From Gemmatimonadota bacterium (lineage in GTDB: Bacteria; Gemmatimonadota; Gemmatimonadetes; Longimicrobiales; Gaopeijiaceae): 64,000 bases of DNA. Of the stretch, positions 1 through 64,000 are shown piece after piece. Position 1 is the first letter of the stretch. Every line of letters starts with the position of its first letter. The translations under genes were made by a program, and so were the position numbers. The stretch covers positions 124,001-188,000 of the forward strand of contig JAUIEJ010000007.1 in NCBI GenBank assembly GCA_030428885.1, in the 5' to 3' direction. The notes under the pieces are model-generated. The model worked only from the letters and a program-made list of their open reading frames with translations. It made no database searches and was not told the DNA's origin.

Positions 1-1
1 C

Positions 2-151
2 AACCTCATCGACGACGGTCTGGTTGGGCAGCAGCTCTTCGCCGGCGAGGCGACCCGCCTCGCCTACGGCACCGACGAGGCCCGGGAAGGCCGCGACGCC
101 TTCGTGGAAAAGCGCGACAAGGACTTCTCGCGCTTCCCCTGGCACTACTGA
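2..151 (+). CDS. menB: 1,4-dihydroxy-2-naphthoyl-CoA synthase (MenB), C-terminal fragment
   Basis: Only the last 49 codons lie in the window; the gene begins to the left. The tail reads through a [13 protein letters not shown] segment and ends [13 protein letters not shown]. This matches the conserved C-terminus of MenB, the crotonase-fold enzyme that cyclises succinylbenzoyl-CoA in menaquinone synthesis. The 'EGRxAFxxKRxPDFSxF' ending separates MenB from most other enoyl-CoA hydratases. It implies menaquinone-based respiration. The assignment rests on this tail alone, so another crotonase remains possible but less likely. Confidence 0.85.
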
Positions 152-192
152 GGGGTCGCTACTCGGGCCCGAGTACGTGGCGGATCGGCACC

Positions 193-613
193 GTCCAGGA
201 GTCCCAGATACCGCTGGGCCGTCGTGGGAGGGAGCCCCACGTCGCGGGCGATCTCGGCCTGGTTGACGACCTGGCCGATCCGCAGCGCCGAGGCCCGGAC
301 GAGGCGCTGGAACGCCACGAGGTCGTCGATGGCCGTCGAACCATGCCGCCCGATCACCGGCGGTCCGTAGCCCCGTGGCGGGCTCGGGATACCCACCGAC
401 CCGGGCGTGGTCCTCCCAGCACCAACCGGACTCCAGAAAGGACCCCGCGAGGTGTTCGGGCCAGTGGACCGGATCAGCGTCGACCAGCACGTCCCAGGCC
501 CCCGCGCGGCCGCGACCGAGGGTCTCGGCCACCGTCATGGGATACAGCGTCAGGTAGACGGCCCGGCCGGCCAGACTCTCGGACACCTGGCCCATGAGTT
601 CGAGGTTCGCCGT
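193..613 (-). pseudogene. Remnant of DUF4143-type ATPase (AAA_14 family)
   Basis: On the minus strand, one frame from about 613 to 333 reads ANLELMGQVSESLAGRAVYL and continues past YPMTVAETLGRGRAG to a WFDG motif. This is typical of the region after the ATPase core in DUF4143 proteins. At about 331-336 the frame changes and resumes as AIDDLVAFQRLVRASALRIG, then NQAEIARDVGLP, ending YLGLLD at about 193. The residues normally present between WFDG and AIDDL (the YLERDL-like stretch) are missing, so this is a small internal deletion with a frameshift. The N-terminal P-loop half is absent, with an in-frame TGA just upstream at 614-616, and the C-terminal domain is cut off. The family is often found in accessory regions. 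This is a decayed fragment and cannot encode a working protein. Confidence 0.75.
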
Positions 614-675
614 TCACCCACGATACGGTGGATCGTAGGGAACACAACCTCGCGATCTCTCAGACAGGGGGCCGT

Positions 676-3288
676 CTACCCTCCGCCCGCCAGGCGGGCG
701 GCCTGCTCCTCCACCGCCTCGACCAGCTCGGGGAGGTCGGCCGCCACGGGGTCCAGCGCCTCCCGGGCCGCCGCGAGGCGGGCCTCGCCTTCGCCGCCGT
801 CGCCGTGATCGATGAAGCACTGGGCCGCCTTGACGAGGGCGTCGATGGTCAGCTCGTTGGAGGGGCCCAGCGCCGCGGCCCGGATGCGGTGCGCCGCATC
901 GAAGTGGGCGGTGGCCTCTTCGTGCCGGCCGAGCCGGTGCAGCCCGGTGCCCAGGTTGTTCTCCGCCACGGCCACGAAGGGGTGGGCGGCGCCCACGGCT
1001 TCCACCAGGCGATCCCGGGCCTCGCGTTTGAGGGGGAGGGCCTCTTCACCCCGGCCCTGGTTGTCCACGACCGCCGCCAGATTGATGAGGCTCATGGCGA
1101 CCTGCCGGCTCCCGTCGCCGTGGAGTTCGCGACTCATGGTCAGGCCCTCCCGGAGCAACTCCTCGCCGGCCTCCAGGTTTCCGCTGCGGATCAGGGTCAG
1201 GCCGAGGTTGTTCAGGGAGGTGGCGATCCGGGGGTGCGGGCTGGGTAGACGGGCGCGGTAGATGTCCAGGGCCTCCCGCTCGGCCGCCGCCCCCTCTTCC
1301 AGGTTCCCGGTCTGGGACAACACGAAGCCCAGACTCCGCAGGCGGGTCGCCACCCGGGGGTGATCGGGCCCGGTCCCCTGCCGTTGCAGCTCGACGGCGC
1401 GGCGCATCGCGGCCTCCGCCTCGTCGCCCCGCCCCTGCCGCAGCAGGGCGTTTCCGAGGTTGGACAGGCGACCGGCCAGGTCGTCGAAGTCGTCGGGCCA
1501 CCACCGCTCGGCGGCGGTGAGGGCGTGCCGATACCGCCGTTCCGCGTCGTCGTAGCGCCCCTGCTCCTGGAGGGCGGTCCCGAGGCCCGCCACCGTGCCC
1601 ACCCAGGCTCGGGGCAGTCGCAGGGAATCGGGCGCGAGGCGCGCGAGGGCGGTCTCGTACAACTCCTCCGCCTCGGCGGGCTCGCCCACGGCCACGAGGA
1701 CGTCGGCGAGGGAAGCCTCGATCTCGGCCCGATCGGGCGCGGGCACGTCGGGGGCAGCCTCGGCCACCTCCAGCGCCTCGTCAAGCAGATCGCGGGCCTC
1801 GTCGAGCCGCCCCAGGGAATTCTGGGCCCTCCCCAGGACACCGAGCAGGCGCGCCCGCATGGCGGGGCGGTCGGCCAGTTCCGTGCGCACCTTGGAGGCA
1901 CCCTCGTCCAGGAAGTCCCGAATCCGGAGGGTATCGCGGCGCTCCGGCCCTACGGCCATGGGATCGGGCGAGGCGAAGAGCTCCTCCACGAACCCCGAGA
2001 CCTCGGTGGCGACATCTCGCTCGAGGGCGATGGCCCGTGCCTGCTCCCGGCTCGTGGCCGCCGAGTTCAAGGCCACCACCGTGAGGGCCACGAGCGAGGC
2101 CGCCACCAGCCCGGCGGCCACGACCCCGCTCCGGTGTCGACGCACGTAGCGCCCGACGACGTACGACATCGTGTCGGGGCGGGCCGCCACGGGGCGATCG
2201 TCGAGGTAGCGCCGGAGATCGTCGGCCAGCTCCGCGGCGGAGGCATACCGGCGCTCCGGTTCCTTCCGGAGCGCCTTCATCACGATGGCATCGAGGTCGC
2301 CCCGCAGGAGCCGGGCGGGCACGGGAGCGGTGTCCGATGCGACCTCGCTGGGCGCCGCCGGCGAGTCCTCCAGGACCGCCCGGGTCACCTCGTGAGGCAG
2401 CCCGGGCCCGAAGGGTCGCCGGCCGGTCAGGAGTCCGTAGAGCAGCACGCCGAGTCCGTAGACATCGGTGGCCGTGGTGATGGTCTCCCGCTTGAACTGC
2501 TCCGGGGCGGCGTAGTCCGGCGTGAGGACCAGGAGGTCCTGTGTGGCGTCGCCCACGGCCTCGGGATCGAGGATCTTGGCGATCCCGAAGTCCAGGAGCC
2601 GCACCTCGCCCTCGCCCGTCACCAGGACGTTCGTCGGCTTGAGGTCCCGATGGACGACCAGGTTGGCGTGGGCGTAGCGCACGGCCTCGCAGACGTCCAG
2701 GAAGAGGGTCAGACGCTCCCGGAGTCCCAGGGCATGTTCGTCGACGTAGTCGGTGATGGTCGCGCCGTCCACGAACTGCATGACGAGGTAGGGCTGCCCC
2801 CCCTCCGTGAGCCCTCCGTCCAAAAGCGTGGCCACGTTGGGGTGCTGGAGACGGGCCAGGATCTGGCGCTCCGTACGGAGGCGCCGAATGAGCTCGCCCG
2901 GGCTCCGTCCCGGTCGAATGAGCTTGATGGCCACCCGCTGCTCGTACTGATCGTCGGCGCGGTGGGCCCGGTACACGTCGCCCATGCCCCCGCGGCCGAT
3001 GAGTTCGTCGACGGCGTACGCCCCGATCCGGGTCCCCTCGTCGAGGGTGCCCAGCGGCCGATCCGGGTTTCCGAAGGTGCCGCTCCCCGAGGCCTGGTCC
3101 TCCTCGTGGCGCCGCAGCATGAGCCACTTCCCCCCCGAGTCCTCCGCCTCGAGCATGGCCTCCACCTCGGCCCGGAGCCGCTCGTCGCCCCCGCAGGCGT
3201 CGTCCAGCACGGCCGGCCGTTCCTCCAACGGCGCGTCGAGCGCCCGCAGGAAGATCTCTTCGATGGTCTGCCAGCGGTCCTGGGCCAC
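676..3288 (-). CDS. Transmembrane Ser/Thr protein kinase with C-terminal TPR repeats
   Basis: An 870-residue Hanks-type kinase that phosphorylates Ser/Thr on target proteins. A GTG start at 3288 is chosen because GGGGAGG lies just upstream; an upstream extension to 3354 has no such site. The glycine loop is GRGGMGDVYRA (about 98-108), followed by ATP-anchoring Lys122 (VAIKL), the catalytic loop HRDLKPTN (Asp215), DFG at 233-235, and the activation segment ending APEQF. A single hydrophobic helix (VVAAGLVAASLVALTVVA) follows the kinase domain. The remaining ~430 residues are Ala/Leu-rich helical pairs typical of TPR_12 repeats, probably periplasmic and used for protein or ligand binding. The domain order kinase-TM-TPR is common in Gemmatimonadota and Acidobacteriota. 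All catalytic residues are present. It follows an IPT lipoprotein gene on the same strand. Confidence 0.93.
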   Translation of the reverse strand: MAQDRWQTIEEIFLRALDAPLEERPAVLDDACGGDERLRAEVEAMLEAEDSGGKWLMLRRHEEDQASGSGTFGNPDRPLGTLDEGTRIGAYAVDELIGRGGMGDVYRAHRADDQYEQRVAIKLIRPGRSPGELIRRLRTERQILARLQHPNVATLLDGGLTEGGQPYLVMQFVDGATITDYVDEHALGLRERLTLFLDVCEAVRYAHANLVVHRDLKPTNVLVTGEGEVRLLDFGIAKILDPEAVGDATQDLLVLTPDYAAPEQFKRETITTATDVYGLGVLLYGLLTGRRPFGPGLPHEVTRAVLEDSPAAPSEVASDTAPVPARLLRGDLDAIVMKALRKEPERRYASAAELADDLRRYLDDRPVAARPDTMSYVVGRYVRRHRSGVVAAGLVAASLVALTVVALNSAATSREQARAIALERDVATEVSGFVEELFASPDPMAVGPERRDTLRIRDFLDEGASKVRTELADRPAMRARLLGVLGRAQNSLGRLDEARDLLDEALEVAEAAPDVPAPDRAEIEASLADVLVAVGEPAEAEELYETALARLAPDSLRLPRAWVGTVAGLGTALQEQGRYDDAERRYRHALTAAERWWPDDFDDLAGRLSNLGNALLRQGRGDEAEAAMRRAVELQRQGTGPDHPRVATRLRSLGFVLSQTGNLEEGAAAEREALDIYRARLPSPHPRIATSLNNLGLTLIRSGNLEAGEELLREGLTMSRELHGDGSRQVAMSLINLAAVVDNQGRGEEALPLKREARDRLVEAVGAAHPFVAVAENNLGTGLHRLGRHEEATAHFDAAHRIRAAALGPSNELTIDALVKAAQCFIDHGDGGEGEARLAAAREALDPVAADLPELVEAVEEQAARLAGGG

Positions 3289-3366
3289 GCGCCCTCCCCG
3301 GGTGGTCGGTGGTCGTGCAGCGTCACGATTCGCCCGCGAGACCCCGTGCGGCAAGGGGAGCGTCCG

Positions 3367-3386
3367 CCCCCCTCACCCCACGAAGG
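3367..3386 (-). repeat. 20-bp sequence identical to the 3' end of the DUF1854 gene (copy 1)
   Basis: Six C residues followed by TCACCCCACGAAGG. The same 20 bases occur at 7473-7492 and 8590-8609, where they form the last codons, stop codon and downstream G-tract (minus-strand view) of the DUF1854 copies. Here they sit 6 bp beyond the stop of the IPT lipoprotein gene and encode nothing obvious. The low-GC block 3387-7472 therefore lies between two same-orientation copies. Part of the match is a C-run, so chance is not excluded. Confidence 0.6.
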
Positions 3387-3392
3387 AGGGGA

Positions 3393-3917
3393 TCAGTTCG
3401 GCGAGGCGGGCAGATCCAGCGTCCAGCGGTCGGAACCCCACGAGGTGATCAGGCGGTCGCGCATCGACAGCAGGTATCCGCCGGGCTCGACACGCTCACG
3501 GTGGCTGACCACCGAGACCAAATCGCTCGCGGGGATCGTCGCGGTCAGCCGCGAGGGGGCGACGAAGCTGGTGGGGCGCGAACCGCCGTTCCACGACACG
3601 GATGACTGCTCCACGAACCCCGACCCGGTGACCGTGAGGGTGGTCGCCGCGCTCTCGGCCTCCGCGGCGGTGGGCGAGATCGACCCGAGCACCGGCGCGG
3701 GATTGTCCGCAGTGCCGGTCCCCGACTCCGATCCGCAGCCCGCCGCGCTCAGGGTGACCGCGACGACGAGCGTTGCCCGGGGCCACGAGTGTCGAGCGCC
3801 ATCGCGCGGGGCGGAGACCCTTCGGCGAGAGACGGCGGCGCGGCGCAGGCGAAGGGGTGGTGGGACCGGTCTGGGACATGGTTCGGCAACTCCGTGTGTG
3901 CAAGAACTTACCTGCAC
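3393..3917 (-). CDS. IPT/TIG-domain lipoprotein
   Basis: Up to 174 residues. A hydrophobic segment ATLVVAVTLSAAGC ends in a lipobox-like Cys, followed by one Ig-like IPT/TIG domain: PVLGSISPTAAEAESAATTL, then VTGSGFVEQSSVSWNG, then LTATIPASDL. Such domains are extracellular adhesion or spacer modules. The start is uncertain: the first available codon in frame (GTG at 3917) leaves about 50 residues before the hydrophobic segment, and no better start with a ribosome site is visible. The gene lies 104 bp upstream of the kinase on the same strand and diverges from the propeller gene at 4047. The function beyond surface exposure is unknown. Confidence 0.65.
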   Translation of the reverse strand: MQVSSCTHGVAEPCPRPVPPPLRLRRAAVSRRRVSAPRDGARHSWPRATLVVAVTLSAAGCGSESGTGTADNPAPVLGSISPTAAEAESAATTLTVTGSGFVEQSSVSWNGGSRPTSFVAPSRLTATIPASDLVSVVSHRERVEPGGYLLSMRDRLITSWGSDRWTLDLPASPN

Positions 3918-3972
3918 ACGCGCCGACCCGGATGAGGGGGATCATCGTGCTCGCGGAATGCGAGACCGCTGC

Positions 3973-4001
3973 TTGACGAACTAGTCGCATTGATTCTAGA
4001 C
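3973..4001 (+). promoter_or_regulatory. Candidate sigma-70 type promoter for the propeller gene
   Basis: TTGACG at 3973-3978 and a CTAGAC/TCTAGA-like hexamer near 3995-4001, separated by 16-17 bp. A start of transcription near 4007 would give a leader of about 40 nt before the GTG start at 4047. The -35 match is good and the -10 match is modest. Confidence 0.4.
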
Positions 4002-4046
4002 TGCCTTATCAGCCCCCCCGGCATGATCCCATGCAAGGGGGGGTTT

Positions 4047-5240
4047 GTGCGTTTCATCGTTGCGCCATCAAGGTGTCTTCCGTTCGACCCCGAGTGCCAG
4101 GGTTGCGCGCTCGCTTCGAGGATCTGGCGGGAGCGCCTCCTCAGCTACGTTCTGTGTATCCTCGCCGCGCTTCTCGCTCGGCCAGCGCAGGGTCAGGTAG
4201 ACGAAACGCTGCTCACGGCCTGTATCTCGGACTCAATCGTTGTCCGTCTAGCGTCGGTTCTCGAGGATGGGCCTCAGGGCCTAATCGGAGGCGGCATTGG
4301 TCCGATAGCCAGAACACCGGACGGGGGCCTCCTGGTGCGGTTCTTCGACGGGCCGCCGCTCGTTCGCCGCTTCGGCCCGAGCGGAAACTATTTGGGGGAC
4401 ATAGGGGCAGAGGGTGAGGGCCCGGGTGAGTACATGCGGCCAGCTGCGATCGTTGTCGATGCACCGAGAGGGGAGGTCCTCGTCTCTGACTCGAGGCAGG
4501 GCCGTCTGATCACGTTCGGGCTTGATGGGTCGTTCAAAGGGCAGGTGCTCCTACCGGTTCAACCGTTTGTCCGGGGACTCTGGAGGGTTGGGGCCGATCA
4601 GTACCTCCTGAATGCCGGCGCCGGGTCAGCCGATTGGGTCGGCCGTAATCTCTTCTTGATGCGCCAGGCAGAGGTCGAAGCGACCTACGACACGTCCCAC
4701 GGCCCCTTCCGGCGCGATTGGGCCCATGCAGGCCAACGACGGATCGCCGTACTGAAGGCGCAAGATGGAGTGGTCGACTTCGTCTCCGCGCATCTGCGGG
4801 AGTTCCGGATTGACCGCTTCACAGGGAGCGACGTGCCAACCCAGAGTCTTCGAATGGACCTCTCCTGGTTTGAACCTTGGACGCGATACGGGCTCCCGGA
4901 CCCGGACTGGGTCCCGCCACCGTATGTCGCAGACGTGCATCGACTTAGCGATGAGGCGGTGATCGTCGTGACCAATCGACCGAGAGAGAGCTGGCGTGAT
5001 GGAGTTGAATACTCTGAGGATGGCTCCAAGCGGATCGTCGATGGGTCAAAGACATATGAGGGGATCATTCATCTTGTCGACCTTGAACGGCAGTGCGTGC
5101 GCGCGGAGGGGCGTGTGCCGCTTGAGATAGATGCAGCGCTTGAGGACGGCACGCTGGCGGGGCTCCGCCTCGACGCAGTGGGTCGACCTTCCATCGAGTT
5201 CTGGGCAATTGACGTCTACCCAATCGGAGAAGACCCATGA
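4047..5240 (+). CDS. Secreted six-bladed beta-propeller protein
   Basis: A protein of about 397 residues. The GTG start at 4047 is preferred because a purine-rich AAGGGGGGG lies immediately upstream and a candidate promoter lies at 3973; ATG 4023 is an alternative. A membrane-export segment (LLSYVLCILAALLARPAQGQ) precedes the mature protein. The signature GDIGAEGEGPGEYMRPAAI is the GxGPGE motif seen in many six-bladed propellers of this phylum, with NHL-like blades such as GEVLVSDSRQGRLITFGLDG. Substrate and partner are unknown; propellers generally bind ligands or proteins. It overlaps the next gene by ATGA, so the two are probably translationally coupled. Third-position GC is visibly lower than in flanking genes, suggesting transfer. 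Confidence 0.75.
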   Translation: MRFIVAPSRCLPFDPECQGCALASRIWRERLLSYVLCILAALLARPAQGQVDETLLTACISDSIVVRLASVLEDGPQGLIGGGIGPIARTPDGGLLVRFFDGPPLVRRFGPSGNYLGDIGAEGEGPGEYMRPAAIVVDAPRGEVLVSDSRQGRLITFGLDGSFKGQVLLPVQPFVRGLWRVGADQYLLNAGAGSADWVGRNLFLMRQAEVEATYDTSHGPFRRDWAHAGQRRIAVLKAQDGVVDFVSAHLREFRIDRFTGSDVPTQSLRMDLSWFEPWTRYGLPDPDWVPPPYVADVHRLSDEAVIVVTNRPRESWRDGVEYSEDGSKRIVDGSKTYEGIIHLVDLERQCVRAEGRVPLEIDAALEDGTLAGLRLDAVGRPSIEFWAIDVYPIGEDP

Positions 5241-5725
5241 AACTCCACGTTTCAGCGGTATTGGCGGGAATCCTTTCACTCGCGGCCGTCGGTGCAACCA
5301 CGATGCCCGACGCGAGCTTGAGCTTCAGGGTGTTCGGCTGTCAGACATGCGACGATGACTGTGGCTTTGGTGAGCACGAAGCCGACGCGGACCTCCAAGG
5401 CGACTGGTCGACCAGCGTGGCCTCCCACGGATCGGGCAGTCACGGGTGCGACCCCGGTTCGTGCAGCGACTACCATCAAACGGGCTGCCAGATGGGTGCG
5501 ATGGTCAGACTCGGCTGGACCGGTCTGGACCGCGTTGCGGTCTCAGAGATCACGGATGCCGTTGAGGCTGCGACGAGCGAGGAACTGCCCGACGTTCTTC
5601 GCATGTACCGAGATGCCCTGATCTTCAACGAGGAACGGCACTCTCTCCAGGTGCTTGGCTGTTCTGGCGAACTGGTGGCGAATCTCCCGTTGTCGGATGT
5701 TGACGTCGTCGCCCTAAGCGAGTGA
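5237..5725 (+). CDS. Small secreted Cys/His-rich protein
   Basis: 162 residues with a clean signal peptide (MKLHVSAVLAGILSLAAVGA). The mature part begins with a CQTCDDDC cluster, then a His/Gly-rich stretch and CDPGSCSDYHQTGC. The CxxC arrangement and repeated Cys/His pairs suggest disulfides or a bound metal. The CS-x2-H-x-C element recurs in the protein at 22164-22667 (GACSNAHSIC), so the two may belong to one family. No known domain is recognised. Its start overlaps the propeller stop (ATGA) and it is followed 54 bp later by a TPR gene, giving a three-gene unit. Confidence 0.7.
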   Translation: MKLHVSAVLAGILSLAAVGATTMPDASLSFRVFGCQTCDDDCGFGEHEADADLQGDWSTSVASHGSGSHGCDPGSCSDYHQTGCQMGAMVRLGWTGLDRVAVSEITDAVEAATSEELPDVLRMYRDALIFNEERHSLQVLGCSGELVANLPLSDVDVVALSE

Positions 5726-5779
5726 CCATGGGGTCAGTGGGGACCCCTCTCCCCGCCGGCCTCAACTCTCGGACAAGAT

Positions 5780-7375
5780 ATGCTCGCGCTCGTCACGGCT
5801 GTCACGCTCCAAACGTTATCCGGGGTGCCCTCAAGGGATGTCTCCACGACGTTGGCAGCGTACTATCAGTCGCGTTCATCGAGTCCCTCGTCCTTGCGGC
5901 GCTGCGATGCGGACGCCGGAGATTTGTGCTTCGGGGGGGACCACGATCGACAACGGTGTCGGGACGCAGGTTCCTGTCCAACCGAACGAGAATCCAGTCG
6001 ATTCGTCGAGAGACTAACCGAGTTGGCTACCGCGTCTGAGGCACCTGGCGCCGCCCTGAGCCATGCGGTGTACGCTCTCTCGAAGTTCGGGCAGCCCACC
6101 CGGGCGCTGGAGTTGCTTAGCGGTTGCTCTGATCGGTTCCCTTGCAGCCTACTGAGAGGGCTCGTACTCGCGCGAGCGGGGGCCTCCGACCAAGCAGAAG
6201 AAGCGTTCCTGGACGGACTAGCTGCGAGTCCCGATTCGGTGAGGGCGAGACTTGAGGACATCGGGGCCCTACTGGGCGACTCGGACATCGCCGAGTACTC
6301 CAGTCTAAGCGGTGGTAAGCGCTTGGCCTTCCAGGATCGATTCTGGTGGTTGGCCGACCCTCTACATTCGCTGCCCGGAAATGACCGGTGGGTAGCTCAT
6401 GTGGCCCGCCGTCTCGAGCTCGGACTGCACGCGCAGATTATTCAAGCAGTGGGTTCCACGCATCCCGCGGGCCATGAGTTGTCCGTGATTCGTCGAGGGT
6501 TCGAAGATTCGTGGGAACTCCCCGAGGGAGCCCCATTCCGGATGTGGGTCTCTTCCCGGGGCGCGCCAGTTCATGCGATCCCGGAAAGCCGGGTCAATGC
6601 TCCGTTGACCGCAGTTCGATACTCCCTCTTGGCTAGTTCGAACGATGAGGCGTTCTCCCCGCCCTATTCGCCGATCGAGGATCTCGCCCATCAAGTTGGG
6701 CGCTTTCGCGACTCGGCCGGTCAACAGATCGCCGTCGCCACCGATGGTTCGGAGGCCGCTGGGGTCGTACATCTAGTCGTGTCGTCCAAGCCCGGTGCCG
6801 CCGATCTCTCACTCGTTTGGCAGGGCATGGAGGACCGGGCTGTCTTCCGTATCGACCTACCTACCGACACAGTGTTGATGAGTCTCGAGTCTCGCACGGG
6901 GCGCTCGGCCCGGCGGGCCCGTGGGGGTCTCGCGCCGCTCGACGGGTCCGGTTTCGGCCTGTCGGATGTCATCTTCGTTCAACCTGGCCCCGAAGGCGGC
7001 CCCAGCGATCGCGAATCGGCGACAGCGCGCATGCTCGCGGCCCGGTCCGTGCCCGCGGGCGTGAGTCTCGGACTCTACTGGGAGGTGTATGAGGCGGCTG
7101 CTGGCCCGCTGGGATACTCTCTGTCCATCGAGGACGCCAACCAAGGAAGTCGTCCTCTTCAGGCGGCCCTTCGCCTCCTGGGTTTCGGCGGGGAGACGGC
7201 CGGTTCCACCTTGTCGTGGCGCGATGTGTCGACTGGAGACGGAACCCACCCCGTCGGCGTGGAGATCGATCTCGGAATTCTGTCGCCAGGAGCATACTCT
7301 CTGACCCTCGACGTGTCGTCTGGGGAGCAGGTTGCGTCCACTTCGTGGCCGCTCACAATTGCACCGACTCGGTGA
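5780..7375 (+). CDS. Exported TPR-like protein with a WWLADPL-PGNDR motif
   Basis: 531 residues. The short hydrophobic N-terminus (MLALVTAVTLQTLSG) is a weak export signal. Residues ~80-170 look like degenerate TPR helices (ALELLSGCSDRFPCSLLRGL; AEEAFLDGLAASPDS). The sequence DRFWWLADPLHSLPGNDRWV matches a motif I associate with TPR proteins of uncharacterised role in Gemmatimonadota. The C-terminal ~200 residues look beta-rich. It is the last gene of the low-GC block starting at 4047 and is probably cotranscribed. No enzyme motif is seen. It might form an envelope complex with the propeller and the Cys-rich protein, but that is inference from position only. Confidence 0.65.
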   Translation: MLALVTAVTLQTLSGVPSRDVSTTLAAYYQSRSSSPSSLRRCDADAGDLCFGGDHDRQRCRDAGSCPTERESSRFVERLTELATASEAPGAALSHAVYALSKFGQPTRALELLSGCSDRFPCSLLRGLVLARAGASDQAEEAFLDGLAASPDSVRARLEDIGALLGDSDIAEYSSLSGGKRLAFQDRFWWLADPLHSLPGNDRWVAHVARRLELGLHAQIIQAVGSTHPAGHELSVIRRGFEDSWELPEGAPFRMWVSSRGAPVHAIPESRVNAPLTAVRYSLLASSNDEAFSPPYSPIEDLAHQVGRFRDSAGQQIAVATDGSEAAGVVHLVVSSKPGAADLSLVWQGMEDRAVFRIDLPTDTVLMSLESRTGRSARRARGGLAPLDGSGFGLSDVIFVQPGPEGGPSDRESATARMLAARSVPAGVSLGLYWEVYEAAAGPLGYSLSIEDANQGSRPLQAALRLLGFGGETAGSTLSWRDVSTGDGTHPVGVEIDLGILSPGAYSLTLDVSSGEQVASTSWPLTIAPTR

Positions 7376-7469
7376 CCTGCGTCAGGGTCGCCTACCTTGA
7401 GGAAACCGCTGGACGGACCCGGTTGGAACCGACGGTGGCTCCCTACGGCGTCGCCGAGCGCCCGGCCCG

Positions 7470-7901
7470 CCCCCCCCCTCACCCCACGAAGGCCCAGAGC
7501 AGCTTCCGGCTCCGGGCGTCCACCGCCTCCGGATCGGGGATCCGGTAGAGGTCACCGGCCACGTCCCGGATCAGGAGCCCGCCGTCGGGCATCTCCCGGG
7601 GCCAGTCGTCCAGCGGCGTCTGGAACACCCGGGGGCCCTGGCGCGTCTCCACGTGCCAGACCCGGATCTCGATCTCCTCGTCGAGGTCCACGACCCGGGT
7701 CACCTCGAGCACGAAGCCGGCCGACGCCACGGCGTCGTCCAGGGCCCGACGCGAGCCCTCGTCGAGCCCGTCTTCGGGCCCCACCAGGGCGAACTCCTCG
7801 TTGGAGGCGTGCCGCAGCGACACGTGGTGATCGTCTTCCGACCAGGGGAACAGGCGGCGCACCGGCGCCGCCCGCTCCTCGCCGTTCCGGATCGTCCACA
7901 A
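7470..7901 (-). repeat. Direct repeat copy A (432 bp) of the DUF1854 gene 3' part
   Basis: 432 bp that align without gaps to 8587-9018 with about 11 mismatches by eye (roughly 97% identity). The unit covers the last ~140 codons of DUF1854, its stop and the downstream C-run. The 685 bp between the copies (7902-8586) carries the MazEF-like pair. The copies lie in the same orientation. Confidence 0.95.
7479..7901 (-). pseudogene. 5'-truncated duplicate of the DUF1854 gene
   Basis: Encodes WTIRNGEERAAPVRRLFPWS through to KLLWAFVG and is nearly identical to the intact gene at 8596-9054, but the first ~13 codons are replaced by unrelated sequence. An open frame continues upstream to 8006, overlapping the toxin stop, but that extension does not resemble a DUF1854 N-terminus and no ribosome site is evident. 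Substitutions relative to the intact copy include H for D in 'SLRHAS' and A for R in 'AAPVRR'. The reading frame is still open, so the duplication may be recent. Expression of a chimeric protein from 8006 cannot be excluded. Confidence 0.8.
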
Positions 7902-7963
7902 AGCTTCGCGGTGCTCCCGAGCATCCTGGCCCGCTGGACAACGGAGTTCCTGCCGGAGCGGAT

Positions 7964-8305
7964 CTAGGCGGGGGCGAGGTCGACCAGCGCTGACAGACTC
8001 CGCCACACCGCCTGCCGGTCGCTCTCGGCCAGGGAACCGGCTCGCCGTAGGATCAGCCGGTTGTCGAGGGTGAAGAGCTTGAGGCGGACGATGCAGGGTC
8101 GAGGCAGACCAGCCGCGTCCAGATCCTCGATGACCACGTCTCCGGGCCAGGGAGCATGCGTCCGGGTGGTGATCATGGCGAAGATCGTGTGCCCGGCTTC
8201 GTTGAAGCTACGTTTGCTCAACGCCAGTGCCGGCCGCCGCTTCACACCGGGCCGCTCGGCGAACGGAAACGGCACGACCGCGACGTCGCCGGCCTCACAG
8301 GTCAT
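7964..8305 (-). CDS. MazF/PemK-type endoribonuclease toxin
   Basis: 113 residues. It starts MTCEAGDVAVVPFPF, the usual GDIxxVxFPF entry of the PemK/MazF barrel, followed by KRRPALALSKRSFN and a central TRTHAPWPGDVVIEDLDAAG. MazF toxins cut mRNA at short sequences. The start at 8305 is preferred over 8377 because it matches the family length and overlaps the antitoxin end by 11 bp, the standard arrangement. The C-terminal helix (SDRQAVWRSLSALVDLAPA) is complete. The gene lies entirely between the two DUF1854 repeat copies. Confidence 0.88.
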   Translation of the reverse strand: MTCEAGDVAVVPFPFAERPGVKRRPALALSKRSFNEAGHTIFAMITTRTHAPWPGDVVIEDLDAAGLPRPCIVRLKLFTLDNRLILRRAGSLAESDRQAVWRSLSALVDLAPA

Positions 8306-8528
8306 CGAAGGCCTCGTCGTCCTCCGGTGTGGTCCACTCGTCCAGGGTGTCCGAGACCGCGGCGTGGTAGGCCACATCGAACGGCTCGGCCCGGCGCAGC
8401 ACGGCCCGGCCGTCTTCGATCTCGTAGATCACCGTGTCGCCGGGCTCCAGGTTCAACCGCTCCCGCACCTGGCTGGGAATGGTGACCTGCCCCTTGCTCG
8501 ACAACTTGCTCGTATAGGTCGTCATCAC
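8295..8528 (-). CDS. AbrB/MazE-like antitoxin
   Basis: 77 residues. The N-terminal SpoVT-AbrB swapped-hairpin domain is clear (SKLSSKGQVTIPSQVRERL, then GDTVIYEIEDGRAVLRR). An acidic tail (DEWTTPEDDEAFDDL) probably covers the toxin active site. A strong ribosome site (GGAGGTGA) precedes the start; either of two adjacent ATGs could be used. It binds DNA and the toxin downstream, and probably represses its own operon through the inverted repeats at 8540-8567. Confidence 0.9.
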   Translation of the reverse strand: MMTTYTSKLSSKGQVTIPSQVRERLNLEPGDTVIYEIEDGRAVLRRAEPFDVAYHAAVSDTLDEWTTPEDDEAFDDL

Positions 8529-8539
8529 TCACCTCCAAA

Positions 8540-8567
8540 GTAAAGAGTGCGCCCCTTTACTCTTTAC
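8540..8567 (-). promoter_or_regulatory. Operator of the MazEF-like operon
   Basis: Three hexamers GTAAAG/CTTTAC at 8540-8545, 8555-8560 and 8562-8567. TAAAGAGT (8541-8548) and ACTCTTTA (8559-8566) form a perfect 8-bp inverted repeat. A TTGACG -35-like hexamer (minus strand, 8567-8572) adjoins them. The position between promoter and start fits autoregulation by the AbrB-type antitoxin. A related layout of GTAAGG/CCTTAC hexamers precedes the VapB-like gene at 41078. Confidence 0.6.
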
Positions 8568-8586
8568 GTCAAGAATGCGGCTACGA

Positions 8587-9018
8587 CCCCCCCCCTCACC
8601 CCACGAAGGCCCAGAGCAGCTTCCGGCTCCGGGCGTCCACCGCCTCGGGATCGGGGATCCGGTAGAGGTCACCGGCCACGTCGCGGATCAGGAGCCCGCC
8701 GTCGGGCATCTCCCGGGGCCAGTCGTCCAGCGGCGTCTGGAACACCCGGGGGCCCTGGCGCGTCTCCACGTGCCAGACCCGGATCTCGATCTCCTCGTCC
8801 AGGTCCACGACCCGGGTCACCTCGAGCACGAAGCCGGCCGACGCCACGGCGTCGTCCAGGGCCCGGCGCGAGCCGTCGTCGAGCCCGTCTTCGGGCCCCA
8901 CCAGGGCGAACTCCTCGTTGGAGGCGTCCCGCAGCGACACGTGGTGGTGGTCTTCCGACCAGGGGAACAGGCGGCGCACCCGCACCGCCCGCTCCTCGCC
9001 GTTCCGGATCGCCCACAA
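8587..9018 (-). repeat. Direct repeat copy B (432 bp), within the intact DUF1854 gene
   Basis: Partner of 7470-7901, offset by 1117 bp with no gaps. It begins at the C-run after the stop codon and ends 12-13 codons after the gene start. Identity stops abruptly at both ends, so the duplicated block is defined. Confidence 0.95.
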
Positions 9019-9054
9019 CTGGCCGTCGATCCGGCGTTCCAGACGCAGATTCAC
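8596..9054 (-). CDS. DUF1854 protein, partner of the adjacent ABC exporter
   Basis: 152 residues, starting at GTG 9054 with GAGGAGGGG upstream. It reads NLRLERRIDGQLWAIRNGEE, RRLFPWS, FALVGPEDGLDD and LRDASNEEFA segments and ends RDVAGDLYRIPDPEAVDAR-KLLWAFVG, matching DUF1854. DUF1854 proteins are small cytosolic proteins encoded next to particular ABC transporters; their role is unknown. It lies 32 bp downstream of the ABC gene and is probably cotranscribed with it. Its 3' 432 bp is duplicated at 7470-7901. Confidence 0.88.
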   Translation of the reverse strand: MNLRLERRIDGQLWAIRNGEERAVRVRRLFPWSEDHHHVSLRDASNEEFALVGPEDGLDDGSRRALDDAVASAGFVLEVTRVVDLDEEIEIRVWHVETRQGPRVFQTPLDDWPREMPDGGLLIRDVAGDLYRIPDPEAVDARSRKLLWAFVG

Positions 9055-9086
9055 GACCCCTCCTCTTCGTTGCTGCCGCACACGGA

Positions 9087-11357
9087 TCAGACGGCCTTCG
9101 CCATCTCCCGCTGCAGCGTGTACAGGGTGCGGTAGATTCCGCCTTCTCGGTCCAGCAGCTCGGCGTGGGTGCCCTCCTCCGCCAAGCGCCCGTCCTTCAT
9201 GACCAGCAACCGCGACGCGTTCACCAGCGTCGAGAGCCGGTGGGCGATGGCGAACACCGTCCGCCCCGCCACCAGGCGATCCATGGCTTCCTGGATCTCC
9301 CGTTCCGTCTCCGTGTCCACGGCGCTCGTGGCCTCGTCGAGGATCAGGATCCTCGGGTCGTGGAGGATCGCCCGGGCGATGGACACCCGCTGACGCTCCC
9401 CTCCCGAGAGCGATTGGCCCCGCTCGCCCACCACCGTGTCGTAGCCCTGGGGCAGCTTCACGATGAAGTCGTGGGCGTTCGCGGCCCGAGCCGCCTCCAC
9501 CACCCGCTCCGGGCTCGCTTCCGGATGCCCGTAGCGGATGTTCTCGGCCACCGTCCCGTGGAACAGGTAGGGATCCTGCAGCACCATCCCCACCTGCCGC
9601 CGGTAGTGGGCCGAGTCCAGGTCGCGCACGTCGACGCCGTCCACCAGCACCCGGCCTCCGGTCACGTCGTAGAACCGGGCGACGAGGTTGACCACCGTGG
9701 TCTTCCCGCCACCGGAGGGCCCGACGAGACCGATCATCTCGCCGGGCGCCACCTCGAAGCTCACGCCCTTCAGCACCTGCCTCACGCCGTCGTAGGCGAA
9801 GGTCACCTGGTCGAAGGTCACCCGACCCTCCACCGGCTCGAGGCGCGTCGGCTCGGTGCGGTCGACCACTTCCGGCTCGGTGTCCAACACCTCGAACACG
9901 CGATGGGCCGAGCTCGTGGCCCGGTTCATCGTGCGGGTCATCTGTCCGATCACCTCCACGGGATGGATGAACATGGTCGTGTAGAGCAGGAACGAGACGA
10001 ACGTCCCCGCCGTGAGCGTCGCACCTTCGGCGCCCGTGCCCAGCAGCCGCGGCACGGCGAAGGCCCACACCAGCACCGTGGTGCCGTGGATGGCCAGCAT
10101 CAGCGTGGGCCAGAACGTGGTCCACGAGCGATGCAGTCGGTTCGCCTCCTCCGTCACGTCGGCGTTCCGCTCTCCGAACCGCGCCATTTCATGGGACTCC
10201 TGGCTGAACGCCTTCACCACCTTGATGCCCGGCAGCGTGTCGCCCAGCACGTCGGTCATGCCGCTCCACTTGCGCCACGTGCGCAGGAAGAGCCGCTCCA
10301 TGCGCTCGCCGTGCTTGAAGATCAGCCAGCAGAACACGGGCACCGGCACCACCATCACGAGCCCCAGCCGCCAGTCCAGGCTCAGGAGGACCACCGACAG
10401 TCCCACGAGCATCACGGCCGACAGCGACACGTCGACCACGCCGAAGGCCAGGAACTCCCACAGCCGGTCGGTATCCGAGGTGACCCGCGTGATCAGGCCC
10501 CCCGTCTTCTTCCGGCTGAAGTAGCCCAGCCCGAGGCGCTGCAGGTGGTCGTAGACCGCCTTCCGGAGGTCCCGGGCCACCCACTCGCCCACCACGCTCA
10601 TGAGGCGCAGCCGCACCAGCGCCGCAGCCTGGCGGATCAGGTACACGCCCGCCATGGCCGCCACGGCCAGCCACGCCACCGTGGACCCCTCGGCGAGGGG
10701 CAGCACGCCGTCCTGCACCGGGCGCACCACCTCGTCGATGAGGAATCCCGCGAGCCACGGCGGCACCAGGCTCACCAGGGTGATCACCGCCGCGGCGGCG
10801 AACCCCTGGATCATGCGCGTGCGATAGGGGCGCAGGTATTCGAGCAGCCGCCACAACACGGCCCGGCGGTTGCCCGCCACCAGGGCCTGGGCCTCCCGCA
10901 CCGGACCCGCCACGGCGTGGGCGTACTCGGCGTGGGCGTCGCCGGTGTCCACCGACGCGCCTTCGACCTGCTGTTCCAGCACGTAGCGCACGTTCTCCAC
11001 GGCCCGGCGCTGGCGGTGCGTGTAGCGCAGTTCCGCCAGGGGCGGCGCGCCCGCCTCGCCGAGCACGTGCAGGTGCGTGGACGACAGCCCCGGCTCCTCT
11101 CGGACGGCCCGCACGGCCGACCGCTCGAACACGACCGGCGCCGCGCCCCGCTCCACCAGGGCCACCCGCTCGTCGCCCAGCAGCAGCCACCGCTCGGCCA
11201 ACCGCAGATCGGGGTCGAGATCGACGAGGGCGTAGAGCCGCACCGCGCCTCCCAACGCCCCTCGGGCCTCGGCCTCCACCGCCGCCGGCAGCCGCGGCGC
11301 CTGCCGCAGATACCGTTCGATGATGGCCTGGTCCCGCCTCAAGCCTTCGTTCGACAT
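9087..11357 (-). CDS. ABC exporter, fused transmembrane and ATPase domains
   Basis: 756 residues. A ~170-residue N-terminal soluble region (RYLRQAPRLPAAVEAEAR to VRYVLEQQVEG) precedes a six-helix exporter domain starting LWRLLEYLRPYRTRMI. The C-terminal ATPase has Walker A GPSGGGKTT, signature LSGGERQRVSIARA, Walker B ILILDEATSAVD and an H-loop AIAHRLST, all intact. Homodimeric exporters of this type move lipids, drugs or peptides outward; the substrate cannot be told. The extra N-terminal region together with an adjacent DUF1854 gene marks a specific subfamily. The start is well defined by GGAGGAGGAG just upstream of ATG 11357. Confidence 0.93.
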   Translation of the reverse strand: MSNEGLRRDQAIIERYLRQAPRLPAAVEAEARGALGGAVRLYALVDLDPDLRLAERWLLLGDERVALVERGAAPVVFERSAVRAVREEPGLSSTHLHVLGEAGAPPLAELRYTHRQRRAVENVRYVLEQQVEGASVDTGDAHAEYAHAVAGPVREAQALVAGNRRAVLWRLLEYLRPYRTRMIQGFAAAAVITLVSLVPPWLAGFLIDEVVRPVQDGVLPLAEGSTVAWLAVAAMAGVYLIRQAAALVRLRLMSVVGEWVARDLRKAVYDHLQRLGLGYFSRKKTGGLITRVTSDTDRLWEFLAFGVVDVSLSAVMLVGLSVVLLSLDWRLGLVMVVPVPVFCWLIFKHGERMERLFLRTWRKWSGMTDVLGDTLPGIKVVKAFSQESHEMARFGERNADVTEEANRLHRSWTTFWPTLMLAIHGTTVLVWAFAVPRLLGTGAEGATLTAGTFVSFLLYTTMFIHPVEVIGQMTRTMNRATSSAHRVFEVLDTEPEVVDRTEPTRLEPVEGRVTFDQVTFAYDGVRQVLKGVSFEVAPGEMIGLVGPSGGGKTTVVNLVARFYDVTGGRVLVDGVDVRDLDSAHYRRQVGMVLQDPYLFHGTVAENIRYGHPEASPERVVEAARAANAHDFIVKLPQGYDTVVGERGQSLSGGERQRVSIARAILHDPRILILDEATSAVDTETEREIQEAMDRLVAGRTVFAIAHRLSTLVNASRLLVMKDGRLAEEGTHAELLDREGGIYRTLYTLQREMAKAV

Positions 11358-11407
11358 GACTCCTCCTCCTCTCCCTCGTGGAGCGGCCCCTCGACCGCCT
11401 GGAACAC

Positions 11408-11458
11408 AAAAAACCGACCTCCCGGGTCCCCTTCCTGGAGGGGACCGAGAGGCCGGTT
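11408..11458 (-). terminator. Rho-independent terminator of the small gene 11493-11669
   Basis: Read on the minus strand: a 9-bp outer stem AACCGGCCU/AGGUCGGUU (one G-U pair, which pairs only in the minus-strand RNA), an inner GGUCCCC/GGGGACC stem, a small loop, and a run of six U at 11413-11408. This is the clearest intrinsic terminator in the window. It lies between the small gene and the ABC operon. Confidence 0.85.
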
Positions 11459-11492
11459 CGGCCGATCGAGTGGTGCTGAACCTACACCGGAC

Positions 11493-11669
11493 TCAGGTCT
11501 CTCCCTCCTTGAGGCGGATGCCCATGGGGACCGCGTCGTAGCGGCCGAAGCCGACGAACGCGGAGTCGCCCACGAAGCGCCCGATCCACCGGACATGACC
11601 GATGGACGCACCCCTCTCCTTGCGGAGTCGGGCCGTCGAAATCGGCTGTCGGGTGAAGCAGGTGTTCAT
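11493..11669 (-). CDS. Small hypothetical protein (58 aa) with its own terminator
   Basis: Encodes MNTCFTRQPISTARLRK, then GASIGHVRWIGRFVGDSAF, ending GRYDAVPMGIRLKEGET. No family is recognised. It is supported by a separate strong terminator 35 bp after the stop and by its position as an independent unit upstream of the ABC operon. A weak CAGGA lies 6-10 nt before the ATG. It has one Cys and a basic N-terminal third, with no signal peptide or membrane segment. It could be a small structural protein, a peptide precursor (the ABC exporter is next door) or a leader; the terminator alone would also fit a small RNA gene. Confidence 0.45.
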   Translation of the reverse strand: MNTCFTRQPISTARLRKERGASIGHVRWIGRFVGDSAFVGFGRYDAVPMGIRLKEGET

Positions 11670-11817
11670 GGCACGTCCTGAGTCGAGTCCGGTTCTCGCC
11701 GCGCAATCGGGAACGCGGTCGAGCCGTAGATGCTATCTAGGTACGGTCCCCTGCGAGGGCAAGTTTCTCGTGCCCACGTCTTGAGGGGGCCGCCCCGCTT
11801 CCGCCATCATCCCTGCC

Positions 11818-13236
11818 ATGCACATCGACATCGCTACGTTCCGGTCCACCGGACGGGGGTCCCCCGTGGGACTCGCCGCCGCCCTCCTCGCCTGCGTCCT
11901 GCCCATGGCCACTCCGGTGGCCGCCCAGGACGAGGTGCCCACCATGAGCCTCGACGTCATGGTGGAGACCGACCTCCGGGCCGCCGCCACCGGGGTCGTG
12001 GCGGGCGTCGTGGTGAACGGCGAACTCGACTTCCTGGACGCCTGGGGCACCCCCTCCAGCGAGTCGACGGACTCCCTCGAAGCCACGGCCATGCTGGCCT
12101 TTCCGGGCCTCACCGAGGTGCTGGTGGCGGTCACGGTCCGGGCCCTCGCCGCCGGAGACCTGATCGATCCCACGGCGCCCCTGGCGTCGTACCTGGCCGA
12201 CGCCACCGATCGACTGGGGCGGGTCACCCTCGATCAGCTCCTGGCCCACACGTCCGGGCTCGACAACGCCCCCCTCCAGCCCGGCGCCGATTGGGCCGCG
12301 GCCCTGGCGGAGCTGGACGACCGGGCCTTCGTAGCCGAGCCGGGCACGGTCTACTCGGCGTCGCGCTACTCCTACCCCCTGGCCGCCCAGATCCTGGAGC
12401 GCATGCTGGGCATGCCGTTCGCCGACATCGCCACCCAGGCGGTCCTCACCCCTCTGGGCATGGGACGCTCCACCTTCGATCCCGACACGGCGCGGGCTCG
12501 GGGACTGGTGACGGGCTACGTCACCACCCAGACCGGGCCCGAAGCCGTGGAGCCCGTGGCGACGTGGGAAGGGTTGCCGGTGCTGTACACGGCGGCCCCC
12601 GACGTGCTGCAGCTCCTGTCGGCCTGGATGGCCGGCGGGATCCGGGGCTCGTCGCCCATCGGCACCGCACCCCCCGCCGTGCCCCGCCTCGATCCCTCCC
12701 GCCACTTCGGCGACGGGGTGGTGCAGGACGTGGCGGCCCTGGTGTCCCAGGCGTGGGTGAACAGCCAGGGCGCGGGCTTCGGCACGGCGATCCACATGTA
12801 CCCCGAAGCCGAGGCGGCCCTCTTCATCTGGAGCAACGGCGAAACGCCCCGCAACACGCTCTTCTGGATCCGGCGCCTCCTGGCCGAAGCCGTGGGCGAC
12901 GTGGAAACGAGCATGGCGAGCCAGGGCGTGCGGGTCACCCGCTCCACCGACCCGGAGCTCCGCCCCGACGGCCTGGACGACCTGGGCGAGTGGCAGGGCC
13001 TGTACCGCAACGGCGCCGCCCAACTCGGTCTGCGCTTCGCCGACGACCAGCTCTGGTACTACGACGGCGTACGCGACCTGCCCCTCCAGGGCATCGGCCC
13101 GGCCACCTTCGCCTATCGGGGCGAGGGCGGGGGTCCCCCCCTCCAGCTCGTCCGGGTGGGCGACCAGCGCATGGTGCTCTACGGCGCCCAGGCCTACGCC
13201 TGGGAAACGGCGGAGGTGCCGCGGCCGGGAGGATGA
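11818..13236 (+). CDS. Secreted beta-lactamase-fold protein, probably catalytically inactive
   Basis: 472 residues with an N-terminal export signal ending PVAAQDE. The class C beta-lactamase/esterase fold is recognisable: LAAGDLIDPTAPLASYL, VTLDQLLAHTSGLDN, and a C-terminal half with GAGFGTAIHMYP. The nucleophile motif (SxxK, usually in 'GSVTKxF') is replaced at about 95-101 by FPGLTEV, with neither Ser nor Lys. The YxN motif reads YSA (179-181). Both catalytic elements are therefore missing and hydrolase activity is unlikely. It may bind peptides or cell-wall fragments. It is a single gene, convergent with the propeller fragment that follows. Confidence 0.8.
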   Translation: MHIDIATFRSTGRGSPVGLAAALLACVLPMATPVAAQDEVPTMSLDVMVETDLRAAATGVVAGVVVNGELDFLDAWGTPSSESTDSLEATAMLAFPGLTEVLVAVTVRALAAGDLIDPTAPLASYLADATDRLGRVTLDQLLAHTSGLDNAPLQPGADWAAALAELDDRAFVAEPGTVYSASRYSYPLAAQILERMLGMPFADIATQAVLTPLGMGRSTFDPDTARARGLVTGYVTTQTGPEAVEPVATWEGLPVLYTAAPDVLQLLSAWMAGGIRGSSPIGTAPPAVPRLDPSRHFGDGVVQDVAALVSQAWVNSQGAGFGTAIHMYPEAEAALFIWSNGETPRNTLFWIRRLLAEAVGDVETSMASQGVRVTRSTDPELRPDGLDDLGEWQGLYRNGAAQLGLRFADDQLWYYDGVRDLPLQGIGPATFAYRGEGGGPPLQLVRVGDQRMVLYGAQAYAWETAEVPRPGG

Positions 13237-13250
13237 GGGGGCTCAGGCCC

Positions 13251-13369
13251 TCACGACCACTCCAACAGCACCAGTCGCTCCTCGCCGAGTGCGGTCGTGC
13301 TCACACCGACCACGAGTACATCGCCGAGTTTAGCGCCCGGACCCCGTCCGGCAGTCGAAGGCCGACCTC
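13251..13369 (-). pseudogene. 3'-end fragment of a beta-propeller gene (duplicate of the 15652-16749 gene)
   Basis: On the minus strand it encodes VGVSTTALGEERLVLLEWS followed by TGA, against VGVSTTALGEERLVLLECS at the end of the intact gene. Just upstream, LRLPDGVRAL is in a different frame because one base is missing near 13330. Nucleotide similarity to 15652-15770 stops at about 13369. Only the last ~40 codons remain. With the intact copy it forms same-orientation repeats around 13370-15651. Confidence 0.8.
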
Positions 13370-13408
13370 ATGGGCAGAGTCCTGCTGTGGGCGTCCGCAG
13401 GCTCAGAA

Positions 13409-14647
13409 TCAGTTCTTCTGAAGTCGATATTGCCGGATTTCCTGATCGCCGAGGGCGGTCTCCCAGACGCCGAGGACATAGTCCCCGCCCACCTCCAACG
13501 GAGTCGATCGCACGCCTCGAAGCGCAGGTAAGCCATCGGGGAGCTCGACCTCGCCCAGCCATCGACCGCTTCGATCGAAAACACTGAACGCTCCCGTCTC
13601 AAGTCCGGCACCTCTCCAGTCCTCGACCCAAAGATTTCCTTCCGTATCCATCAGAATCCAACGAAAGGCGGGCAAGAGATCCGCTTTCGCACGAGACTCC
13701 GTTTCCTGTCGAAGAGCCCTCGCCTCCGGCGCGGTTGGCGGAACGCCGTCCAATACGCTCCGCAAGTACCTGTCCACGATCTCCCGCGATGTCGGTTCCC
13801 TCGACCAAGCACCGCGAAGAAGCTGATGAAGAGCACCGCTCTCGTCGCGGATTTCGATGGCGTAGTCGTCGGTTGCTCCGATCGCGATCCGGTCACCCAC
13901 CCCACTCACATATGTGGCACTCCCAAAGAGAAGGTCTCGGCGGGCCGAACGTCCGGCGGAGGGCAGCGTCTCCTGCTGCCTTCCGAAGAGGCTAAGAAGG
14001 GAGTCGCCAGAACTCCCATAAAGTGGAGCTGCCCAAAGCGCCATTTTCGGGCGCCATGTCGCTCCCGATGGAGGAGACGCCGACGGAAGAGGCACCAGAA
14101 GTAGGAGTCCACCCTCTCGGAGCGAGCCCATCGCAACCCCTCCCAGGTCTCGCCCAGCCCCATCACCCGGCATCGGCACACTTCTCAAGAACTGTCCCTC
14201 TGGCGTAAACCAAACGCGCTTCTGAGCGCTGCCGTCGTACACGACGATCGAGTCATGCCACAGTTGGAGATACTGCGGATACCTGAACTCGGCTGGACCG
14301 TCCCCTCGCCGCCCGACATCGAACAGGTGGATCCCAAGTTCATCATACACTCGCACCTTCCCCGCCCCGGCGTCGAGTGCGCCTATTCGTCCATTTGAGA
14401 AGCGACGAACGCCGAAGATGTCTCCAAGCACATATTCTTCGGGACCATCGACGGACCCGATCCTCACCTCCGGTTCCGAGCTGATGCGCCACCTCGAAAC
14501 GCTGTCCCAGGCTGGCTCAGTCGAGACCGCGAGTTGCACGCCAGCGCTGTCAGAAAGCGAGAAGCCCGCCGGTGCTCTTCGGCTCTCGCACGCCCCGAGC
14601 GCGACAAGAGCAATGGGAATTGCTAGACCTTCGACGAAGGACCTCAT
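13409..14647 (-). CDS. Six-bladed beta-propeller lipoprotein
   Basis: 412 residues, starting at ATG 14647 so that the signal (MRSFVEGLAIPIALVALGAC) ends in the lipobox LGAC. Blades are visible as repeated 'G.(I/V)..LD...V.V(Y/F)...G' units: GRIGALDAGAGKVRVYDELG, then the propeller motif VGRRGDGPAEFRYPQYL, and a late GNLWVEDW blade. This is the same class as the propellers at 4047, 15652 and 23783. It follows the carboxypeptidase-regulatory gene by 40 bp on the same strand and is probably in the same transcript. Codon use is less GC-biased than in flanking genes. The function is unknown; it may bind ligand or partner at the outer membrane. Confidence 0.8.
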   Translation of the reverse strand: MRSFVEGLAIPIALVALGACESRRAPAGFSLSDSAGVQLAVSTEPAWDSVSRWRISSEPEVRIGSVDGPEEYVLGDIFGVRRFSNGRIGALDAGAGKVRVYDELGIHLFDVGRRGDGPAEFRYPQYLQLWHDSIVVYDGSAQKRVWFTPEGQFLRSVPMPGDGAGRDLGGVAMGSLREGGLLLLVPLPSASPPSGATWRPKMALWAAPLYGSSGDSLLSLFGRQQETLPSAGRSARRDLLFGSATYVSGVGDRIAIGATDDYAIEIRDESGALHQLLRGAWSREPTSREIVDRYLRSVLDGVPPTAPEARALRQETESRAKADLLPAFRWILMDTEGNLWVEDWRGAGLETGAFSVFDRSGRWLGEVELPDGLPALRGVRSTPLEVGGDYVLGVWETALGDQEIRQYRLQKN

Positions 14648-14687
14648 CGTCCACGCCCAGCGCCGCGGACTGCGGGCCTGCCTCACG

Positions 14688-15491
14688 TCAGCGACCCCCA
14701 CCTCGCGAGCCCCAGCCTTCCCGTGTCCACAAGACGATCAATCCACACAGTCCGCCCCCGATCGCGGCATTGTGGCGAAGATCCTCAGGCACCTCCCCAA
14801 AATACCGGTACACCTCAACCGCGACGAGGTCATTTGGTAGGATGCCGTCGAGAGGATATGTTTCCCAGGCATTGCGGCCGGAGTCAACCCGCACGGGCAA
14901 GTCGTTGAGGCGGTATCCGAAACACCCCCCTCCCAGAGACGAGACGATCTTCGGACCCCCTCCCGACCATTCGGTTCTTCGCACCCCCTCCACGTCCCGA
15001 AACACCTCGCGGACTCCGTACCGCGACTTCAAGGCTACATCAACAGGGTCCAAGAAGATCCCCCTGCCCAACGATCGACGCCGTGAGAACTGGCTCGCAC
15101 CACTGGTCCCGTCGACACGACCTACTAGCCCCTCTAACTCGATGGGTCGTACTTCCAGCCTGGCAATTACCTCCGTTTCCGTTGGCGGCATCTCCAACGG
15201 AGCATATCCGACTGCAACGACCCGAACCACAGCGGCGCGAACTCCGCTCCACCGCACGACTCCGTCGATGTCGGAGGTGCGCCTCCCCAGTTCGGCGCCG
15301 GTCGCGTCCAGTAGAATGACTAAGGCCTGCGGGATCGGGAGCCCTGAGACGTCATCGACCGCTCGAACGACGATTGCCTGGGCTTTCATGCTCAGCGGAC
15401 TGACTGCAAAGAGAGCGAGCAAGAGAGCTAGACGCGCGAAGGGTCGGCTTCCCTCAATCAGCCTGGGAGCATCGAGGCCACGTCGGTCCAT
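14688..15491 (-). CDS. Carboxypeptidase-regulatory-like domain plus barrel-less TonB-plug protein
   Basis: 267 residues. A signal segment (LALLLALFAVSPLSMKAQA) is followed by a CarboxypepD_reg fold: VVRAVDDVSGLPIPQALVIL, then VDGVVRWSGVR and VVAVGYAPLEM. The C-terminal ~120 residues resemble the plug of TonB-dependent receptors (YGVREVFRDVEGVRR, YRLNDLPVRVDS, LVAVEVYRYFGEVP, GLCGLIVLWTREG). No beta-barrel follows, so it is not a complete receptor. Such short plug proteins recur beside propellers in this phylum. It probably forms a unit with the propeller at 13409-14647. The role is unknown. Confidence 0.7.
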   Translation of the reverse strand: MDRRGLDAPRLIEGSRPFARLALLLALFAVSPLSMKAQAIVVRAVDDVSGLPIPQALVILLDATGAELGRRTSDIDGVVRWSGVRAAVVRVVAVGYAPLEMPPTETEVIARLEVRPIELEGLVGRVDGTSGASQFSRRRSLGRGIFLDPVDVALKSRYGVREVFRDVEGVRRTEWSGGGPKIVSSLGGGCFGYRLNDLPVRVDSGRNAWETYPLDGILPNDLVAVEVYRYFGEVPEDLRHNAAIGGGLCGLIVLWTREGWGSRGGGR

Positions 15492-15651
15492 ATCCGCCTC
15501 AGCTGCAGGAGTGGCTTTTCCCCGCGTCGGTCAACCACTATCGCGAGAGAGTGCCTGACCGTGGGAACTTCAGGGCACGAACCCGCTAAGAATCTGGTCT
15601 CAACATCCCGTACGTCAACAAGGTACGACGTCAAGCCATACGAGGAGTCCC

Positions 15652-16749
15652 TCACGAGCATTCCAACAGCACCAGTCGCTCCTCGCCGAGCGCCGTCGTG
15701 CTCACACCGACCACGAGTCCATCGCCGAAGTGGAGCGCCCGGACCCCGTCCGGCAGTCGGAGGACGACCGGGTCTCGGACGCCACCGAGGCCGAACCGCC
15801 ACCATTCCTCGGCGGTTCGTCGAAGCGCCTCCGATCCACCCCGACGCGCCCAGACGGTGCCCTGGGAGCCCGCCTCCAGGGCGGTCCACCCCGACAGGAC
15901 CTCGGGAGCCCGCGGGTCGGACGTCCTCGAGTCGCTCAGGATGTCTCCTAGACCGAACTCGATCCGCAGTTGCCGGTCCTCGGGCGACGCTCGCTCAGCG
16001 CGGTGCGGGAGAACGAGCCTCCCGAGGGGCGATCCCTCCGCCTTGGATCCGAAGGGCCGGACGTCGAGTCTCCCCTCCAGCCCATCGAGAAGAACCACGA
16101 CCGAGTCTCCCAGGACGACAGCGGCCCCGGTGGGCCCCGCTTGAGCCGGCCCCAGGGAGAGCCGGGATTCCCCTTCGTAGAGAATCGTGGCTCCGATCCG
16201 CTCGAACGCCGCCACCTCTTCCGCCCCGGTCGGCCCGACAAGAAAGACTCGCGATCGACCGGCTCCCTGGAGCTCGACGAAGGTCGACGACATGAACACG
16301 GTCCGGCCGTCGCGAAGGGGGCGGGACCACGCCACGCCCGCCACCGGCGGATCTTCATGTCGACGGGTATCGAGGTGGCGCAGGTCGGACGCGTCGAACG
16401 CCGAGACACGGAGGTTTCGGCCGTCCTCCACGCGCACCACGCCAGCGAACACCGTCAGATCGGTCGGGTCCGAGAACTCCCCGGGGCCCTGTCCAGCCCG
16501 CCCGCCGCTACCTACGACGTATCCGTCGAGGGAGAGCGCGACCACGGTCCGGGACGCCCGATCCAGAACGAAGATGCGGTCCCCCTCGATCCACGCGTCG
16601 GCGATCGATTCCCAGGGCACGGCCTCCGCGCCATGCGCGCTCGACGCCCAGATCTCGACCGCGTTCGATTGGGCCGGGAGGCGGGCCGGCCAGAGGCACG
16701 TCACCGCAACGAGGGCGATGGAGCGGTAGGCGGGAAGACACCGGTGCAC
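15652..16749 (-). CDS. Secreted six-bladed beta-propeller protein
   Basis: 365 residues. The GTG start at 16749 is chosen because CGGAGAG lies 8 nt upstream and a signal peptide follows directly (IALVAVTCLWPARLPAQS). Propeller features are DRIFVLDRASRTVVALSLDG, the motif GGRAGQGPGEFSDPTDLTVF, and a C-terminal VVGVSTTALGEERLVLLECS. Its last ~118 bp is duplicated at 13251-13369, with the low-GC pair 13409-15491 between. It diverges from the lactonase-like lipoprotein gene; two palindromes in the shared upstream region may control both. Confidence 0.78.
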   Translation of the reverse strand: MHRCLPAYRSIALVAVTCLWPARLPAQSNAVEIWASSAHGAEAVPWESIADAWIEGDRIFVLDRASRTVVALSLDGYVVGSGGRAGQGPGEFSDPTDLTVFAGVVRVEDGRNLRVSAFDASDLRHLDTRRHEDPPVAGVAWSRPLRDGRTVFMSSTFVELQGAGRSRVFLVGPTGAEEVAAFERIGATILYEGESRLSLGPAQAGPTGAAVVLGDSVVVLLDGLEGRLDVRPFGSKAEGSPLGRLVLPHRAERASPEDRQLRIEFGLGDILSDSRTSDPRAPEVLSGWTALEAGSQGTVWARRGGSEALRRTAEEWWRFGLGGVRDPVVLRLPDGVRALHFGDGLVVGVSTTALGEERLVLLECS

Positions 16750-16811
16750 GGAATTCGCTCTCCGGTTCGATGAGACAACGGATAGGCAGCGCTCGACGGC
16801 CAACGCCTTCA

Positions 16812-16875
16812 GTATAGGGCCCCGTATGGCGTTTCGCGGAACCCGACCGGAAACGCAGTCCCCGTTTCGTGAAAC
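16812..16875. promoter_or_regulatory. Divergent promoter region with paired palindromes
   Basis: GTTTCGCGGAAC at 16831-16842 and the perfect palindrome GTTTCGTGAAAC at 16864-16875 are 33 bp apart centre to centre, about three helix turns. A minus-strand TATACT (16817-16812) lies just beyond the first site, so a dimeric repressor bound there would block the promoter of the propeller gene. The regulator is not identifiable. Confidence 0.45.
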
Positions 16876-17025
16876 AGCACGGGGCGGAGCCGCGCAGCTT
16901 CCGCGCCCGGCGCCTCGGCCCGGTACTCCGCCGGATCGCACCCCTCCGGAAGACTGCAGCCGGATCCGGCACCACCGTTGCGACCGTCGGCGGCTCCTGA
17001 GTTCCCCTCGACAGGAGTCGACCCC

Positions 17026-18189
17026 ATGCGTGCACGCTGGTCCACACTCGCCCTGCTCTCCGTCCTGGCCCTCGGGGCCTGTGACGGGGACTCCCTCACC
17101 GCCCCCACCGCCGACGACGAAACGGTGGCCACCACGACGGCCGAGTCGTTCTTCGGGTTCGGGAATCGCTTCGGCGCCTCGGGCGGCACCGTGTTCACCG
17201 CCAGCAACGATCCCGGCGGAAACGAACTCCTCGTCTTCGACCGGGATCGTCGGGGCCGGCTGACCTACTCCGAGTCCATTCCCACCGAGGGACTGGGGAC
17301 CGGCGGAGGGCTGGGCAATCAGGGGGGGATCGCCCTGTCGGGCCAGTGGCTCGTGGCGGTGAACGCCGGGAGCGACGACGTCTCCCTCTTCCGTACCCGG
17401 GGACGGGTGCGTCTGGCCGATCGCGCGGCGTCGGGCGGTACGCGGCCCATCAGCGTGGCCATCCGGGGCCCCCTGGTCTACGTCCTCAACGGGGGCGGCA
17501 TGGAAAACGTCACCGGCTTCTGGCTCCACCCCCGGGGCCGCCTCGTCCCGATTCCCGGCGCCACGTACGACCTCTCCGAAGCCCAGGTGGGCTCGGCCCA
17601 GGTGGGCTTCTCACCCAACGGGCGTCACCTCGTGGTCACCGAAAAGGCCACCAACCGCATCGTGACGTTCCCCGTGCAGTGGAACGGACGTCTGGGCGCT
17701 TCGACCGTGAGCTCGTCGGCGGGCCAGACGCCCTTCGGGTTCGCCTTCAGCAACCGGGGTGACCTCATCGTCTCGGAGGCCTTCGGCGGAGCGCCGGGCG
17801 CGTCGGTGCTGTCGTCGTACGGATTCGAGCGCGCCGGCGGCGTCGACGACATCTCGGCCCTGGTGGCCACGACCCAGACGGCCGCCTGCTGGGTCGCCGT
17901 GACGCCCAACGGGCGCTACGCCTATTCGACGAATACCGGCAGCGGATCGGTGTCGCTCTTCCACGTCGCCCACACCGGCGTGATCGAGCTGGCCGACGCC
18001 ACCGCGGCCCAGACCGACGGCACGGCACCCATCGACATGGCCCTCTCCGACGGCGGCCGCTTCCTGTACGTCCTGGAATCGGCCACCCCGAGCATGCAGG
18101 GCTACCGGGTGGGTCACGACGGCAGCCTCGAGCCCGTGGGTGAGCGGGTCTCGCTGCCGGCGGGTGTGAACGGGTTGGCGGCGCGGTAG
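17026..18189 (+). CDS. Lactonase-family beta-propeller lipoprotein
   Basis: 387 residues, starting at ATG 17026 with CAGGAG upstream. The signal MRARWSTLALLSVLALGAC ends in a lipobox. The body has seven-bladed YncE/6-phosphogluconolactonase-like repeats: VFTASNDPGGNELLVFDRD, LVAVNAGSDDVSLFR, GFSPNGRHLVVTEKATNRI, VTPNGRYAYSTNTGSGSVSL, LSDGGRFLYVLESATPS. Proteins of this group include true lactonases and many non-enzymatic binding propellers; the lipidated location argues against central metabolism. A single gene followed by a strong hairpin. Confidence 0.85.
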   Translation: MRARWSTLALLSVLALGACDGDSLTAPTADDETVATTTAESFFGFGNRFGASGGTVFTASNDPGGNELLVFDRDRRGRLTYSESIPTEGLGTGGGLGNQGGIALSGQWLVAVNAGSDDVSLFRTRGRVRLADRAASGGTRPISVAIRGPLVYVLNGGGMENVTGFWLHPRGRLVPIPGATYDLSEAQVGSAQVGFSPNGRHLVVTEKATNRIVTFPVQWNGRLGASTVSSSAGQTPFGFAFSNRGDLIVSEAFGGAPGASVLSSYGFERAGGVDDISALVATTQTAACWVAVTPNGRYAYSTNTGSGSVSLFHVAHTGVIELADATAAQTDGTAPIDMALSDGGRFLYVLESATPSMQGYRVGHDGSLEPVGERVSLPAGVNGLAAR

Positions 18190-18216
18190 CGTCCCTGTGG
18201 TACCCAGCGACCTGAA

Positions 18217-18254
18217 CTCCGCCCCGTCTCGGCATCTGTCGAGGCGGGGCGGAG
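18217..18254 (+). terminator. Hairpin downstream of the lactonase-like gene
   Basis: 15-bp stem CTCCGCCCCGTCTCG/CGAGGCGGGGCGGAG with an 8-nt loop. The single imperfect pair is a U-G wobble only in the plus-strand RNA, which supports that direction. No U-tract follows, so it may act as a 3' stabiliser or a bidirectional block between the convergent genes. Confidence 0.5.
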
Positions 18255-18263
18255 GCCATCCCC

Positions 18264-18896
18264 TCACCGGACCGTGATCAGGGTTCGGACCGAGAGGTCG
18301 TCGACGACAAGAACCAAGGTGTCCGTTCGCGGCAGCGTGAGGAAGTTCCCGGCGCGAAGGGTCGCGGTGGCGGCCGGCGAACCCACGGTGACGGTTGAAT
18401 TCAGCACCCTCCACGAGATCCGATGCCCAGCCGGGTCCAGTTCCTGATCGGCGGCATCGAACAGACGGGCCTGGACCGCCGCCTGGCCGTCGTTCGGCAC
18501 AGTGACCGGCGAGGGATCGATTGCGATGCGCGCGACCGACTCCGGCGCGACGAAGACGACCGCGCTGCCCGTCCCGAAACCGAGTTGCGCCTCGAGCGTG
18601 GCCGTGCCGGGCGCAACCGAAGTGATCCGCAGGGTCGAGGCACGGACTTCGGCGTTGACCACGTCCGGATTCCGATTGGAGATCCGGACACGCTCGGTTC
18701 GTTCCGGCAACGAGTCTCCTCGTTGGTCCAGAACGAGAACCCGGAATTCGAAAACCTCTCCCAGCGCCATGTGGGCCGAATCGGGAAAGAGTCGGACGGA
18801 GTCGACGAACCGCGGACTCACGCCGTCCCGGCACGCGACCAGTACGAGGGAACCGACCAGGATGGCCACCCGCCGGTACACGGCTCCGAGTCTCAT
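18264..18896 (-). CDS. Bacterial Ig-like (BIG2-type) lipoprotein
   Basis: 210 residues. ATG 18896 overlaps the stop of the TonB receptor gene by ATGA, so the two are coupled. The signal MRLGAVYRRVAILVGSLVLVAC has a lipobox. The mature part contains BIG2-like Ig repeats (DSVRLFPDSAHMALGEVFEF, VVNAEVRASTLRITSVAPGTATLEAQ, then SVARIAIDPSPVTVPNDGQ). It is likely a surface-exposed accessory of the receptor, but no direct functional evidence exists. Confidence 0.75.
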   Translation of the reverse strand: MRLGAVYRRVAILVGSLVLVACRDGVSPRFVDSVRLFPDSAHMALGEVFEFRVLVLDQRGDSLPERTERVRISNRNPDVVNAEVRASTLRITSVAPGTATLEAQLGFGTGSAVVFVAPESVARIAIDPSPVTVPNDGQAAVQARLFDAADQELDPAGHRISWRVLNSTVTVGSPAATATLRAGNFLTLPRTDTLVLVVDDLSVRTLITVR

Positions 18897-21800
18897 CGGC
18901 CGAAGGTCACCCGGGCGCCCAGCTGGATCTGCCACTGGGAGTCGGGGGCCGACGGAGACCAGGCCGCCGAAGGGAGGAGCGACCCGCTGTCGTTTCGCCG
19001 CGGCAGCACACCCCCGCCCCAACTCAAGAGGGGGGCAATGGGGGGATCCCCGCAGTCGCACAGCTCGTACAGGGGAATCTGAGGCCGAACCTGTTGAATG
19101 GTCCCCCAGTCGCCGTTCACGAGGTTGAGCACGTTGATGAGGTCGCCTTCGAGTCGGATTTCGGTGGGCCCGAACCGTAGCGTCTGAGCCAGCCGGAGGT
19201 CGAGGCGGTGCTGGAACGGAGCCCGGCAGTCGTTGCGTTTGATGACCTCTCCGCGGTGGTCCGTGAGACAGGCATCGTTCCGGAGCGCCCCCGCCGTGAG
19301 CACCTGCGTCGCGATCGTGCCCGGCAGGTTGCCGGCCTCTTCCGGTACCCAGACCGGGTCGTTGTACCGGTCGGTCGAGGCACCGTCTCCCGGGAAGCCG
19401 TCGCCGTTGACGTCAAAGTCGTAGACGTACGTGAACGGCAACCCCGATTGGCCGGTGTACAGGAGCGAGATCTCGGTCTCGTCGAGCCCGGGGATCGGTG
19501 CACCGAAGAGGCTGAGAACGAACTTGTGGGGCCGATCGAAATTCGACGTCGTGAGGGGCGGCTTGTTCAGGTTTTCGGTGTTCGGATTCAGCCCCAGATT
19601 CGACGTCATGTCGGCGAACACCAGGCTCATGCGGTCCCACGAGCGGGCCAGCGCGTACGCGAGCTGGAACCGGAGCCGGGAACCGAGCGCTCCCCGCAGT
19701 TCCGCGGTGATGGACGCGCCCCAGTCCTCCCCTTCGTTGGTCACGAGGAGCATGTGTTGAAAGGGGGACCCTCGATCGCTGTAGAACCTCCGCGAACCGA
19801 GCGATGAATACCCCGGCGGCGGATTGCCGCCCTGGTCGACATCGAGTTCCTGGACGGCCACCTGATTCAGCGCCTTGCTGAACAGCGCGCCGAGCGAGGC
19901 GTTCAGGCCCTCCGAGAACTCGTGGTCGATGGCGAGGGAGAACTTCAGGTCCTGCGGAAAGCGGAAACCGTCTTCGAAGGCCACGACATTTCGCTGGAGC
20001 GTGCAGCCCTGGGCCGGGGCGCCTGTTCCGAAGCCGGGCGCGTCGTCGCCGGTGCAGACCTGAGTGAGCGAGCGGAGCCCGTCGTTGTGGAAGGCGTCGG
20101 CCAACCACACGTACGGGATCTGACCGGTGAACATGCCGCCGCCCGCCCGCACCTGCGTGCGATTGTCACCCCCGCTCTGCCAGTTCACACCCCACCGCGG
20201 TGAGAACATGAGGTTGCCGCTGGGAAGATTCGCCGTAGAATACCCGAAGTAGTCCAGGGCGTCGTTGTTCTCCGGGGGGGTGGAGAGCACGTAGGGCGCG
20301 TCGACGCGCAGGCCGACCCGCAGGCTCAGCCCCTTCCCGGGGCGCATCTGGTTCTGGATGAAGGCCCCCCACTCCGCCGCCTGGAACGCCACCTCCGGGC
20401 TGCCCCCCTCCACGAGTCGGGCCTGCTGATATCGCGCCGGTGTGTCGTTCTGCAAAGCGGCGAGGTTCGAATAGACGTACTCGCCTCGGGCGCCCGGCAG
20501 GTAGGCGTGGGCCATGTCGAGATACGAGCCCGTCACCCCCAGCGTCAGCACCCCGTCGTCGCCCCGGGGAATGTCCAGCGTGTTCGTGACCCGAAACGCC
20601 GTCTGCGACAGATGGTTCTCCTGGCCGAAGAAGTTGCCCCCGAGTCGGACCGAGCGCTGGTACGACGCCCCGTCGACGCTGCTGATCAGCTCCACCTCCA
20701 CCTGCGGCCAATCCGCCGCCGCCCGCGTGTCGTCCGTGCTCCGAGCCACCGACAGCTCGAGTTCGTTGGAGCCCCACCCCGACACGTCGCTGAACAACTG
20801 GAGCGAGGTCGTGTTGGAGGTTGAGGTGCGAAACACCGCGTTGGACGACAATCCGTACGGGTCGAACCCGGTGCGGTTCGGCGACTCGTCGTTGGCCGCC
20901 CGGGCGAACACGTTGCGGGCCGTCAGCCGGTGGCCCCGAGCCAGGTTCCAGTCCACGCGGGCGAACACGTTCGACAGTTCCCGACCCAGCGGATACGCCT
21001 CGGCCGCGCCCGTGTCGAAGCCCGTGAACCCCTCGAAGGACTCCTGCAGTTCGGTGATCCGATCCGTCGAGATTCGGATCAGGCTCGGGTCGTCGCGAAA
21101 CAGGTTGTAGCCCACGGGAAGCTGGTTGCGCTCCTCGAACTCGCCGGCCACGAAGAAATGGGCCCGGTCCCGCACGAGGGGACCCCCGACCGACAACGCC
21201 AACAGCGAGCGGTCCACTCCCGACGCCTCCACCGGACCCGTGATCAGCTGCAGGTCGCCCATGAGCGCCTCGGCCCGGTGCACCGCCGACGCCCGCACTC
21301 GCCAATCGTTCGTGCCCGTGCGGGTCACCGCGTTCATCACGCCCCCGGTGAAGCCCGAGAGCCGAACGTCGAACGGCGCCACCAGCACCTCGTACTGGCT
21401 CACCGCATCGAGGGGGATCAGCTTCGCCCCCGCCTGGCCTCCGGGCACACCCCCCGACGTCAGCCCGAAGAGGTCCTTGTTGAGCACCCCGTCGATAAGG
21501 ATCGCGTTGTACCGGTCGTTCTGCCCCGCGATGGAAAAGCCCCCGCTCTCCGTCGGCTTCACCAGCGGCGAGAGCAGGGCGAGCTCCATCACGTCGCGCG
21601 AGATCAACGGCGTCGACTCCAACCGCTCTTCGTCGAGACGGGTGGTGGGGCCCACGAGATCCCGGTCGAAGACCGCCGCCCGGTCGACCTCGACGTCGAG
21701 CCCCTCGAGCTCCACCGCCTCCGTCCGCAACACCACCTCCACCACCGTCGTCTCGCCCACGGGCAGCATCATGTCTTCGAGCCGGTACTCCGCGAAGCCC

Positions 21801-22078
21801 AGACTGCGGATCGTGACCGTGTACGGACCCCCGGGCTGGAGCAGCAGCACGAGGAACGCACCGTTCTCGTTGGTCACCGCCGCGCGCTCAGCCCCCGTGC
21901 CCACGCTCCGCACCACGACCTCGGCCCCGATCACCGGCGCTCCGCTCTCCTGAACCACCGTGCCCCGGATCGCCGAGCTCGTGCGCGATTGGGCCGCCAG
22001 GGACGCGGGGAGCAGGAGCGCGGCGAGGGCGAAGACGAAGGGAGGGTTGAGCCGACGTCGGGTCATGGGCGAGAACAT
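18893..22078 (-). CDS. TonB-dependent receptor with N-terminal carboxypeptidase-regulatory domain
   Basis: About 1061 residues. ATG 22078 has GAAGG just upstream; ATG 22066 (MTRRRLNPP) is the alternative, both ahead of the signal FALAALLLPASLAAQ. The domain order is a CarboxypepD_reg fold (SAIRGTVVQESGAPVIGAEV; NENGAFLVLLLQPGGPYTV), a plug (SRDVMELALLSPLVKPTESG, FDVRLSGFTGGVMNAVTRTG) and an Oar-like outer-membrane barrel with many aromatic-ended strands, ending LGARVTFGR. Such receptors import large ligands or export proteins using TonB energy. The ligand is unknown. The Ig-like lipoprotein gene is translationally coupled downstream. Confidence 0.9.
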   Translation of the reverse strand: MFSPMTRRRLNPPFVFALAALLLPASLAAQSRTSSAIRGTVVQESGAPVIGAEVVVRSVGTGAERAAVTNENGAFLVLLLQPGGPYTVTIRSLGFAEYRLEDMMLPVGETTVVEVVLRTEAVELEGLDVEVDRAAVFDRDLVGPTTRLDEERLESTPLISRDVMELALLSPLVKPTESGGFSIAGQNDRYNAILIDGVLNKDLFGLTSGGVPGGQAGAKLIPLDAVSQYEVLVAPFDVRLSGFTGGVMNAVTRTGTNDWRVRASAVHRAEALMGDLQLITGPVEASGVDRSLLALSVGGPLVRDRAHFFVAGEFEERNQLPVGYNLFRDDPSLIRISTDRITELQESFEGFTGFDTGAAEAYPLGRELSNVFARVDWNLARGHRLTARNVFARAANDESPNRTGFDPYGLSSNAVFRTSTSNTTSLQLFSDVSGWGSNELELSVARSTDDTRAAADWPQVEVELISSVDGASYQRSVRLGGNFFGQENHLSQTAFRVTNTLDIPRGDDGVLTLGVTGSYLDMAHAYLPGARGEYVYSNLAALQNDTPARYQQARLVEGGSPEVAFQAAEWGAFIQNQMRPGKGLSLRVGLRVDAPYVLSTPPENNDALDYFGYSTANLPSGNLMFSPRWGVNWQSGGDNRTQVRAGGGMFTGQIPYVWLADAFHNDGLRSLTQVCTGDDAPGFGTGAPAQGCTLQRNVVAFEDGFRFPQDLKFSLAIDHEFSEGLNASLGALFSKALNQVAVQELDVDQGGNPPPGYSSLGSRRFYSDRGSPFQHMLLVTNEGEDWGASITAELRGALGSRLRFQLAYALARSWDRMSLVFADMTSNLGLNPNTENLNKPPLTTSNFDRPHKFVLSLFGAPIPGLDETEISLLYTGQSGLPFTYVYDFDVNGDGFPGDGASTDRYNDPVWVPEEAGNLPGTIATQVLTAGALRNDACLTDHRGEVIKRNDCRAPFQHRLDLRLAQTLRFGPTEIRLEGDLINVLNLVNGDWGTIQQVRPQIPLYELCDCGDPPIAPLLSWGGGVLPRRNDSGSLLPSAAWSPSAPDSQWQIQLGARVTFGR

Positions 22079-22108
22079 GCGTGCCTTCGCGACCAAACCG
22101 CAACAGGA

Positions 22109-22140
22109 GCCCCGCGACGCCATCCAGCGCATCGCGGGGC
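22109..22140 (-). terminator. Hairpin downstream of the Cys/His secreted protein gene
   Basis: Perfect 9-bp inverted repeat GCCCCGCGA/TCGCGGGGC with a 14-nt loop, located after the stop at 22164 and before the receptor start. There is no clear U-run, so termination is only tentative. Confidence 0.35.
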
Positions 22141-22163
22141 AGCCTACCGCGCGGAGGAGGGGA

Positions 22164-22667
22164 TCAGTCGGCGATGGGGAAGCCCAGTTCCGCCAGAGAT
22201 TGCGTCGCCCTCGCCATGATCCAGGACGCATAGGGCACCTCACGCGTGACCGGAGTCCCATGACACTCCGCCTCAACCGTACCCGGGACGTCACCCACTT
22301 CTACACCCGGCGTATCGACCATCCAATGGGCGAGGGCTTCGGGCGCCAGGTCGCTGATGGCTGCAGCGAACTCCACGGGCTCGCAGATACTGTGGGCGTT
22401 CGAGCAGGCTCCGGAGAGCCAGTACGTATGCCCCTGATCGGCGATGATGTGCTCACCACCACCGGTGATCTCGTAGAAGTACTCGTCCGACACATCCAGC
22501 GTGTAGCCCGACGGAGGGGTGGGCGCGCTGACCCCGTACGCATGCTTCCGGGCGCCCCCATCTACGGCCTCCCAACACGTTCCGCACCCACCTTGGGCCA
22601 TCGCGGGCTGAGCGACGACGGCCCCGACGATCACGGCGAGTAGTGACAGCCTGATTACCCTGAACAT
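22164..22667 (-). CDS. Small secreted Cys/His protein
   Basis: 167 residues with a strong ribosome site (AAGGAGGTCAT directly before ATG) and a signal peptide ending VAQPAMAQ. The mature part has GGCGTCWEAVDGG, a DEYFYEITGGGEHIIADQGH stretch, then GACSNAHSICEPVEF and a later Cys. Element order (CxxC, then His, then G-x-C-S-x2-H-x-C) resembles the protein at 5237-5725, so they may share a fold stabilised by disulfides or metal. There is no known domain. It lies 112 bp downstream of an AraC-like regulator on the same strand. Confidence 0.65.
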   Translation of the reverse strand: MFRVIRLSLLAVIVGAVVAQPAMAQGGCGTCWEAVDGGARKHAYGVSAPTPPSGYTLDVSDEYFYEITGGGEHIIADQGHTYWLSGACSNAHSICEPVEFAAAISDLAPEALAHWMVDTPGVEVGDVPGTVEAECHGTPVTREVPYASWIMARATQSLAELGFPIAD

Positions 22668-22779
22668 ATGACCTCCTTCGGAAGGGAACTGAAACCTCTC
22701 GAAGGAACACTAGGTGGGGGGAGTACGCTTTTCACGGACAGATAGATGACATTCGCACCGCCGGGTGACGCCGGATCCG

Positions 22780-23574
22780 CTACCGCGAACTGCTGACCGC
22801 GACTCGTTCAAGTGCAGAACGAAGCTCAGAGTCGATTCTGGACAGCGGAATCAGTCTCAACTCCGAGAACGGTCTCTTCGTCTCGCTGAGAACAAAACGG
22901 TGCAGGCTGCGAATCGCCCCGTATCCCACGGCAGATGCAAGGTCTAACCTGCTGCGCTCAGCCGTGGTCACGTTGGCACGAATCCACCGGATGCAACTCA
23001 GACGTAGTACCCTCTTGAGGTCTATCCCCCAGGCTCCAGCCGAGCGATAAAGTGTCTCGGGCTCGCAGGGCACCAGACTGGCTGCATCAATGATCCTCCT
23101 CGGCGGAGGTGGTCCAAAGGGGTCAGCGCATCGATGGAGCGCCATGCGAAGGCAAACGGCCAGACTCCCTGGAAGAGCCGGATGAAGGGCAATTGCGAGC
23201 CTGGGAGGGCGCCCCGCGACGCCGAGCGCGCCCAAAGCCCTGATTGCCCCACTCAGGTCCTCTCGAGGAGAGTACAGCCTCACCAACGGTATCCGAAGGA
23301 GCTCAACGGCACGCAACGGGTTATCCCAAGAGATGACCACCACTCGATCACCCCGAATACGGTCCACACAGTCGAACAGAAGTGGGCGCAAGCCAGCGGC
23401 CCGAAGATCGTCGGTGACCACCACGCACGATCCGACCCCCGAGGGACACCGCGTCGCGAACACGAACTCCGCTTCCCGCGCCTCATGCAGTAGGCGCTGA
23501 AACTGCTCGCGAAGCCACTCGGGCTCTTGGCCGGTCACGATCACAGGGATGGGGTCCACGCTGCCTCCGGGCAC
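22780..23574 (-). CDS. Putative AraC-type regulator with unusual N-terminus
   Basis: 264 residues, GTG start with AGGA upstream. The C-terminal ~90 residues fit a degenerate AraC/XylS DNA-binding pair of helix-turn-helices: GIDLKRVLRLSCIRWIRAN, then LDLASAVGYGAIRSLHRFV and ETKRPFSEL. The 'VGYGAIRSLHRFV' helix is the usual second recognition unit. The N-terminal ~150 residues (IPVIVTGQEPEWLREQF, GDRVVVISWDNPLRAVELL) have an alternating strand-helix look that could be a diverged receiver-like sensor, but lack a clear phospho-acceptor motif. It may control the adjacent secreted protein gene. Codon use is less GC-rich than in neighbours. Confidence 0.55.
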   Translation of the reverse strand: MPGGSVDPIPVIVTGQEPEWLREQFQRLLHEAREAEFVFATRCPSGVGSCVVVTDDLRAAGLRPLLFDCVDRIRGDRVVVISWDNPLRAVELLRIPLVRLYSPREDLSGAIRALGALGVAGRPPRLAIALHPALPGSLAVCLRMALHRCADPFGPPPPRRIIDAASLVPCEPETLYRSAGAWGIDLKRVLRLSCIRWIRANVTTAERSRLDLASAVGYGAIRSLHRFVLSETKRPFSELRLIPLSRIDSELRSALERVAVSSSR

Positions 23575-23782
23575 GTCCTGCTCTTAACATGCCCCCCCCC
23601 CCTTTCAGGAACGCAAGGGTCTCGTGCGGGGAGCCACACTCCGCCGCACCCGTTCCGCAAGCCCTGTCGCCGCTAAACTGTGCCACCGGGCCCATCACAA
23701 CCGCTCAACGAGGCTCTTCTCGCGTTTCGACACCCGTAGTCGCAGTATGGTCGCACCGGTTCCCCCTTCATGGAGCGACGTC

Positions 23783-25027
23783 ATGCCACGGCCGGCCCTG
23801 CTGCTCGTCTGCCTCTCCCTCGCGGCCTGTGCCGAACCCGGGCCCGCCCCAGGGCCGGGATCCGCCGCGGCCACACTGGACAACGGCCGCCTCCAGGAAG
23901 CCGTCCGCCTGGGCGGACTCGACGGACCGGTGGAGACGACCTTCGGCAACGTGCAGGCGGTCCGTCCCATCCCCGGCGGCGGCTTCCACATCGTCGACGG
24001 TCAGGTGCCCGTCATCCGCCGCTACTCGGCCGACGGCGCCTACCTGGGCGATCTGGGCCGAGGCGGCGAGGGACCGGGGGAGTACCAGTACATCGTGGGG
24101 CTCGCCACCCTGAACGACGACCGCACCGTGGTCATGGACGGCTCGAACATGCGCGTCACGGTCTACGATGGTGCGGGGGAACTGTCCCACACCTTCCCCC
24201 TCCAGCCCCGGGGGTACGGCTACCAGAACCGGGTCGACCTCGACACCGGCGAGATCTACGGCATGCTCTCGCCACAGGAGGGGTTCGTGGAGGGCTCCAG
24301 CGTCTCGGTAGGGGATTGGGCTCGCATCGGTCTCGACGGCACCGTGGAGCGACTCCGGCCGGTCCCGCCTCAGGACCGCGTCGGTCCGCGCTACGTGCTC
24401 TCCGGCGCCGAGACGTCGTACCCCTTCTTCACCATGACCCACTCGGTCATGGGCGCCGGTGGCGACTACTGGGAGATGCGCAACGACGCCGACTCGATTC
24501 TCCACGTCCACCCCGACGGCACGGAGTCCTGGATTCACCTCGAGGGAGAACGTGTCGAACTCACCCCCGAGGAACTCGAGCAGTGGCAGAACCGGGGCGA
24601 GAACATGTATCGGCAGGTCGCCGACCAGCCTCGTCCGGCGGGCTTCCCGGCCCCCGATCGGTCCGACTACCTGGGCATTCCAGCCGTGAAGCCCTACGTG
24701 CGGAACATGTTCGCCGACTCCGACGGACGGCTCTGGGTGCTGCGCTACACCGAGCCCATCTACATGCCCTACTCCGAGGAGGAGGCCGCCGAGCGCGAGG
24801 CCAACGGATGGGCACCCCACAACTGGCGCGACGAACTGCTTTGGGAGCTGTTCGACACCGACGATCGGTTGATCGGGCGGGTCGTACTCCCACCGAAGTC
24901 GGGGCTCTGGGACGCCATGGCCAACGACCTCTTCGTGGTCTCCCTGGGGGACTACCGGGAAGAGTACGTGAGCCGGTATCGAGTCGATTTCGGCGGGGAC
25001 GGAGCGATCATGGCGTCGGGTTCCTGA
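23783..25027 (+). CDS. Six-bladed beta-propeller lipoprotein
   Basis: 414 residues. ATG 23783 follows GGAGCGACG and begins MPRPALLLVCLSLAAC, a short lipoprotein signal. The propeller signature is GDLGRGGEGPGEYQYIVGLA, with flanking blades GGGFHIVDGQVPVIRRYSAD and DRTVVMDGSNMRVTVYDGAG, and a late blade GRLWVLRYTEPIYMPYSEEE. A family-typical W-rich segment (WGAPHNWRDELLW-like) precedes the C-terminus. It is followed 20 bp later by a small secreted protein gene, repeating the propeller-plus-partner pattern at 4047. The ligand is unknown. Confidence 0.8.
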   Translation: MPRPALLLVCLSLAACAEPGPAPGPGSAAATLDNGRLQEAVRLGGLDGPVETTFGNVQAVRPIPGGGFHIVDGQVPVIRRYSADGAYLGDLGRGGEGPGEYQYIVGLATLNDDRTVVMDGSNMRVTVYDGAGELSHTFPLQPRGYGYQNRVDLDTGEIYGMLSPQEGFVEGSSVSVGDWARIGLDGTVERLRPVPPQDRVGPRYVLSGAETSYPFFTMTHSVMGAGGDYWEMRNDADSILHVHPDGTESWIHLEGERVELTPEELEQWQNRGENMYRQVADQPRPAGFPAPDRSDYLGIPAVKPYVRNMFADSDGRLWVLRYTEPIYMPYSEEEAAEREANGWAPHNWRDELLWELFDTDDRLIGRVVLPPKSGLWDAMANDLFVVSLGDYREEYVSRYRVDFGGDGAIMASGS

Positions 25028-25047
25028 CCTCGTCCCGGAGGACTCCC

Positions 25048-25470
25048 GTGCGCCGACGCCATCCACTGCTGATTTCGTTCGTCGCGGCCCTGTGGCCGGC
25101 GGCCGGGCTGCAGGCTCAGCCGCCCTCCACCGACGAGGTCCCCAACCCCGGCTCCCGCTGCTTCCGCATCGAGGCCAGCTCCGAGGTCGCCGGCCGGGGG
25201 CAGCTGGTGGAGTTCATCCTGTCGCCGGCCGCCGGAGGGCGCGAGGACCTGCAGACGTGGGAACTCCGGGGTCCCATACGAGGAGACCGGGCCGCCCTCT
25301 GGTGGCGCAACGGAGACCGCCTCGCGGCGGTCATGATCGGTGACCGGGGCGAGCTCTGGCGCCTCGACGTCGATCCGGCCGAAGAGGTGATGGTGGGCCG
25401 CATGTGGCGCACGCTTCCGACGCCCGGAGACACCGCCGCATTTCGAGCGGTGCCGGAGGAGTGTGTGTAG
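25048..25470 (+). CDS. Small secreted protein, propeller partner
   Basis: 140 residues from GTG 25048, with CCCGGAGGAC upstream. The signal HPLLISFVAALWPAAGLQAQ is clear. The mature ~110 residues are beta-rich with two Cys (SRCFRIEASSEV; VPEECV at the end) that could form a disulfide tying the termini. There is no recognised domain. It is probably cotranscribed with the propeller 20 bp upstream. No similarity to the Cys/His proteins at 5237 and 22164 was seen. Confidence 0.65.
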   Translation: MRRRHPLLISFVAALWPAAGLQAQPPSTDEVPNPGSRCFRIEASSEVAGRGQLVEFILSPAAGGREDLQTWELRGPIRGDRAALWWRNGDRLAAVMIGDRGELWRLDVDPAEEVMVGRMWRTLPTPGDTAAFRAVPEECV

Positions 25471-25479
25471 ATTCCCGCC

Positions 25480-25710
25480 ATGCGTTCGCGCCCCCTCGAT
25501 ACCGACGTCGCCGTTTGGTCGACCTACCGCGCCATCCTCGACAGCATGGGGGGGCCGGCGCGGCTCGAACGCGCCCTTGAAATGAGCGAGTCCGTCCGGG
25601 AGATCCGCCTCGACGGGATTCTCGCCCGGAATCCCGGATTCACCCGCCGACAGGCGATCCTGCGCGTGATCGAAGAGGACTACGGGGTGGTGCTTCCCGA
25701 GGCGCGGTGA
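25480..25710 (+). CDS. Small protein paired with a nucleotidyltransferase; antitoxin-like
   Basis: 76 residues, helical and charged: a MRSRPLDTDVAVW start, then MSESVREIRLDGILARNPGF, RRQAILRVIEEDYG. The 'SExVRxIxxxGIxxRxPGxxxxxA' pattern is one I associate with genes next to DUF6036-type nucleotidyltransferases. The function is not established. Its stop overlaps the next start (GTGA), indicating coupled translation, as in toxin-antitoxin pairs. Confidence 0.6.
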   Translation: MRSRPLDTDVAVWSTYRAILDSMGGPARLERALEMSESVREIRLDGILARNPGFTRRQAILRVIEEDYGVVLPEAR

Positions 25711-26261
25711 GCCTCGCGGCGCTGCTTCAGCGCGTCGTCGACGTTCTCGCCGACGCCGGCGTCCCGCACATGCTCACGGGGTCGCTGGCCGCCGCCTACT
25801 ATTCGGTTCCTCGCGCCACCCAGGATGTGGACGTCGTGGTCGCTCCCACGGAGGACGGGATCCTCCGGGTCGTGAGGGCCCTCTCGCAAGCCGGATACTA
25901 CGTGGATCGGGCGGCCGCCCTCGAAGCGCTGAAGACGCGGGGTCAGTTCAACGCCATCGACCCCGAAACCGGATGGAAGGTCGACCTCATCATCCGAAAG
26001 GACCGCCCGTTCAGCGAGACCGAGTTCGATCGGCGAGAGCGGGCTTCGGTGTTCGGGATCGAGGTTTCGCTGACGACCCTCGAAGACCTCCTGATCGCGA
26101 AACTCGAATGGGCGAAGCTCGGAGATTCGGCCCTGCAGCGGTCCGACGTCCGACAGCTTCTCGAGAATAGGGGCGATGATATCGACCGGGACTACGTCGA
26201 GACCTGGGTCGAACGCCTCGGGCTGGACGACGAGTGGAGGGCCGCCGGAGGCGGACCCTGA
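25707..26261 (+). CDS. Nucleotidyltransferase (DUF6036/AbiEii-like)
   Basis: 184 residues from GTG 25707. The core motif HMLTGSLAAAYYSVPRATQD-VDVVV has the GS...DxD arrangement of the polymerase-beta-type nucleotidyltransferase fold, with a third acidic position likely in GWKVDLIIRKDRPF. LEDLLIAKLEWAKLGDSALQ follows, as usual in this family. Related enzymes (AbiEii, MenT) act as toxins by adding nucleotides to RNA. Pairing with the small upstream protein by a GTGA overlap supports a toxin-antitoxin role but does not prove it. Confidence 0.75.
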   Translation: MSLAALLQRVVDVLADAGVPHMLTGSLAAAYYSVPRATQDVDVVVAPTEDGILRVVRALSQAGYYVDRAAALEALKTRGQFNAIDPETGWKVDLIIRKDRPFSETEFDRRERASVFGIEVSLTTLEDLLIAKLEWAKLGDSALQRSDVRQLLENRGDDIDRDYVETWVERLGLDDEWRAAGGGP

Positions 26262-26356
26262 CCGACCCCGAAGTCTCGCTCCCTCTCCACGTCGGTTTCG
26301 CGGCCTCGCCAATTGGCTTTATCTTGGTGGCAGATGGCCACAACCCCGGGGGAGCC

Positions 26357-26806
26357 ATGGCGACAGCAGCGAAATCCAAGGCGGCAAAGCAGAGATCCAG
26401 CGAGCGTAGCTCCGCGAAGCCCAAGGGGAGTGCCGATCTGATCCGTCAGCACCGGGCGATCCTGAAGGGAGCCCGGTTCGACGAGATCGAGACACTTCGC
26501 AGGCGCCTCGACCTGTCGACGTCCGATATGGCCGATCTCGTGCTGATTTCGCAGCGCACACTGAGCCGTCGCCGAAAGGAAGGCCGCCTCGAGCCGGACG
26601 AGTCCGATCGTGTTCTCCGGGTCCGTCGCCTCCTGGAGCAGGCAAGCGAACTCTTCGACCGGGACGAGTTGAAAGCGCGCCGGTGGTTCCGTACCGAGTT
26701 CGAGGACCTCGGCGGAGAATCGCCACTCTCCCTCGCGCGCACCGACGCGGGGGCCCGCGAGGTGGAGCGGTTCATCGGCCGTCTCGAGCATGGGGTCTTC
26801 ATGTGA
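26357..26806 (+). CDS. Xre/MbcA/ParS-type antitoxin (DUF2384)
   Basis: 149 residues. ATG 26357 with GGGGGAG upstream; the basic N-terminal tail is Lys/Ala/Ser-rich. The HTH region is FDEIETLRRRLDLSTSDMAD followed by LVLISQRTLSRRRKEGRLEP, and the C-terminal toxin-binding part is ELFDRDELKARRWFRTEFED, LGGESPLSLARTDAGAREVE. This is the usual Xre antitoxin of RES toxins: it represses the operon and blocks the toxin active site. Its stop overlaps the toxin start (ATGTGA). Confidence 0.88.
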   Translation: MATAAKSKAAKQRSSERSSAKPKGSADLIRQHRAILKGARFDEIETLRRRLDLSTSDMADLVLISQRTLSRRRKEGRLEPDESDRVLRVRRLLEQASELFDRDELKARRWFRTEFEDLGGESPLSLARTDAGAREVERFIGRLEHGVFM

Positions 26807-27249
26807 TCTCGGCCTGGCGGGTCGTGAAGTCGAAGTACGCCAGGTCGGCGATGGATGGGGAGGGCGCGCGGCGGTTCCCGGGGCGATGGAACGCCGAGGG
26901 GGTGCCGATGGTGTACCTGGCCGACAGCCTCGCCCTCGCCGCGCTCGAGATCCTGGTCCGCGTCGAGCACGCCGAGTTCATGCCTCGCTTCGTCTCCATC
27001 GAGGTCGAGATCCCGGAGGCGCTCGTCTCCGACGCGGACGCGGGGATCGATGGGATGGATCGGGGGGAGGCTCGCGAGGCGGGCACGAGGTGGCTGGAGG
27101 GGAAAGCGTCCGCGGTACTCCGAGTCCCCAGCGTCGCCATCCCTCGCGCTCACCTCTACCTGGTGAATCCGAGGCACCCGGACGCAGGCAAGCTCAACGT
27201 CGGGAACCCCGAACCCTTCGAGTTCGACCCGCGCCTGCTCCGGAGGTGA
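26803..27249 (+). CDS. RES-domain toxin (NAD+-degrading)
   Basis: 148 residues from GTG 26803. RES motifs are visible: AWRVVKSKYARSAMDGEGAR, RFPGRWNAEGVPMVYLADS, ALAALEILVRVEHAEFM and a final NPEPFEFDPRLLRR. Known RES toxins (MbcT and relatives) consume cytosolic NAD+ by phosphorolysis or hydrolysis. The conserved Arg of RxxGRWN and the Glu of ALEIL are present. With 26357-26806 it forms a Xre-RES module directly after the nucleotidyltransferase pair. Confidence 0.88.
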   Translation: MISAWRVVKSKYARSAMDGEGARRFPGRWNAEGVPMVYLADSLALAALEILVRVEHAEFMPRFVSIEVEIPEALVSDADAGIDGMDRGEAREAGTRWLEGKASAVLRVPSVAIPRAHLYLVNPRHPDAGKLNVGNPEPFEFDPRLLRR

Positions 27250-27277
27250 CACGAGGCCTCTGGGTCGCGGCCCCCCC

Positions 27278-28360
27278 CTACCCCTGCAGCGCCGCGATCT
27301 GCTGATCCGTCATGTCGTTGAGTTCGCGGATCACGCGCACCTTCTCCTGATCGGCGAAGTCGATCATGATGATGTTGGGCATGTGAGTGCGCCGCCGCAT
27401 GCCCATGAGGGCGACGCCGTCGGTGTCGTAGCCCACGAAGCGCTGCTCCACGTGCTCCCGCAGTCCGTTGGCCCACAGCTTCTTCAGGCGGTGCACGTTG
27501 GGGGCGTCCCACATGCGCCCGTTGCGAGCCTGGATGCTCTCGAAGATGCCCGTCGTGGTCCAGTACATCATGGAGATGGTGTCGGCGTGGGTGCCTTTGG
27601 ACCCCTCCAGGATCCTCGTCTGCTTCCTGATGTTCTGCTGGATCTTGCCGAAGGGCTTCTTCACCGACGTGCCGCCCTTCCCGTAATACTGGAGTCCATG
27701 GAACGTCGCGTCGTACGCGCCCCCGGAGTAGAGATTCTTGAAGCCCAGGATCCCGGCACTGCTCCAAGGCTGCCCACCGGGCCGCGGCTGCATGGCCAGT
27801 TCCCGGAGTCCCCCGGCGGAGAACACCACGATCACCCTGCCCTTCAACTGGTCCAGGGTGCGGGTGTTGATGTTGGCGGGTTGGTCGTAGAGGGTGTTGC
27901 CCAGGCGCTGGAGGCAGGCCTCGGCGATGAGTCCCCAGTTCTTGCACTTGTCGAACTTGAGAATCAGGAACTCGTTCTTCCCGAACATGGTGACGAAGTC
28001 CCGAGCATCGTCGAGCATCTGGGCCAGCGACTCGCCGAAGGCCCCGCCCACCACCTTCGACCGGGTCATTTGCTCCTGCCGGCCCACGTCCGTGGCGAAT
28101 CGGCTCTTCGTCTCGTTGCGGGTGATGCTGGAGTGGAAGGCCCGCAGCGTGGCCTGCTTCCCCTGGCCCGGGGGCCCGGCGTGGCTCTGGGCCGCGATGC
28201 GGATGTCGAAGATCCGCACCCCCGCCAACGCCTGCCCGATGATGTCGAGCTTCTGGGTCTGAACGTTCGACGCCCCTTCACGCACCCCGGCGTCGTGGCT
28301 GCCGGCGATGGTGATCTGGTTGAGGCGCTTGTTCCCGCCGAGTTCGTAGTAGGTGATCAT
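27278..28360 (-). CDS. PI-PLC X-domain phosphodiesterase-like protein
   Basis: 360 residues. The N-terminal half matches the PI-PLC X barrel: TIAGSHDAGVREGA (His22, Asp23), VRIFDIRI (Asp52, Arg54) and AFHSSI (His76) in the spacing of the two catalytic histidines and the DxR pair. Later segments FLILKFDKCKN and GRVIVVFSAGG are consistent with barrel strands. Enzymes of this fold cleave phosphoinositide or glycosyl-inositol phosphodiesters. There is no signal peptide or membrane segment, unlike most bacterial PI-PLCs, so the substrate is unclear and could be cytosolic. It is convergent with the RES toxin gene. Confidence 0.75.
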   Translation of the reverse strand: MITYYELGGNKRLNQITIAGSHDAGVREGASNVQTQKLDIIGQALAGVRIFDIRIAAQSHAGPPGQGKQATLRAFHSSITRNETKSRFATDVGRQEQMTRSKVVGGAFGESLAQMLDDARDFVTMFGKNEFLILKFDKCKNWGLIAEACLQRLGNTLYDQPANINTRTLDQLKGRVIVVFSAGGLRELAMQPRPGGQPWSSAGILGFKNLYSGGAYDATFHGLQYYGKGGTSVKKPFGKIQQNIRKQTRILEGSKGTHADTISMMYWTTTGIFESIQARNGRMWDAPNVHRLKKLWANGLREHVEQRFVGYDTDGVALMGMRRRTHMPNIIMIDFADQEKVRVIRELNDMTDQQIAALQG

Positions 28361-28451
28361 GGGGCCAACCTAATGCCCTCGCACCCGCTTCGCCCCGGGA
28401 GGTCGTAGATTGCCCGGTCGCCGTGACTCCGTTCCTCGACGAGGAGGCACC

Positions 28452-29271
28452 ATGGACCGTAGAGACTTCCTGACCGCGACGACGGGGGCCATCGCCGCGC
28501 TTGGCCTCGCCGGCTGCGGCCGCGGATCCGACGAGGAGACCTCGGTGCGATTCGCCGCCGACCCGGCCCCCGACGGCACGCCCCGCATTCTCATCGCGGG
28601 GGGGCGGCTTCCGGACCGCATTCGTCGGATACATGGCCGCCCTCACCGGTAAGGAACGCCCGCGGCTCTGCTACCTGCCCACCGCCGCGGCCGATCGGCC
28701 GAGCTCCATCGAGAACTGGTACACCTACTGCTCGGTGCTCGACGTCGAGGCGTTCCATCAGGAGGTCTTCATCAGCAGCTACCGCATGGAGCAGAGCTGG
28801 GAAGACGTCTTCCTCTCCATGGACGGGATCGTGGTCTCTGGGGGCAACACCCTGAACCAGCAGGCCATCTGGCGGGCGCAGGGCATCGACGAAGTGCTCC
28901 GCGAGGCGTGGAACCGGGGGATCATCCTCGGAGGCGCGAGTGCCGGCTCCCTGTGCTGGTTCGAAGAGGGAACGACGGACTCCCGGCCCCAACGGCTCAG
29001 CAAGGTGGAATGCCTGGGCTTCCTGCCCGGGAGTCACTCCCCCCACTACGACGCGGAAGAAGAACGTCGGCCCACGTATCACCGCCTCATCGGGTCCGGC
29101 GAGCTGAAGCCCGGGTGGGCCTGCGACAACGACGCGGGCATCTACTTCGAGGGCACCGAGCCGGCGCGCTTCGTGTCGACCCGGGACGGAGCCGGCGTCT
29201 ACTAGGTCGACCGGGTGGACGGCCAGGTCGTGGAGACGGCCTACCCCACGGAGGCCATCGAGCGGGCGTGA
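28452..29271 (+). pseudogene. Peptidase E-like (S51) gene broken by frameshift and nonsense codon
   Basis: Begins MDRRDFLTATTGAIAALGLA, a Tat-type signal with a lipobox Cys, with GAGGAGG upstream. The frame breaks in a run of seven G at about 28598-28604: six G would give ILIAGGGFRTAFVGYMAA continuously. The second frame carries S51 hallmarks: GIVVSGGNTLNQQ, GGASAGSLCWFEEG (nucleophile Ser) and GSHSPHYD. A TAG at 29203-29205 then interrupts DGAGVY-VDRVDGQVVETA; the frame would otherwise end at 29271. Two independent lesions argue for true loss, although the G-run change alone could be a sequencing error or slippage site. Intact S51 enzymes cleave Asp-X dipeptides or cyanophycin. Confidence 0.8.
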
Positions 29272-29444
29272 TTCTCGGCCGAGCGCGTGTGTCCCTCTTC
29301 GGGGGTCGTCGGCGTCCTTCGAGGGGGACGGCGAGACAGCCCACGGCCTCGTGAATCCACATGTCGCGAGGCGCTTCGCTCGGCACGGTTCTTGTGATCG
29401 AGGGTGCGAGAAGAAGGCCACGCCGAGATCGAGAGGAGGTCGCT

Positions 29445-29876
29445 GTGAGGACGTTCGCGGTTGGAATCGCGCTGGGGATGGCGTTCGTGTCGAGCACCCC
29501 CGTCCGGGCCCAATCGGGTGTCGCTCAACCGCCGGTGACGCTGGCCGAACTCCGAGCGGCGGACGCGTTGGCCGACCATCTGGACCGTGAGGCCGCACGG
29601 GCCCGTCGCGATGCCGGCAGGGCGTCCCGAGCCGCTCGCCTCGCACGCTCACGCGCCCGTCGCACGAACGCCCATTGGACCGATGGCACCCGGGCTCGAC
29701 GCCTCGAGCAGCGAGCCCACTCCGAGCACGGGGCCGCTCTGCGGCTCCGGGGGCGCGCTCGGCGGGCTCGCCTGGAGGCCGAGCGCCTCGAGGCGGCCTA
29801 CCGCCCGTTGCCGAGGCTCAGGATTCCGCTGCCGAGCCTGCTGATCCCTCGGGTTCCGACGAGCCTGGACCCGTAG
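29445..29876 (+). CDS. Secreted Arg/Ala-rich helical protein
   Basis: 143 residues from GTG 29445, preceded by GAGGAGG. The signal VRTFAVGIALGMAFVSSTPVRAQ is followed by a long Ala/Arg/Glu helical stretch (ADALADHLDREAARARRDAG and so on, with very few hydrophobics), then a Pro/Leu tail RLRIPLPSLLIPRVPTSLDP. It is probably a short coiled coil in the periplasm, strongly basic and possibly binding nucleic acid or cell-wall polymer. The family is unknown. The last 59 bp overlap the convergent sigma factor gene. Confidence 0.5.
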   Translation: MRTFAVGIALGMAFVSSTPVRAQSGVAQPPVTLAELRAADALADHLDREAARARRDAGRASRAARLARSRARRTNAHWTDGTRARRLEQRAHSEHGAALRLRGRARRARLEAERLEAAYRPLPRLRIPLPSLLIPRVPTSLDP

Positions 29877-31161
29877 TGTCGTTCGGGCCCAACCGCCGCT
29901 CCAGGAAGCGCCGTTCGAGGGGATGCGAGCAGACGGCAAGCGCCCGTTCGTACGCGGTACGCGAGGCCTCGGCCCGACCCAGTCGCCGAAGCAGATCGGC
30001 CCGGGCCGAGTGGAAGAGGTGGTAGCGGTCCAGGGCGCCGTCTTCCCCCAGGGCATCCATCATCGCCAATCCCCCGGCGACGTTGCCGGCCATGGCAATG
30101 GCCACCGCCAGGTTGAGCCGCACCACGGGCGTCGGGTGGATGCGCTCCAGCACCGTGTAGAGCGCGACGATCTGGGGCCAGTCGGTGGCCTGGGGGGTGG
30201 GGGCCTGCGCGTGGAGGGCGGCGATGGCCGCCTGAATCTGATAGGGACCGACTCGACCCTCGCGGAGCGCGTCCTCCACCAATGCCGCGCCCTCGTCGAC
30301 GGCCACCCGATCCCACCGGGCCCGGTCCTGGTCCTCCAGGAGCACCACCTCGCCGTCGGCCACCCTCGTGTCGCGCCGCGCGTGGTGCAGCAGCATGAGG
30401 GCCAGGAGCCCGCGGGCCTCGGGCTCCCGGGGCATCAGCTCCACCACGAGGCGGGCCAGGCGGACGGCTTCGTCGCAGAGCTCCCGGCGCACCAGTTCCT
30501 CGGACTCCGTGGCGGCGTACCCTTCGTTGAAGACGAGGTAGAGCACCGAGAGGACCGCACTCAGCCGCGGCTCGAGGGCCGGTCCCACGGGCACGCGGAA
30601 AGGGATCCCGGCGTCGCGGATCTTGGCCTTCGCCCGCACCAGTCGCTGACCCATGGTGGTGTCGGCGATGAGGAAGGCCCGGGCGATCTCACGCGTCGAG
30701 AGCCCCCCCACGACCCGAAGCGTGAGGGCGACCTGCGCCTCCAGGGAGAGCGCCGGGTGGCAGCAGGTGAACAGCAGGCGCAACCGGTCGTCGTGGGGCC
30801 CGTCCTCCCCCGGCAGGACGACGGGGTTTGCCTCGATCTCGGCCTCTTCCAGCCGCCGGAGCACCGCCGCCTTCTCCCGGAAGCGCTCGGCGCGGCGCAC
30901 CAGGTCGATGGCCCGGCGCCGCGCCGACGTGGCCACCCACCCCGCCGGGTTGGGCGGCACGCCGTCTTCCGGCCACCGCTCCAGCGCCTTCGAGAAGGCG
31001 TCCTGCACCACGTCTTCGGCGAGGGAGAAGTCGCCGCAGAGCCGGATGAGGCCGGCGACGATGGTCGCCCGCTCCTCCCGATACACACGCTCCACCACCC
31101 GGGCGGGCACCGACGTCGGTCCCACGGCGTCGGGCCGGCTCTGCGACGCTTCCTCCCGCAC
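29818..31161 (-). CDS. ECF sigma factor with large C-terminal domain (ECF42-type)
   Basis: 447 residues. Sigma region 2 is VVERVYREERATIVAGLIRL, FSLAEDVVQDAFSKALERWP, PAGWVATSARRRAIDLVRR. Region 4 is LTLRVVGGLSTREIARAFLI with TTMGQRLVRAKAKI. The remaining ~250 residues are the helical, TPR-like extension (DUF6596) typical of this ECF group: YLVFNEGYAATES, LMLLHHARRDTRV, AIAALHAQAPTPQATDWPQI, LERIHPTPVVRLNLAVA. These factors lack a membrane anti-sigma and are encoded with DGPF-motif YCII-like proteins, exactly as here (4 bp downstream of one). The extension probably senses the signal or controls activity. Target promoters are unknown. Confidence 0.92.
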   Translation of the reverse strand: MREEASQSRPDAVGPTSVPARVVERVYREERATIVAGLIRLCGDFSLAEDVVQDAFSKALERWPEDGVPPNPAGWVATSARRRAIDLVRRAERFREKAAVLRRLEEAEIEANPVVLPGEDGPHDDRLRLLFTCCHPALSLEAQVALTLRVVGGLSTREIARAFLIADTTMGQRLVRAKAKIRDAGIPFRVPVGPALEPRLSAVLSVLYLVFNEGYAATESEELVRRELCDEAVRLARLVVELMPREPEARGLLALMLLHHARRDTRVADGEVVLLEDQDRARWDRVAVDEGAALVEDALREGRVGPYQIQAAIAALHAQAPTPQATDWPQIVALYTVLERIHPTPVVRLNLAVAIAMAGNVAGGLAMMDALGEDGALDRYHLFHSARADLLRRLGRAEASRTAYERALAVCSHPLERRFLERRLGPNDTTGPGSSEPEGSAGSAAES

Positions 31162-31165
31162 CGGC

Positions 31166-31510
31166 TCAGCCCTGGTCGAAGACCATGACGGGCCGCACCT
31201 CCACCGGGCCCCGGCCGGCGCTGGGCAGACGGGCCGCCCAGTCGATGGCCTGGTCGAGGTCGGGCACGTCGACGATGTAGTAGCCGCCCAGCTGCTCCCG
31301 GGTCTCGGCGAAGGGCCCGTCGGTGGTTAGGGTCTCACCGTTCTGCACCCGGACCGTGGTGGCCGTCGTCGTCGGATGCAGCGCCTCGCCACCCCGGAGC
31401 ACTCCCGCCTCCTGCATGGCCTGGGTGACCTCGAACCACTTCGCCATCTCGGCGTCGCTCGTCTCACCCGCCGCGGCCTCGTTGTCGTAGATCAGAAGCA
31501 TGTACTGCAT
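31166..31510 (-). CDS. YCII-related DGPF-domain protein
   Basis: 114 residues from ATG 31510. It starts MQYMLLIYDNEAAAGETSDA, contains the diagnostic TTDGPFAETREQLGGYYIVD and LDQAIDWAARLPSA, and ends EVRPVMVFDQG. YCII folds are small alpha/beta barrels; the DGPF type is consistently next to ECF42 sigma factors. Its biochemical role is unknown. Transcription probably starts upstream of it and includes the sigma gene 4 bp later. It diverges from ettA. Confidence 0.92.
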   Translation of the reverse strand: MQYMLLIYDNEAAAGETSDAEMAKWFEVTQAMQEAGVLRGGEALHPTTTATTVRVQNGETLTTDGPFAETREQLGGYYIVDVPDLDQAIDWAARLPSAGRGPVEVRPVMVFDQG

Positions 31511-31664
31511 GGTCCCTCCCGGTGGTCGTGGGAGAGGCCGAGCGCCTCTCCTCCACCCCACCTACGAGCGGAGGGTGGAGATTTCGACACACACCCCCGC
31601 TCCGCCCCGCAAATCGATAGATTGGTCGGTTCCGTCCTCACCCCCCGCACACCCCGCCCGCGCC

Positions 31665-33344
31665 ATGGCCGAGCAGAAGTTCATCTACCACATGCACCGG
31701 CTGAGCAAGATCGTTCCGCCCAAGCGGAAGATCCTCGAAGACATCAGCCTGTCGTTCTTTCCCGGCGCCAAGATCGGTGTCGTGGGGCCCAATGGATCGG
31801 GCAAGAGCTCGCTCCTCAAGATCATGGCCGGCATCGACACCGACTTCCTGGGCGAGGCCTGGGCCATGAAGGGCACCCGCATCGGTTACCTGGCGCAGGA
31901 GCCCGAACTCGATCCGTCCCTCGACGTGAAGGGCAACGTGGAGCTCGCGGTGAAGGAGACCCGCGACCTGCTGAAGCGCTTCGAAGAGGTCAACATGGCG
32001 TTCGGGTCGGTCACCGACGACGACGAGATGAACGCCCTCATCGAGGAGCAGGCCAAGTTGCAGGACCGGATCGACGCCGCCGACGCCTGGAATCTCGATC
32101 GCAAGCTCGAGATCGCCATGGACGCGCTGCGGCTGCCCCCGGGCGACGCCGACGTCACGACGCTGTCGGGCGGCGAGCGGCGCCGGGTGGCCCTCTGCCG
32201 GGTGCTCCTCGAGGAGCCCGACATGCTGCTCCTGGACGAGCCCACGAACCACCTCGATGCCGAGTCGGTGGCGTGGCTCGAGCATCACCTCGCCGCCTTC
32301 CCCGGCACCATCGTGGCCATCACCCACGACCGCTACTTCCTCGACAACGTGGCCGAGTGGATCCTGGAGCTCGATCGCGGGAAGGGGATTCCGTGGAAGG
32401 GCAACTACACCTCCTGGCTCGAGCAGAAGGAATCGCGCATGGCCGTGGAGGAGAAGCAGAACAGCGCCCGGGCCAAGACCCTCCAGCGGGAGCTCGAATG
32501 GGTGCGCATGGCGCCCCGGGCGCGGCAGTCCAAGGGCAAGGCGCGCCTCAACGCCTACGAGGAACTCCTGGCCGCCGACGAGCGGGAGCAGGTGCGCACG
32601 GCCGAAATCCTGATTCCCAAGGGACCCCGTCTCGGCAAGGTCGTGATCCAGGCCGAGCACGTGAAGAAGGGCTACGGCGACCAGCTCCTGGTGGAAGATC
32701 TCACCTTCGACGTGCCCCCCGCCGCCATCGTGGGGATCATCGGGGCGAACGGCGCCGGCAAGACGACCCTCTTCCGCATGATCACCGGCCAGGAGCAGCC
32801 CGACGACGGGCGGCTCGAGGTGGGCGACACCGTGAAGCTGGCCTACGTGGACCAGAGCCGCGAAGCCCTCGACCCGAACAAGAGCGTCTACGAAGAGGTG
32901 ACCGGCGGGGCCGACGTGCTCCAGTTCGGCCGGGCCGAGGTGAACGGCCGGGCCTACCTGTCGTGGTTCAACTTCCGGGGTCCCGACCAGCAGAAGAAGG
33001 TCGGCGTGCTGTCGGGGGGGGAGCGCAACCGCCTGCACCTGGCCAAGCTGCTCAAGGAGGGGGGCAACGTCATGCTCCTGGACGAGCCCACCAACGACCT
33101 GGACGTCGACACCCTGCGGGCGCTGGAAGACGCGATCCTCGACTTCGCCGGCTGCGTGCTGGTGATCTCCCACGACCGGTGGTTCCTGGACCGCATCGCC
33201 ACGCACATCCTCGCCTTCGAGGGCGACAGCCGCGTGGTGTGGTTCCCCGGCAACTTCCAGGAGTACGAGGACGACAAGAAGCGCCGTCTGGGCGACGACG
33301 CCGATCAGCCCCACCGCATCAAGTACAAGAAGCTGGTGCACTGA
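31665..33344 (+). CDS. ettA: Energy-dependent translational throttle protein EttA
   Basis: 559 residues, close to the 555 of E. coli EttA. Two ABC-F ATPase domains: Walker A GPNGSGKSS and GANGAGKTT; signatures LSGGERRRVALCRVLLEEPD and LSGGERNRLHLAKLLKE; Walker B with DEPTNHLD and DEPTNDLD. The arm is present, and the ~80-residue linker (ARAKTLQRELEWVRMAPRAR) has the MAPRARQSKGKAR segment typical of EttA. It starts MAEQKFIYHMHRLSKIVPPK, the family N-terminus. It binds the ribosomal E site and gates elongation according to ATP/ADP. All catalytic residues are intact; single gene. Confidence 0.96.
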   Translation: MAEQKFIYHMHRLSKIVPPKRKILEDISLSFFPGAKIGVVGPNGSGKSSLLKIMAGIDTDFLGEAWAMKGTRIGYLAQEPELDPSLDVKGNVELAVKETRDLLKRFEEVNMAFGSVTDDDEMNALIEEQAKLQDRIDAADAWNLDRKLEIAMDALRLPPGDADVTTLSGGERRRVALCRVLLEEPDMLLLDEPTNHLDAESVAWLEHHLAAFPGTIVAITHDRYFLDNVAEWILELDRGKGIPWKGNYTSWLEQKESRMAVEEKQNSARAKTLQRELEWVRMAPRARQSKGKARLNAYEELLAADEREQVRTAEILIPKGPRLGKVVIQAEHVKKGYGDQLLVEDLTFDVPPAAIVGIIGANGAGKTTLFRMITGQEQPDDGRLEVGDTVKLAYVDQSREALDPNKSVYEEVTGGADVLQFGRAEVNGRAYLSWFNFRGPDQQKKVGVLSGGERNRLHLAKLLKEGGNVMLLDEPTNDLDVDTLRALEDAILDFAGCVLVISHDRWFLDRIATHILAFEGDSRVVWFPGNFQEYEDDKKRRLGDDADQPHRIKYKKLVH

Positions 33345-33436
33345 GCGAGGGCGGCGGAAACCCTTCAAATCCCCGTCGGCCCGTGAGACCTTCAGGGGCT
33401 CCGCCGACCCGTTCCCACCGACCCCGTCGCTTCGCC

Positions 33437-34996
33437 ATGACCAAGGATCAGATCCTCGCCGCCCTCGACCTCGACGACCTCAATGCCGGCGGCTTCGCCG
33501 GCGAGTGGATGGGGTCGGGCGACGTGCTCGACATCCGGTCGCCCGTCGACGGAAGCCTCATCGGGTCCGTGCGTCAGGTGACCGAAGGGGAGTTCGACAC
33601 GATCGTGGAGCGGGCCCACGCGGCCTTTCTCCAGTGGCGCACCGTTCCGGCCCCCAAACGAGGCGAGGTGGTCCGTCAGCTCGGCAACCGATTGCGGGAG
33701 AAGAAGGACGCCCTGGGCGCCCTGGTGACGCTCGAGATGGGGAAGATCCTCGCCGAGGGGAAGGGCGAGGTGCAGGAGATGATCGACATCTGCGACTTCG
33801 CCGTCGGCCTCTCCCGCCAGCTCTACGGTCTCACCATGGCTTCGGAGCGGCCCGACCACCACATGCGGGAACAGTGGCACCCCCTGGGCGTGGTGGGCAT
33901 CATCAGCGCCTTCAACTTCCCGGTGGCGGTGTGGAGCTGGAATGCGGCGCTGGCGGCGGTGTGCGGAGACAGCTGCGTCTGGAAGCCGTCGGAGCGGACG
34001 CCCCTCACCGCCGTGGCGGTGACCCGGATCGCCGCCCAGGTGTGTCGCGAACACGGCGTCGACCCGGCCCTCTTCGCCCTCGCCGTGGGCGACGGCCCCG
34101 GAATCGGCGAGCGCATGATCCACGACCGCCGGATCCCGCTGGTGTCGGCCACCGGATCGACGCGCATGGGTCGGCGCGTGGGCGAGGTGGTGAACGGCCG
34201 CCTGGGCCGCACGATCCTGGAACTCGGGGGCAACAACGCCATCATCGTCACGCCCCACGCGAACCTCGACCTCACCCTCCCCGCCATTCTCTTCGGGGCC
34301 GTGGGCACCGCGGGACAGCGCTGTACCAGCACCCGGCGCATCATCGTGCACGCCTCCATGAAGGACGAGCTCGTGGAGCGGCTGGTGCGGGCCTACCAGG
34401 ACGTACCCATCGGCAACCCCCTCGCCGACACGACTCTCATGGGGCCGGTGCTGAACGCCGACGCCGTCGAGGCGCTCATGGACGCGAAGGACCGCGTCGT
34501 GGCCGCCGGCGGCACGATTCTCTGCGGCGGGGATCGACTCGAGGGCGACGACCACCCCGGGGGCTGCTACGTCACACCCTGCATCGCCCTGGCCGAAAAC
34601 CACTGGGACATCGTCCAGCACGAGACCTTCGCACCCATCCTGTACATCCTGGAGTACGGATCGAAGGACGCCTCGCCGACCGAGGCCGTAGCCGAAATGG
34701 AGGAGGCCATGGAGATCCACAACGGCGTCCCCCAGGGCCTCTCGTCGGCCATCTTCACCGACCACGTCCGGGAGGCCGAGTACTTCCTGTCGCACCGGGG
34801 CTCGGACTGCGGCATCGCCAACGTCAACCTGGGCACGTCGGGAGCCGAAATCGGCGGTGCCTTCGGCGGCGAGAAGGACACGGGCGGGGGACGGGAATCG
34901 GGATCGGACGCCTGGAAGGCCTACATGCGCCGTCAGACCAATACGGTCAACTGGAGCACCGACCTGCCCCTGGCCCAGGGAATCGAGTTCGGCTGA
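33437..34996 (+). CDS. Aldehyde dehydrogenase, ALDH7 / alpha-aminoadipic semialdehyde type
   Basis: 519 residues. The NAD-binding and catalytic parts are complete: GVVGIISAFNFPVAVWSWNA, WKPSERTPLTAVAV, SATGSTRMGRRVG, ELGGNNAIIV with Glu262, and GTAGQRCTSTRRIIVHAS with catalytic Cys296. The ending GGEKDTGGGRESGSDAWKAYMRRQTNT is the ALDH7 (AmaB) signature, which fits oxidation of 2-aminoadipate semialdehyde in lysine catabolism. No lysine-pathway gene lies nearby, so related aldehydes (betaine aldehyde, lipid aldehydes) are possible. Soluble and cytosolic. A separate unit 92 bp after ettA. Confidence 0.92.
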   Translation: MTKDQILAALDLDDLNAGGFAGEWMGSGDVLDIRSPVDGSLIGSVRQVTEGEFDTIVERAHAAFLQWRTVPAPKRGEVVRQLGNRLREKKDALGALVTLEMGKILAEGKGEVQEMIDICDFAVGLSRQLYGLTMASERPDHHMREQWHPLGVVGIISAFNFPVAVWSWNAALAAVCGDSCVWKPSERTPLTAVAVTRIAAQVCREHGVDPALFALAVGDGPGIGERMIHDRRIPLVSATGSTRMGRRVGEVVNGRLGRTILELGGNNAIIVTPHANLDLTLPAILFGAVGTAGQRCTSTRRIIVHASMKDELVERLVRAYQDVPIGNPLADTTLMGPVLNADAVEALMDAKDRVVAAGGTILCGGDRLEGDDHPGGCYVTPCIALAENHWDIVQHETFAPILYILEYGSKDASPTEAVAEMEEAMEIHNGVPQGLSSAIFTDHVREAEYFLSHRGSDCGIANVNLGTSGAEIGGAFGGEKDTGGGRESGSDAWKAYMRRQTNTVNWSTDLPLAQGIEFG

Positions 34997-35025
34997 GGGG
35001 GTCGCCGGGCCGCTCGACGAACACG

Positions 35026-37908
35026 CTACCCGATCAGCCGCGTGCCGAGCCCCAGCGTCTTCCCCTTCATGTGAGCGGGGACCCCTTCGTCCATCCACAC
35101 GGGCATGGGCGCGCCCATGAGGTAGTGGTCGAAGAACTGCTGCATGCGAATCGCCCAGTCCCGTTGGTTGGCCTCCCGCCGCAGGCCGTGGGCCTCTCCG
35201 TTGTAGTTCAGCATCCAGACCGGCTTCTGCAGACGCCGCATGGCACTGAACATCTCGATGCCCTGGTACCACGGCACGGCCCCGTCCTCGTCGTTGTGCA
35301 TCATGAGGAGAGGGGTGTTGATCTTGTCGACGAAGAAGAGCGGCGAGTTCTCGATGAACTTCTGGTGCGAGTCCCACAGGGTGCCGCCGATGCGGCTCTG
35401 GGTCTTCTCGTACTGGAACGCCCGACTCATGCCCGACGCCCAACGAATGCCCCCATAGGCGCTCGTCATGTTGACCACCGGCGCCCCGGCCTCGGCCGCG
35501 GCGAAGAGGTCCGAGCGCGTGATCATGTGGGCGATCTGGTATCCGCCCCACGAATGGCCCTGGACCCCGATGCGCTCGGCGTCGACGAAGCCCTCGTCCA
35601 TGAGCGCCAGCACCCCGGGGATCACCGCGTCTTCCGCGCTTTCGCCGGGGAAGCCGATCTCGTAGGGAATGTCGGGCACGAAGAGCAGGTACCCGCGGGA
35701 AACGTAGAACGCACGATTGATGGAACTCCCTCCCGCATCGGGCACCGTGTAGCCGTGGAGGCCGTCGGAGCTGCGCTCGTAGAAGTACACCATCATGGGG
35801 TACTGCTCGTCCGGGTCGAAGCCGTCGGGCTTGTACAGGATCCCCTGGAGCGGAATTCCGTCCGCCGAGGTCCACTCGTAGATCTCGGCCGTGCCCCAGC
35901 GGTAGTCGGACTGTTGGGGATTGGCCTCGCTCTGGCGCGTGAACTGCGCCATGTCGGAGTCCGTCGTATAGAGGTCGGGGAACTCCCGGAAGGTCTGGCG
36001 CGTGAGCAGGATCCGATCGGCGTATTCCGCCTTCTGGAAGCCCCCGTACCGGTGGTCGGTGAACACCAGCGCCTCGGGGCGCCGGGTGCCGCCGAAGTCG
36101 TCGGCGAAGACCCCGTTGGTCTTCTCGAGTTCGTCGAAGGCCGTCAGGTGGACCTCGTCGGTGGGCACGTGGTCGAGCCCCGGCTCGAGGGCCGTGTATC
36201 GCAGCCGGATGCGCTCCGCCCGGCCCATGCCTTCGGTCAGGTTCTGCGGCGCACGGGCTCCCGTGGGGTCCACGGCCCAGATGTCGTAGGCGTCGTACAC
36301 GACGAATCGGCCGTCTTCGGTCCAGCCCGCCGAGCCGTGGGAGCCGGGGTCCTCGGGTCGGTCGTCGAGTTCCCGGTACACGGGGTGGGGCAGGTCTTCG
36401 GTGAGGTTGGTCCAGGTGCCGGCCTCCGGGTCGAAGGCGAACCAGTGACGGGCCCCACCGTCGAACGTCACGAGCCGGGAGCCGTCGGGCGAAAACGATA
36501 TGAACCCACCCTTGTGTTCTGCGATCCGGGTGCGCTCTCCGGTGGCGAGATCCACGAGGTACCAGTCGTAGTACCGGGCGTCCCACGACAGCTCCTGCTG
36601 ATACGGCCCGCTGACGCGGACGAGAGCCTGGGAGCCGTCACCGTCCTCCGCCACCTGGGCGTCTTCGAAGTCCTCGTCTTCAAGCTGGATGAGGCCGCTG
36701 CCGTCGACCCGAACCGCGGCCTCCCACGTGCGTTCGTCGTACCCCTGGGCCTGGAGCAACTGCATGGGCTGGAGGTACCCGTCCTTCCAGTTCCAGATGT
36801 CGACCTCGACGTCCGATTCGCGGTCGTCGTCCCCCTCCTCCGGCTCGGGCTCGGGAAGCGGGCGGGTGCCGAACGACACCCTCGTGCCCGCCTCGGAGAA
36901 GCGGAGGGAACCGTGCTCACTCACGCCCCACCCCGCCGGGAAGGCGTCGGCCACCGTGGGGACGAGCAGACGCGCCTCCTCGGCGCCGGCGTCCGCCACG
37001 TACAGAGCCATGCCCGGCACGTCCGTACCCGCAGCCACCTCGGCGGCGTCGCTCAGGAAGGCCACGGCACCCGTGCCCTCGTCGCCGCCCGAGACCTCCA
37101 ACCCCAGGTAGCGGCCGGAGCCCGACAGCAGAGCCCATGAGGCGCCGTCCTGCGGGTCCATCCGGTAGACGCCGTCCGTCGAACTCCGGTTGTTGGTCGC
37201 GTAGTACAGGGCGTCGCCCGTGTGCGTGAAGGCGTACTCGGTGACGTGGTCGACCCTCACCGGCTCCCGGTCGCCGTCGAGACGGACGACCAGGAGGGGC
37301 CGACCCTCGGCCTCGTCCTCTTCGTCCTCTTCGTCCTCTTCGTCCTCTTCGTCCTCTTCGCCGCCCGAGTCCTCGTCTCCGTCGTCGTCCCGCTCCGTCA
37401 TGCGCATGGCCACCACCGACGCGCCGTCCTCCGGAACCTCGAAGTCGTCGATGTCGGCCATGGTGACGACGACCGAGAGCGTCGCCAGCTCCACGACCTG
37501 CAATTCAGCCTCGGGCACCATCACGTCGTCGTCGTCTTCGGCGAGGGCTTCGAGGGAATCGACCAGGGCCGGATCGGGTTCGACGAGGGTCACCAGAAAG
37601 CGGGAGTCGTCGGTGAAGGTCGGCTGGGCGCCGCCCGATACGCTCCAGCTCTGCCCGCTCTCGACGCTCTTCAACTGCAGCGTGGCCCACCCGTCTTCGG
37701 CCCCCGGCACGACTCGGTACGCGATCCAGTTGCCGTCGGGTGAGATCGTGGCGTTGGCGATCCGATTCCAGATGTCGTAGGCCTCGTGATCGAGGGCACG
37801 GCCGTAGGGGGTGTCGAGGGGCACCTGGGCCTGGAGGCCGGTGGTCGAGGCGAGAACGAGTCCGAACACGCTCGCGACAGCGACGCGGAGGATCCGAGAT
37901 CCGAGCAT
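35026..37908 (-). CDS. Secreted S9 prolyl-oligopeptidase family peptidase
   Basis: 960 residues. ATG 37908 starts MLGSRILRVAVASVFGLVLA with a cleavage-like LQAQ. The N-terminal beta-propeller (AYDIWNRIANATISPDGNWI; FISFSPDGSRLVTFDGGARH) precedes an alpha/beta-hydrolase domain: Ser786 in GVQGHSWGGYQIAHM, Asp875 in HNDEDGAVPW and His907 in NGEAHGLRR. It hydrolyses short peptides in the periplasm. Unusually, about 220 residues in, a loop of nearly pure Glu/Asp (EED repeats) is encoded by the 9-bp tandem repeat at 37315-37368. It is paralogous to the partial gene at 62933. Confidence 0.93.
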   Translation of the reverse strand: MLGSRILRVAVASVFGLVLASTTGLQAQVPLDTPYGRALDHEAYDIWNRIANATISPDGNWIAYRVVPGAEDGWATLQLKSVESGQSWSVSGGAQPTFTDDSRFLVTLVEPDPALVDSLEALAEDDDDVMVPEAELQVVELATLSVVVTMADIDDFEVPEDGASVVAMRMTERDDDGDEDSGGEEDEEDEEDEEDEEDEAEGRPLLVVRLDGDREPVRVDHVTEYAFTHTGDALYYATNNRSSTDGVYRMDPQDGASWALLSGSGRYLGLEVSGGDEGTGAVAFLSDAAEVAAGTDVPGMALYVADAGAEEARLLVPTVADAFPAGWGVSEHGSLRFSEAGTRVSFGTRPLPEPEPEEGDDDRESDVEVDIWNWKDGYLQPMQLLQAQGYDERTWEAAVRVDGSGLIQLEDEDFEDAQVAEDGDGSQALVRVSGPYQQELSWDARYYDWYLVDLATGERTRIAEHKGGFISFSPDGSRLVTFDGGARHWFAFDPEAGTWTNLTEDLPHPVYRELDDRPEDPGSHGSAGWTEDGRFVVYDAYDIWAVDPTGARAPQNLTEGMGRAERIRLRYTALEPGLDHVPTDEVHLTAFDELEKTNGVFADDFGGTRRPEALVFTDHRYGGFQKAEYADRILLTRQTFREFPDLYTTDSDMAQFTRQSEANPQQSDYRWGTAEIYEWTSADGIPLQGILYKPDGFDPDEQYPMMVYFYERSSDGLHGYTVPDAGGSSINRAFYVSRGYLLFVPDIPYEIGFPGESAEDAVIPGVLALMDEGFVDAERIGVQGHSWGGYQIAHMITRSDLFAAAEAGAPVVNMTSAYGGIRWASGMSRAFQYEKTQSRIGGTLWDSHQKFIENSPLFFVDKINTPLLMMHNDEDGAVPWYQGIEMFSAMRRLQKPVWMLNYNGEAHGLRREANQRDWAIRMQQFFDHYLMGAPMPVWMDEGVPAHMKGKTLGLGTRLIG
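37315..37368. repeat. Tandem 9-bp repeat (six perfect copies) inside the S9 peptidase gene
   Basis: GTCCTCTTC repeated six times on the plus strand, coding for EED units on the minus strand. A change in copy number by slippage keeps the frame and alters only the length of an acidic surface loop. Confidence 0.95.
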
Positions 37909-38055
37909 GGTGGGTCCGGTTGGGGGAACGGGCCCCCTATCCCTACGCGGCCACCCCGCCCTCGGCAAGCGATTCTCGCTTGCCGCGCTCCTCAGCGGCC
38001 GCCTACGATGCCCGTTCCCACCGCGAACGACCCACCTCACTTCAGGACGCACCTC

Positions 38056-39450
38056 GTGAAGCTGACCTTCTGGGGAGCCGCCCAGACCGTCACCGGCTCC
38101 CTGCACATGCTCGAGTATTCGGGGCGCCGGGTGTTGCTGGACTGTGGTCTCTTCCAGGGCCGGAGAGCCGAAGCACGCCGGTTCAACCGCGAGTTTCCCG
38201 CCGAACCGGCCACGATCGACGCCGTCCTCCTGTCGCACGCGCACATCGACCATTCGGGACTCCTCCCCCGACTCCACGCCGAGGGATTCCGGGGGCCTGT
38301 GTACGCCACCGCCGCCACCGCCGATCTGTGCGCCGCGATGTTGCCCGACAGCGCACACATCCAGGAGAAGGACGCCGAGTGGGTGAACCGGAGGGAGAGG
38401 CGTCGAGGTGACCGGGCCATCGTCCCGCTCTACACGGGAGCCGATGCGGAGGCGGTCCTGGAGCGGTTCGAGCCCGTGGACTACGACCGCCCGTTCCGAC
38501 CCCTGCCCGGCCTCGAGGTGATCTACCGCGACGCGGGCCACATCCTGGGCTCGGCCACCATGGTGCTCACCGTGGAGGAAGGCGGTCGGACCGTGAAACT
38601 CGGCTTCACCGGCGACGTGGGACGCGACGAGCGCCCCATCCTGCGCGATCCCCAGCCCATGGACGACTGCGACTACCTGATCTGCGAGTCGACCTACGGG
38701 GGCGAGGTGCACGATCCACCCCAGCGGGCGAAGGAGCGGCTGGCCCAGGTCGTGGGCGATACGGCGAGGCGCGGGGGGAAGGTCGTGATTCCCGCATTCG
38801 CCGTGGGACGCACACAGGAGATCGTCTACCGCCTCGATCAGCTCACCCACGACGGACGTCTCCCGCCGATCCCGGTCTTCGTCGACTCACCCCTGGCGGT
38901 CAACGTCACCGACGTCTTCCGTCGCCACCCGGAGTGCTACGACACCGATCTGAAGCGCTACATGGAGTCCGACGACGACCCCTTCGGCTTCGCCCGGCTG
39001 ACCTACATTCGTGACGTGGAGGACTCGAAACGGCTCAACGGGTCCCGGCTGCCCATGGTGATCATCTCGGCGTCAGGCATGGCCGAAGCCGGGAGGATCC
39101 TCCATCACCTGCGCAACACCATCGAAGACCCGAGAAACACGGTGATGATGGTGGGCTACTGCGCACCCCACACGCTGGGCCGGCGGATCATCGAGCGTCG
39201 TCCCGAGGTCAAGATCTTCGGGCAGCCCCACGCGCTGCGGGCCGAAGTCGAGGTCATGAACTCCTACTCGGCCCACGCCGACGAACCCGAGCTCCTGCGA
39301 TTCGTCGGGCACCTCGATTCGGGGCGACTCCGCAAGATCTTCCTCGTGCACGGCGACCCCGATCGGCAGATTGCGCTCACCGATGCCCTCGAGCAGGCCG
39401 GATACCGGCACGTGCATCGCCCGGAACGGGGCGAGACCGTGGAATTGTAG
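38056..39450 (+). CDS. MBL-fold RNA-processing exonuclease (beta-CASP type)
   Basis: 464 residues from GTG 38056, chosen because the family begins MKLTFWGAAQTVTGS and CAGGA lies upstream; ATG 38008 would add 16 residues. Metal ligands are LLSHAHIDHSG (His61, His63, Asp65, His66), AGHILGSATM and FTGDVGRDERP. The beta-CASP part follows with VGRTQEIVYRL, DSPLAVNVTDVF, ISASGMAEAGRILHHL and a final YSAHADEPELL plus FLVHGDPDRQ. It resembles the CPSF73/RNase J relatives involved in RNA turnover. Cytosolic. Convergent with the DUF4097 gene 9 bp away. Confidence 0.93.
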   Translation: MKLTFWGAAQTVTGSLHMLEYSGRRVLLDCGLFQGRRAEARRFNREFPAEPATIDAVLLSHAHIDHSGLLPRLHAEGFRGPVYATAATADLCAAMLPDSAHIQEKDAEWVNRRERRRGDRAIVPLYTGADAEAVLERFEPVDYDRPFRPLPGLEVIYRDAGHILGSATMVLTVEEGGRTVKLGFTGDVGRDERPILRDPQPMDDCDYLICESTYGGEVHDPPQRAKERLAQVVGDTARRGGKVVIPAFAVGRTQEIVYRLDQLTHDGRLPPIPVFVDSPLAVNVTDVFRRHPECYDTDLKRYMESDDDPFGFARLTYIRDVEDSKRLNGSRLPMVIISASGMAEAGRILHHLRNTIEDPRNTVMMVGYCAPHTLGRRIIERRPEVKIFGQPHALRAEVEVMNSYSAHADEPELLRFVGHLDSGRLRKIFLVHGDPDRQIALTDALEQAGYRHVHRPERGETVEL

Positions 39451-39459
39451 GCCCGACCG

Positions 39460-40275
39460 TCAGGAAGCCGACCTCCGGAGCCGCACATCGCCGCTCACGG
39501 TGTTGAACGAGAGGCTTCTCCGGCCCCGGCTCCCGATGTAGCCCTCCACGTTGGCGCCGATCCAGCGGGAGCGGTTGCGCGTGGTGGTGAGATCGAAGTC
39601 GGAGCGGATGTCGCCGGAGAGGGACTGGAAGTCGACGTCGGTGTCGATGCCCTCGGGGAGCCACAGCGTGATGTCTCCGCTCACCGTCCCGAAGTCGAGG
39701 TCCTCCCAATCTCCGGACGCCATGGCGATGTCGATGGACCCGCTCACGGTCCGGCCCTGGGCCTTCCCCGAGGTGGACACCTCGATGTCGCCGTTCACAG
39801 TGCTCACGTCCACGTCGGAGCGGAGATTCTCGGCCACGATGTCGCCCGAGACCACGAGGGCGGCGAAGTCGACACCGGCCGGCACCCGCACCGTGAAGTC
39901 GACCTCGACGTCGATGGATCGCCGATCGCCTCGGTGACGCCGGTCGTCGTCGCCGTCGTGGTTGCCGGAACACCCATCGCCCCGCGTGTCCTGGGGGTGG
40001 TAGACGGCGCAGACGATGATCTCGTCGCCCCGGCGCTCCGTGCGAATCTCCACGTCGTCGAAGTCCCGGGACCGCCCCTCCTTCCGAGCCACCACTTCGG
40101 CCCGGTCTCCCGAGGTGTACTCGGCCCGGATCTCGCCCACGATGCCCTGAACCCGCAACCGTTCACCGGCCCGCATGGTCTCCTGCCACTCGAAGGGCCG
40201 CTCCTGGGCCCCTCCCACCGACGCCGTGGCCGCCAGCACCGTGATCCCCGTCAGTACCTGCTTCGTCCACCCCAT
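39460..40275 (-). CDS. Secreted DUF4097 beta-helix protein
   Basis: 271 residues with signal KQVLTGITVLAATASVGGAQ and GAGAGGACG-like purines (GAGAGGACGATC) before ATG. The mature part consists of repeated short strands ending in 'SGDI' turns: VVSGDIVAENLRSDVDVSTV, NGDIEVSTSGKAQGRTVSGS, FGTVSGDITLWLPEGID, FQSLSGDIRSDF, FNTVSGDVRL. That is the DUF4097 right-handed beta-helix pattern. Two Cys (IIVCAVYH; GDGCSGNHDGDDD) and an Asp/His/Arg-rich loop lie near the middle. The function is unknown; such proteins often accompany anti-sigma genes, but none is adjacent here. Confidence 0.85.
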   Translation of the reverse strand: MGWTKQVLTGITVLAATASVGGAQERPFEWQETMRAGERLRVQGIVGEIRAEYTSGDRAEVVARKEGRSRDFDDVEIRTERRGDEIIVCAVYHPQDTRGDGCSGNHDGDDDRRHRGDRRSIDVEVDFTVRVPAGVDFAALVVSGDIVAENLRSDVDVSTVNGDIEVSTSGKAQGRTVSGSIDIAMASGDWEDLDFGTVSGDITLWLPEGIDTDVDFQSLSGDIRSDFDLTTTRNRSRWIGANVEGYIGSRGRRSLSFNTVSGDVRLRRSAS

Positions 40276-40363
40276 GATCGTCCTCTCGGTACGGGTCCGG
40301 ACCCGGTTCTCCGGGTTCCGGGGGACCCGACGAGGATCGGGGGGCTCGAGGTTTCGACCCGGC

Positions 40364-40810
40364 TCAGAAACGCTCGGGATCTTCCAGAAGGAAGGGGTTC
40401 AACACCAACACGCCCCCGTACCATCGCTCGTGCTCGAAGTCCTCGGAGAAGAGGACCCCCAGTTCGTGCACCTCCGCGTACGCCCACATGTGGGCATCCC
40501 AGAGGGACAACCCGTAGGCCGCCATGCCCTGGAACGCCACGCGAAGAACCCTGTCGTCCGGGTAGATGACGTCGAACTGTCGAAGCAGATCCTCCGCCTC
40601 GAGGCGAGCGACCTCGGGCGGGAGGATCGTGCTGCCGTCTCGCTGTGGCCGGCTGGTGGCCGCGGCGAACTCCACCACGGCCTGGTGGGCGATGCGAGCC
40701 CCGTCGGCCGCGATTCCGGCCCGGAGCAGGGCGTCCGCGACGGACTGTTTTGCCGGAAACCGATCGTCGAACCGGTACACCAGGATGTTCGTGTCAATCA
40801 GTGCGGCCAC
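40364..40810 (-). CDS. vapC: VapC-type PIN-domain ribonuclease toxin
   Basis: 148 residues from a GTG at 40810, overlapping the antitoxin end by 17 bp. PIN acidic residues are all present: Asp6 (LIDTNILVY), Glu47 (AVVEFAA), Asp105 (LSLWDAHMW) and Asp124 (LFSEDFEHER). VapC toxins use Mg2+ to cut specific tRNA or rRNA. The C-terminal NPFLLEDPERF is typical. The order antitoxin then toxin and the overlap are standard. Confidence 0.9.
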   Translation of the reverse strand: MAALIDTNILVYRFDDRFPAKQSVADALLRAGIAADGARIAHQAVVEFAAATSRPQRDGSTILPPEVARLEAEDLLRQFDVIYPDDRVLRVAFQGMAAYGLSLWDAHMWAYAEVHELGVLFSEDFEHERWYGGVLVLNPFLLEDPERF

Positions 40811-41078
40811 GATCGTACAGCTCGTCCCGGGTCCAGGGGCGCTCTGCAGGTGCGCCCGGCGATGGAGTCGCTCGGGCGTCCCGTCTCCGTGTGGCCCGAT
40901 CGAACAGCGCCAGGCGATCCTCGCTGGTGAGGCGCGTGCGGCGCGACGCCCGGCCGGTCAGCACCCGGATCTCGTCCCCGGCGGGAACCCAGCGGATCTC
41001 GTCCCCCGGTTCGATCCCGTATCGGGCCGCCACGGCCTTGGGAATGGTGACCTGTCGCTTACTGGTGACCTTGCTCAT
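40794..41078 (-). CDS. vapB: VapB-type AbrB-family antitoxin
   Basis: 94 residues. The SpoVT-AbrB domain is clear: MSKVTSKRQVTIPKAVAARY, then GIEPGDEIRWVPAGDEIRVL. The C-terminal Arg-rich stretch (GRASRRTRLTSEDRLALFDR) and PAERPWTRDELYDRGR probably wrap the toxin. ATG 41078 sits immediately beside the operator and only ~7 nt after a good -10 element, implying a leaderless or near-leaderless transcript. Confidence 0.9.
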   Translation of the reverse strand: MSKVTSKRQVTIPKAVAARYGIEPGDEIRWVPAGDEIRVLTGRASRRTRLTSEDRLALFDRATRRRDARATPSPGAPAERPWTRDELYDRGRTD

Positions 41079-41080
41079 GT

Positions 41081-41113
41081 CCTTACAATAGTAAGGCGCA
41101 GTCCCTTACTCAA
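41081..41113 (-). promoter_or_regulatory. VapBC promoter and operator; predicted leaderless start
   Basis: Minus strand: -35 TTGAGT (41113-41108), 17-bp spacer, -10 TATTGT (41090-41085), which predicts transcription starting at or next to the ATG at 41078. Hexamers CCTTAC (41081-41086), GTAAGG (41091-41096) and CCTTAC (41104-41109) form overlapping inverted repeats, including the perfect CCTTAC-AATA-GTAAGG. They cover the whole promoter, so antitoxin binding would exclude RNA polymerase. Confidence 0.65.
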
Positions 41114-41293
41114 GAACCGGGGCATCCGCCCCACGCCCGGCGTCCCACGAAACGGCCGTCCTTGACCGGCCCCGACCCGGTCGGGCATCGTCCAGCGCAC
41201 CCCCCCGCACGATCCCGGACTGCCGGATTCCGCGCGTGGTCCAGTGAACGCGGCCCCCTGAAGACCGCATCGCTCCCCCTGCCCCGACCCATC

Positions 41294-42325
41294 ATGCGCC
41301 CCCGCATCCGTCTTGGCTCGTTCGCCTTCGCTCTGGCGGTCCTGGCCGCCCCCGCCTCGGCCCAGCAGGTGTTCGAGGGAACCCTCGCCGAAACCGACCC
41401 GGCGCTCCCGGGCCACGAGGAACGCCTGGCCGACCGCTTCACCGTGGAGGCCGAAGCCGGGCAGTTCGTCACCGTGTCGCTCCGCTCCGGAGAGTTCGAC
41501 ACGTTCCTGCGCGTGACCTCGCCGTCGGGCGTGGAGCGGGAGAACGACGACAGCGGCATGGCCACCGACTCCGAGGTGTCGTTCGTCGCCGAGGAGAGCG
41601 GCACCTGGACCATCTACGCCTCCGGGTTCGGGGCGGCCGACCTCGGGGCGTACGTCGTGACCTGGAGCGTCACCGCCGTGGGCGAAACCGAGACCTTCAC
41701 CGGCCGGTTGTCGTCCATGTCGCCCAAGGGCCAACCCTACGACTCCACCTCCATGGAGTTGGACGGCGGCACCGTGATCCTCCAGCTCTCCCACCCCTCG
41801 GAGGGCTACCTGGTGTTGTCGGCGGTGGCTCCCGACGGACGGCGGTGGGAAGGGTCGCCCGAGGCCGGGTCCACCACCCTCACCGTGCCCGGGGCCCCGG
41901 CGGGGAACTGGACCGTGTGGATGGCCGGCGACGAAGGGATGGGGGTGGAGAATCTCTCCTACACGCTCACGGCCATCGTCGCCGAGGGGGGCGCCGCCGA
42001 GGTGGTGGAGGGCGACCTCCGGGACGGCGACATGCAGCTTCCCCTGGGGGAGTACGCCGACCGCATCGAGATCGAGGTCGACGCCCCGGGAGACGTGTTC
42101 ATCGACCTCTCCAGCGAGGCCTTCGACACCTACCTCGTGGTGGAGACGGCGGGCAGCGCCCCCATCGTGAAGCGGAACGACGACGCCGAGGGCGGCGGCA
42201 TCGGGGCCTCGGCCGTGAGCTTCACCGCCGAAGAGGTGGAAGGTCGCACCGGCACGTGGACCATCTGGGTGACGTCGTTCTCGGCGGGGCAGACCGGCCC
42301 CTGGACCCTGCGCGTCGTGCGCTGA
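41294..42325 (+). CDS. Secreted protein with repeated PPC-like beta domains
   Basis: 343 residues. The signal IRLGSFAFALAVLAAPASAQ is followed by three pre-peptidase C-terminal (PPC)-like units: ADRFTVEAEAGQFVTVSLRS with GEFDTFLRVTSPSGVERENDD; a middle unit ending GNWTVWMAGDEGMGVENLSY; and ADRIEIEVDAPGDVFIDLSS with AFDTYLVVETAGSAPIVKRN. The 'FDT(F/Y)L' and 'NDD' turns are the PPC signature. PPC domains normally hang on secreted proteases; here no catalytic domain is attached, so the protein may be a carbohydrate- or collagen-binding module. Followed by a strong hairpin. Confidence 0.8.
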   Translation: MRPRIRLGSFAFALAVLAAPASAQQVFEGTLAETDPALPGHEERLADRFTVEAEAGQFVTVSLRSGEFDTFLRVTSPSGVERENDDSGMATDSEVSFVAEESGTWTIYASGFGAADLGAYVVTWSVTAVGETETFTGRLSSMSPKGQPYDSTSMELDGGTVILQLSHPSEGYLVLSAVAPDGRRWEGSPEAGSTTLTVPGAPAGNWTVWMAGDEGMGVENLSYTLTAIVAEGGAAEVVEGDLRDGDMQLPLGEYADRIEIEVDAPGDVFIDLSSEAFDTYLVVETAGSAPIVKRNDDAEGGGIGASAVSFTAEEVEGRTGTWTIWVTSFSAGQTGPWTLRVVR

Positions 42326-42336
42326 CGAGCCCGGGA

Positions 42337-42369
42337 GGGCGACCGGCGGCGGTCCCGCGCCGGTCGCCC
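42337..42369 (+). terminator. Hairpin after the PPC-domain gene
   Basis: Perfect 12-bp inverted repeat GGGCGACCGGCG/CGCCGGTCGCCC with a 9-nt loop, 11 bp after the stop. There is no U-tract. It probably ends or stabilises the upstream mRNA before the DUF5916 gene. Confidence 0.5.
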
Positions 42370-42494
42370 CAGTCTCCTGCGGGTCGCGTCACGGGCCCGG
42401 TTCGACCATCTTCGACGGTCAGCATCACCTGTGATCGCGGGGCGGCGGTGGGATCCGGAATGGGCGCCATCGAGCTTCGCTCGTCCCTGAAGCC

Positions 42495-45083
42495 ATGTCC
42501 GGTCGCTCCCGCCCCTTCGTCGGGCTCCCCGCCGTCGCACTCCTCTTCGTCGCCCTCTCCGGGCTCTCGCCTCGGGCCGGGGCGGCCCAGTCCTCCACCG
42601 AACCCCAGCGCCCCGTCGCCCGGGCCGTGGAGCGCTCCGGCGACGTTCGCCTCGACGGCCGGCTCGACGAGGCGGCGTGGCAGGCGGCGACGGTGGTGAC
42701 CGACTTCACCCAGGTCGATCCCGAAGAGGGCCGGCCCGTGAGCCAGCCCACCGAGGCGCGGATCCTCTACGACGACGCGGCCCTCTACATCGGCGTGCGC
42801 CTGTCCGACGACGGACCCGTCACGGGACGCCTGGGCCGGCGCGACATGGCGCTGGGCGACTCCGACTGGTTCGGCGTCGTCATCGACAGCTACCACGACC
42901 ACCGCACCGGCTTCGTGTTCGACGTGAATCCCGCCGGGGTCCAACGCGACGCCGTGAAATCGGTGTCGGGATCGGGCGGGGAGAGCGACGACAACAGTTG
43001 GGACGCCGTCTGGGACGTGGCCACCTCCGTCGATGAAGGCGGATGGACGGTGGAGTATCGGATTCCGTTCAGCCAGCTCCGGTTCAACGACGCGGAGTCC
43101 CCGGTCTGGGGCATCCAGCTCGAGCGGGTCATCGGGCGCCGGCGGGAGTACGCCGTCTCGTCGTTCACGCCCAAGAGCGAGCCCGGGGGCATTCCCACCT
43201 ACGGACATCTCGAGGGACTCCGGAACATCCACGCGGGCAACCGGCTGGAGTTGCTGCCCTACGTGCTGTCCCGGGGAGAGTTCGTGGACCCCGGCGCGAA
43301 TCCGTTCCGCACCGACGCCGAAGGGGCGGCGGAAGTGGGCGCCGACATGCGCTACCGGGTCAACTCGAACCTCACCCTGAACGCCTCCATCAACCCCGAC
43401 TTCGGTCAGGTCGAAGCCGATCCCGCCGTCGTCAACCTGGGCGTCTACGAGGTGTTCTTCCAGGAGCGCCGCCCCTTCTTCGTGGAAGGCAGCGAGATCT
43501 TCGACTTCGGCCGCAACACGTCGGGCGGCCGCCTCTTCTATTCCCGGCGGATCGGTCGGGCGCCCCAACTGCGCACCCCCTCTCCCCTCTCCGACGCCCC
43601 GGACGTGAGCCGCATCTGGGGCGCAGCCAAGTTCACCGGAAAAACCGACTCGGGGTGGTCGGTCGGGGTCATCGAGGCCCTCACCGGTCAGGAGAACGCC
43701 CGCATCCGCCTGGACGACGGGGGCGAAACCGAGTTCGCCGTGGAGCCCCTCACCAACTACCTGGTGGCCCGGCTGCGGAAGGACGGCAACCAGGGCCGCT
43801 CCAGCATCGGCGGCATGGTCAGCGCCGTGAGCCGCGACCTGTCCACCGACGCCCTGGAAGCCACGCTCCATTCCAGCGGCTATTCGGGCGGTGTGGACGC
43901 GCGCTTCGAGACCGACGACCGCAACTGGGCGCTCCTGGGCTCGGCGGCCTTCTCCCGGGTGGGCGGCAGCCCCGAGGCCCTGATCCGCACCCAGCGGGCC
44001 GGCAACCACTTCTTCCAGCGTCCCGACGCCGACCACCTCTCGGTGGATTCCACGGCGGCGTCGATCTCGGGCTACTCGGTGGGGGCGTCGCTGGAGCGCC
44101 GGGGCGGCGTTCACTGGCGAGGATCGGTGGCCGTGGCGGCCACCAGTCCCACGTTCGAGGTCAACGACGTGGGCTTCCAGACCCGCACCGACCGCCGGGA
44201 CGCCGCCGTGGCCCTGAGCTACCAGGAAGACCAGCCCGGCTCCCTGCTCCGGAACTGGTCGGTGACGTCCAACGTGCGATTCGAGCACAACTACGACTGG
44301 CAGCGGATCCTGGGCTTCGCCGGCCTCGGCCTCAACGTGCGCGGCCTTTCGTTCTGGGGGGGGCACCTGGGCCTCACCCGCTCCCTGAAGGCCAACGACG
44401 ACCGGTCCACCCGGGGGGGCCCCCTCATGGAGCGGCCCGCCAACTGGGACGGCTTCGTGGCCCTCTACTCGGACCAGCGCAAACCCGTGACCGTGAGTAC
44501 CACCCTCCGGGGGTCCCGCGACGACTACGACGGGTGGAGCGGCGGAGTGAACTTCGGCCTCAACATTCGCACCTCCGACCGGTGGAACCTGACCCTCTCC
44601 CCCGAGTGGTCGGTGCGACGCACCGATGCCCAGTACGTGGGGACCGTGACCGACCCCGCGGCCGACCATACCTACGGCGCCCGCTATCTCTTCGCGCCCC
44701 TGAAGCAGAACACCCTGGCCATGGAGACGCGGCTCAACGTCACCTTCACGCCGCGCCTCTCCTTCGAGCTGTTCGCCCAGCCCTTCCTGTCATCGGGGGA
44801 CTACGGCACGGTGGCGGAACTCGCCGCACCGGGGAGCTACCGTTTCCAGGAGACGCCGGTGGACGCCCCGGATCGGGACTTCAACGTGCGGTCGCTGCGG
44901 GGCACGGCGGTGTTGCGCTGGGAGTGGCGCCCGGGATCGACCCTGTATCTGGCCTGGCAGCAGAACCGCAGCTCGTCGGCGCCGTACGGGGACTTCGACT
45001 TCGGCCGGGATCGGGCGGCCCTCTTCGACGCGGCCCCCGACAACATCTTCCTGCTCAAGGTGAACTACTGGTTCACGCGCTGA
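42495..45083 (+). CDS. DUF5916 outer-membrane barrel with CBM9-like N-terminal domain
   Basis: 862 residues. A signal peptide (VGLPAVALLFVALSGL... ending AGAAQ) precedes a family-9 carbohydrate-binding-like domain: DVRLDGRLDEAAWQAATVVT, TEARILYDDAALYIGVRLSD, FGVVIDSYHDHRTGFVFDVN, WTVEYRIPFSQLRF. The rest is DUF5916: INPDFGQVEADPAVVNLGVY, EVFFQERRPFFVEGSEIFDF, FYSRRIGR and many barrel strands, ending NIFLLKVNYWFTR with terminal aromatic-x-Arg. This family is abundant in Gemmatimonadota and Bacteroidota; its function is unproven, possibly carbohydrate or peptide uptake. Start from ATG 42495; single gene, convergent with a glycosidase. Confidence 0.9.
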   Translation: MSGRSRPFVGLPAVALLFVALSGLSPRAGAAQSSTEPQRPVARAVERSGDVRLDGRLDEAAWQAATVVTDFTQVDPEEGRPVSQPTEARILYDDAALYIGVRLSDDGPVTGRLGRRDMALGDSDWFGVVIDSYHDHRTGFVFDVNPAGVQRDAVKSVSGSGGESDDNSWDAVWDVATSVDEGGWTVEYRIPFSQLRFNDAESPVWGIQLERVIGRRREYAVSSFTPKSEPGGIPTYGHLEGLRNIHAGNRLELLPYVLSRGEFVDPGANPFRTDAEGAAEVGADMRYRVNSNLTLNASINPDFGQVEADPAVVNLGVYEVFFQERRPFFVEGSEIFDFGRNTSGGRLFYSRRIGRAPQLRTPSPLSDAPDVSRIWGAAKFTGKTDSGWSVGVIEALTGQENARIRLDDGGETEFAVEPLTNYLVARLRKDGNQGRSSIGGMVSAVSRDLSTDALEATLHSSGYSGGVDARFETDDRNWALLGSAAFSRVGGSPEALIRTQRAGNHFFQRPDADHLSVDSTAASISGYSVGASLERRGGVHWRGSVAVAATSPTFEVNDVGFQTRTDRRDAAVALSYQEDQPGSLLRNWSVTSNVRFEHNYDWQRILGFAGLGLNVRGLSFWGGHLGLTRSLKANDDRSTRGGPLMERPANWDGFVALYSDQRKPVTVSTTLRGSRDDYDGWSGGVNFGLNIRTSDRWNLTLSPEWSVRRTDAQYVGTVTDPAADHTYGARYLFAPLKQNTLAMETRLNVTFTPRLSFELFAQPFLSSGDYGTVAELAAPGSYRFQETPVDAPDRDFNVRSLRGTAVLRWEWRPGSTLYLAWQQNRSSSAPYGDFDFGRDRAALFDAAPDNIFLLKVNYWFTR

Positions 45084-45102
45084 GGACGGGGCGAGCCCCG
45101 GG

Positions 45103-46200
45103 TCAGTTCGACGGCGCTCCGAAGGCGACGAAGGCGTCGTAGACCGGGCGTTTCCCCCCCGTGGCGTCGCGAAGGCTCACGGAACCGAACGTGGTCAACA
45201 CGCTCGTCGCTCCCGATTGGGGAGGGTGGAGGAACAGCCAGTTCACCAGCCGCACGTCCCGTCCGTCCAGACCGTCGGATAGACGCTCCAGCCAGACCGT
45301 CTGGGCGGTCGGGCTCGCGGTCCAGGGCGTGGCCGTGCCGGCGGGGGTGGCAGCGGGCCACCCGGTCTCGGTGACGGCCACCGGGAGGTCGCCCAGGAGG
45401 GCGAAGACCGGGTCGAGGTAGTCGGCCGGCACGTCGCCGGCCTGGGCGATGCCCAGATAGGGGTAGACCGTGAGTCCCACCACGTCGATCCGCGTCCGAT
45501 CGTGGAGCGTGAAGGCCGGTGTCGTGGGGGTCGTCCAGCCGCTGAACTCGCCCCATCCCATGAGGTGCTCGACGTTGAAGACCGGCCCTACGAGCGTCCC
45601 GGGCGAGACGGCCCGGATCGCGTCCACGGCGTCGTCGTAGACCGCGAGCCAGTCGAGATAGTCGTCGGGGTCCTCCTCCCACGCGAAATCCGATTCGTTG
45701 CCCAGGAAGAGAAGCGGCGGCTTCCGGGCGTCGGCGTACGCGCGCACCACCTGGACGTACGCGGCCCGAGCGGTCTCGTTGGACCAGGCGTTGGTGGGGT
45801 CGCCGGGAACCGCGATGTAGCGCTGCCCCTCCCCACGCCATCCGAACACGGCCACCGGAGCGTAGTTGGCGCCGTCACCCGAGAAGTCGGCCACGAGTTG
45901 GGCGGCCGCGGGTACGGATCCCGCGTCGCGTCCCAGCACGAGATCGTCTCGCCAGGCACCGTTCCACATCACGGCGCCCCGATTCATGGACGTGACCTCG
46001 TCGAAGAACGCGGCCACCTGGGTGAAGTCGTCGGGGAAGCCCTGGGGGGAGAGCCCGACCCCGCGAAGTATGCCCTGGGGCGGGGGATCGTCGTCGCCCT
46101 CACCATCGGGACCGGACGGGGCGTCGCTTCCGCAGGCGCCGAGCACGCACGAGGCCGCGAGGGCGAGAGAGACCCGCACCGCCGCCCGGTGTCCGATCAC
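45103..46200 (-). CDS. TIM-barrel glycosidase-like lipoprotein
   Basis: 365 residues. The lipobox is LGAC with Cys23. The barrel has the two glutamates expected of clan GH-A retaining glycosidases: Glu169 in LLFLGNESDFAW (strand 4, acid/base) and Glu278 in LPVAVTETGWP (strand 7, nucleophile). VVGLTVYPYLG supplies a strand-6 Tyr. The TETGWP context resembles GH17/GH53-type enzymes acting on glucans or galactans; the exact family is not assigned. Anchored in the envelope. Its start lies 6 bp after the stop of the small propeptide-like gene, so it is probably part of the protease operon. Confidence 0.75.
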   Translation of the reverse strand: MIGHRAAVRVSLALAASCVLGACGSDAPSGPDGEGDDDPPPQGILRGVGLSPQGFPDDFTQVAAFFDEVTSMNRGAVMWNGAWRDDLVLGRDAGSVPAAAQLVADFSGDGANYAPVAVFGWRGEGQRYIAVPGDPTNAWSNETARAAYVQVVRAYADARKPPLLFLGNESDFAWEEDPDDYLDWLAVYDDAVDAIRAVSPGTLVGPVFNVEHLMGWGEFSGWTTPTTPAFTLHDRTRIDVVGLTVYPYLGIAQAGDVPADYLDPVFALLGDLPVAVTETGWPAATPAGTATPWTASPTAQTVWLERLSDGLDGRDVRLVNWLFLHPPQSGATSVLTTFGSVSLRDATGGKRPVYDAFVAFGAPSN

Positions 46201-46206
46201 GGGACC

Positions 46207-46419
46207 CTACCGCCGCCGGATCCGGCCGGTGTGCTCCACCACGACTCGATACCCGTCGACTTCCTTGGGCACGCCGTGGCGGCCCCGGTCATCGGCGATG
46301 AGGACCTTGAGGCAGTGCTCGCCCTTCGACATGCCCACGGCCGTTCCCACCACGCCCGGGCGGCCCATGACCCGTCCGGTGAGTTTGCGCTGCGCCGCCT
46401 TGAGGGCGGGATCCATCAT
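46207..46419 (-). CDS. Free-standing propeptide-like protein (candidate protease inhibitor/chaperone)
   Basis: 70 residues, no signal peptide. It aligns with residues ~42-98 of the adjacent protease: AAQRKLTGRVMGRPGVVGTA here against AAQASVTGVWMGRDGVVGTA there, then VGMSKGEHCLKVLIA against VGLDAGGDYVVKVYLT, and VPKEVDGYRVVVEHTG against LPATVDGVPVQLELTQ. The protease version occupies a propeptide position ahead of the catalytic domain. ATG 46419 overlaps the protease stop by ATGA. A stand-alone copy could inhibit or fold the protease, but it lacks an export signal, so contact would have to occur before secretion or the homology may reflect another role. Confidence 0.7.
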   Translation of the reverse strand: MMDPALKAAQRKLTGRVMGRPGVVGTAVGMSKGEHCLKVLIADDRGRHGVPKEVDGYRVVVEHTGRIRRR

Positions 46420-47459
46420 CGAGAGCCCTCGTCGATCTGGACGTCGAAGCGCTGGAGCACGATGTCGATGGGGTTGGCGATGGTGCTGGTGGCACTGCCG
46501 GCGAACAGCAGTCCCACGGGCCGCCGATCGGCGGCCAGGAGTCCCTCGCTCACGATGAGCGACCCCGAATCACCGCCGGCGCTGAAGCCGCCGCCGGTGA
46601 TGAGGATCTGGTCTTCGAACCGGGCCGTGCCCCCCCGATAACTCACGTCGATGACCGCGTTGATGCCCGTGACCGTGCCGTGGGTGTGCCCCGTGGTGCG
46701 CCCGTACTTCTGGACCTTCATGCCCAGCGTGGCTTCGGCGGGCGTGGAGCGGGGATTGCCGTAGCCGTCATCGGGCGTGGCGAATCCCACGTCGTCGGGC
46801 GTGGTGGCAGCGATGGCCGCATCCATCCGGTTGAGCGGGCACGAGAACCGCGTGCGGCAGAAATCGATCTCCTGGAAGTCGTGGAGCGTCGCCACCACGT
46901 CGTCGGGATTCCGTCCGCCGTCGGCCACGCCGGGCTGGAGCAGGGGATCGCCGGGCCGCGCCTCGTTGTTGTTGGCGTAGACGTGATTGTTGCTCAGGGC
47001 GAAGACCTGATCTCCGTCGGTGACCCGGGCGCCGATGGTGCCGGCGGTCACCCCGGTGTGGCCGGTGCTCACGCCGATGGGGACGGGGCGGGGGAAGTTC
47101 CCGCGCCGGTCCACGTCGTCGGCGGCGGCGGGCGCCGGGAGTTCGTTCAACGCCTGAAACGCCTGGGTGAGCTCGAGCTGCACCGGCACCCCGTCGACGG
47201 TGGCCGGGAGCTGGGCCACGCCCAGGGCCGTCAGGTAGACCTTCACGACGTAATCGCCGCCGGCGTCCAGGCCCACGGCCGTGCCCACGACCCCGTCCCG
47301 GCCCATCCACACGCCGGTGACCGAGGCCTGGGCCGCCATGGCCGCATCGAGGGACGGGCCGCCGGGAAGCCCCGGAATCACCGGGTTGCCCAGGGCCACG
47401 TCGGCGAGGAGGGCGGCCACGAGGGCCCACCGGGAACGGCTCCAGCGCAAGAGGCTCAT
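46416..47459 (-). CDS. Trypsin-like serine protease with N-terminal propeptide-like domain
   Basis: 347 residues from ATG 47459. A hydrophobic segment (WALVAALLADVALG) is followed by a ~60-residue propeptide-like domain, then the chymotrypsin fold. Catalytic candidates: His159 in ALSNNHVYANNNEA, Asp213 in LNRMDAAIAA and Ser298 in SAGGDSGSLIVSE. KYGRTTGHTHGTVTGI is a typical strand pair of the bacterial Nal1-like peptidases. A Cys pair at 201/207 (DFCRTRFSCPLNR) may bridge. Probably exported. It heads a three-gene operon with the propeptide-like protein (ATGA overlap) and the glycosidase. Confidence 0.83.
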   Translation of the reverse strand: MSLLRWSRSRWALVAALLADVALGNPVIPGLPGGPSLDAAMAAQASVTGVWMGRDGVVGTAVGLDAGGDYVVKVYLTALGVAQLPATVDGVPVQLELTQAFQALNELPAPAAADDVDRRGNFPRPVPIGVSTGHTGVTAGTIGARVTDGDQVFALSNNHVYANNNEARPGDPLLQPGVADGGRNPDDVVATLHDFQEIDFCRTRFSCPLNRMDAAIAATTPDDVGFATPDDGYGNPRSTPAEATLGMKVQKYGRTTGHTHGTVTGINAVIDVSYRGGTARFEDQILITGGGFSAGGDSGSLIVSEGLLAADRRPVGLLFAGSATSTIANPIDIVLQRFDVQIDEGSR

Positions 47460-47541
47460 ACCCGTCCTACGCCGCCCCACCGCGAGAGGTTTCCACGGGG
47501 TCGTCGTGGCCTCCATCCCCCCGCACCATTACCGTGGCCCC

Positions 47542-49257
47542 ATGATCGACGTCGATCTGGCCATCCAGCAGGCCGACCGGGCCCTGGGCGCCGGCGATCC
47601 CGGCGCCGCCCTCGACGGGCTTCTCGCCGCCGTGCGCGGGGGGTCGGACGACCCTCGGGTCTGGACGCGCTTCGCCCGGATCGTGGCCGGGGCGGACAAC
47701 CTGGCCGAGATGACGTTCCACGACCTGGACGCCCTCCTGGGCCTCTGCCTGGTCCACGCCGCCGTGAGCCCCCGGCTCCTGGGCGACGCCCCGGGTCGCC
47801 ACCTGCGGCGGCATCCGCTCCTGGCCCCGCTGCTGGCCGCGCCGTCGCCCCGGACGCTGACGGCGGGTCTGGACGACCCGGCCACCTGGGCCGCCCTCTC
47901 GGCCCCCACCACCCGGGCGATCCTGGAGGTGTGCGTGGTGGCCGACGCCGGGTGGGACCGCCTGGTTGCGGCGGTACGGCGGCGGCTGCTCCTGACCCTG
48001 GCGGGGCGGGACCGCACCCCCGGCGGGCTGGACGACACGGCGTTTCTCGCCGCCCTGGCCCGCCAGTGCTTCTTCACCGGATACGTCCAGGAGGTGGCCG
48101 ACGACGAGGTGGCGGCGGTGGAGGAGATGGTCGCCGGCATGTCCGGCCGCGCCGTGGGGTCGAGCCCCGACGACGCCGCTCGCGTGCTGCTCCTGGCCGC
48201 CTATCTCCCCCTGGTGGAATGGGAGCGGGTGGAGGAGGTGGCCCACTGGGCCGCCGAGCAGGGGGACCCCGGACTGGACGCGGTCCTTCGGGAGCAGGTG
48301 TTCGACGCCGTGGAGGAGGCCGACCTGGCCGAGGCCCTCCCCTCGGTATCCCCCGTGGACGATGCCACGTCGCGCACGGTCCGGGCCCTCTACGAGGATC
48401 ACCCCTACCCCCGGTGGCACCGCCCCGTACGCCGCGACCCCACCACCCTCGAGGCCCTTCTGCACGAGGTTCTCCCGGGCCCCCCGCCACCGGGGCCCCT
48501 GCCCCGGTCCACCCCCCTGCGGGTGCTCGTGGCGGGGTGCGGCACGGGGAGTCATCCGGTGGCCACGCGCCTCATGCTCCGGGACAGCCAGGTGGTGGGG
48601 CTGGATCTGAGTCGGGCCAGCCTGGCCTTCGCCATGCGGAAGACGCTGGAGCTGGGCATCGACGGCGTGGGATACGTCCACGGCGATCTCCTGGCCCTGG
48701 AGGGGTGGGACGCCCGCTTCGATCTGGTGGAGGCCATGGGGGTGCTGCACCACCTGGAGGACCCGGTGCGGGGCTGGCGGATCCTGGCGGGTCTGCTGGA
48801 CCCCGGCGGCATTCTGCGCGTGGGGCTCTACTCGGCCCGGGCGCGCCGGGGGATCGAAGCCCTGCGGGCCCACCTGGACCCGGCCTCCGTGGGGACCGAC
48901 CCCGAGTCCCTGCGCGACGCCCGGCGCCGGGCCCTGGCCTTCCTTCGCACCCACCCCGACGGCCCCTCGGTGGTGCGCTGGCGGGACTTCCACTCCCTCC
49001 ACGAGTTCCGGGACCTGGTGCTCCACCCCGTGGAACACCGATTCGGCCCGGCCCGCATCGGCCAGATCGTGGAGGAACTGGGGCTGGAGTTCCTGGGATT
49101 CGGCCCCGTCTCCGAGGCCGCCGTGCGCCGATTCCGGGATCGCTGGCCCGCCCCCGAGGCCCTGCGCGATCCCCGCCTCTGGGACTCCTTCGAGGCCGAT
49201 TATCCGGACACGTTCCGGGGCATGATCCAGTTCTGGCTCCGGAAGCCGAGCCCGTAG
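47542..49257 (+). CDS. SAM-dependent methyltransferase with large helical N-terminal region
   Basis: 571 residues. The first ~270 are helical and TPR-like (QQADRALGAGDPGAALDGLL, SSPDDAARVLLLAAYLPLVE). Next comes ALYEDHPYPRWHRP, a motif that commonly precedes this methyltransferase type, and the Rossmann fold: LRVLVAGCGTGSHPVATRLM (SAM loop), VVGLDLSRASLAFAMRK (acidic residue for the ribose), FDLVEAMGVLHHLEDPVRGW. The substrate is unknown; the helical region may bind a protein partner. Single gene, convergent with the sheath gene 13 bp downstream. Confidence 0.88.
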   Translation: MIDVDLAIQQADRALGAGDPGAALDGLLAAVRGGSDDPRVWTRFARIVAGADNLAEMTFHDLDALLGLCLVHAAVSPRLLGDAPGRHLRRHPLLAPLLAAPSPRTLTAGLDDPATWAALSAPTTRAILEVCVVADAGWDRLVAAVRRRLLLTLAGRDRTPGGLDDTAFLAALARQCFFTGYVQEVADDEVAAVEEMVAGMSGRAVGSSPDDAARVLLLAAYLPLVEWERVEEVAHWAAEQGDPGLDAVLREQVFDAVEEADLAEALPSVSPVDDATSRTVRALYEDHPYPRWHRPVRRDPTTLEALLHEVLPGPPPPGPLPRSTPLRVLVAGCGTGSHPVATRLMLRDSQVVGLDLSRASLAFAMRKTLELGIDGVGYVHGDLLALEGWDARFDLVEAMGVLHHLEDPVRGWRILAGLLDPGGILRVGLYSARARRGIEALRAHLDPASVGTDPESLRDARRRALAFLRTHPDGPSVVRWRDFHSLHEFRDLVLHPVEHRFGPARIGQIVEELGLEFLGFGPVSEAAVRRFRDRWPAPEALRDPRLWDSFEADYPDTFRGMIQFWLRKPSP

Positions 49258-49270
49258 GCCTCCGGATCCG

Positions 49271-50698
49271 TCAGGGCAAGGAGGCGCCCCCGGCGGTACG
49301 GGGCACCAGGAGGCGCACCCGATCCTCGCCCCTGGACCACGCCACTGGAATCAGCCCCGCCTCCAGAAGGCGTCGAGCCGCGCCGTCGGTCATGGCCGCC
49401 GCCCCCGCCGTCACGCCCCGGTCCACCCCGGCGCTCCAGGCGTGGAGAGGCACGCCGGTCACGGAGAGATCGGGAGGACGTCCGTCGTCTGGGCTCAGGT
49501 AGGCCCGGGTCAGGGCCACCACCGCCGCCGCCGCCGCCGGGCCCATGAGGTAGTCGTCCCGCCGGGGGGCGCCCTCCACTTCCCGGAACGAAGGCAGTTC
49601 CTCCACGTCGGCCGTGTCGGGCCCGTAGGGCACCCGGAGCAGGAACCCCGGCGCGGCCACGCCCACCGAGCGGGCCTCGGGCGCGGTGCGGAAGGCCGAC
49701 CACCCCGGGTCCACCCCGCCCCACGCCGACGGCTCGTCGAAGTCGCCCAGGTCGGCGATGCCGGCCAGGGCGGGATCGCCGTCCACCAGGAGCGTGGCCC
49801 CGAACGCGGCGCAGAGGGCCGTGGTCCAGGCCAGGAGCACCTGGTCGGGGGCCCCGGGCCCCACGGCCCCGTCAAGGAGGGCCACGTACGTCCACGGGTC
49901 GCCGTCGGGGCCGGCGCCGGCCTTCAGCATGCGGGCGAGCGCCGAGGCCTCCAGGCCTCCCGCCGCCTCGGCCTCGGCGGCCAGGGCCGCCCGGGACAGG
50001 TCGGCCAGATACAGGTGGAGGCGGGGTCCGGTGTCGAGGCGGCGGACGATGAAGTCCACGGCCCGCCACCGCCGCTCCAGATTCCGGAAGACCGGCACCC
50101 GGAGGAACGCGCGGAGGGCGTGGGCCGCCCGGGAGGCGTGGGCCTCCCGGTCCGTCCCGTCGTCGGCCGCCACCGCGTCGAAGCGCGCCACCTCGGCGGC
50201 GAAGGCCCGGATGGAGTCGAGGGGGGCGTCGGAGGCCGGGGCGGGAGGAGGCCCGGCCGGCCCGGGCCCGGCCTGATCCAGGATGGCGTCCAGAACGCCC
50301 CCGGCGGGCGGGGCGGGAGCCGGCGGCGTGGGCGCGCCCCCCGCCGTTTCGCCGCTCGGTGTGGACCCCGCGCCGCCGCTCCGGCCCTCCATGGCCGCGC
50401 CCAGGGCCGGCACCCGGCGCAGGAGGACGTCGGGGTGGAAGTCGTCGAGCTCCCGGAAGGCCACCGCCGCGCCGTCGCCCAGGGATACGTGGGGAGCCAC
50501 GGCGGCCAGGACCGCGTCCACCGTGTCCCGGTCCACCGGCATGGGGGTGGGCGGGCCGGCCGATCCGGCGGCGCCCCGGCCCGAGAAGTCGCCCAGGAGC
50601 AGTACCGACGCCCTCCGTTCCCGCCGCTCCGGCGGTGGTGCGGCGTGGGTCGACGGATCGACGTCCAGATGGACCGTGGAGCGGTGGCGAGGGGGCAC
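49271..50698 (-). CDS. Fused TssB/TssC-like contractile sheath protein
   Basis: 475 residues from GTG 50698 (GAGGAA 6 nt upstream). The N-terminal ~100 residues are TssB-like (RRASVLLLGDFSGRG; MPVDRDTVDAVLAAVAPHV; FRELDDFHPDVLLRRVPALG), followed by a Pro/Ala linker. Residues ~180-475 are TssC-like: FLRVPVFRNLERRWRAVDFI, LHLYLADLSRAALAAE, PDQVLLAWTTALCAAFGATL, REVEGAPRRDDYLMGPAAAA, and MTDGAARRLLEAGLIPVAWS near the end. TssB/C form the sheath of type VI secretion systems. No baseplate, tube, ClpV or effector gene occurs in the window, so it is isolated here and may serve a system encoded elsewhere or a different contractile device. Confidence 0.83.
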   Translation of the reverse strand: MPPRHRSTVHLDVDPSTHAAPPPERRERRASVLLLGDFSGRGAAGSAGPPTPMPVDRDTVDAVLAAVAPHVSLGDGAAVAFRELDDFHPDVLLRRVPALGAAMEGRSGGAGSTPSGETAGGAPTPPAPAPPAGGVLDAILDQAGPGPAGPPPAPASDAPLDSIRAFAAEVARFDAVAADDGTDREAHASRAAHALRAFLRVPVFRNLERRWRAVDFIVRRLDTGPRLHLYLADLSRAALAAEAEAAGGLEASALARMLKAGAGPDGDPWTYVALLDGAVGPGAPDQVLLAWTTALCAAFGATLLVDGDPALAGIADLGDFDEPSAWGGVDPGWSAFRTAPEARSVGVAAPGFLLRVPYGPDTADVEELPSFREVEGAPRRDDYLMGPAAAAAVVALTRAYLSPDDGRPPDLSVTGVPLHAWSAGVDRGVTAGAAAMTDGAARRLLEAGLIPVAWSRGEDRVRLLVPRTAGGASLP

Positions 50699-50969
50699 GG
50701 GGGGTTCCTCGAGCGGGGAAGACGGCGGACTGCCCCATGATGCGGCGCCACCGGGCCCGGCGCTACGGCCCGAAGAGGCCCGCCGTCGTTCATTCGGATC
50801 GAATCGACCCGATCGATTTGAGCGAAACACCACGGCCCGGACCGGCCCGGAGTCCCCCGAAATCCACGTTTCGTCGCGTCGGGCGGCCACGAACACCCCT
50901 CTGGCACGGGGCCTGCGTTGAAGAGGGGCCGGTGAGGCACACACCGCCAACCAACACCGGAGGACCCCT
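50699..50969. other. Intergenic region between sheath and coiled-coil lipoprotein genes
   Basis: 271 bp of divergent upstream sequence. It is slightly AT-richer around 50800-50830 (TCGATTTGAGCG), which may hold promoter elements. GGAGGACCCCT immediately before 50970 is the ribosome site of the next gene. No convincing additional gene or structure was found. Confidence 0.4.
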
Positions 50970-51710
50970 ATGAAGACCCGATCGACCCTGATGCTCGCTC
51001 TCTGCGCCGCCGTGGGCGCCGCCGCCTGCGGCGACGACCGGAACCGCATGGACGAGCTCGAAGAGATGCAGTCCGAGATGTCGGCCGCCGCCGATGCCAC
51101 CATGGCCGAACTCACCGAGTTCCGGTCCAACGTGGGCACCGCCCTGGGCGACATCCAGATGGAGCTCCAGTCCATGCGCGCCGAGATGGCCGCCGAGACC
51201 AGCGAGGAGTGGAGCGAACTCGAGGCCAGCGCTCGGGAGACCGAGTCCGAGGTGATGGCCCAACTCGACGCCCTCTCCACCGCGTCGGCCGAAGAGGCCC
51301 GTGAGATTCGCCGGGCCGCCACGCAGCGCCTGGCCGAGCTCGAAGCCGAGGTCGCCGAGAGCCGGATCGACGCCGCTCAGACCGCCGACGAACTGTCGGG
51401 CGCCGTGGACCGGAGCCTGACCGAGCTCGAGTCCGACCTGGACCGTCTGGAGTCCGACTCCCAGGAGGCCATGGACGAGATGGCCGACGAGACCGACGAA
51501 GCCATGGATGACATGGCGGAATCCGAGCCCGTACGCGGCCTGCGGGAGCGCCTCGCCGAGGTCCGGAACGAGGCCGCCGCCCTGGCCTCGGCCTCGGGCG
51601 ACGAACTCGAGGAAGCCCGGGAGGACCTGAGCGAGACCATCGCCGAGCTGACCCGGGAGATCCGGAGCGAGTGGTACGCCCTGGAGTGGGAGATCGACGA
51701 CCACGCCTGA
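50970..51710 (+). CDS. Coiled-coil lipoprotein
   Basis: 246 residues with signal MKTRSTLMLALCAAVGAAAC and a lipobox Cys20. The mature part is an uninterrupted acidic heptad-rich helix (MDELEEMQSEMSAAADATMA; WSELEASARETESEVMAQLD; LAELEAEVAESRIDAAQTAD), interrupted once near RGLRERLAEV. The length fits a rod some 30 nm long, like Lpp-type spacers or apolipoprotein-like envelope proteins. It may span the periplasm or bind membrane. A strong ribosome site and a strong terminator define a single-gene unit. Confidence 0.75.
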   Translation: MKTRSTLMLALCAAVGAAACGDDRNRMDELEEMQSEMSAAADATMAELTEFRSNVGTALGDIQMELQSMRAEMAAETSEEWSELEASARETESEVMAQLDALSTASAEEAREIRRAATQRLAELEAEVAESRIDAAQTADELSGAVDRSLTELESDLDRLESDSQEAMDEMADETDEAMDDMAESEPVRGLRERLAEVRNEAAALASASGDELEEAREDLSETIAELTREIRSEWYALEWEIDDHA

Positions 51711-51732
51711 CGACGGTCTCCATCCGCGGTGA

Positions 51733-51783
51733 AGCGCCGCATTCCCCCCATGGCCGACGGCGGGGGGGAATGCGGCGTTTCTC
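51733..51783 (+). terminator. Rho-independent terminator of the coiled-coil lipoprotein gene
   Basis: Stem CGCCGCATTCCCCC/GGGGGAATGCGGCG of 14 bp with a ~15-nt loop, followed by TTTCTCGTT. It lies 23 bp after the stop codon. Confidence 0.8.
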
Positions 51784-51870
51784 GTTCGACACGCTTGCCC
51801 CGGTCGCCGCCACGGCGCGAGTTTCGGCCGGTTCCCCCTCGTGCCGAGTACCCGGATGGAGTCGACGACG

Positions 51871-53460
51871 ATGCGACGTGCCCGCTGGACCTTCACCGTG
51901 ACCCTGCCGTTCCTGGCCCTCGTGCCCGGGCTGCGGGCCCAGACTCTGGCCGACGACGATCCGGTCCTCCGGGCCATCTACACCGAGGCCACCGAGGGCT
52001 CCCGGTTCGAACCCCTGGCCCAGGCCCTCCTGGACTCCATCGGGCCCCGCCTCACCGCTTCGGAGGGCATGGAGCGGGCTCAGGCGTGGGCCGTGGAGAG
52101 GCTGGCGAGCTGGGGGTACGACGCCCGCACCGAGCAGTACGGCACGTGGGAAGGCTGGAACCGGGGCACCAGCGCCATCGACCTGGTGGAGCCCCGGGTG
52201 CGGTCCCTCGAGGGCCGCATCCTGGCCTGGAGCCCGGGCACCGGCGGGGAGCCGGTGGAAGGGGGCGTCGTGGCCCCCGACGGCATCGCTTCTCCGGCGG
52301 ACTGGCAGGCGTTCCTGGGCACGGTCCGGGACCGCTGGGTCATGTGGTCGTTCCCCCAGCCCACCTGTCGTCCCGACGACATGTGGCGGGAATACGCCCA
52401 GCCGGGGTCGTACGAGGCCATGGACGAGGCCCGGGACGAGGCCCAGCGCGCGTGGAACGCCCAGATCCGCGCCGCCGGCAGCGACGACCCCCGCAACCGC
52501 GACCTCCAACGGCAACTCGAAGAGGCCGGCGCCCTGGGCATCGTGACGTCGAACTGGACCGGAGAAGTGGGCACCAACCGGGTCTTCAACAGCTACACGC
52601 GGGAGATCCCCACCTTCGAGTTGAGCTGCGAGGACTACGGGCTGGTGCATCGCCTGGCGGCCCGGAACCAGGGTCCGGTGCTGCGCCTCACGGCCGAGGC
52701 CGAGAATCGGGGCCACGTGCCCGTCTACAACGTCATCGCCGAAATGCGGGGCACGGAACTGCCGGACGAGTACGTGATCCTGTCGGCCCACTACGACTCG
52801 TGGGAAGCGGGCTCCGGCGCCACCGACAACGGCACGGGCTCGGTGCTCATGATGGAGGCGGCCCGCATCCTGGCCGAGGTCTATCCGAATCCGAAGCGGA
52901 CGATTCTCGTGGGACTCTGGAGCGGCGAGGAGCAGGGACTCAACGGGTCCCACGCCTTCGTCGAAGACCACCCCGACATCGTCGACGGCCTCCAGGCCCT
53001 CTACAACCAGGACAACGGCACGGGTCGGGTGGTGAGCATGAGCGGCTCGGGCTTCGTGGACGCCGGGGGCCATCTGGCCCGCTGGCTCGCCCGGGTGCCC
53101 GCCCAGGTGTCGCGGTTCATCGACGTGAGCTTCCCGGGCATGCCCTCGGGGGGAGGCACCGACAGCGCCTCGTTCGTGTGCGCCGGCGCCCCGGGCTTCA
53201 ACCTGGGGGCGTTGAGCTGGGATTACGGCTCCCTCACCTGGCACACCCAGCGGGACACGTTCGACAAGCTGGTCTTCGACGACCTGCGCAACAACGCGGT
53301 CCTCACCGCCTCCCTCGCCTACCTGGCGTCGGAGGATCCGGAGCGGGTGAGCCGGGAGCGCCGGGACATGCCCCTGAACACCCAGACGGGTGAGCCGGCC
53401 AACTGGCCGGCATGCGGCGCCGCGGTCCGGGACAGCCGCAACAGCCCGCGCATGCAGTGA
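51871..53460 (+). CDS. Secreted M28 family zinc peptidase
   Basis: 529 residues from ATG 51871 (ATGGAGTCG upstream provides GGAG); ATG 51856 or 51841 are possible. The signal is TFTVTLPFLALVPGLRAQ. A PA-like insert precedes the catalytic part. Zinc ligands and base are in ILSAHYDSWEAGSGATDNGT (His, Asp), LWSGEEQGLNGS (Glu pair), a following DNGTGRV (Asp) and LTWHTQRDTFDK (His). M28 enzymes release amino acids or dipeptides outside the cytoplasm. The next gene may start within its stop codon (GTGA), hinting at an operon with the cyclase-TPR gene. Confidence 0.92.
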   Translation: MRRARWTFTVTLPFLALVPGLRAQTLADDDPVLRAIYTEATEGSRFEPLAQALLDSIGPRLTASEGMERAQAWAVERLASWGYDARTEQYGTWEGWNRGTSAIDLVEPRVRSLEGRILAWSPGTGGEPVEGGVVAPDGIASPADWQAFLGTVRDRWVMWSFPQPTCRPDDMWREYAQPGSYEAMDEARDEAQRAWNAQIRAAGSDDPRNRDLQRQLEEAGALGIVTSNWTGEVGTNRVFNSYTREIPTFELSCEDYGLVHRLAARNQGPVLRLTAEAENRGHVPVYNVIAEMRGTELPDEYVILSAHYDSWEAGSGATDNGTGSVLMMEAARILAEVYPNPKRTILVGLWSGEEQGLNGSHAFVEDHPDIVDGLQALYNQDNGTGRVVSMSGSGFVDAGGHLARWLARVPAQVSRFIDVSFPGMPSGGGTDSASFVCAGAPGFNLGALSWDYGSLTWHTQRDTFDKLVFDDLRNNAVLTASLAYLASEDPERVSRERRDMPLNTQTGEPANWPACGAAVRDSRNSPRMQ

Positions 53461-55379
53461 ACCGAGGCCTTCGGGCCGTGGTCTTCACCGACATCGTGGG
53501 GTCGACCTCCACGATGCAGGCCGATGAAGACGAGGCCCGTCGCCGCCGGGACCGGCACCGGTCCGCCGTGGAGTCGTCGGTGGACCGGTGGCGAGGCGAG
53601 GTGGTGCAGTTCTACGGCGACGGCTCGCTCTCGGTCTTCGAGAGCGCGGTGGATGCGGTGCGGTGCGCCGGGGAGATCCAGGCCGACGTGCAGCGTCCGC
53701 CCGGAGTCCCCCTGCGCATCGGGATCCACAGCGGCGACGTGGTCCGGGACGACAGCGGCGTCTTCGGCGACGCCGTGAACGTGGCGGCCCGCCTCGAGGC
53801 CCTCTGCGTGGCCGGAGGCGTGCTGGTGAGCGACAAGGTCTACGACGAGATCAAGAACCAGGGCGATCTCGAGACGGTGCTCCTGGGCCCGGTGCACCTT
53901 CGCAACGTGGCCCGCCCCACCCCGGTCCACGCCCTGGCGCTGCCCCACCTCGTGGTGCCCCGGGCCCACGACGTCGGGGCGGCGGGAGCCCCGGCCCCGG
54001 CGGGTGTGGCCGTCCTGCCCTTCGCCAACCTCACCCCCGACCCGGAGAACGCCTGGTTCGCCGACGGGCTGGCCGAGGAGGTCATCAACGCCCTGACCCG
54101 CGTGCCCGGACTCAAGGTCACGGCCCGGACGTCGTCGTTCGCGTTCCGGGGCCGGGAGCAGGACGTGCGGGAGATCGGCCGGGCCCTCGGCGTGGGGGCG
54201 ATCCTGGAGGGCAGCGTGCGGCGGGCGGGCACCCGGGTCCGGCTCACGGCCCAGCTCATCGACGCCTCCGACGGCTTCCACCTCTTCAGCGAGGTCTACG
54301 ACCGGACCCTGGACGACGTCTTCGCGGTCCAGGACGAACTGGCCCGCACCATCGTGGGCCAGCTCTCGCCCCGCCTTCTGGACACGCCCACGGCCTCGAG
54401 CCGGCAACGCCCACACGATGCGGGGCGCTGGGACGGGCAGGCCTACGACCTCTTTCTCCGGGCCCGGGCCGAGGTGGCCCGCTGGACGCCCCCCGCCATG
54501 CGGAAGGCACTGGAGCTGTGCCGCCGGTCGGTGGAGATCGACCCCGGGCGCCCCGAACCGTGGGCCACCATGGGTACGGCGTGGATCTTCCTGGGCGGCA
54601 CGGGCCAGGTGCCTCCCGCCGAGGCCTACCGGGAGACCGAAACCGCCGTCGCCCGGGCCCTGGAGCTCGACCCCGACGACGCCGTGGCCCTGACGAACCG
54701 GGCGCTGCGCCTCCTCTTCACAGGAGGCGGATCGGACGCGGCCCTGGCCACCCTCGACCACGCCCTCACGGTGGCTCCGGGGCTGGCCTTCGCCTATCAG
54801 GCCCGCACCTACGCCCTGCTCTACGGGCGGCGGTTCGCCGATGCGGTGGAGGCGGGGCAGGCCGCCGTGGAACTCGATCCCCTCTCGCCCGTCTACCTGG
54901 AGACGTTGGGCTCGGCCTACCTGGCGGCCGACCGGATCGACGACGCCCGCCGGGTGCTCGATCGGGCGCTGGCCATCGATCCGAGCTTCCGGTCGGCGAC
55001 CCAGGTCCTGGCCTGGACCCACCTGGCCGGCGGCGACCTGGACCGGGCCACGGAGCTCATGGACTCGCTCCCGGCGAAGGCGGGCTTTCCCGAAGCCGCC
55101 GCCGGGTCCCGGGGCTACCTCTACGGCCTGGCGGGCGACGCGCCCCGGGCCCGGGAGATGCTCGCCCTCCTGGAGGCCCGGAAGATCCGGGAGCCCGACG
55201 TGGAGCTGGACATCGACATGGCCATGGTCTACCTGGGACTCGGCGAACACGACCGCATGTTCGAACGGCTGGAGGCCGCCTCCACCCGGCATCGAGGCGC
55301 CCTCTTCTTCATGCGGTGGGCGCAGCTCTGGGACGACCTCCGGGACGATCCTAGGATCCAGGCCCTCCTGGAGGACTGA
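53457..55379 (+). CDS. Class III nucleotidyl cyclase fused to TolB-N/FlgO-like and TPR domains
   Basis: 640 residues if GTG 53457 is used (overlapping the M28 stop); ATG 53412 would add 15. The cyclase domain has metal-binding Asp12 (VVFTDIVGSTSTM) and Asp55 (QFYGDGSLSVFES), and NVAARLE with the transition-state Asn/Arg. The usual purine-selecting Lys before GDG is Gln51, so nucleotide choice may differ. Next, GVAVLPFANLTPDPENAWFA with GRALGVGAILEGSVRRAGTR is the domain usual in cyclase- or kinase-TPR proteins. The last ~280 residues are TPRs (ALTVAPGLAFAYQARTYALL, LDRALAIDPSFRSATQVLAW). Cytosolic; it likely makes cAMP or cGMP in response to a bound partner. Confidence 0.87.
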   Translation: MNRGLRAVVFTDIVGSTSTMQADEDEARRRRDRHRSAVESSVDRWRGEVVQFYGDGSLSVFESAVDAVRCAGEIQADVQRPPGVPLRIGIHSGDVVRDDSGVFGDAVNVAARLEALCVAGGVLVSDKVYDEIKNQGDLETVLLGPVHLRNVARPTPVHALALPHLVVPRAHDVGAAGAPAPAGVAVLPFANLTPDPENAWFADGLAEEVINALTRVPGLKVTARTSSFAFRGREQDVREIGRALGVGAILEGSVRRAGTRVRLTAQLIDASDGFHLFSEVYDRTLDDVFAVQDELARTIVGQLSPRLLDTPTASSRQRPHDAGRWDGQAYDLFLRARAEVARWTPPAMRKALELCRRSVEIDPGRPEPWATMGTAWIFLGGTGQVPPAEAYRETETAVARALELDPDDAVALTNRALRLLFTGGGSDAALATLDHALTVAPGLAFAYQARTYALLYGRRFADAVEAGQAAVELDPLSPVYLETLGSAYLAADRIDDARRVLDRALAIDPSFRSATQVLAWTHLAGGDLDRATELMDSLPAKAGFPEAAAGSRGYLYGLAGDAPRAREMLALLEARKIREPDVELDIDMAMVYLGLGEHDRMFERLEAASTRHRGALFFMRWAQLWDDLRDDPRIQALLED

Positions 55380-55461
55380 GAGGCTCAACGTCTTGCGCGC
55401 CTCGGGGGTCGATCCGACGATAGCCGCCGAGTTCCCCGCGCTCCTCCAGCCCCGCTTTCCG

Positions 55462-58400
55462 ATGCGCTCTTCGTTCGTGCGTCGCGCCTCCGCCGTCCTG
55501 GCCCTCGCCGCGCTGTGCGGTGCTCCCGTTTCCGGGTCGGCCCAGGAGTCCCCCGATCTCCAGTCCCTGGTGAGCACCTTGTCGGTGCGGTCCATCGGCC
55601 CCGCCGTCATGAGCGGGCGCGTGGTGGACATCGCCGTGGCGGGCACGCCCGGGGAGCCGGGATACGGGAACGAGTTCTACATCGCCTCGGCCGGCGGCGG
55701 CGTGTGGAAGACCCAGGACGGGGGCGTGACCTTCGATCCGGTCTTCGACGACGCTCCCGTGGCCTCCATGGGCGCCGTGGCCGTGGCCCCCTCGGCCCGG
55801 GACGTGGTCTGGGCGGGCACGGGCGAGGACAACAACCAGCGGAGTTCGTCGTACGGCGACGGGGTCTATCGCTCCACCGACGGCGGGGCGACCTGGCGTC
55901 CCATGGGACTCCGGGAGTCGCAGCACATCGGCAAGATCCGGATCCACCCCACCGATCCCCTCACCGTCTACGTGGCGTCGGTGGGACCCCTCTGGGGCCC
56001 GGGCGGCGAACGGGGCGTCTACCGCACCACCGACGGCGGGGAGAGCTGGGAGAACGTGCTGTCGGTGGACGAGCACACCGGCGCCGCCGACATCGTCCTG
56101 GATCCCTCGAACCCGGCCGTGATCTACGTGGCCATGCAGCAGCGGGAGCGCCGGGCCTACAGCTACATCTCCGGGGGCCCGGGCACGGGCATCTGGAAGT
56201 CGACGGATGGCGGCGACCACTGGACGCAGCTCACCGAGGGACTCCCGGAAGGCGACATGGGCCGCATCGGGCTCGACATCTCCCGGTCGCACCCGGGCAC
56301 GGTGTACGCCGTCACCGAGGGCGACGCCGCCGGCGTCTACCGGTCCGACAACGGGGGCCTGAGCTGGCGCCGCACCAGCGATATCCAGTCGATCCCTTGG
56401 TACTTCGGCGAGATCCGGGTCGACCCCACCGACCCCGAGACCGTCTACCACCTGGGCGTGCCGCTGCAGCGGAGCCGGGACGGAGGCGTGACCTGGGAGC
56501 GGGCCGCCGACGGTACGGTCCACGTGGACAACCACGCCATGTGGATCTCGCCCTCCGACCCCGACCACCTGATCCTGGGCAACGACGGCGGACTGTACGT
56601 GAGCCGGAGCGGGGGCCTGTCGTGGGACTTTTCCAACGACCTGCCGGTGTCCCAGTTCTACGCCGTGGGCTACGACTTCGCCGAGCCCTTCTTCGGGGTG
56701 TACGGGGGACTCCAGGACAACAACACCTGGGGCGGGCCGAGTCGGACCCGGGCCGCGGTGGGGATCCGCAACGCCGACTGGTTCGTCATGGCGGGAGGCG
56801 ACGGCTTCTACGCGGTGGTCGATCCCACCGACCCCAACATCGCCTACGTGGAGTCCCAGAACGGCAACATCCTTCGGTTCGACCGGCGCACGGGAGACCG
56901 GAAGGGCATCCGCCCCGAGCAGGACCCGGATCTGCCGTCGTTCCGGTACAACTGGAGCGCTCCCATCGTCATCTCACCGTGGGACTCCGACACGATCTGG
57001 TTCGCGGCGAACCACGTCTTCCGGAGCCCCGATCGGGGCGACTCGTGGGAGGTGGTGAGCGACGACCTCACCCAGCAGTTCGATCGGGACAGCCTGCCCA
57101 TGTTCGGCGCCGTTCCCGACGACGACGCCGTCTCGCGGCACTCGGGGGTGGCCCCCTTCGGCAACATCTCCGACCTGGACGTGTCCCGGGTGGAACGGGG
57201 GGTGGTGGTGGCCGGCACCGACGACGGCGTCGTGGCCGTGACCCGGGACGACGGGGCCACCTGGACCCGCACCACGTCGTTTCCCGGCGTGCCCGACACG
57301 ACCTACGTGAGCAAGGTGCGGGCGTCGAAACACGACGCGAACGTCGTCTACGCCACCTTCGACGGCCACCGCAGCAACGACTTCCGGCCCTACGTGCTGA
57401 AGAGCACCGACGGCGGTGCGTCGTGGAGCAGCATCGCCTCCAACCTTCCCGAATTCGGCAACGTGCGGGCCATCGCCGAGCACCACGCCAACCCGAATCT
57501 GCTCTTCGTGGGCACCGAGTTCGCCCTGTTCGTCTCCATCGACGGCGGCGGGTCGTGGAACCGCATCGACAACGGCATGCCGCCGGTGCGCATCGACGAC
57601 CTGAAGATCCACCCCCGGGACAACGCCCTCATCGTGGGAACCCACGGGCGAGGCATCTACCTCATGGACGACCTGGGTCCCCTGGAGCACCTGGCCGAGG
57701 CCCGGGCCGCGGGGGGACCGTTCCTCCTCCCCGTCCAGCCCCAGATGGTGTTCACCGCCGACGGGTCGGTGAGTTCGGGCACCACGGGCAACCGGGACTA
57801 CACCGGCGACAACCCGCCGGTGGGCACCACCGTGTCGTATCTGCTGCCCCAGCGCGCCGCCGACGTGCGCCTGGAGATCGTGGGTCCCGATGGCGCCACG
57901 GTCCGGACCCTGGACGCGGCGGGGGGCGCGGGTCTGCACCACGTCGCGTGGAACTTCCGGGCCGACGCGCCGTGGTCCGGGCCGCCCGAGGCGCCTCAGG
58001 GCGGTGGGGGCGGAGGCGGATTCGGAGGCTTCGGCGGAGGGGGGACCGGCGGCCAGGGTCCCCTGGTGGTGCCGGGCACCTACACGGCCCGCCTCACCGT
58101 GGGAGGGTCGGTGCTGGAGCAGCCGGTCGAGGCCCGTCCCGACCCGGCCGTCACCCTGACCCTGGCCCAACTGCGCGAGCTGTTCGCCCTGCGCATGGAG
58201 CACCTGGGCCTCAACGCCCGGCTGCAGATCGCCCAGCGTGCCGCGGGCGACGCCCTGGAGGAGGTGCAGGGCATGGAGGCCGCCCTGGACGCCCACGGCG
58301 CCGCGCCGGAGGCGCTGCGGGATCAGGTGTCGGCGGCCCTGCGGGAGATCCAGGCGGCCCGGCAGATGCTGGGCGTGGGCGGCCGGTTCGGTGGGGGCGG

Positions 58401-58632
58401 CGGCGACTCGGTCCAGGGCGCCCTGTCCGGGGCCTTCGGCATCCACAGCGGCACCGTGATGCCCACCGCCGCCGAGCGGGAGGCCCTGGCCCGGGGGGCC
58501 GAGCGCCTGCCCGGCGCCGAGGCCGCCGTGGATGCCATAGTGGAGGGCACGCTGCCCGGGTTGCGGGCGGCCCTGGACGCCGCCGGCGTGCCGTGGACCC
58601 CGGGGCGGGGGGTGGGGGGCGGGGAGGGCTGA
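55462..58632 (+). CDS. Secreted VPS10/BNR-repeat (sortilin-like propeller) protein
   Basis: 1056 residues from ATG 55462; signal SAVLALAALCGAPVSGSAQ. Repeated BNR (Asp-box) motifs S-x-D-x-G-x-T-W occur throughout: KTQDGGVTF, RSTDGGATW, RTTDGGESW, KSTDGGDHW, RSDNGGLSW, RSRDGGVTW, RSPDRGDSW, KSTDGGASW. Together they form a large propeller of the VPS10/glycosyl-hydrolase-like (GH74-type) group. GTHGRGIYLMDDLGPLEHL closes it, followed by an Ig-like C-terminal domain and helical tail with a Gly-rich insert at ~850-870. The family is common in this phylum; whether it is enzymatic is unknown. It lies 82 bp after the cyclase-TPR gene. Confidence 0.9.
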   Translation: MRSSFVRRASAVLALAALCGAPVSGSAQESPDLQSLVSTLSVRSIGPAVMSGRVVDIAVAGTPGEPGYGNEFYIASAGGGVWKTQDGGVTFDPVFDDAPVASMGAVAVAPSARDVVWAGTGEDNNQRSSSYGDGVYRSTDGGATWRPMGLRESQHIGKIRIHPTDPLTVYVASVGPLWGPGGERGVYRTTDGGESWENVLSVDEHTGAADIVLDPSNPAVIYVAMQQRERRAYSYISGGPGTGIWKSTDGGDHWTQLTEGLPEGDMGRIGLDISRSHPGTVYAVTEGDAAGVYRSDNGGLSWRRTSDIQSIPWYFGEIRVDPTDPETVYHLGVPLQRSRDGGVTWERAADGTVHVDNHAMWISPSDPDHLILGNDGGLYVSRSGGLSWDFSNDLPVSQFYAVGYDFAEPFFGVYGGLQDNNTWGGPSRTRAAVGIRNADWFVMAGGDGFYAVVDPTDPNIAYVESQNGNILRFDRRTGDRKGIRPEQDPDLPSFRYNWSAPIVISPWDSDTIWFAANHVFRSPDRGDSWEVVSDDLTQQFDRDSLPMFGAVPDDDAVSRHSGVAPFGNISDLDVSRVERGVVVAGTDDGVVAVTRDDGATWTRTTSFPGVPDTTYVSKVRASKHDANVVYATFDGHRSNDFRPYVLKSTDGGASWSSIASNLPEFGNVRAIAEHHANPNLLFVGTEFALFVSIDGGGSWNRIDNGMPPVRIDDLKIHPRDNALIVGTHGRGIYLMDDLGPLEHLAEARAAGGPFLLPVQPQMVFTADGSVSSGTTGNRDYTGDNPPVGTTVSYLLPQRAADVRLEIVGPDGATVRTLDAAGGAGLHHVAWNFRADAPWSGPPEAPQGGGGGGGFGGFGGGGTGGQGPLVVPGTYTARLTVGGSVLEQPVEARPDPAVTLTLAQLRELFALRMEHLGLNARLQIAQRAAGDALEEVQGMEAALDAHGAAPEALRDQVSAALREIQAARQMLGVGGRFGGGGGDSVQGALSGAFGIHSGTVMPTAAEREALARGAERLPGAEAAVDAIVEGTLPGLRAALDAAGVPWTPGRGVGGGEG

Positions 58633-58645
58633 GGCCGCCCGCCCG

Positions 58646-59038
58646 TCACCGACCCGGACGCATCCGCCAGGTGAAGGGGGCCGCCACGTAGCACCCGTCC
58701 CGACGGGCCGGGCGGAAGCGCCAGCCGGTGACGGCCTCCCGGGCCCACGCCAGGAGGCGGCGGTCGTCGTGCCCGGGAGTGCGCACGGACTCGGGGTCGA
58801 CCCGGCCCTGGGCATCCACGATCACTTCCAGGTCGACGACGTCGAGGCGCAGTTCCGCAGGCCATGCCGACATGCGTATGGACAGGGGCGTTGGAGGCGT
58901 CGCCGCCGCGGCCACCGGCGCGGCGTCCCCGGGACAGCCCGGCGGGTTCGTCCACTCGGTCTCGTCGGGCGGCGAGCCGGTGGCACAGGCCGTCGTGAGG
59001 GCGACGAGCAGTAGAGCGGGGCGGTTGCGGGCAGTCAT
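58646..59038 (-). CDS. Lipoprotein with TonB-C-like domain
   Basis: 130 residues from ATG 59038. The signal RPALLLVALTTAC has a lipobox. Residues ~60-130 match the TonB C-terminal fold: LRLDVVDLEVIVDAQGRVDP, ESVRTPGHDDRRLLAWAREA, VTGWRFRPARRDGCYVAAPF. Full TonB proteins have a Pro-rich spacer and an inner-membrane anchor; here the domain is lipid-anchored with only a short linker, so it is not a classical energy transducer. It may be a periplasmic binding domain. Confidence 0.75.
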   Translation of the reverse strand: MTARNRPALLLVALTTACATGSPPDETEWTNPPGCPGDAAPVAAAATPPTPLSIRMSAWPAELRLDVVDLEVIVDAQGRVDPESVRTPGHDDRRLLAWAREAVTGWRFRPARRDGCYVAAPFTWRMRPGR

Positions 59039-59080
59039 GCGCCCATGATGCGACGACCCGCGCCGGAGCCACAACCCGTC

Positions 59081-59206
59081 ACGCCGGCCCGTTTCGGGCC
59101 GGCGTGTCCGATTGGGGGGCCTATATGGCCTCGATGCGGCACGGGGCCTCGAATTTCCACCTCCCGTGTCGGATCCAGGCGCCATAGGCACCCCGATCCG
59201 ACACGG
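59081..59206. repeat. Pair of perfect inverted repeats in an intergenic region
   Basis: ACGCCGGCCCG-TTT-CGGGCCGGCGT (59081-59105, 11-bp arms) and CCGTGTCGGATC (59164-59175) with GATCCGACACGG (59195-59206, 12-bp arms, 19-nt loop). They fill most of the 227 bp between the xylanase stop (59266) and the TonB-C lipoprotein start. No U-tract follows in either direction, so these may be structured RNA, a terminator of a non-canonical type or operators. Confidence 0.6.
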
Positions 59207-59265
59207 CCCTTCGATGGAGGTCGGCGTGACGAGTTGGGGCGTCTCGGAGGGTGGCGGGCCCGACG

Positions 59266-60936
59266 TCAGGCCCCTTCGAACGTCTCCCGGATGGCGTGGT
59301 ACGCCGGCTTGGGCATGTAGAATTCGTCGAAGGGCAGCGCCCGGCCGAATCCGCTGAACCACCCGGGAATCCACGAATACTTGTCGGTGGCGCCCCAGGT
59401 GGTCATGGCCGTACAGCGAGGCTGGGCCATGCAGGCCGCGGCTACGTTGCGGAACTGGTCGGCCTGCTCCTGCAGCAGATCCTGTCCGTCGGGAATGCGG
59501 ACGTCGACCTCGGTGTAGCGCACGTCGAACCCGGCGGCGGCCATGCGATCCAGGTTGGGGCCGAACGCCGTCGGGTTGGGCCAGGTGTGGAGTACGTGCC
59601 CCTGGAGCCCGATGCCGTGGATCGGGATGCCCGCGTCCCGAAGTCGGATGGCCAGGGCCAGGAGCGAGTCGGACTTCGCCCCCATGGACGACACGCCGTA
59701 GTCGTTGAGGTACAGCCGGGCGTCGGGATCGGCCCGATGGGCCCAGACGAAGGCCGAGTCGATGACGTCGGCGCCCACCGTCTCGGTCCAGAAGGTGGGA
59801 CGCAGTCCCGTGCCGTCGTCGGCGATGACCTCGTTGGCCACGTCCCAACTGGCGATGCGTCCGGCGTAGCGCCCGACGACGGTCTCGATGTGGTCCTTCA
59901 GATCCTCCAGGAGCGAGGCGCGGGTCTGGGACCCCGACATGACCCAGGCCGGCTGCTGACTGTGCCACAACAGCACGTGGCCGTGGACGGCCATGCCCCA
60001 CGTCTCGGCGAACTCCACCGCGTCGTCGGCGCCCTGGAAGTCGTACGTGTTGGGCGCCGGGTGGATGGGCCCGAACTTCATGGCGTTTTCGGGCGTGACG
60101 CTGGTGTATTCCGAGGCCACGAGGTCGCGGTACGCCGCGTCGTTGGACAGGGCGTCGCGACTCAAGGCCGCGCCGAAATCCACACCCCGGGCCCGGGCGG
60201 CATCGCGCATGGTGAGGGGCGGAACGAAGACGGCGTAGGTGCCGCCGGCGTCGATCCCCCCTTCGACGCGGCGCTCCTGGACATCGACGGGGAGCACGTC
60301 CAGGTCGGTCCACGCCGACCCCTGGAGCCGCCCGAGACGGATCCGGTGCTCCACCACCGCCCCGGCCAGCTCGGCGGGGTAGACGAGAGACAACCGTGTT
60401 CCGGTGCCGAAGGCCAGCGATTCGGGCGTGATGCGCACCGCCGTGCCCGCCACCAGTCGATCGCCTCCGGGGGGAGACGACACGGCCTCGACCCGAACCG
60501 TCGCCGTGGACGACAGCGCACCCTGGGGAATCTCCAGGCGGAGCAGGCCGCCCAGCGCCGACACCGTGCCGCCCGCCGCGCCCACCACGCCGCCCTCGCC
60601 CACCACCACGTCCACGGTGGCCGAGCGCCCCCCGGCCGAAGCCGTGAGCGTGGCCGTGCCGGGCGCAACGGCCGTCACGGCGCCCGACGCGGTCACGGTG
60701 GCCACACCCCCCGCCGACGACGACCAGGTCGCCGAGACGCCCGAGATCGATCCCCCCGCGGCGTCCCGGGCCGTGGCCGTGACCGTCTGGCTCTGCCCCG
60801 GCACGAGGTCGAGGGCGCCCACCGAGACCGTCACCGAGGCGACGTCCACCGGATCCGGGTCGCCCCCGGGGTCGGAGGGGGAATCGCTACAGGCCAGGGT
60901 GACGAAAAGAACGGCGACGGCAAGACGACGAAGCAT
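59266..60936 (-). CDS. GH10 endo-1,4-beta-xylanase lipoprotein with Ig-like and ZU5-like domains
   Basis: 556 residues. The short signal MLRRLAVAVLFVTLAC places the lipobox Cys at 16. A BIG2 Ig domain (~30-112: VSVGALDLVPGQSQTVTATA, VTAVAPGTATLTASAGG) and a ZU5-like beta domain (~115-190: GGTVSALGGLLRLEIPQGAL) precede the GH10 barrel from ~245. GH10 hallmarks: HGHVLLWHSQQPAWV, acid/base Glu369 (IASWDVANEV), nucleophile Glu476 (VRYTEVDVRI), and TTWGATDKYSWIPGW. It cleaves internal xylan bonds at the cell surface. The ZU5-like module is unusual in xylanases and may mediate attachment. Confidence 0.92.
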   Translation of the reverse strand: MLRRLAVAVLFVTLACSDSPSDPGGDPDPVDVASVTVSVGALDLVPGQSQTVTATARDAAGGSISGVSATWSSSAGGVATVTASGAVTAVAPGTATLTASAGGRSATVDVVVGEGGVVGAAGGTVSALGGLLRLEIPQGALSSTATVRVEAVSSPPGGDRLVAGTAVRITPESLAFGTGTRLSLVYPAELAGAVVEHRIRLGRLQGSAWTDLDVLPVDVQERRVEGGIDAGGTYAVFVPPLTMRDAARARGVDFGAALSRDALSNDAAYRDLVASEYTSVTPENAMKFGPIHPAPNTYDFQGADDAVEFAETWGMAVHGHVLLWHSQQPAWVMSGSQTRASLLEDLKDHIETVVGRYAGRIASWDVANEVIADDGTGLRPTFWTETVGADVIDSAFVWAHRADPDARLYLNDYGVSSMGAKSDSLLALAIRLRDAGIPIHGIGLQGHVLHTWPNPTAFGPNLDRMAAAGFDVRYTEVDVRIPDGQDLLQEQADQFRNVAAACMAQPRCTAMTTWGATDKYSWIPGWFSGFGRALPFDEFYMPKPAYHAIRETFEGA

Positions 60937-61010
60937 GAAGTCTCCACGGGTCAGGGGGGGTGTCCCGAACCACGCGCAGGATGGGCCGGCGAGGGGTCAA
61001 GGCGCCGACT

Positions 61011-62114
61011 TCAGGCCACGTCCAACTCCGTCATTCCGAAGATCCGCCCGGTACTGGTCCGCAGGGTCACGACGTAGTGCCCCGGCGGAACGCGGCCCCC
61101 GTCGGGCAGCCAGGCGTCCCATACGCGGAAGCGCCATTCGTGGGCCACGATCTCCACGTCCCGGGAGCGATGGACTTCCTCGCCGTCCCGGGTCCACTCC
61201 AGGCGCACCGTGGTGGGCACCGATCCGGGGGCGAAGACCTCCACCAGCACCACCAGGCGGGCGCCGATGTCCGCGGCGTCGACGGAGCCCGACAAGGTGT
61301 CGGCCAGCGCCAGGGTCTCCCGGTCGATGTCGCTGGAGAACGAGGCATTCTGCATGCGAAGCGGCACCGGGGGCACGGCCCCCGGCATGCCCAGGGCCAC
61401 GCCCAGGATGACCGTGACCGCCAGCCCCATGCGGAGCGCACCCCCTCGCCCCACCCGGCCGCTTCGGAGGGCCAGGGGCACGGCGCTCCCCACGGCCGCC
61501 AACGCCGCGATGGGGGTCGCCAGACGGGGCGGAAACGACCACAGCATGGGCAGGATCAGATTCACCGCACTGAAGGCCACGATGGCGAAGAACACCATGG
61601 CGAACACCGGTTTGGTGCGCAGCCAGCGATCGAACCAGAGGTCGAGGCAACTGAGGAGCGCCAGGCCCGCCAGGAGTCCCGTGAACGCCACGTTGATGGA
61701 CGAGACCACCGTGGAGTAGGCGTAGAACGGCAGCAAGAAGAAGAGCGTCTCCTGGTAGAGGCTCCGGGTGACGTACCCCGTGACCTCCTGTGCCAGTCCG
61801 GGGCTCGGAGGCTCCCCCGCCGCCACCCGCTCCCGGGCCTCCTCCTCGGCTTCCTCCTCGATCTCGTGCTCGGCGCTCCGGCCGAAGAACAGGGTCGACG
61901 CCCAGGTGATTCCCAGGAACACCACGACCCACGGCACGAAGGCGTAGCGTTCCCGAGCCAGGAGAACCACCGCCACCCCCGTGGCCAGAGCCCACACGGA
62001 GTGGAGCATCCAGAAGAGGGTGCGGTGACGCGCCCAGAAGCGTCCGGAGCGCTCCCGGAAGGAGGGCTTGGGGGCGGCGTCGTCGGGCGGGTCGGGGGGA
62101 ACGAGCTCGGACAT
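61011..62114 (-). CDS. Membrane protein with DUF5924 and DUF2914 domains
   Basis: 367 residues. The N-terminal half has about eight hydrophobic helices: TLFWMLHSVWALATGVAVVL, FVPWVVVFLGITWASTLFFG, SINVAFTGLLAGLALLSCLD, TKPVFAMVFFAIVAFSAVNL and others, with an acidic loop EEEAEEEARERVAAGE between helices 2 and 3. The C-terminal ~110 residues form a beta-sandwich ending in EWRFRVWDAWLPDGGRVPPG and HYVVTLRTSTGRIFGMTELD, matching DUF2914. The pairing is known from Gram-negative bacteria; the function is unknown. It precedes another membrane protein gene on the same strand. Confidence 0.8.
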   Translation of the reverse strand: MSELVPPDPPDDAAPKPSFRERSGRFWARHRTLFWMLHSVWALATGVAVVLLARERYAFVPWVVVFLGITWASTLFFGRSAEHEIEEEAEEEARERVAAGEPPSPGLAQEVTGYVTRSLYQETLFFLLPFYAYSTVVSSINVAFTGLLAGLALLSCLDLWFDRWLRTKPVFAMVFFAIVAFSAVNLILPMLWSFPPRLATPIAALAAVGSAVPLALRSGRVGRGGALRMGLAVTVILGVALGMPGAVPPVPLRMQNASFSSDIDRETLALADTLSGSVDAADIGARLVVLVEVFAPGSVPTTVRLEWTRDGEEVHRSRDVEIVAHEWRFRVWDAWLPDGGRVPPGHYVVTLRTSTGRIFGMTELDVA

Positions 62115-62159
62115 GGTCGCCGAATGTAGCGGATCGGCGAGGTCGAGTCCTCCTCCGAA

Positions 62160-62843
62160 CTACTCCACCCGGCTCCGGGCCTCGGCCCCCACCACGACGC
62201 TGCCCCGATGGATCCGCACCGAGCCGGCCTGACCGCGGAGGGGCAGGGCGCTGCCCCGGGCCTCGAGGCGCCGGCTGCGGCGCGTCCGCATGCGGCGCAC
62301 GCCCCAGGCCAGGGGCACCAGGGGCGACACCAGAGCCGCATCCATGAGGAAGACCCGGACGCCGCCCAGGGAGAGCATGGCGTGGAAGAAGCCGTCCTGG
62401 AGCTCGTAGCTCTCGAACCACCGCAAGGGATCCAGCGCCCCCAGCCCCGGGATCGGCGCCCCGATCTCCGACTCCACCAGGGGCCAGAGCAGGGGCACGC
62501 CCGCCGTGTAGCCGCTAGGGTCGGGCACGATCATGTCGAGGACCAGGTGGGACCCGTACGCGAGAAACGCGAAGGCGGCCACCCGCTTGAAGCCCCCCGC
62601 CCGTCCGCGGAGGGCGGCGCCCAGCGCCAGGGCCACCACCACGGCCGCCACGAGGGAGTGGGACGCCCCTCGGTGGAAGAGGGCGGCGTCGCCCACCAAC
62701 ACGCCCGGAAGGAAGTCCAGATCCGGGAGGTTGGCCACGATCACCACCAGAAACAGGAAAAAGATTCCCGGTCGGGGGGAACGACGTGCCCCGCTCTCCA
62801 GGGCGGCGTACCCCCCGATCATGTGGGCGACGGACGTGGGCAT
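62160..62843 (-). CDS. Membrane-bound metal-dependent hydrolase (YdjM/YfhO-like)
   Basis: 227 residues from ATG 62843. The family signature starts at once: TSVAHMIGGYAAL (His), ANLPDLDFLPGVL (Asp pair), ALFHRGASHSLVAA (His pair) and FLAYGSHLVLDMIVPD (His/Asp). These residues lie at membrane helix ends and bind metal. Four to five hydrophobic helices are visible. Family members include the LexA-regulated YdjM; the substrate is unknown, with lipid or cell-wall intermediates suggested. A C-terminal beta-rich tail of ~40 residues (LPLRGQAGSVRIHRGSVVVG) is extra. Confidence 0.85.
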   Translation of the reverse strand: MPTSVAHMIGGYAALESGARRSPRPGIFFLFLVVIVANLPDLDFLPGVLVGDAALFHRGASHSLVAAVVVALALGAALRGRAGGFKRVAAFAFLAYGSHLVLDMIVPDPSGYTAGVPLLWPLVESEIGAPIPGLGALDPLRWFESYELQDGFFHAMLSLGGVRVFLMDAALVSPLVPLAWGVRRMRTRRSRRLEARGSALPLRGQAGSVRIHRGSVVVGAEARSRVE

Positions 62844-62932
62844 CAGGCGACGAAGGGGGTGGTGGACGAAGGGTCGTGGGGCGGATCCGGGGCCCCAATC
62901 GGGCAAGTTCCGGACCAGCCCCGCCCCCCGAC

Positions 62933-64000
62933 CTACGAGATGATCTTCGCCTTCGCCTCGCGACCCTTCATCAGGAACGGCACACCCTGCTCGATCCACT
63001 CGGGAGCGGGAGTCCCCCGCAGGTAGTGGTCGAAGTACTGCATCATGCGCGTCTGGAAGTCCTTCTGGTTGGCTTCCCGAGCCAGGTGATGGGGCTCGCC
63101 CGGATACGAGAGGAGGATCACCTCCTTCTCGAGCCGCCGGGCCGCGTTGTAGAACTCCAGTCCCTGGTTCCAGTCCACGGCCCCGTCGGCGGTGCCGTGG
63201 AGAATGAGGAACGGCGTGGAGATGTTCGGAGCGTGGTGGATGGGCGACTGGCTCACGAACAGCTCGAAGTCGTCCCACGGAGTCGTGCCCAGACGGCCCT
63301 GGCTCCACTCGAGAATGGGGCCGTTGCCGCTCCCCGACGACTTGTAGTTGATGTTGTACATGCTCATGAGGTTGGTGAGGGGCGCCCCCGTCACCACCGT
63401 GGCGAACATGTCGGTCTGGGTCACGATGAACGACGACTCGTAGCCGCCCCAGGAGTGACCCTGGAGCCCGATGCGGTCGGGGTCGGCGTAGCCCCGGTCG
63501 ATGACCTCCTGCACGGCGGCGGTCACGTCGTCCAGGGCCGAACTCCCCGGCCGTCCCGGCTCGTAGACGATGTCGGGCATGAGCACCAGGTAGCCGTTGC
63601 TGGCGTACGTCGACATGTGGGGCCGGTCGTCGTAGACGGGCTGGGAGAACTGGTGGTGCCGCTGCGACATCTTCTCGTAGAAGTACACCACCATGGGGTA
63701 CCGCTCCCCCTCCACGTAGCCCGCCGGGAGGGCGAGGGTGGCCTGGAGGTCGTGCCCCCGGGCGTCGGTGTAGTCGACGAGCACCCGGCGACCCCAGGCG
63801 AATTCGTCGATCTGGGGATTGGCGTCGCTCACCTGCCGGGGCGAAGCGAACTCGAGGTCGTCGACCCAGAGGTCGGGGAACTGCTCGAAGGTCTGGCGCG
63901 TGAACACCACCCGATCGGCGTCGGCGGCCTTCTGGAGCTGGCCCAGCATCTCGTCGCCGAACAGCAGCGGTCGGGGGTCGCGGCCCGCGTCGAGGGCGAA
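62933..64000 (-). CDS. S9 prolyl-oligopeptidase family peptidase, C-terminal part
   Basis: The frame is open to the right edge, so the N-terminal propeller lies outside. The 355 visible residues cover the hydrolase domain with catalytic Ser (RIGLQGHSWGGYESSFIV), Asp (LHGTADGAVDWNQG) and His (LSYPGEPHHLAREANQKDF). It is paralogous to the gene at 35026: shared segments include RQTFxxFPDL, SxANPQxxxxxWG and PMVVYFYEK/PMMVYFYER. It probably degrades peptides in the periplasm. Confidence 0.92.
   Translation of the reverse strand, partial: FALDAGRDPRPLLFGDEMLGQLQKAADADRVVFTRQTFEQFPDLWVDDLEFASPRQVSDANPQIDEFAWGRRVLVDYTDARGHDLQATLALPAGYVEGERYPMVVYFYEKMSQRHHQFSQPVYDDRPHMSTYASNGYLVLMPDIVYEPGRPGSSALDDVTAAVQEVIDRGYADPDRIGLQGHSWGGYESSFIVTQTDMFATVVTGAPLTNLMSMYNINYKSSGSGNGPILEWSQGRLGTTPWDDFELFVSQSPIHHAPNISTPFLILHGTADGAVDWNQGLEFYNAARRLEKEVILLSYPGEPHHLAREANQKDFQTRMMQYFDHYLRGTPAPEWIEQGVPFLMKGREAKAKIIS

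Follow-up and report, generated by a model that had tools for sequence, protein, structure and literature searches.

How does the 3′ end of a gene come to stand twice on the same strand, once in the intact gene and once on its own beyond a pair of less GC-rich genes? This arrangement surrounds the propeller gene P0001 in the 64,000-nucleotide stretch of Gemmatimonadota DNA analysed here (the window). An earlier note had reported that the last ~118 bp of this gene are repeated in the same orientation with a one-base deletion, and alignment confirmed this almost to the base. In a local alignment on the gene strand, positions 15769-15646 of the intact gene match positions 13367-13245 of the orphan copy in the same orientation over 124 columns at 91% identity, with one 1-nt deletion in the orphan (Table 1); the pair scores an E-value of about 2e-41 in a self-comparison of the genome. 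The repeat comprises 118 nt of terminal coding sequence and 6 nt past the TGA stop codon (15652-15654). Similarity is lost abruptly on both flanks, where the best extensions are chance matches of 9 nt and 19 nt. Relative to the intact end, the orphan carries 5 synonymous and 4 nonsynonymous changes in addition to the deletion, and its frame is broken. The genome is a 23-contig draft in which an assembly artefact might be suspected, but we find this hardly credible: mismatches at 9 percent of positions and an indel separate the copies, the locus lies inside a 367-kb contig, and the whole stretch matches the genome once.

Table 1. Features of the propeller locus, the DUF1854 locus and their surroundings, in window coordinates.
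Feature	Position	Strand	Basis or content
Intact gene P0001, secreted, 6-bladed / NHL propeller kind	15652..16749	-	profile, codon use
Repeat copy within intact gene	15646..15769	-	alignment, self-comparison
Cargo start, non-coding leader after the intact gene's stop	15492..15645	-	sequence, alignment
Cargo gene 1, P0003, secreted, plug-like remainder, GC 0.62	14688..15491	-	profile scan
Cargo gene 2, P0002, putative lipoprotein, 6-bladed / NHL beta-propeller, GC 0.62	13409..14701	-	profiles
Cargo distal end, non-homologous junction with orphan	13368..13408	-	alignment, junction comparison
Orphan propeller 3′ end	13245..13367	-	91% identity, 1-nt deletion, frame broken
Beta-lactamase-family protein, converging on orphan, ends ~8 nt from repeat	11818..13236	+	conserved in genus
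EttA ABC-F ATPase, far end of lineage-specific interval	31665..33344	+	synteny with G003, G004
Case 1 intact copy, 3′ part of DUF1854 gene (gene 8596-9054)	8587..9018	-	alignment
Case 1 cargo	7902..8586	-	MazF/PemK toxin gene 7964-8305 and small upstream ORF 8295-8528
Case 1 orphan, 432-nt DUF1854 3′ copy, frame intact (140/152 codons)	7470..7901	-	alignment

The two copies enclose 2278 nt of cargo, made up of a 154-nt leader, which presumably contains the promoter of the first cargo gene, and two genes in the same orientation that overlap by 14 nt. As the earlier note had described, the pair is less GC-rich than its surroundings: in 500-nt windows the GC content between the copies is 0.61-0.64 versus about 0.70 outside. 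The GC content of the two genes, 0.62 against a called-gene mean of 0.71, falls in the lowest 0.3%, and their codon score lies below that of every one of the 1168 called genes with at least 200 aa, although such percentiles overstate the contrast somewhat because the reference genes had passed the same codon-context model. The composition of this pair of surface-protein genes is clearly foreign. The label “plug-like” proved a loose name for P0003, which has no match to Plug in a Pfam scan and whose N-terminus gives a weak, below-cut-off match to a carboxypeptidase-regulatory-like family. The propeller identity of P0002 held up in profile comparisons. Its own propeller-family match falls under the curated cut-off; in an alignment of P0001, P0002 and their relatives, 6 of 10 members match DUF5128, and the corresponding profile matches NHL structures at an E-value of 1e-32. 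Both P0001 and P0002, which are 19% identical, thus have profile matches to propeller families and to solved propellers. Single-sequence structure models of the two proteins reached a mean pLDDT of 33 and 35 and were not used.

The intact gene P0001 has a normal GC content of 0.70 yet an atypical codon use, at the 1.1 percentile. Its reading frame is open up to 17529, and the codon-context model scores the start at 16749 best. Among 121 genomes of the family, no gene matches P0001 at more than 34% identity, and we found in them neither an empty site nor a donor for the insertion at this gene, nor any close relative of the gene itself. The neighbouring genes are more widely shared. The beta-lactamase-like gene that converges on the orphan is kept in the congeners G001, G003 and G004 at 60-66% amino acid identity. 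In G003 and G004, which belong to the same genus, EttA is the next gene after it, within a few hundred bp; the distance between the two genes is ~2.6 kb in G001 and 18.4 kb in this genome. Given the 18.4 kb here versus a few hundred bp in G003 and G004, the cargo pair and the propeller gene lie in a lineage-specific interval.

The earlier note had also likened this geometry to that of a nearby DUF1854 locus (case 1), and the two do correspond: each has an intact gene, then cargo, then an orphan 3′ end. The DUF1854 copies are 97.5% identical over 432 nt and enclose 685 nt of cargo, in which the small ORF 8295-8528 looks like an AbrB-type antitoxin. When the differences were polarised by eye with a 74%-identical outgroup, G003, 7 of 10 changes fell on the orphan and 3 on the intact copy, an excess that decay alone could also produce.

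From these two loci the earlier note had proposed a common process, to be sought by scanning the genome for same-strand repeats of gene 3′ ends. We scanned 2.04 Mb in stretches for near repeats and protein fragments within 25 kb, with genes called by a codon-context model. The same anatomy, an intact gene with cargo from its stop codon onward and then an orphan 3′ end, is clear in four cases and weak in one, so that the scan added two clear cases (on C11 and C8) and the weak one. The clear C8 case involves a presumed DUF2442-like gene, with a 152-nt repeat at 95% identity and 1.75 kb of cargo. On C11, the gene encodes a 1168-aa helicase; its repeat is ~485 nt, the fragment has an internal gap and the cargo spans 9.7 kb. 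This cargo holds a third helicase fragment of 49 nt (score 33.6; unrelated random segments score 25 at best), which suggests an earlier round and hence repeated displacement. The helicase has a single ortholog in congeners, at 57% identity and with a short flank. The weak case is a GTP-cyclohydrolase-like gene, also on C8. Our count leaves out the repeats at C11:51571, C2:288968, C2:291251 and C8:220261, which do not fall at clear gene ends. In the congener G001, 400 kb contained no case where about one was expected. Across the cases, repeats range from 124 to 485 nt and cargoes from 0.7 to 9.7 kb, and divergence varies too; these differences indicate separate events. Thus, the proposal of a common process stands insofar as the same kind of event recurs at unrelated genes.

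The orientation of the fragments bears on whether the propeller gene was once duplicated in tandem around the pair, its downstream copy later losing the 5′ part. This family has many propeller genes, often arranged in tandem, and true tandem paralogues exist elsewhere in the genome. Random decay, however, would be expected to produce N-terminal, internal and upstream fragments as well, whereas in all five cases the C-terminal fragment lies downstream of its gene and on the gene's strand, and the 2.04 Mb contain no C-terminal fragment in the swapped order, before its gene. The single N-terminal fragment, on C20, stands upstream of its gene; we kept it apart, since its island carries metal resistance and a transposase. 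Tandem duplication would in addition require at least two more deletions ending precisely at the stop codon, and the composition of the pair differs from that of the adjoining gene. We therefore regard this history as decidedly unlikely.

The limits of homology also bear on how the copies arose. The upstream limits are scattered, with repeats of 432 nt in case 1, 124 nt at the propeller locus, 152 nt on C8 and ~485 nt on C11. The downstream limits lie at +9, +6, +4 and about -9 nt relative to the stop codon in the same order. This is what would be expected if donor and recipient shared the end of the gene but not what follows, and it disfavours random breaks, which would not end there. A capture at staggered breaks, with nicks 100-500 nt apart, a foreign fragment joined in by its ends and gap filling that duplicates the intervening sequence, would give the same final anatomy with no homology in the incoming DNA. 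It would require no donor, and both the presence of Ku in the genome and the absence of a junction motif accord with it. Such breaks, however, predict a random downstream limit, and the cell could tolerate a duplication that extends into the convergent neighbour just as well; by a rough estimate, the chance of all four limits falling within about 10 nt of a stop codon is ~1 in 100,000 or rarer. They also predict as many cases at 5′ ends, against the one N-terminal fragment in the transposase-bearing island. On these grounds we consider staggered-break capture unlikely.

The differences between copies point in the same direction as the limits. When the coding differences of three cases are pooled, 14 of 26 are synonymous and 12 of 26 nonsynonymous, where 31% synonymous would be expected without constraint (p about 0.013). 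This excess suggests that part of the divergence arose while both sequences belonged to working genes, one in a donor and one in the recipient; the excess is modest, and constraint on the intact copy since the event could account for some of it.

The earlier note had advised looking for a shared recombinase or junction motif, and neither is supported. Our Pfam scan of the cargo genes in the four clear cases, which covered all but the small ORF 8295-8528, detected no integrase or transposase, and the junction flanks have no more k-mers in common than random genome segments do. Separately, a G-run directly follows the stop codon in three cases (the baseline frequency of GGG is 6%); it was seen post hoc, and we dropped it as chance because it is absent from the C11 case and the weak C8 case. 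The propeller cargo has no terminal repeats in the junction comparison.

These results weigh on the idea that the cases are remnants of integrase-borne elements that inserted at gene 3′ ends and carried a replacement end, as do the integrase-borne elements inserted at icd in E. coli. The anatomy would be identical, with the displaced original at the far side and homology that ends at the stop codon, and the locus does have a restored 3′ end, presumably imported, with direct repeats at both ends. But the examined cargoes contain neither integrase nor excisionase, they are as small as 0.7 kb, and four unrelated target genes would call for four integrases with no junction motif in common. Moreover, we found no relative of cargo genes P0002 and P0003 in viral contigs, and none of the cargo propeller P0002 in plasmids. 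Site-specific integration is in our view very unlikely.

We lean instead, on a balance slightly in its favour, towards an integration scar left by recombination through the 3′ end of the resident gene, and read the locus as such a scar, not as an independent mobile element. A foreign fragment carrying a propeller-gene 3′ end followed by the plug-like/propeller operon would have recombined with the resident propeller gene through the common 3′ end. By the simplest route, the fragment would first have recircularised and then undergone one crossover; transformation with homology on one side and end joining on the other could yield the same product. Either way, cargo would follow the stop codon directly, while the displaced 3′ end would come to lie beside the neighbouring gene and decay there. 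The resident gene would stay whole because its 3′ end was replaced by, or mixed with, that of the donor. The second junction has no homology on the recipient side, which is the side at hand, consistent with homology at one end. The insertion is accompanied by a duplication rather than by a deletion of resident DNA. One-sided events usually combine insertion and deletion, which makes the single-crossover form the better fit here. The genome encodes Ku, for end joining, and a ComEC-family gene, for DNA uptake, which makes both processes possible and is not specific evidence that either pathway acted. It seems to us very doubtful that this lineage has an undescribed process by which foreign genes enter preferentially at the 3′ ends of ordinary genes, with the end restored at every insertion and no element-borne recombinase involved; a dedicated recombinase is not supported.

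Most foreign bacterial genes arrive without a visible mobile element, and their route can seldom be recovered. Displaced gene ends are readable scars of such arrivals, in that they give the anchor gene, the end of homology and an estimate of the age of the event. If they are common at ordinary genes, beyond toxin loci such as rhs, they would offer a genome-wide count of one-sided recombination. Of mild importance in itself is the presence of the same scar at several unrelated genes of this genome.

Similar anatomies are known from other systems. At rhs loci, an intact gene is followed by a low-GC trough and by 3′-proximal fragments that form direct repeats of varying length and carry frameshifts (PMC2935791), with 91.6% amino acid identity in Serratia (Jackson et al. 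2009, PMC2935791); the displacement has been ascribed to homologous recombination with circular intermediates (PMC2935791). The propeller locus resembles this displacement of rhs tips in its intact gene, foreign low-GC cargo and downstream same-strand 3′ fragment of the same gene. Unlike in rhs, the genes here are ordinary ones (propeller, DUF1854, presumed DUF2442-like and helicase), the cargo consists of separate genes, and the repeat runs to the stop codon with no swap of a variable tip. None of the intact genes has gained a new, dissimilar C-terminal tip; the last codons differ only in the C11 case. In the type VI secretion loci of Vibrio cholerae, an incoming module with one-sided homology pushes the former 3′ end downstream (Kirchberger et al. 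2017, PMC5361080), and homology-facilitated illegitimate recombination has been proposed for these ends and their orphan immunity arrays (PMC5361080). In those loci the incoming module replaces the effector but spares the immunity gene, whereas the resident gene here is whole and gives no sign of an effector-immunity function. An experimental parallel comes from E. coli, in which recircularised conjugated DNA integrated by a single crossover (Amarir-Bouhram et al. 2011, PMC3240628). Of 60 clones, 56 had partial duplications of the lacZ end, which measured 109-950 bp in the 14 clones sequenced (PMC3240628). In these events as in ours, a partial gene duplication of the same size range flanks foreign DNA, but they arose in the laboratory, under selection and by conjugation. 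The mechanism that we favour is thus a known one in an unusual setting: a single genome in which several unrelated, ordinary genes are affected and the repeat extends to the stop codon.

The two genes that border an 18.4-kb interval in the window, encoding a beta-lactamase-family protein and EttA, adjoin one another in the congeners G003 and G004, making the interval lineage-specific. Because a further congener, G001, carries an unlike 2.6 kb in its place, this spot looks like an insertion hotspot. The interval also contains a 264-aa open frame with a GC of 0.62, a foreign composition like that of the group described next, and with no family match.

A second gene group of foreign composition (3990-7375), comprising a propeller gene and a TPR gene, immediately adjoins the orphan 3' end of the DUF1854 case. 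Both genes have a GC of 0.62-0.64 and codon scores below those of every called gene of at least 200 aa. The repeat listing of window 1-30000 includes no repeats flanking this group.

Elsewhere in the genome, contig C20 carries an intact outer-membrane efflux gene and, 12.6 kb upstream from it, an N-terminal fragment of that gene; a metal-resistance island and a transposase lie between the two. At the start of contig C18 lies a long array of in-frame tandem repeats whose period is 363 bp.

On contig C11, two SNF2-like helicase genes that are 82% identical, 22 kb apart and alike in their neighbors are, by this likeness, a tandem duplication surrounding the helicase case. Within that case, two fragments of one source helicase gene lie at unequal distances downstream from it, which suggests that displacement occurred successively at this single gene end.

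Coordinates of the features discussed
Feature	Location	Position	Remark
Lineage-specific interval	window	13237-31664	
Open frame	window	22780-23574	
Propeller gene	window	3990-5240	DUF5128
TPR gene	window	5780-7375	
Efflux gene case (N-terminal fragment and intact gene)	G000:C20	227964-228289 and 240741-241066	
Tandem array	L129 (G000:C18:1-20000)	1-6000	
SNF2-like helicase genes	G000:C11	236843-238969 and 261273-263438	
Helicase gene fragment 1	L110 (G000:C11:240001-260000)	5495-5789	downstream of helicase gene
Helicase gene fragment 2	L110 (G000:C11:240001-260000)	13247-13295	downstream of helicase gene
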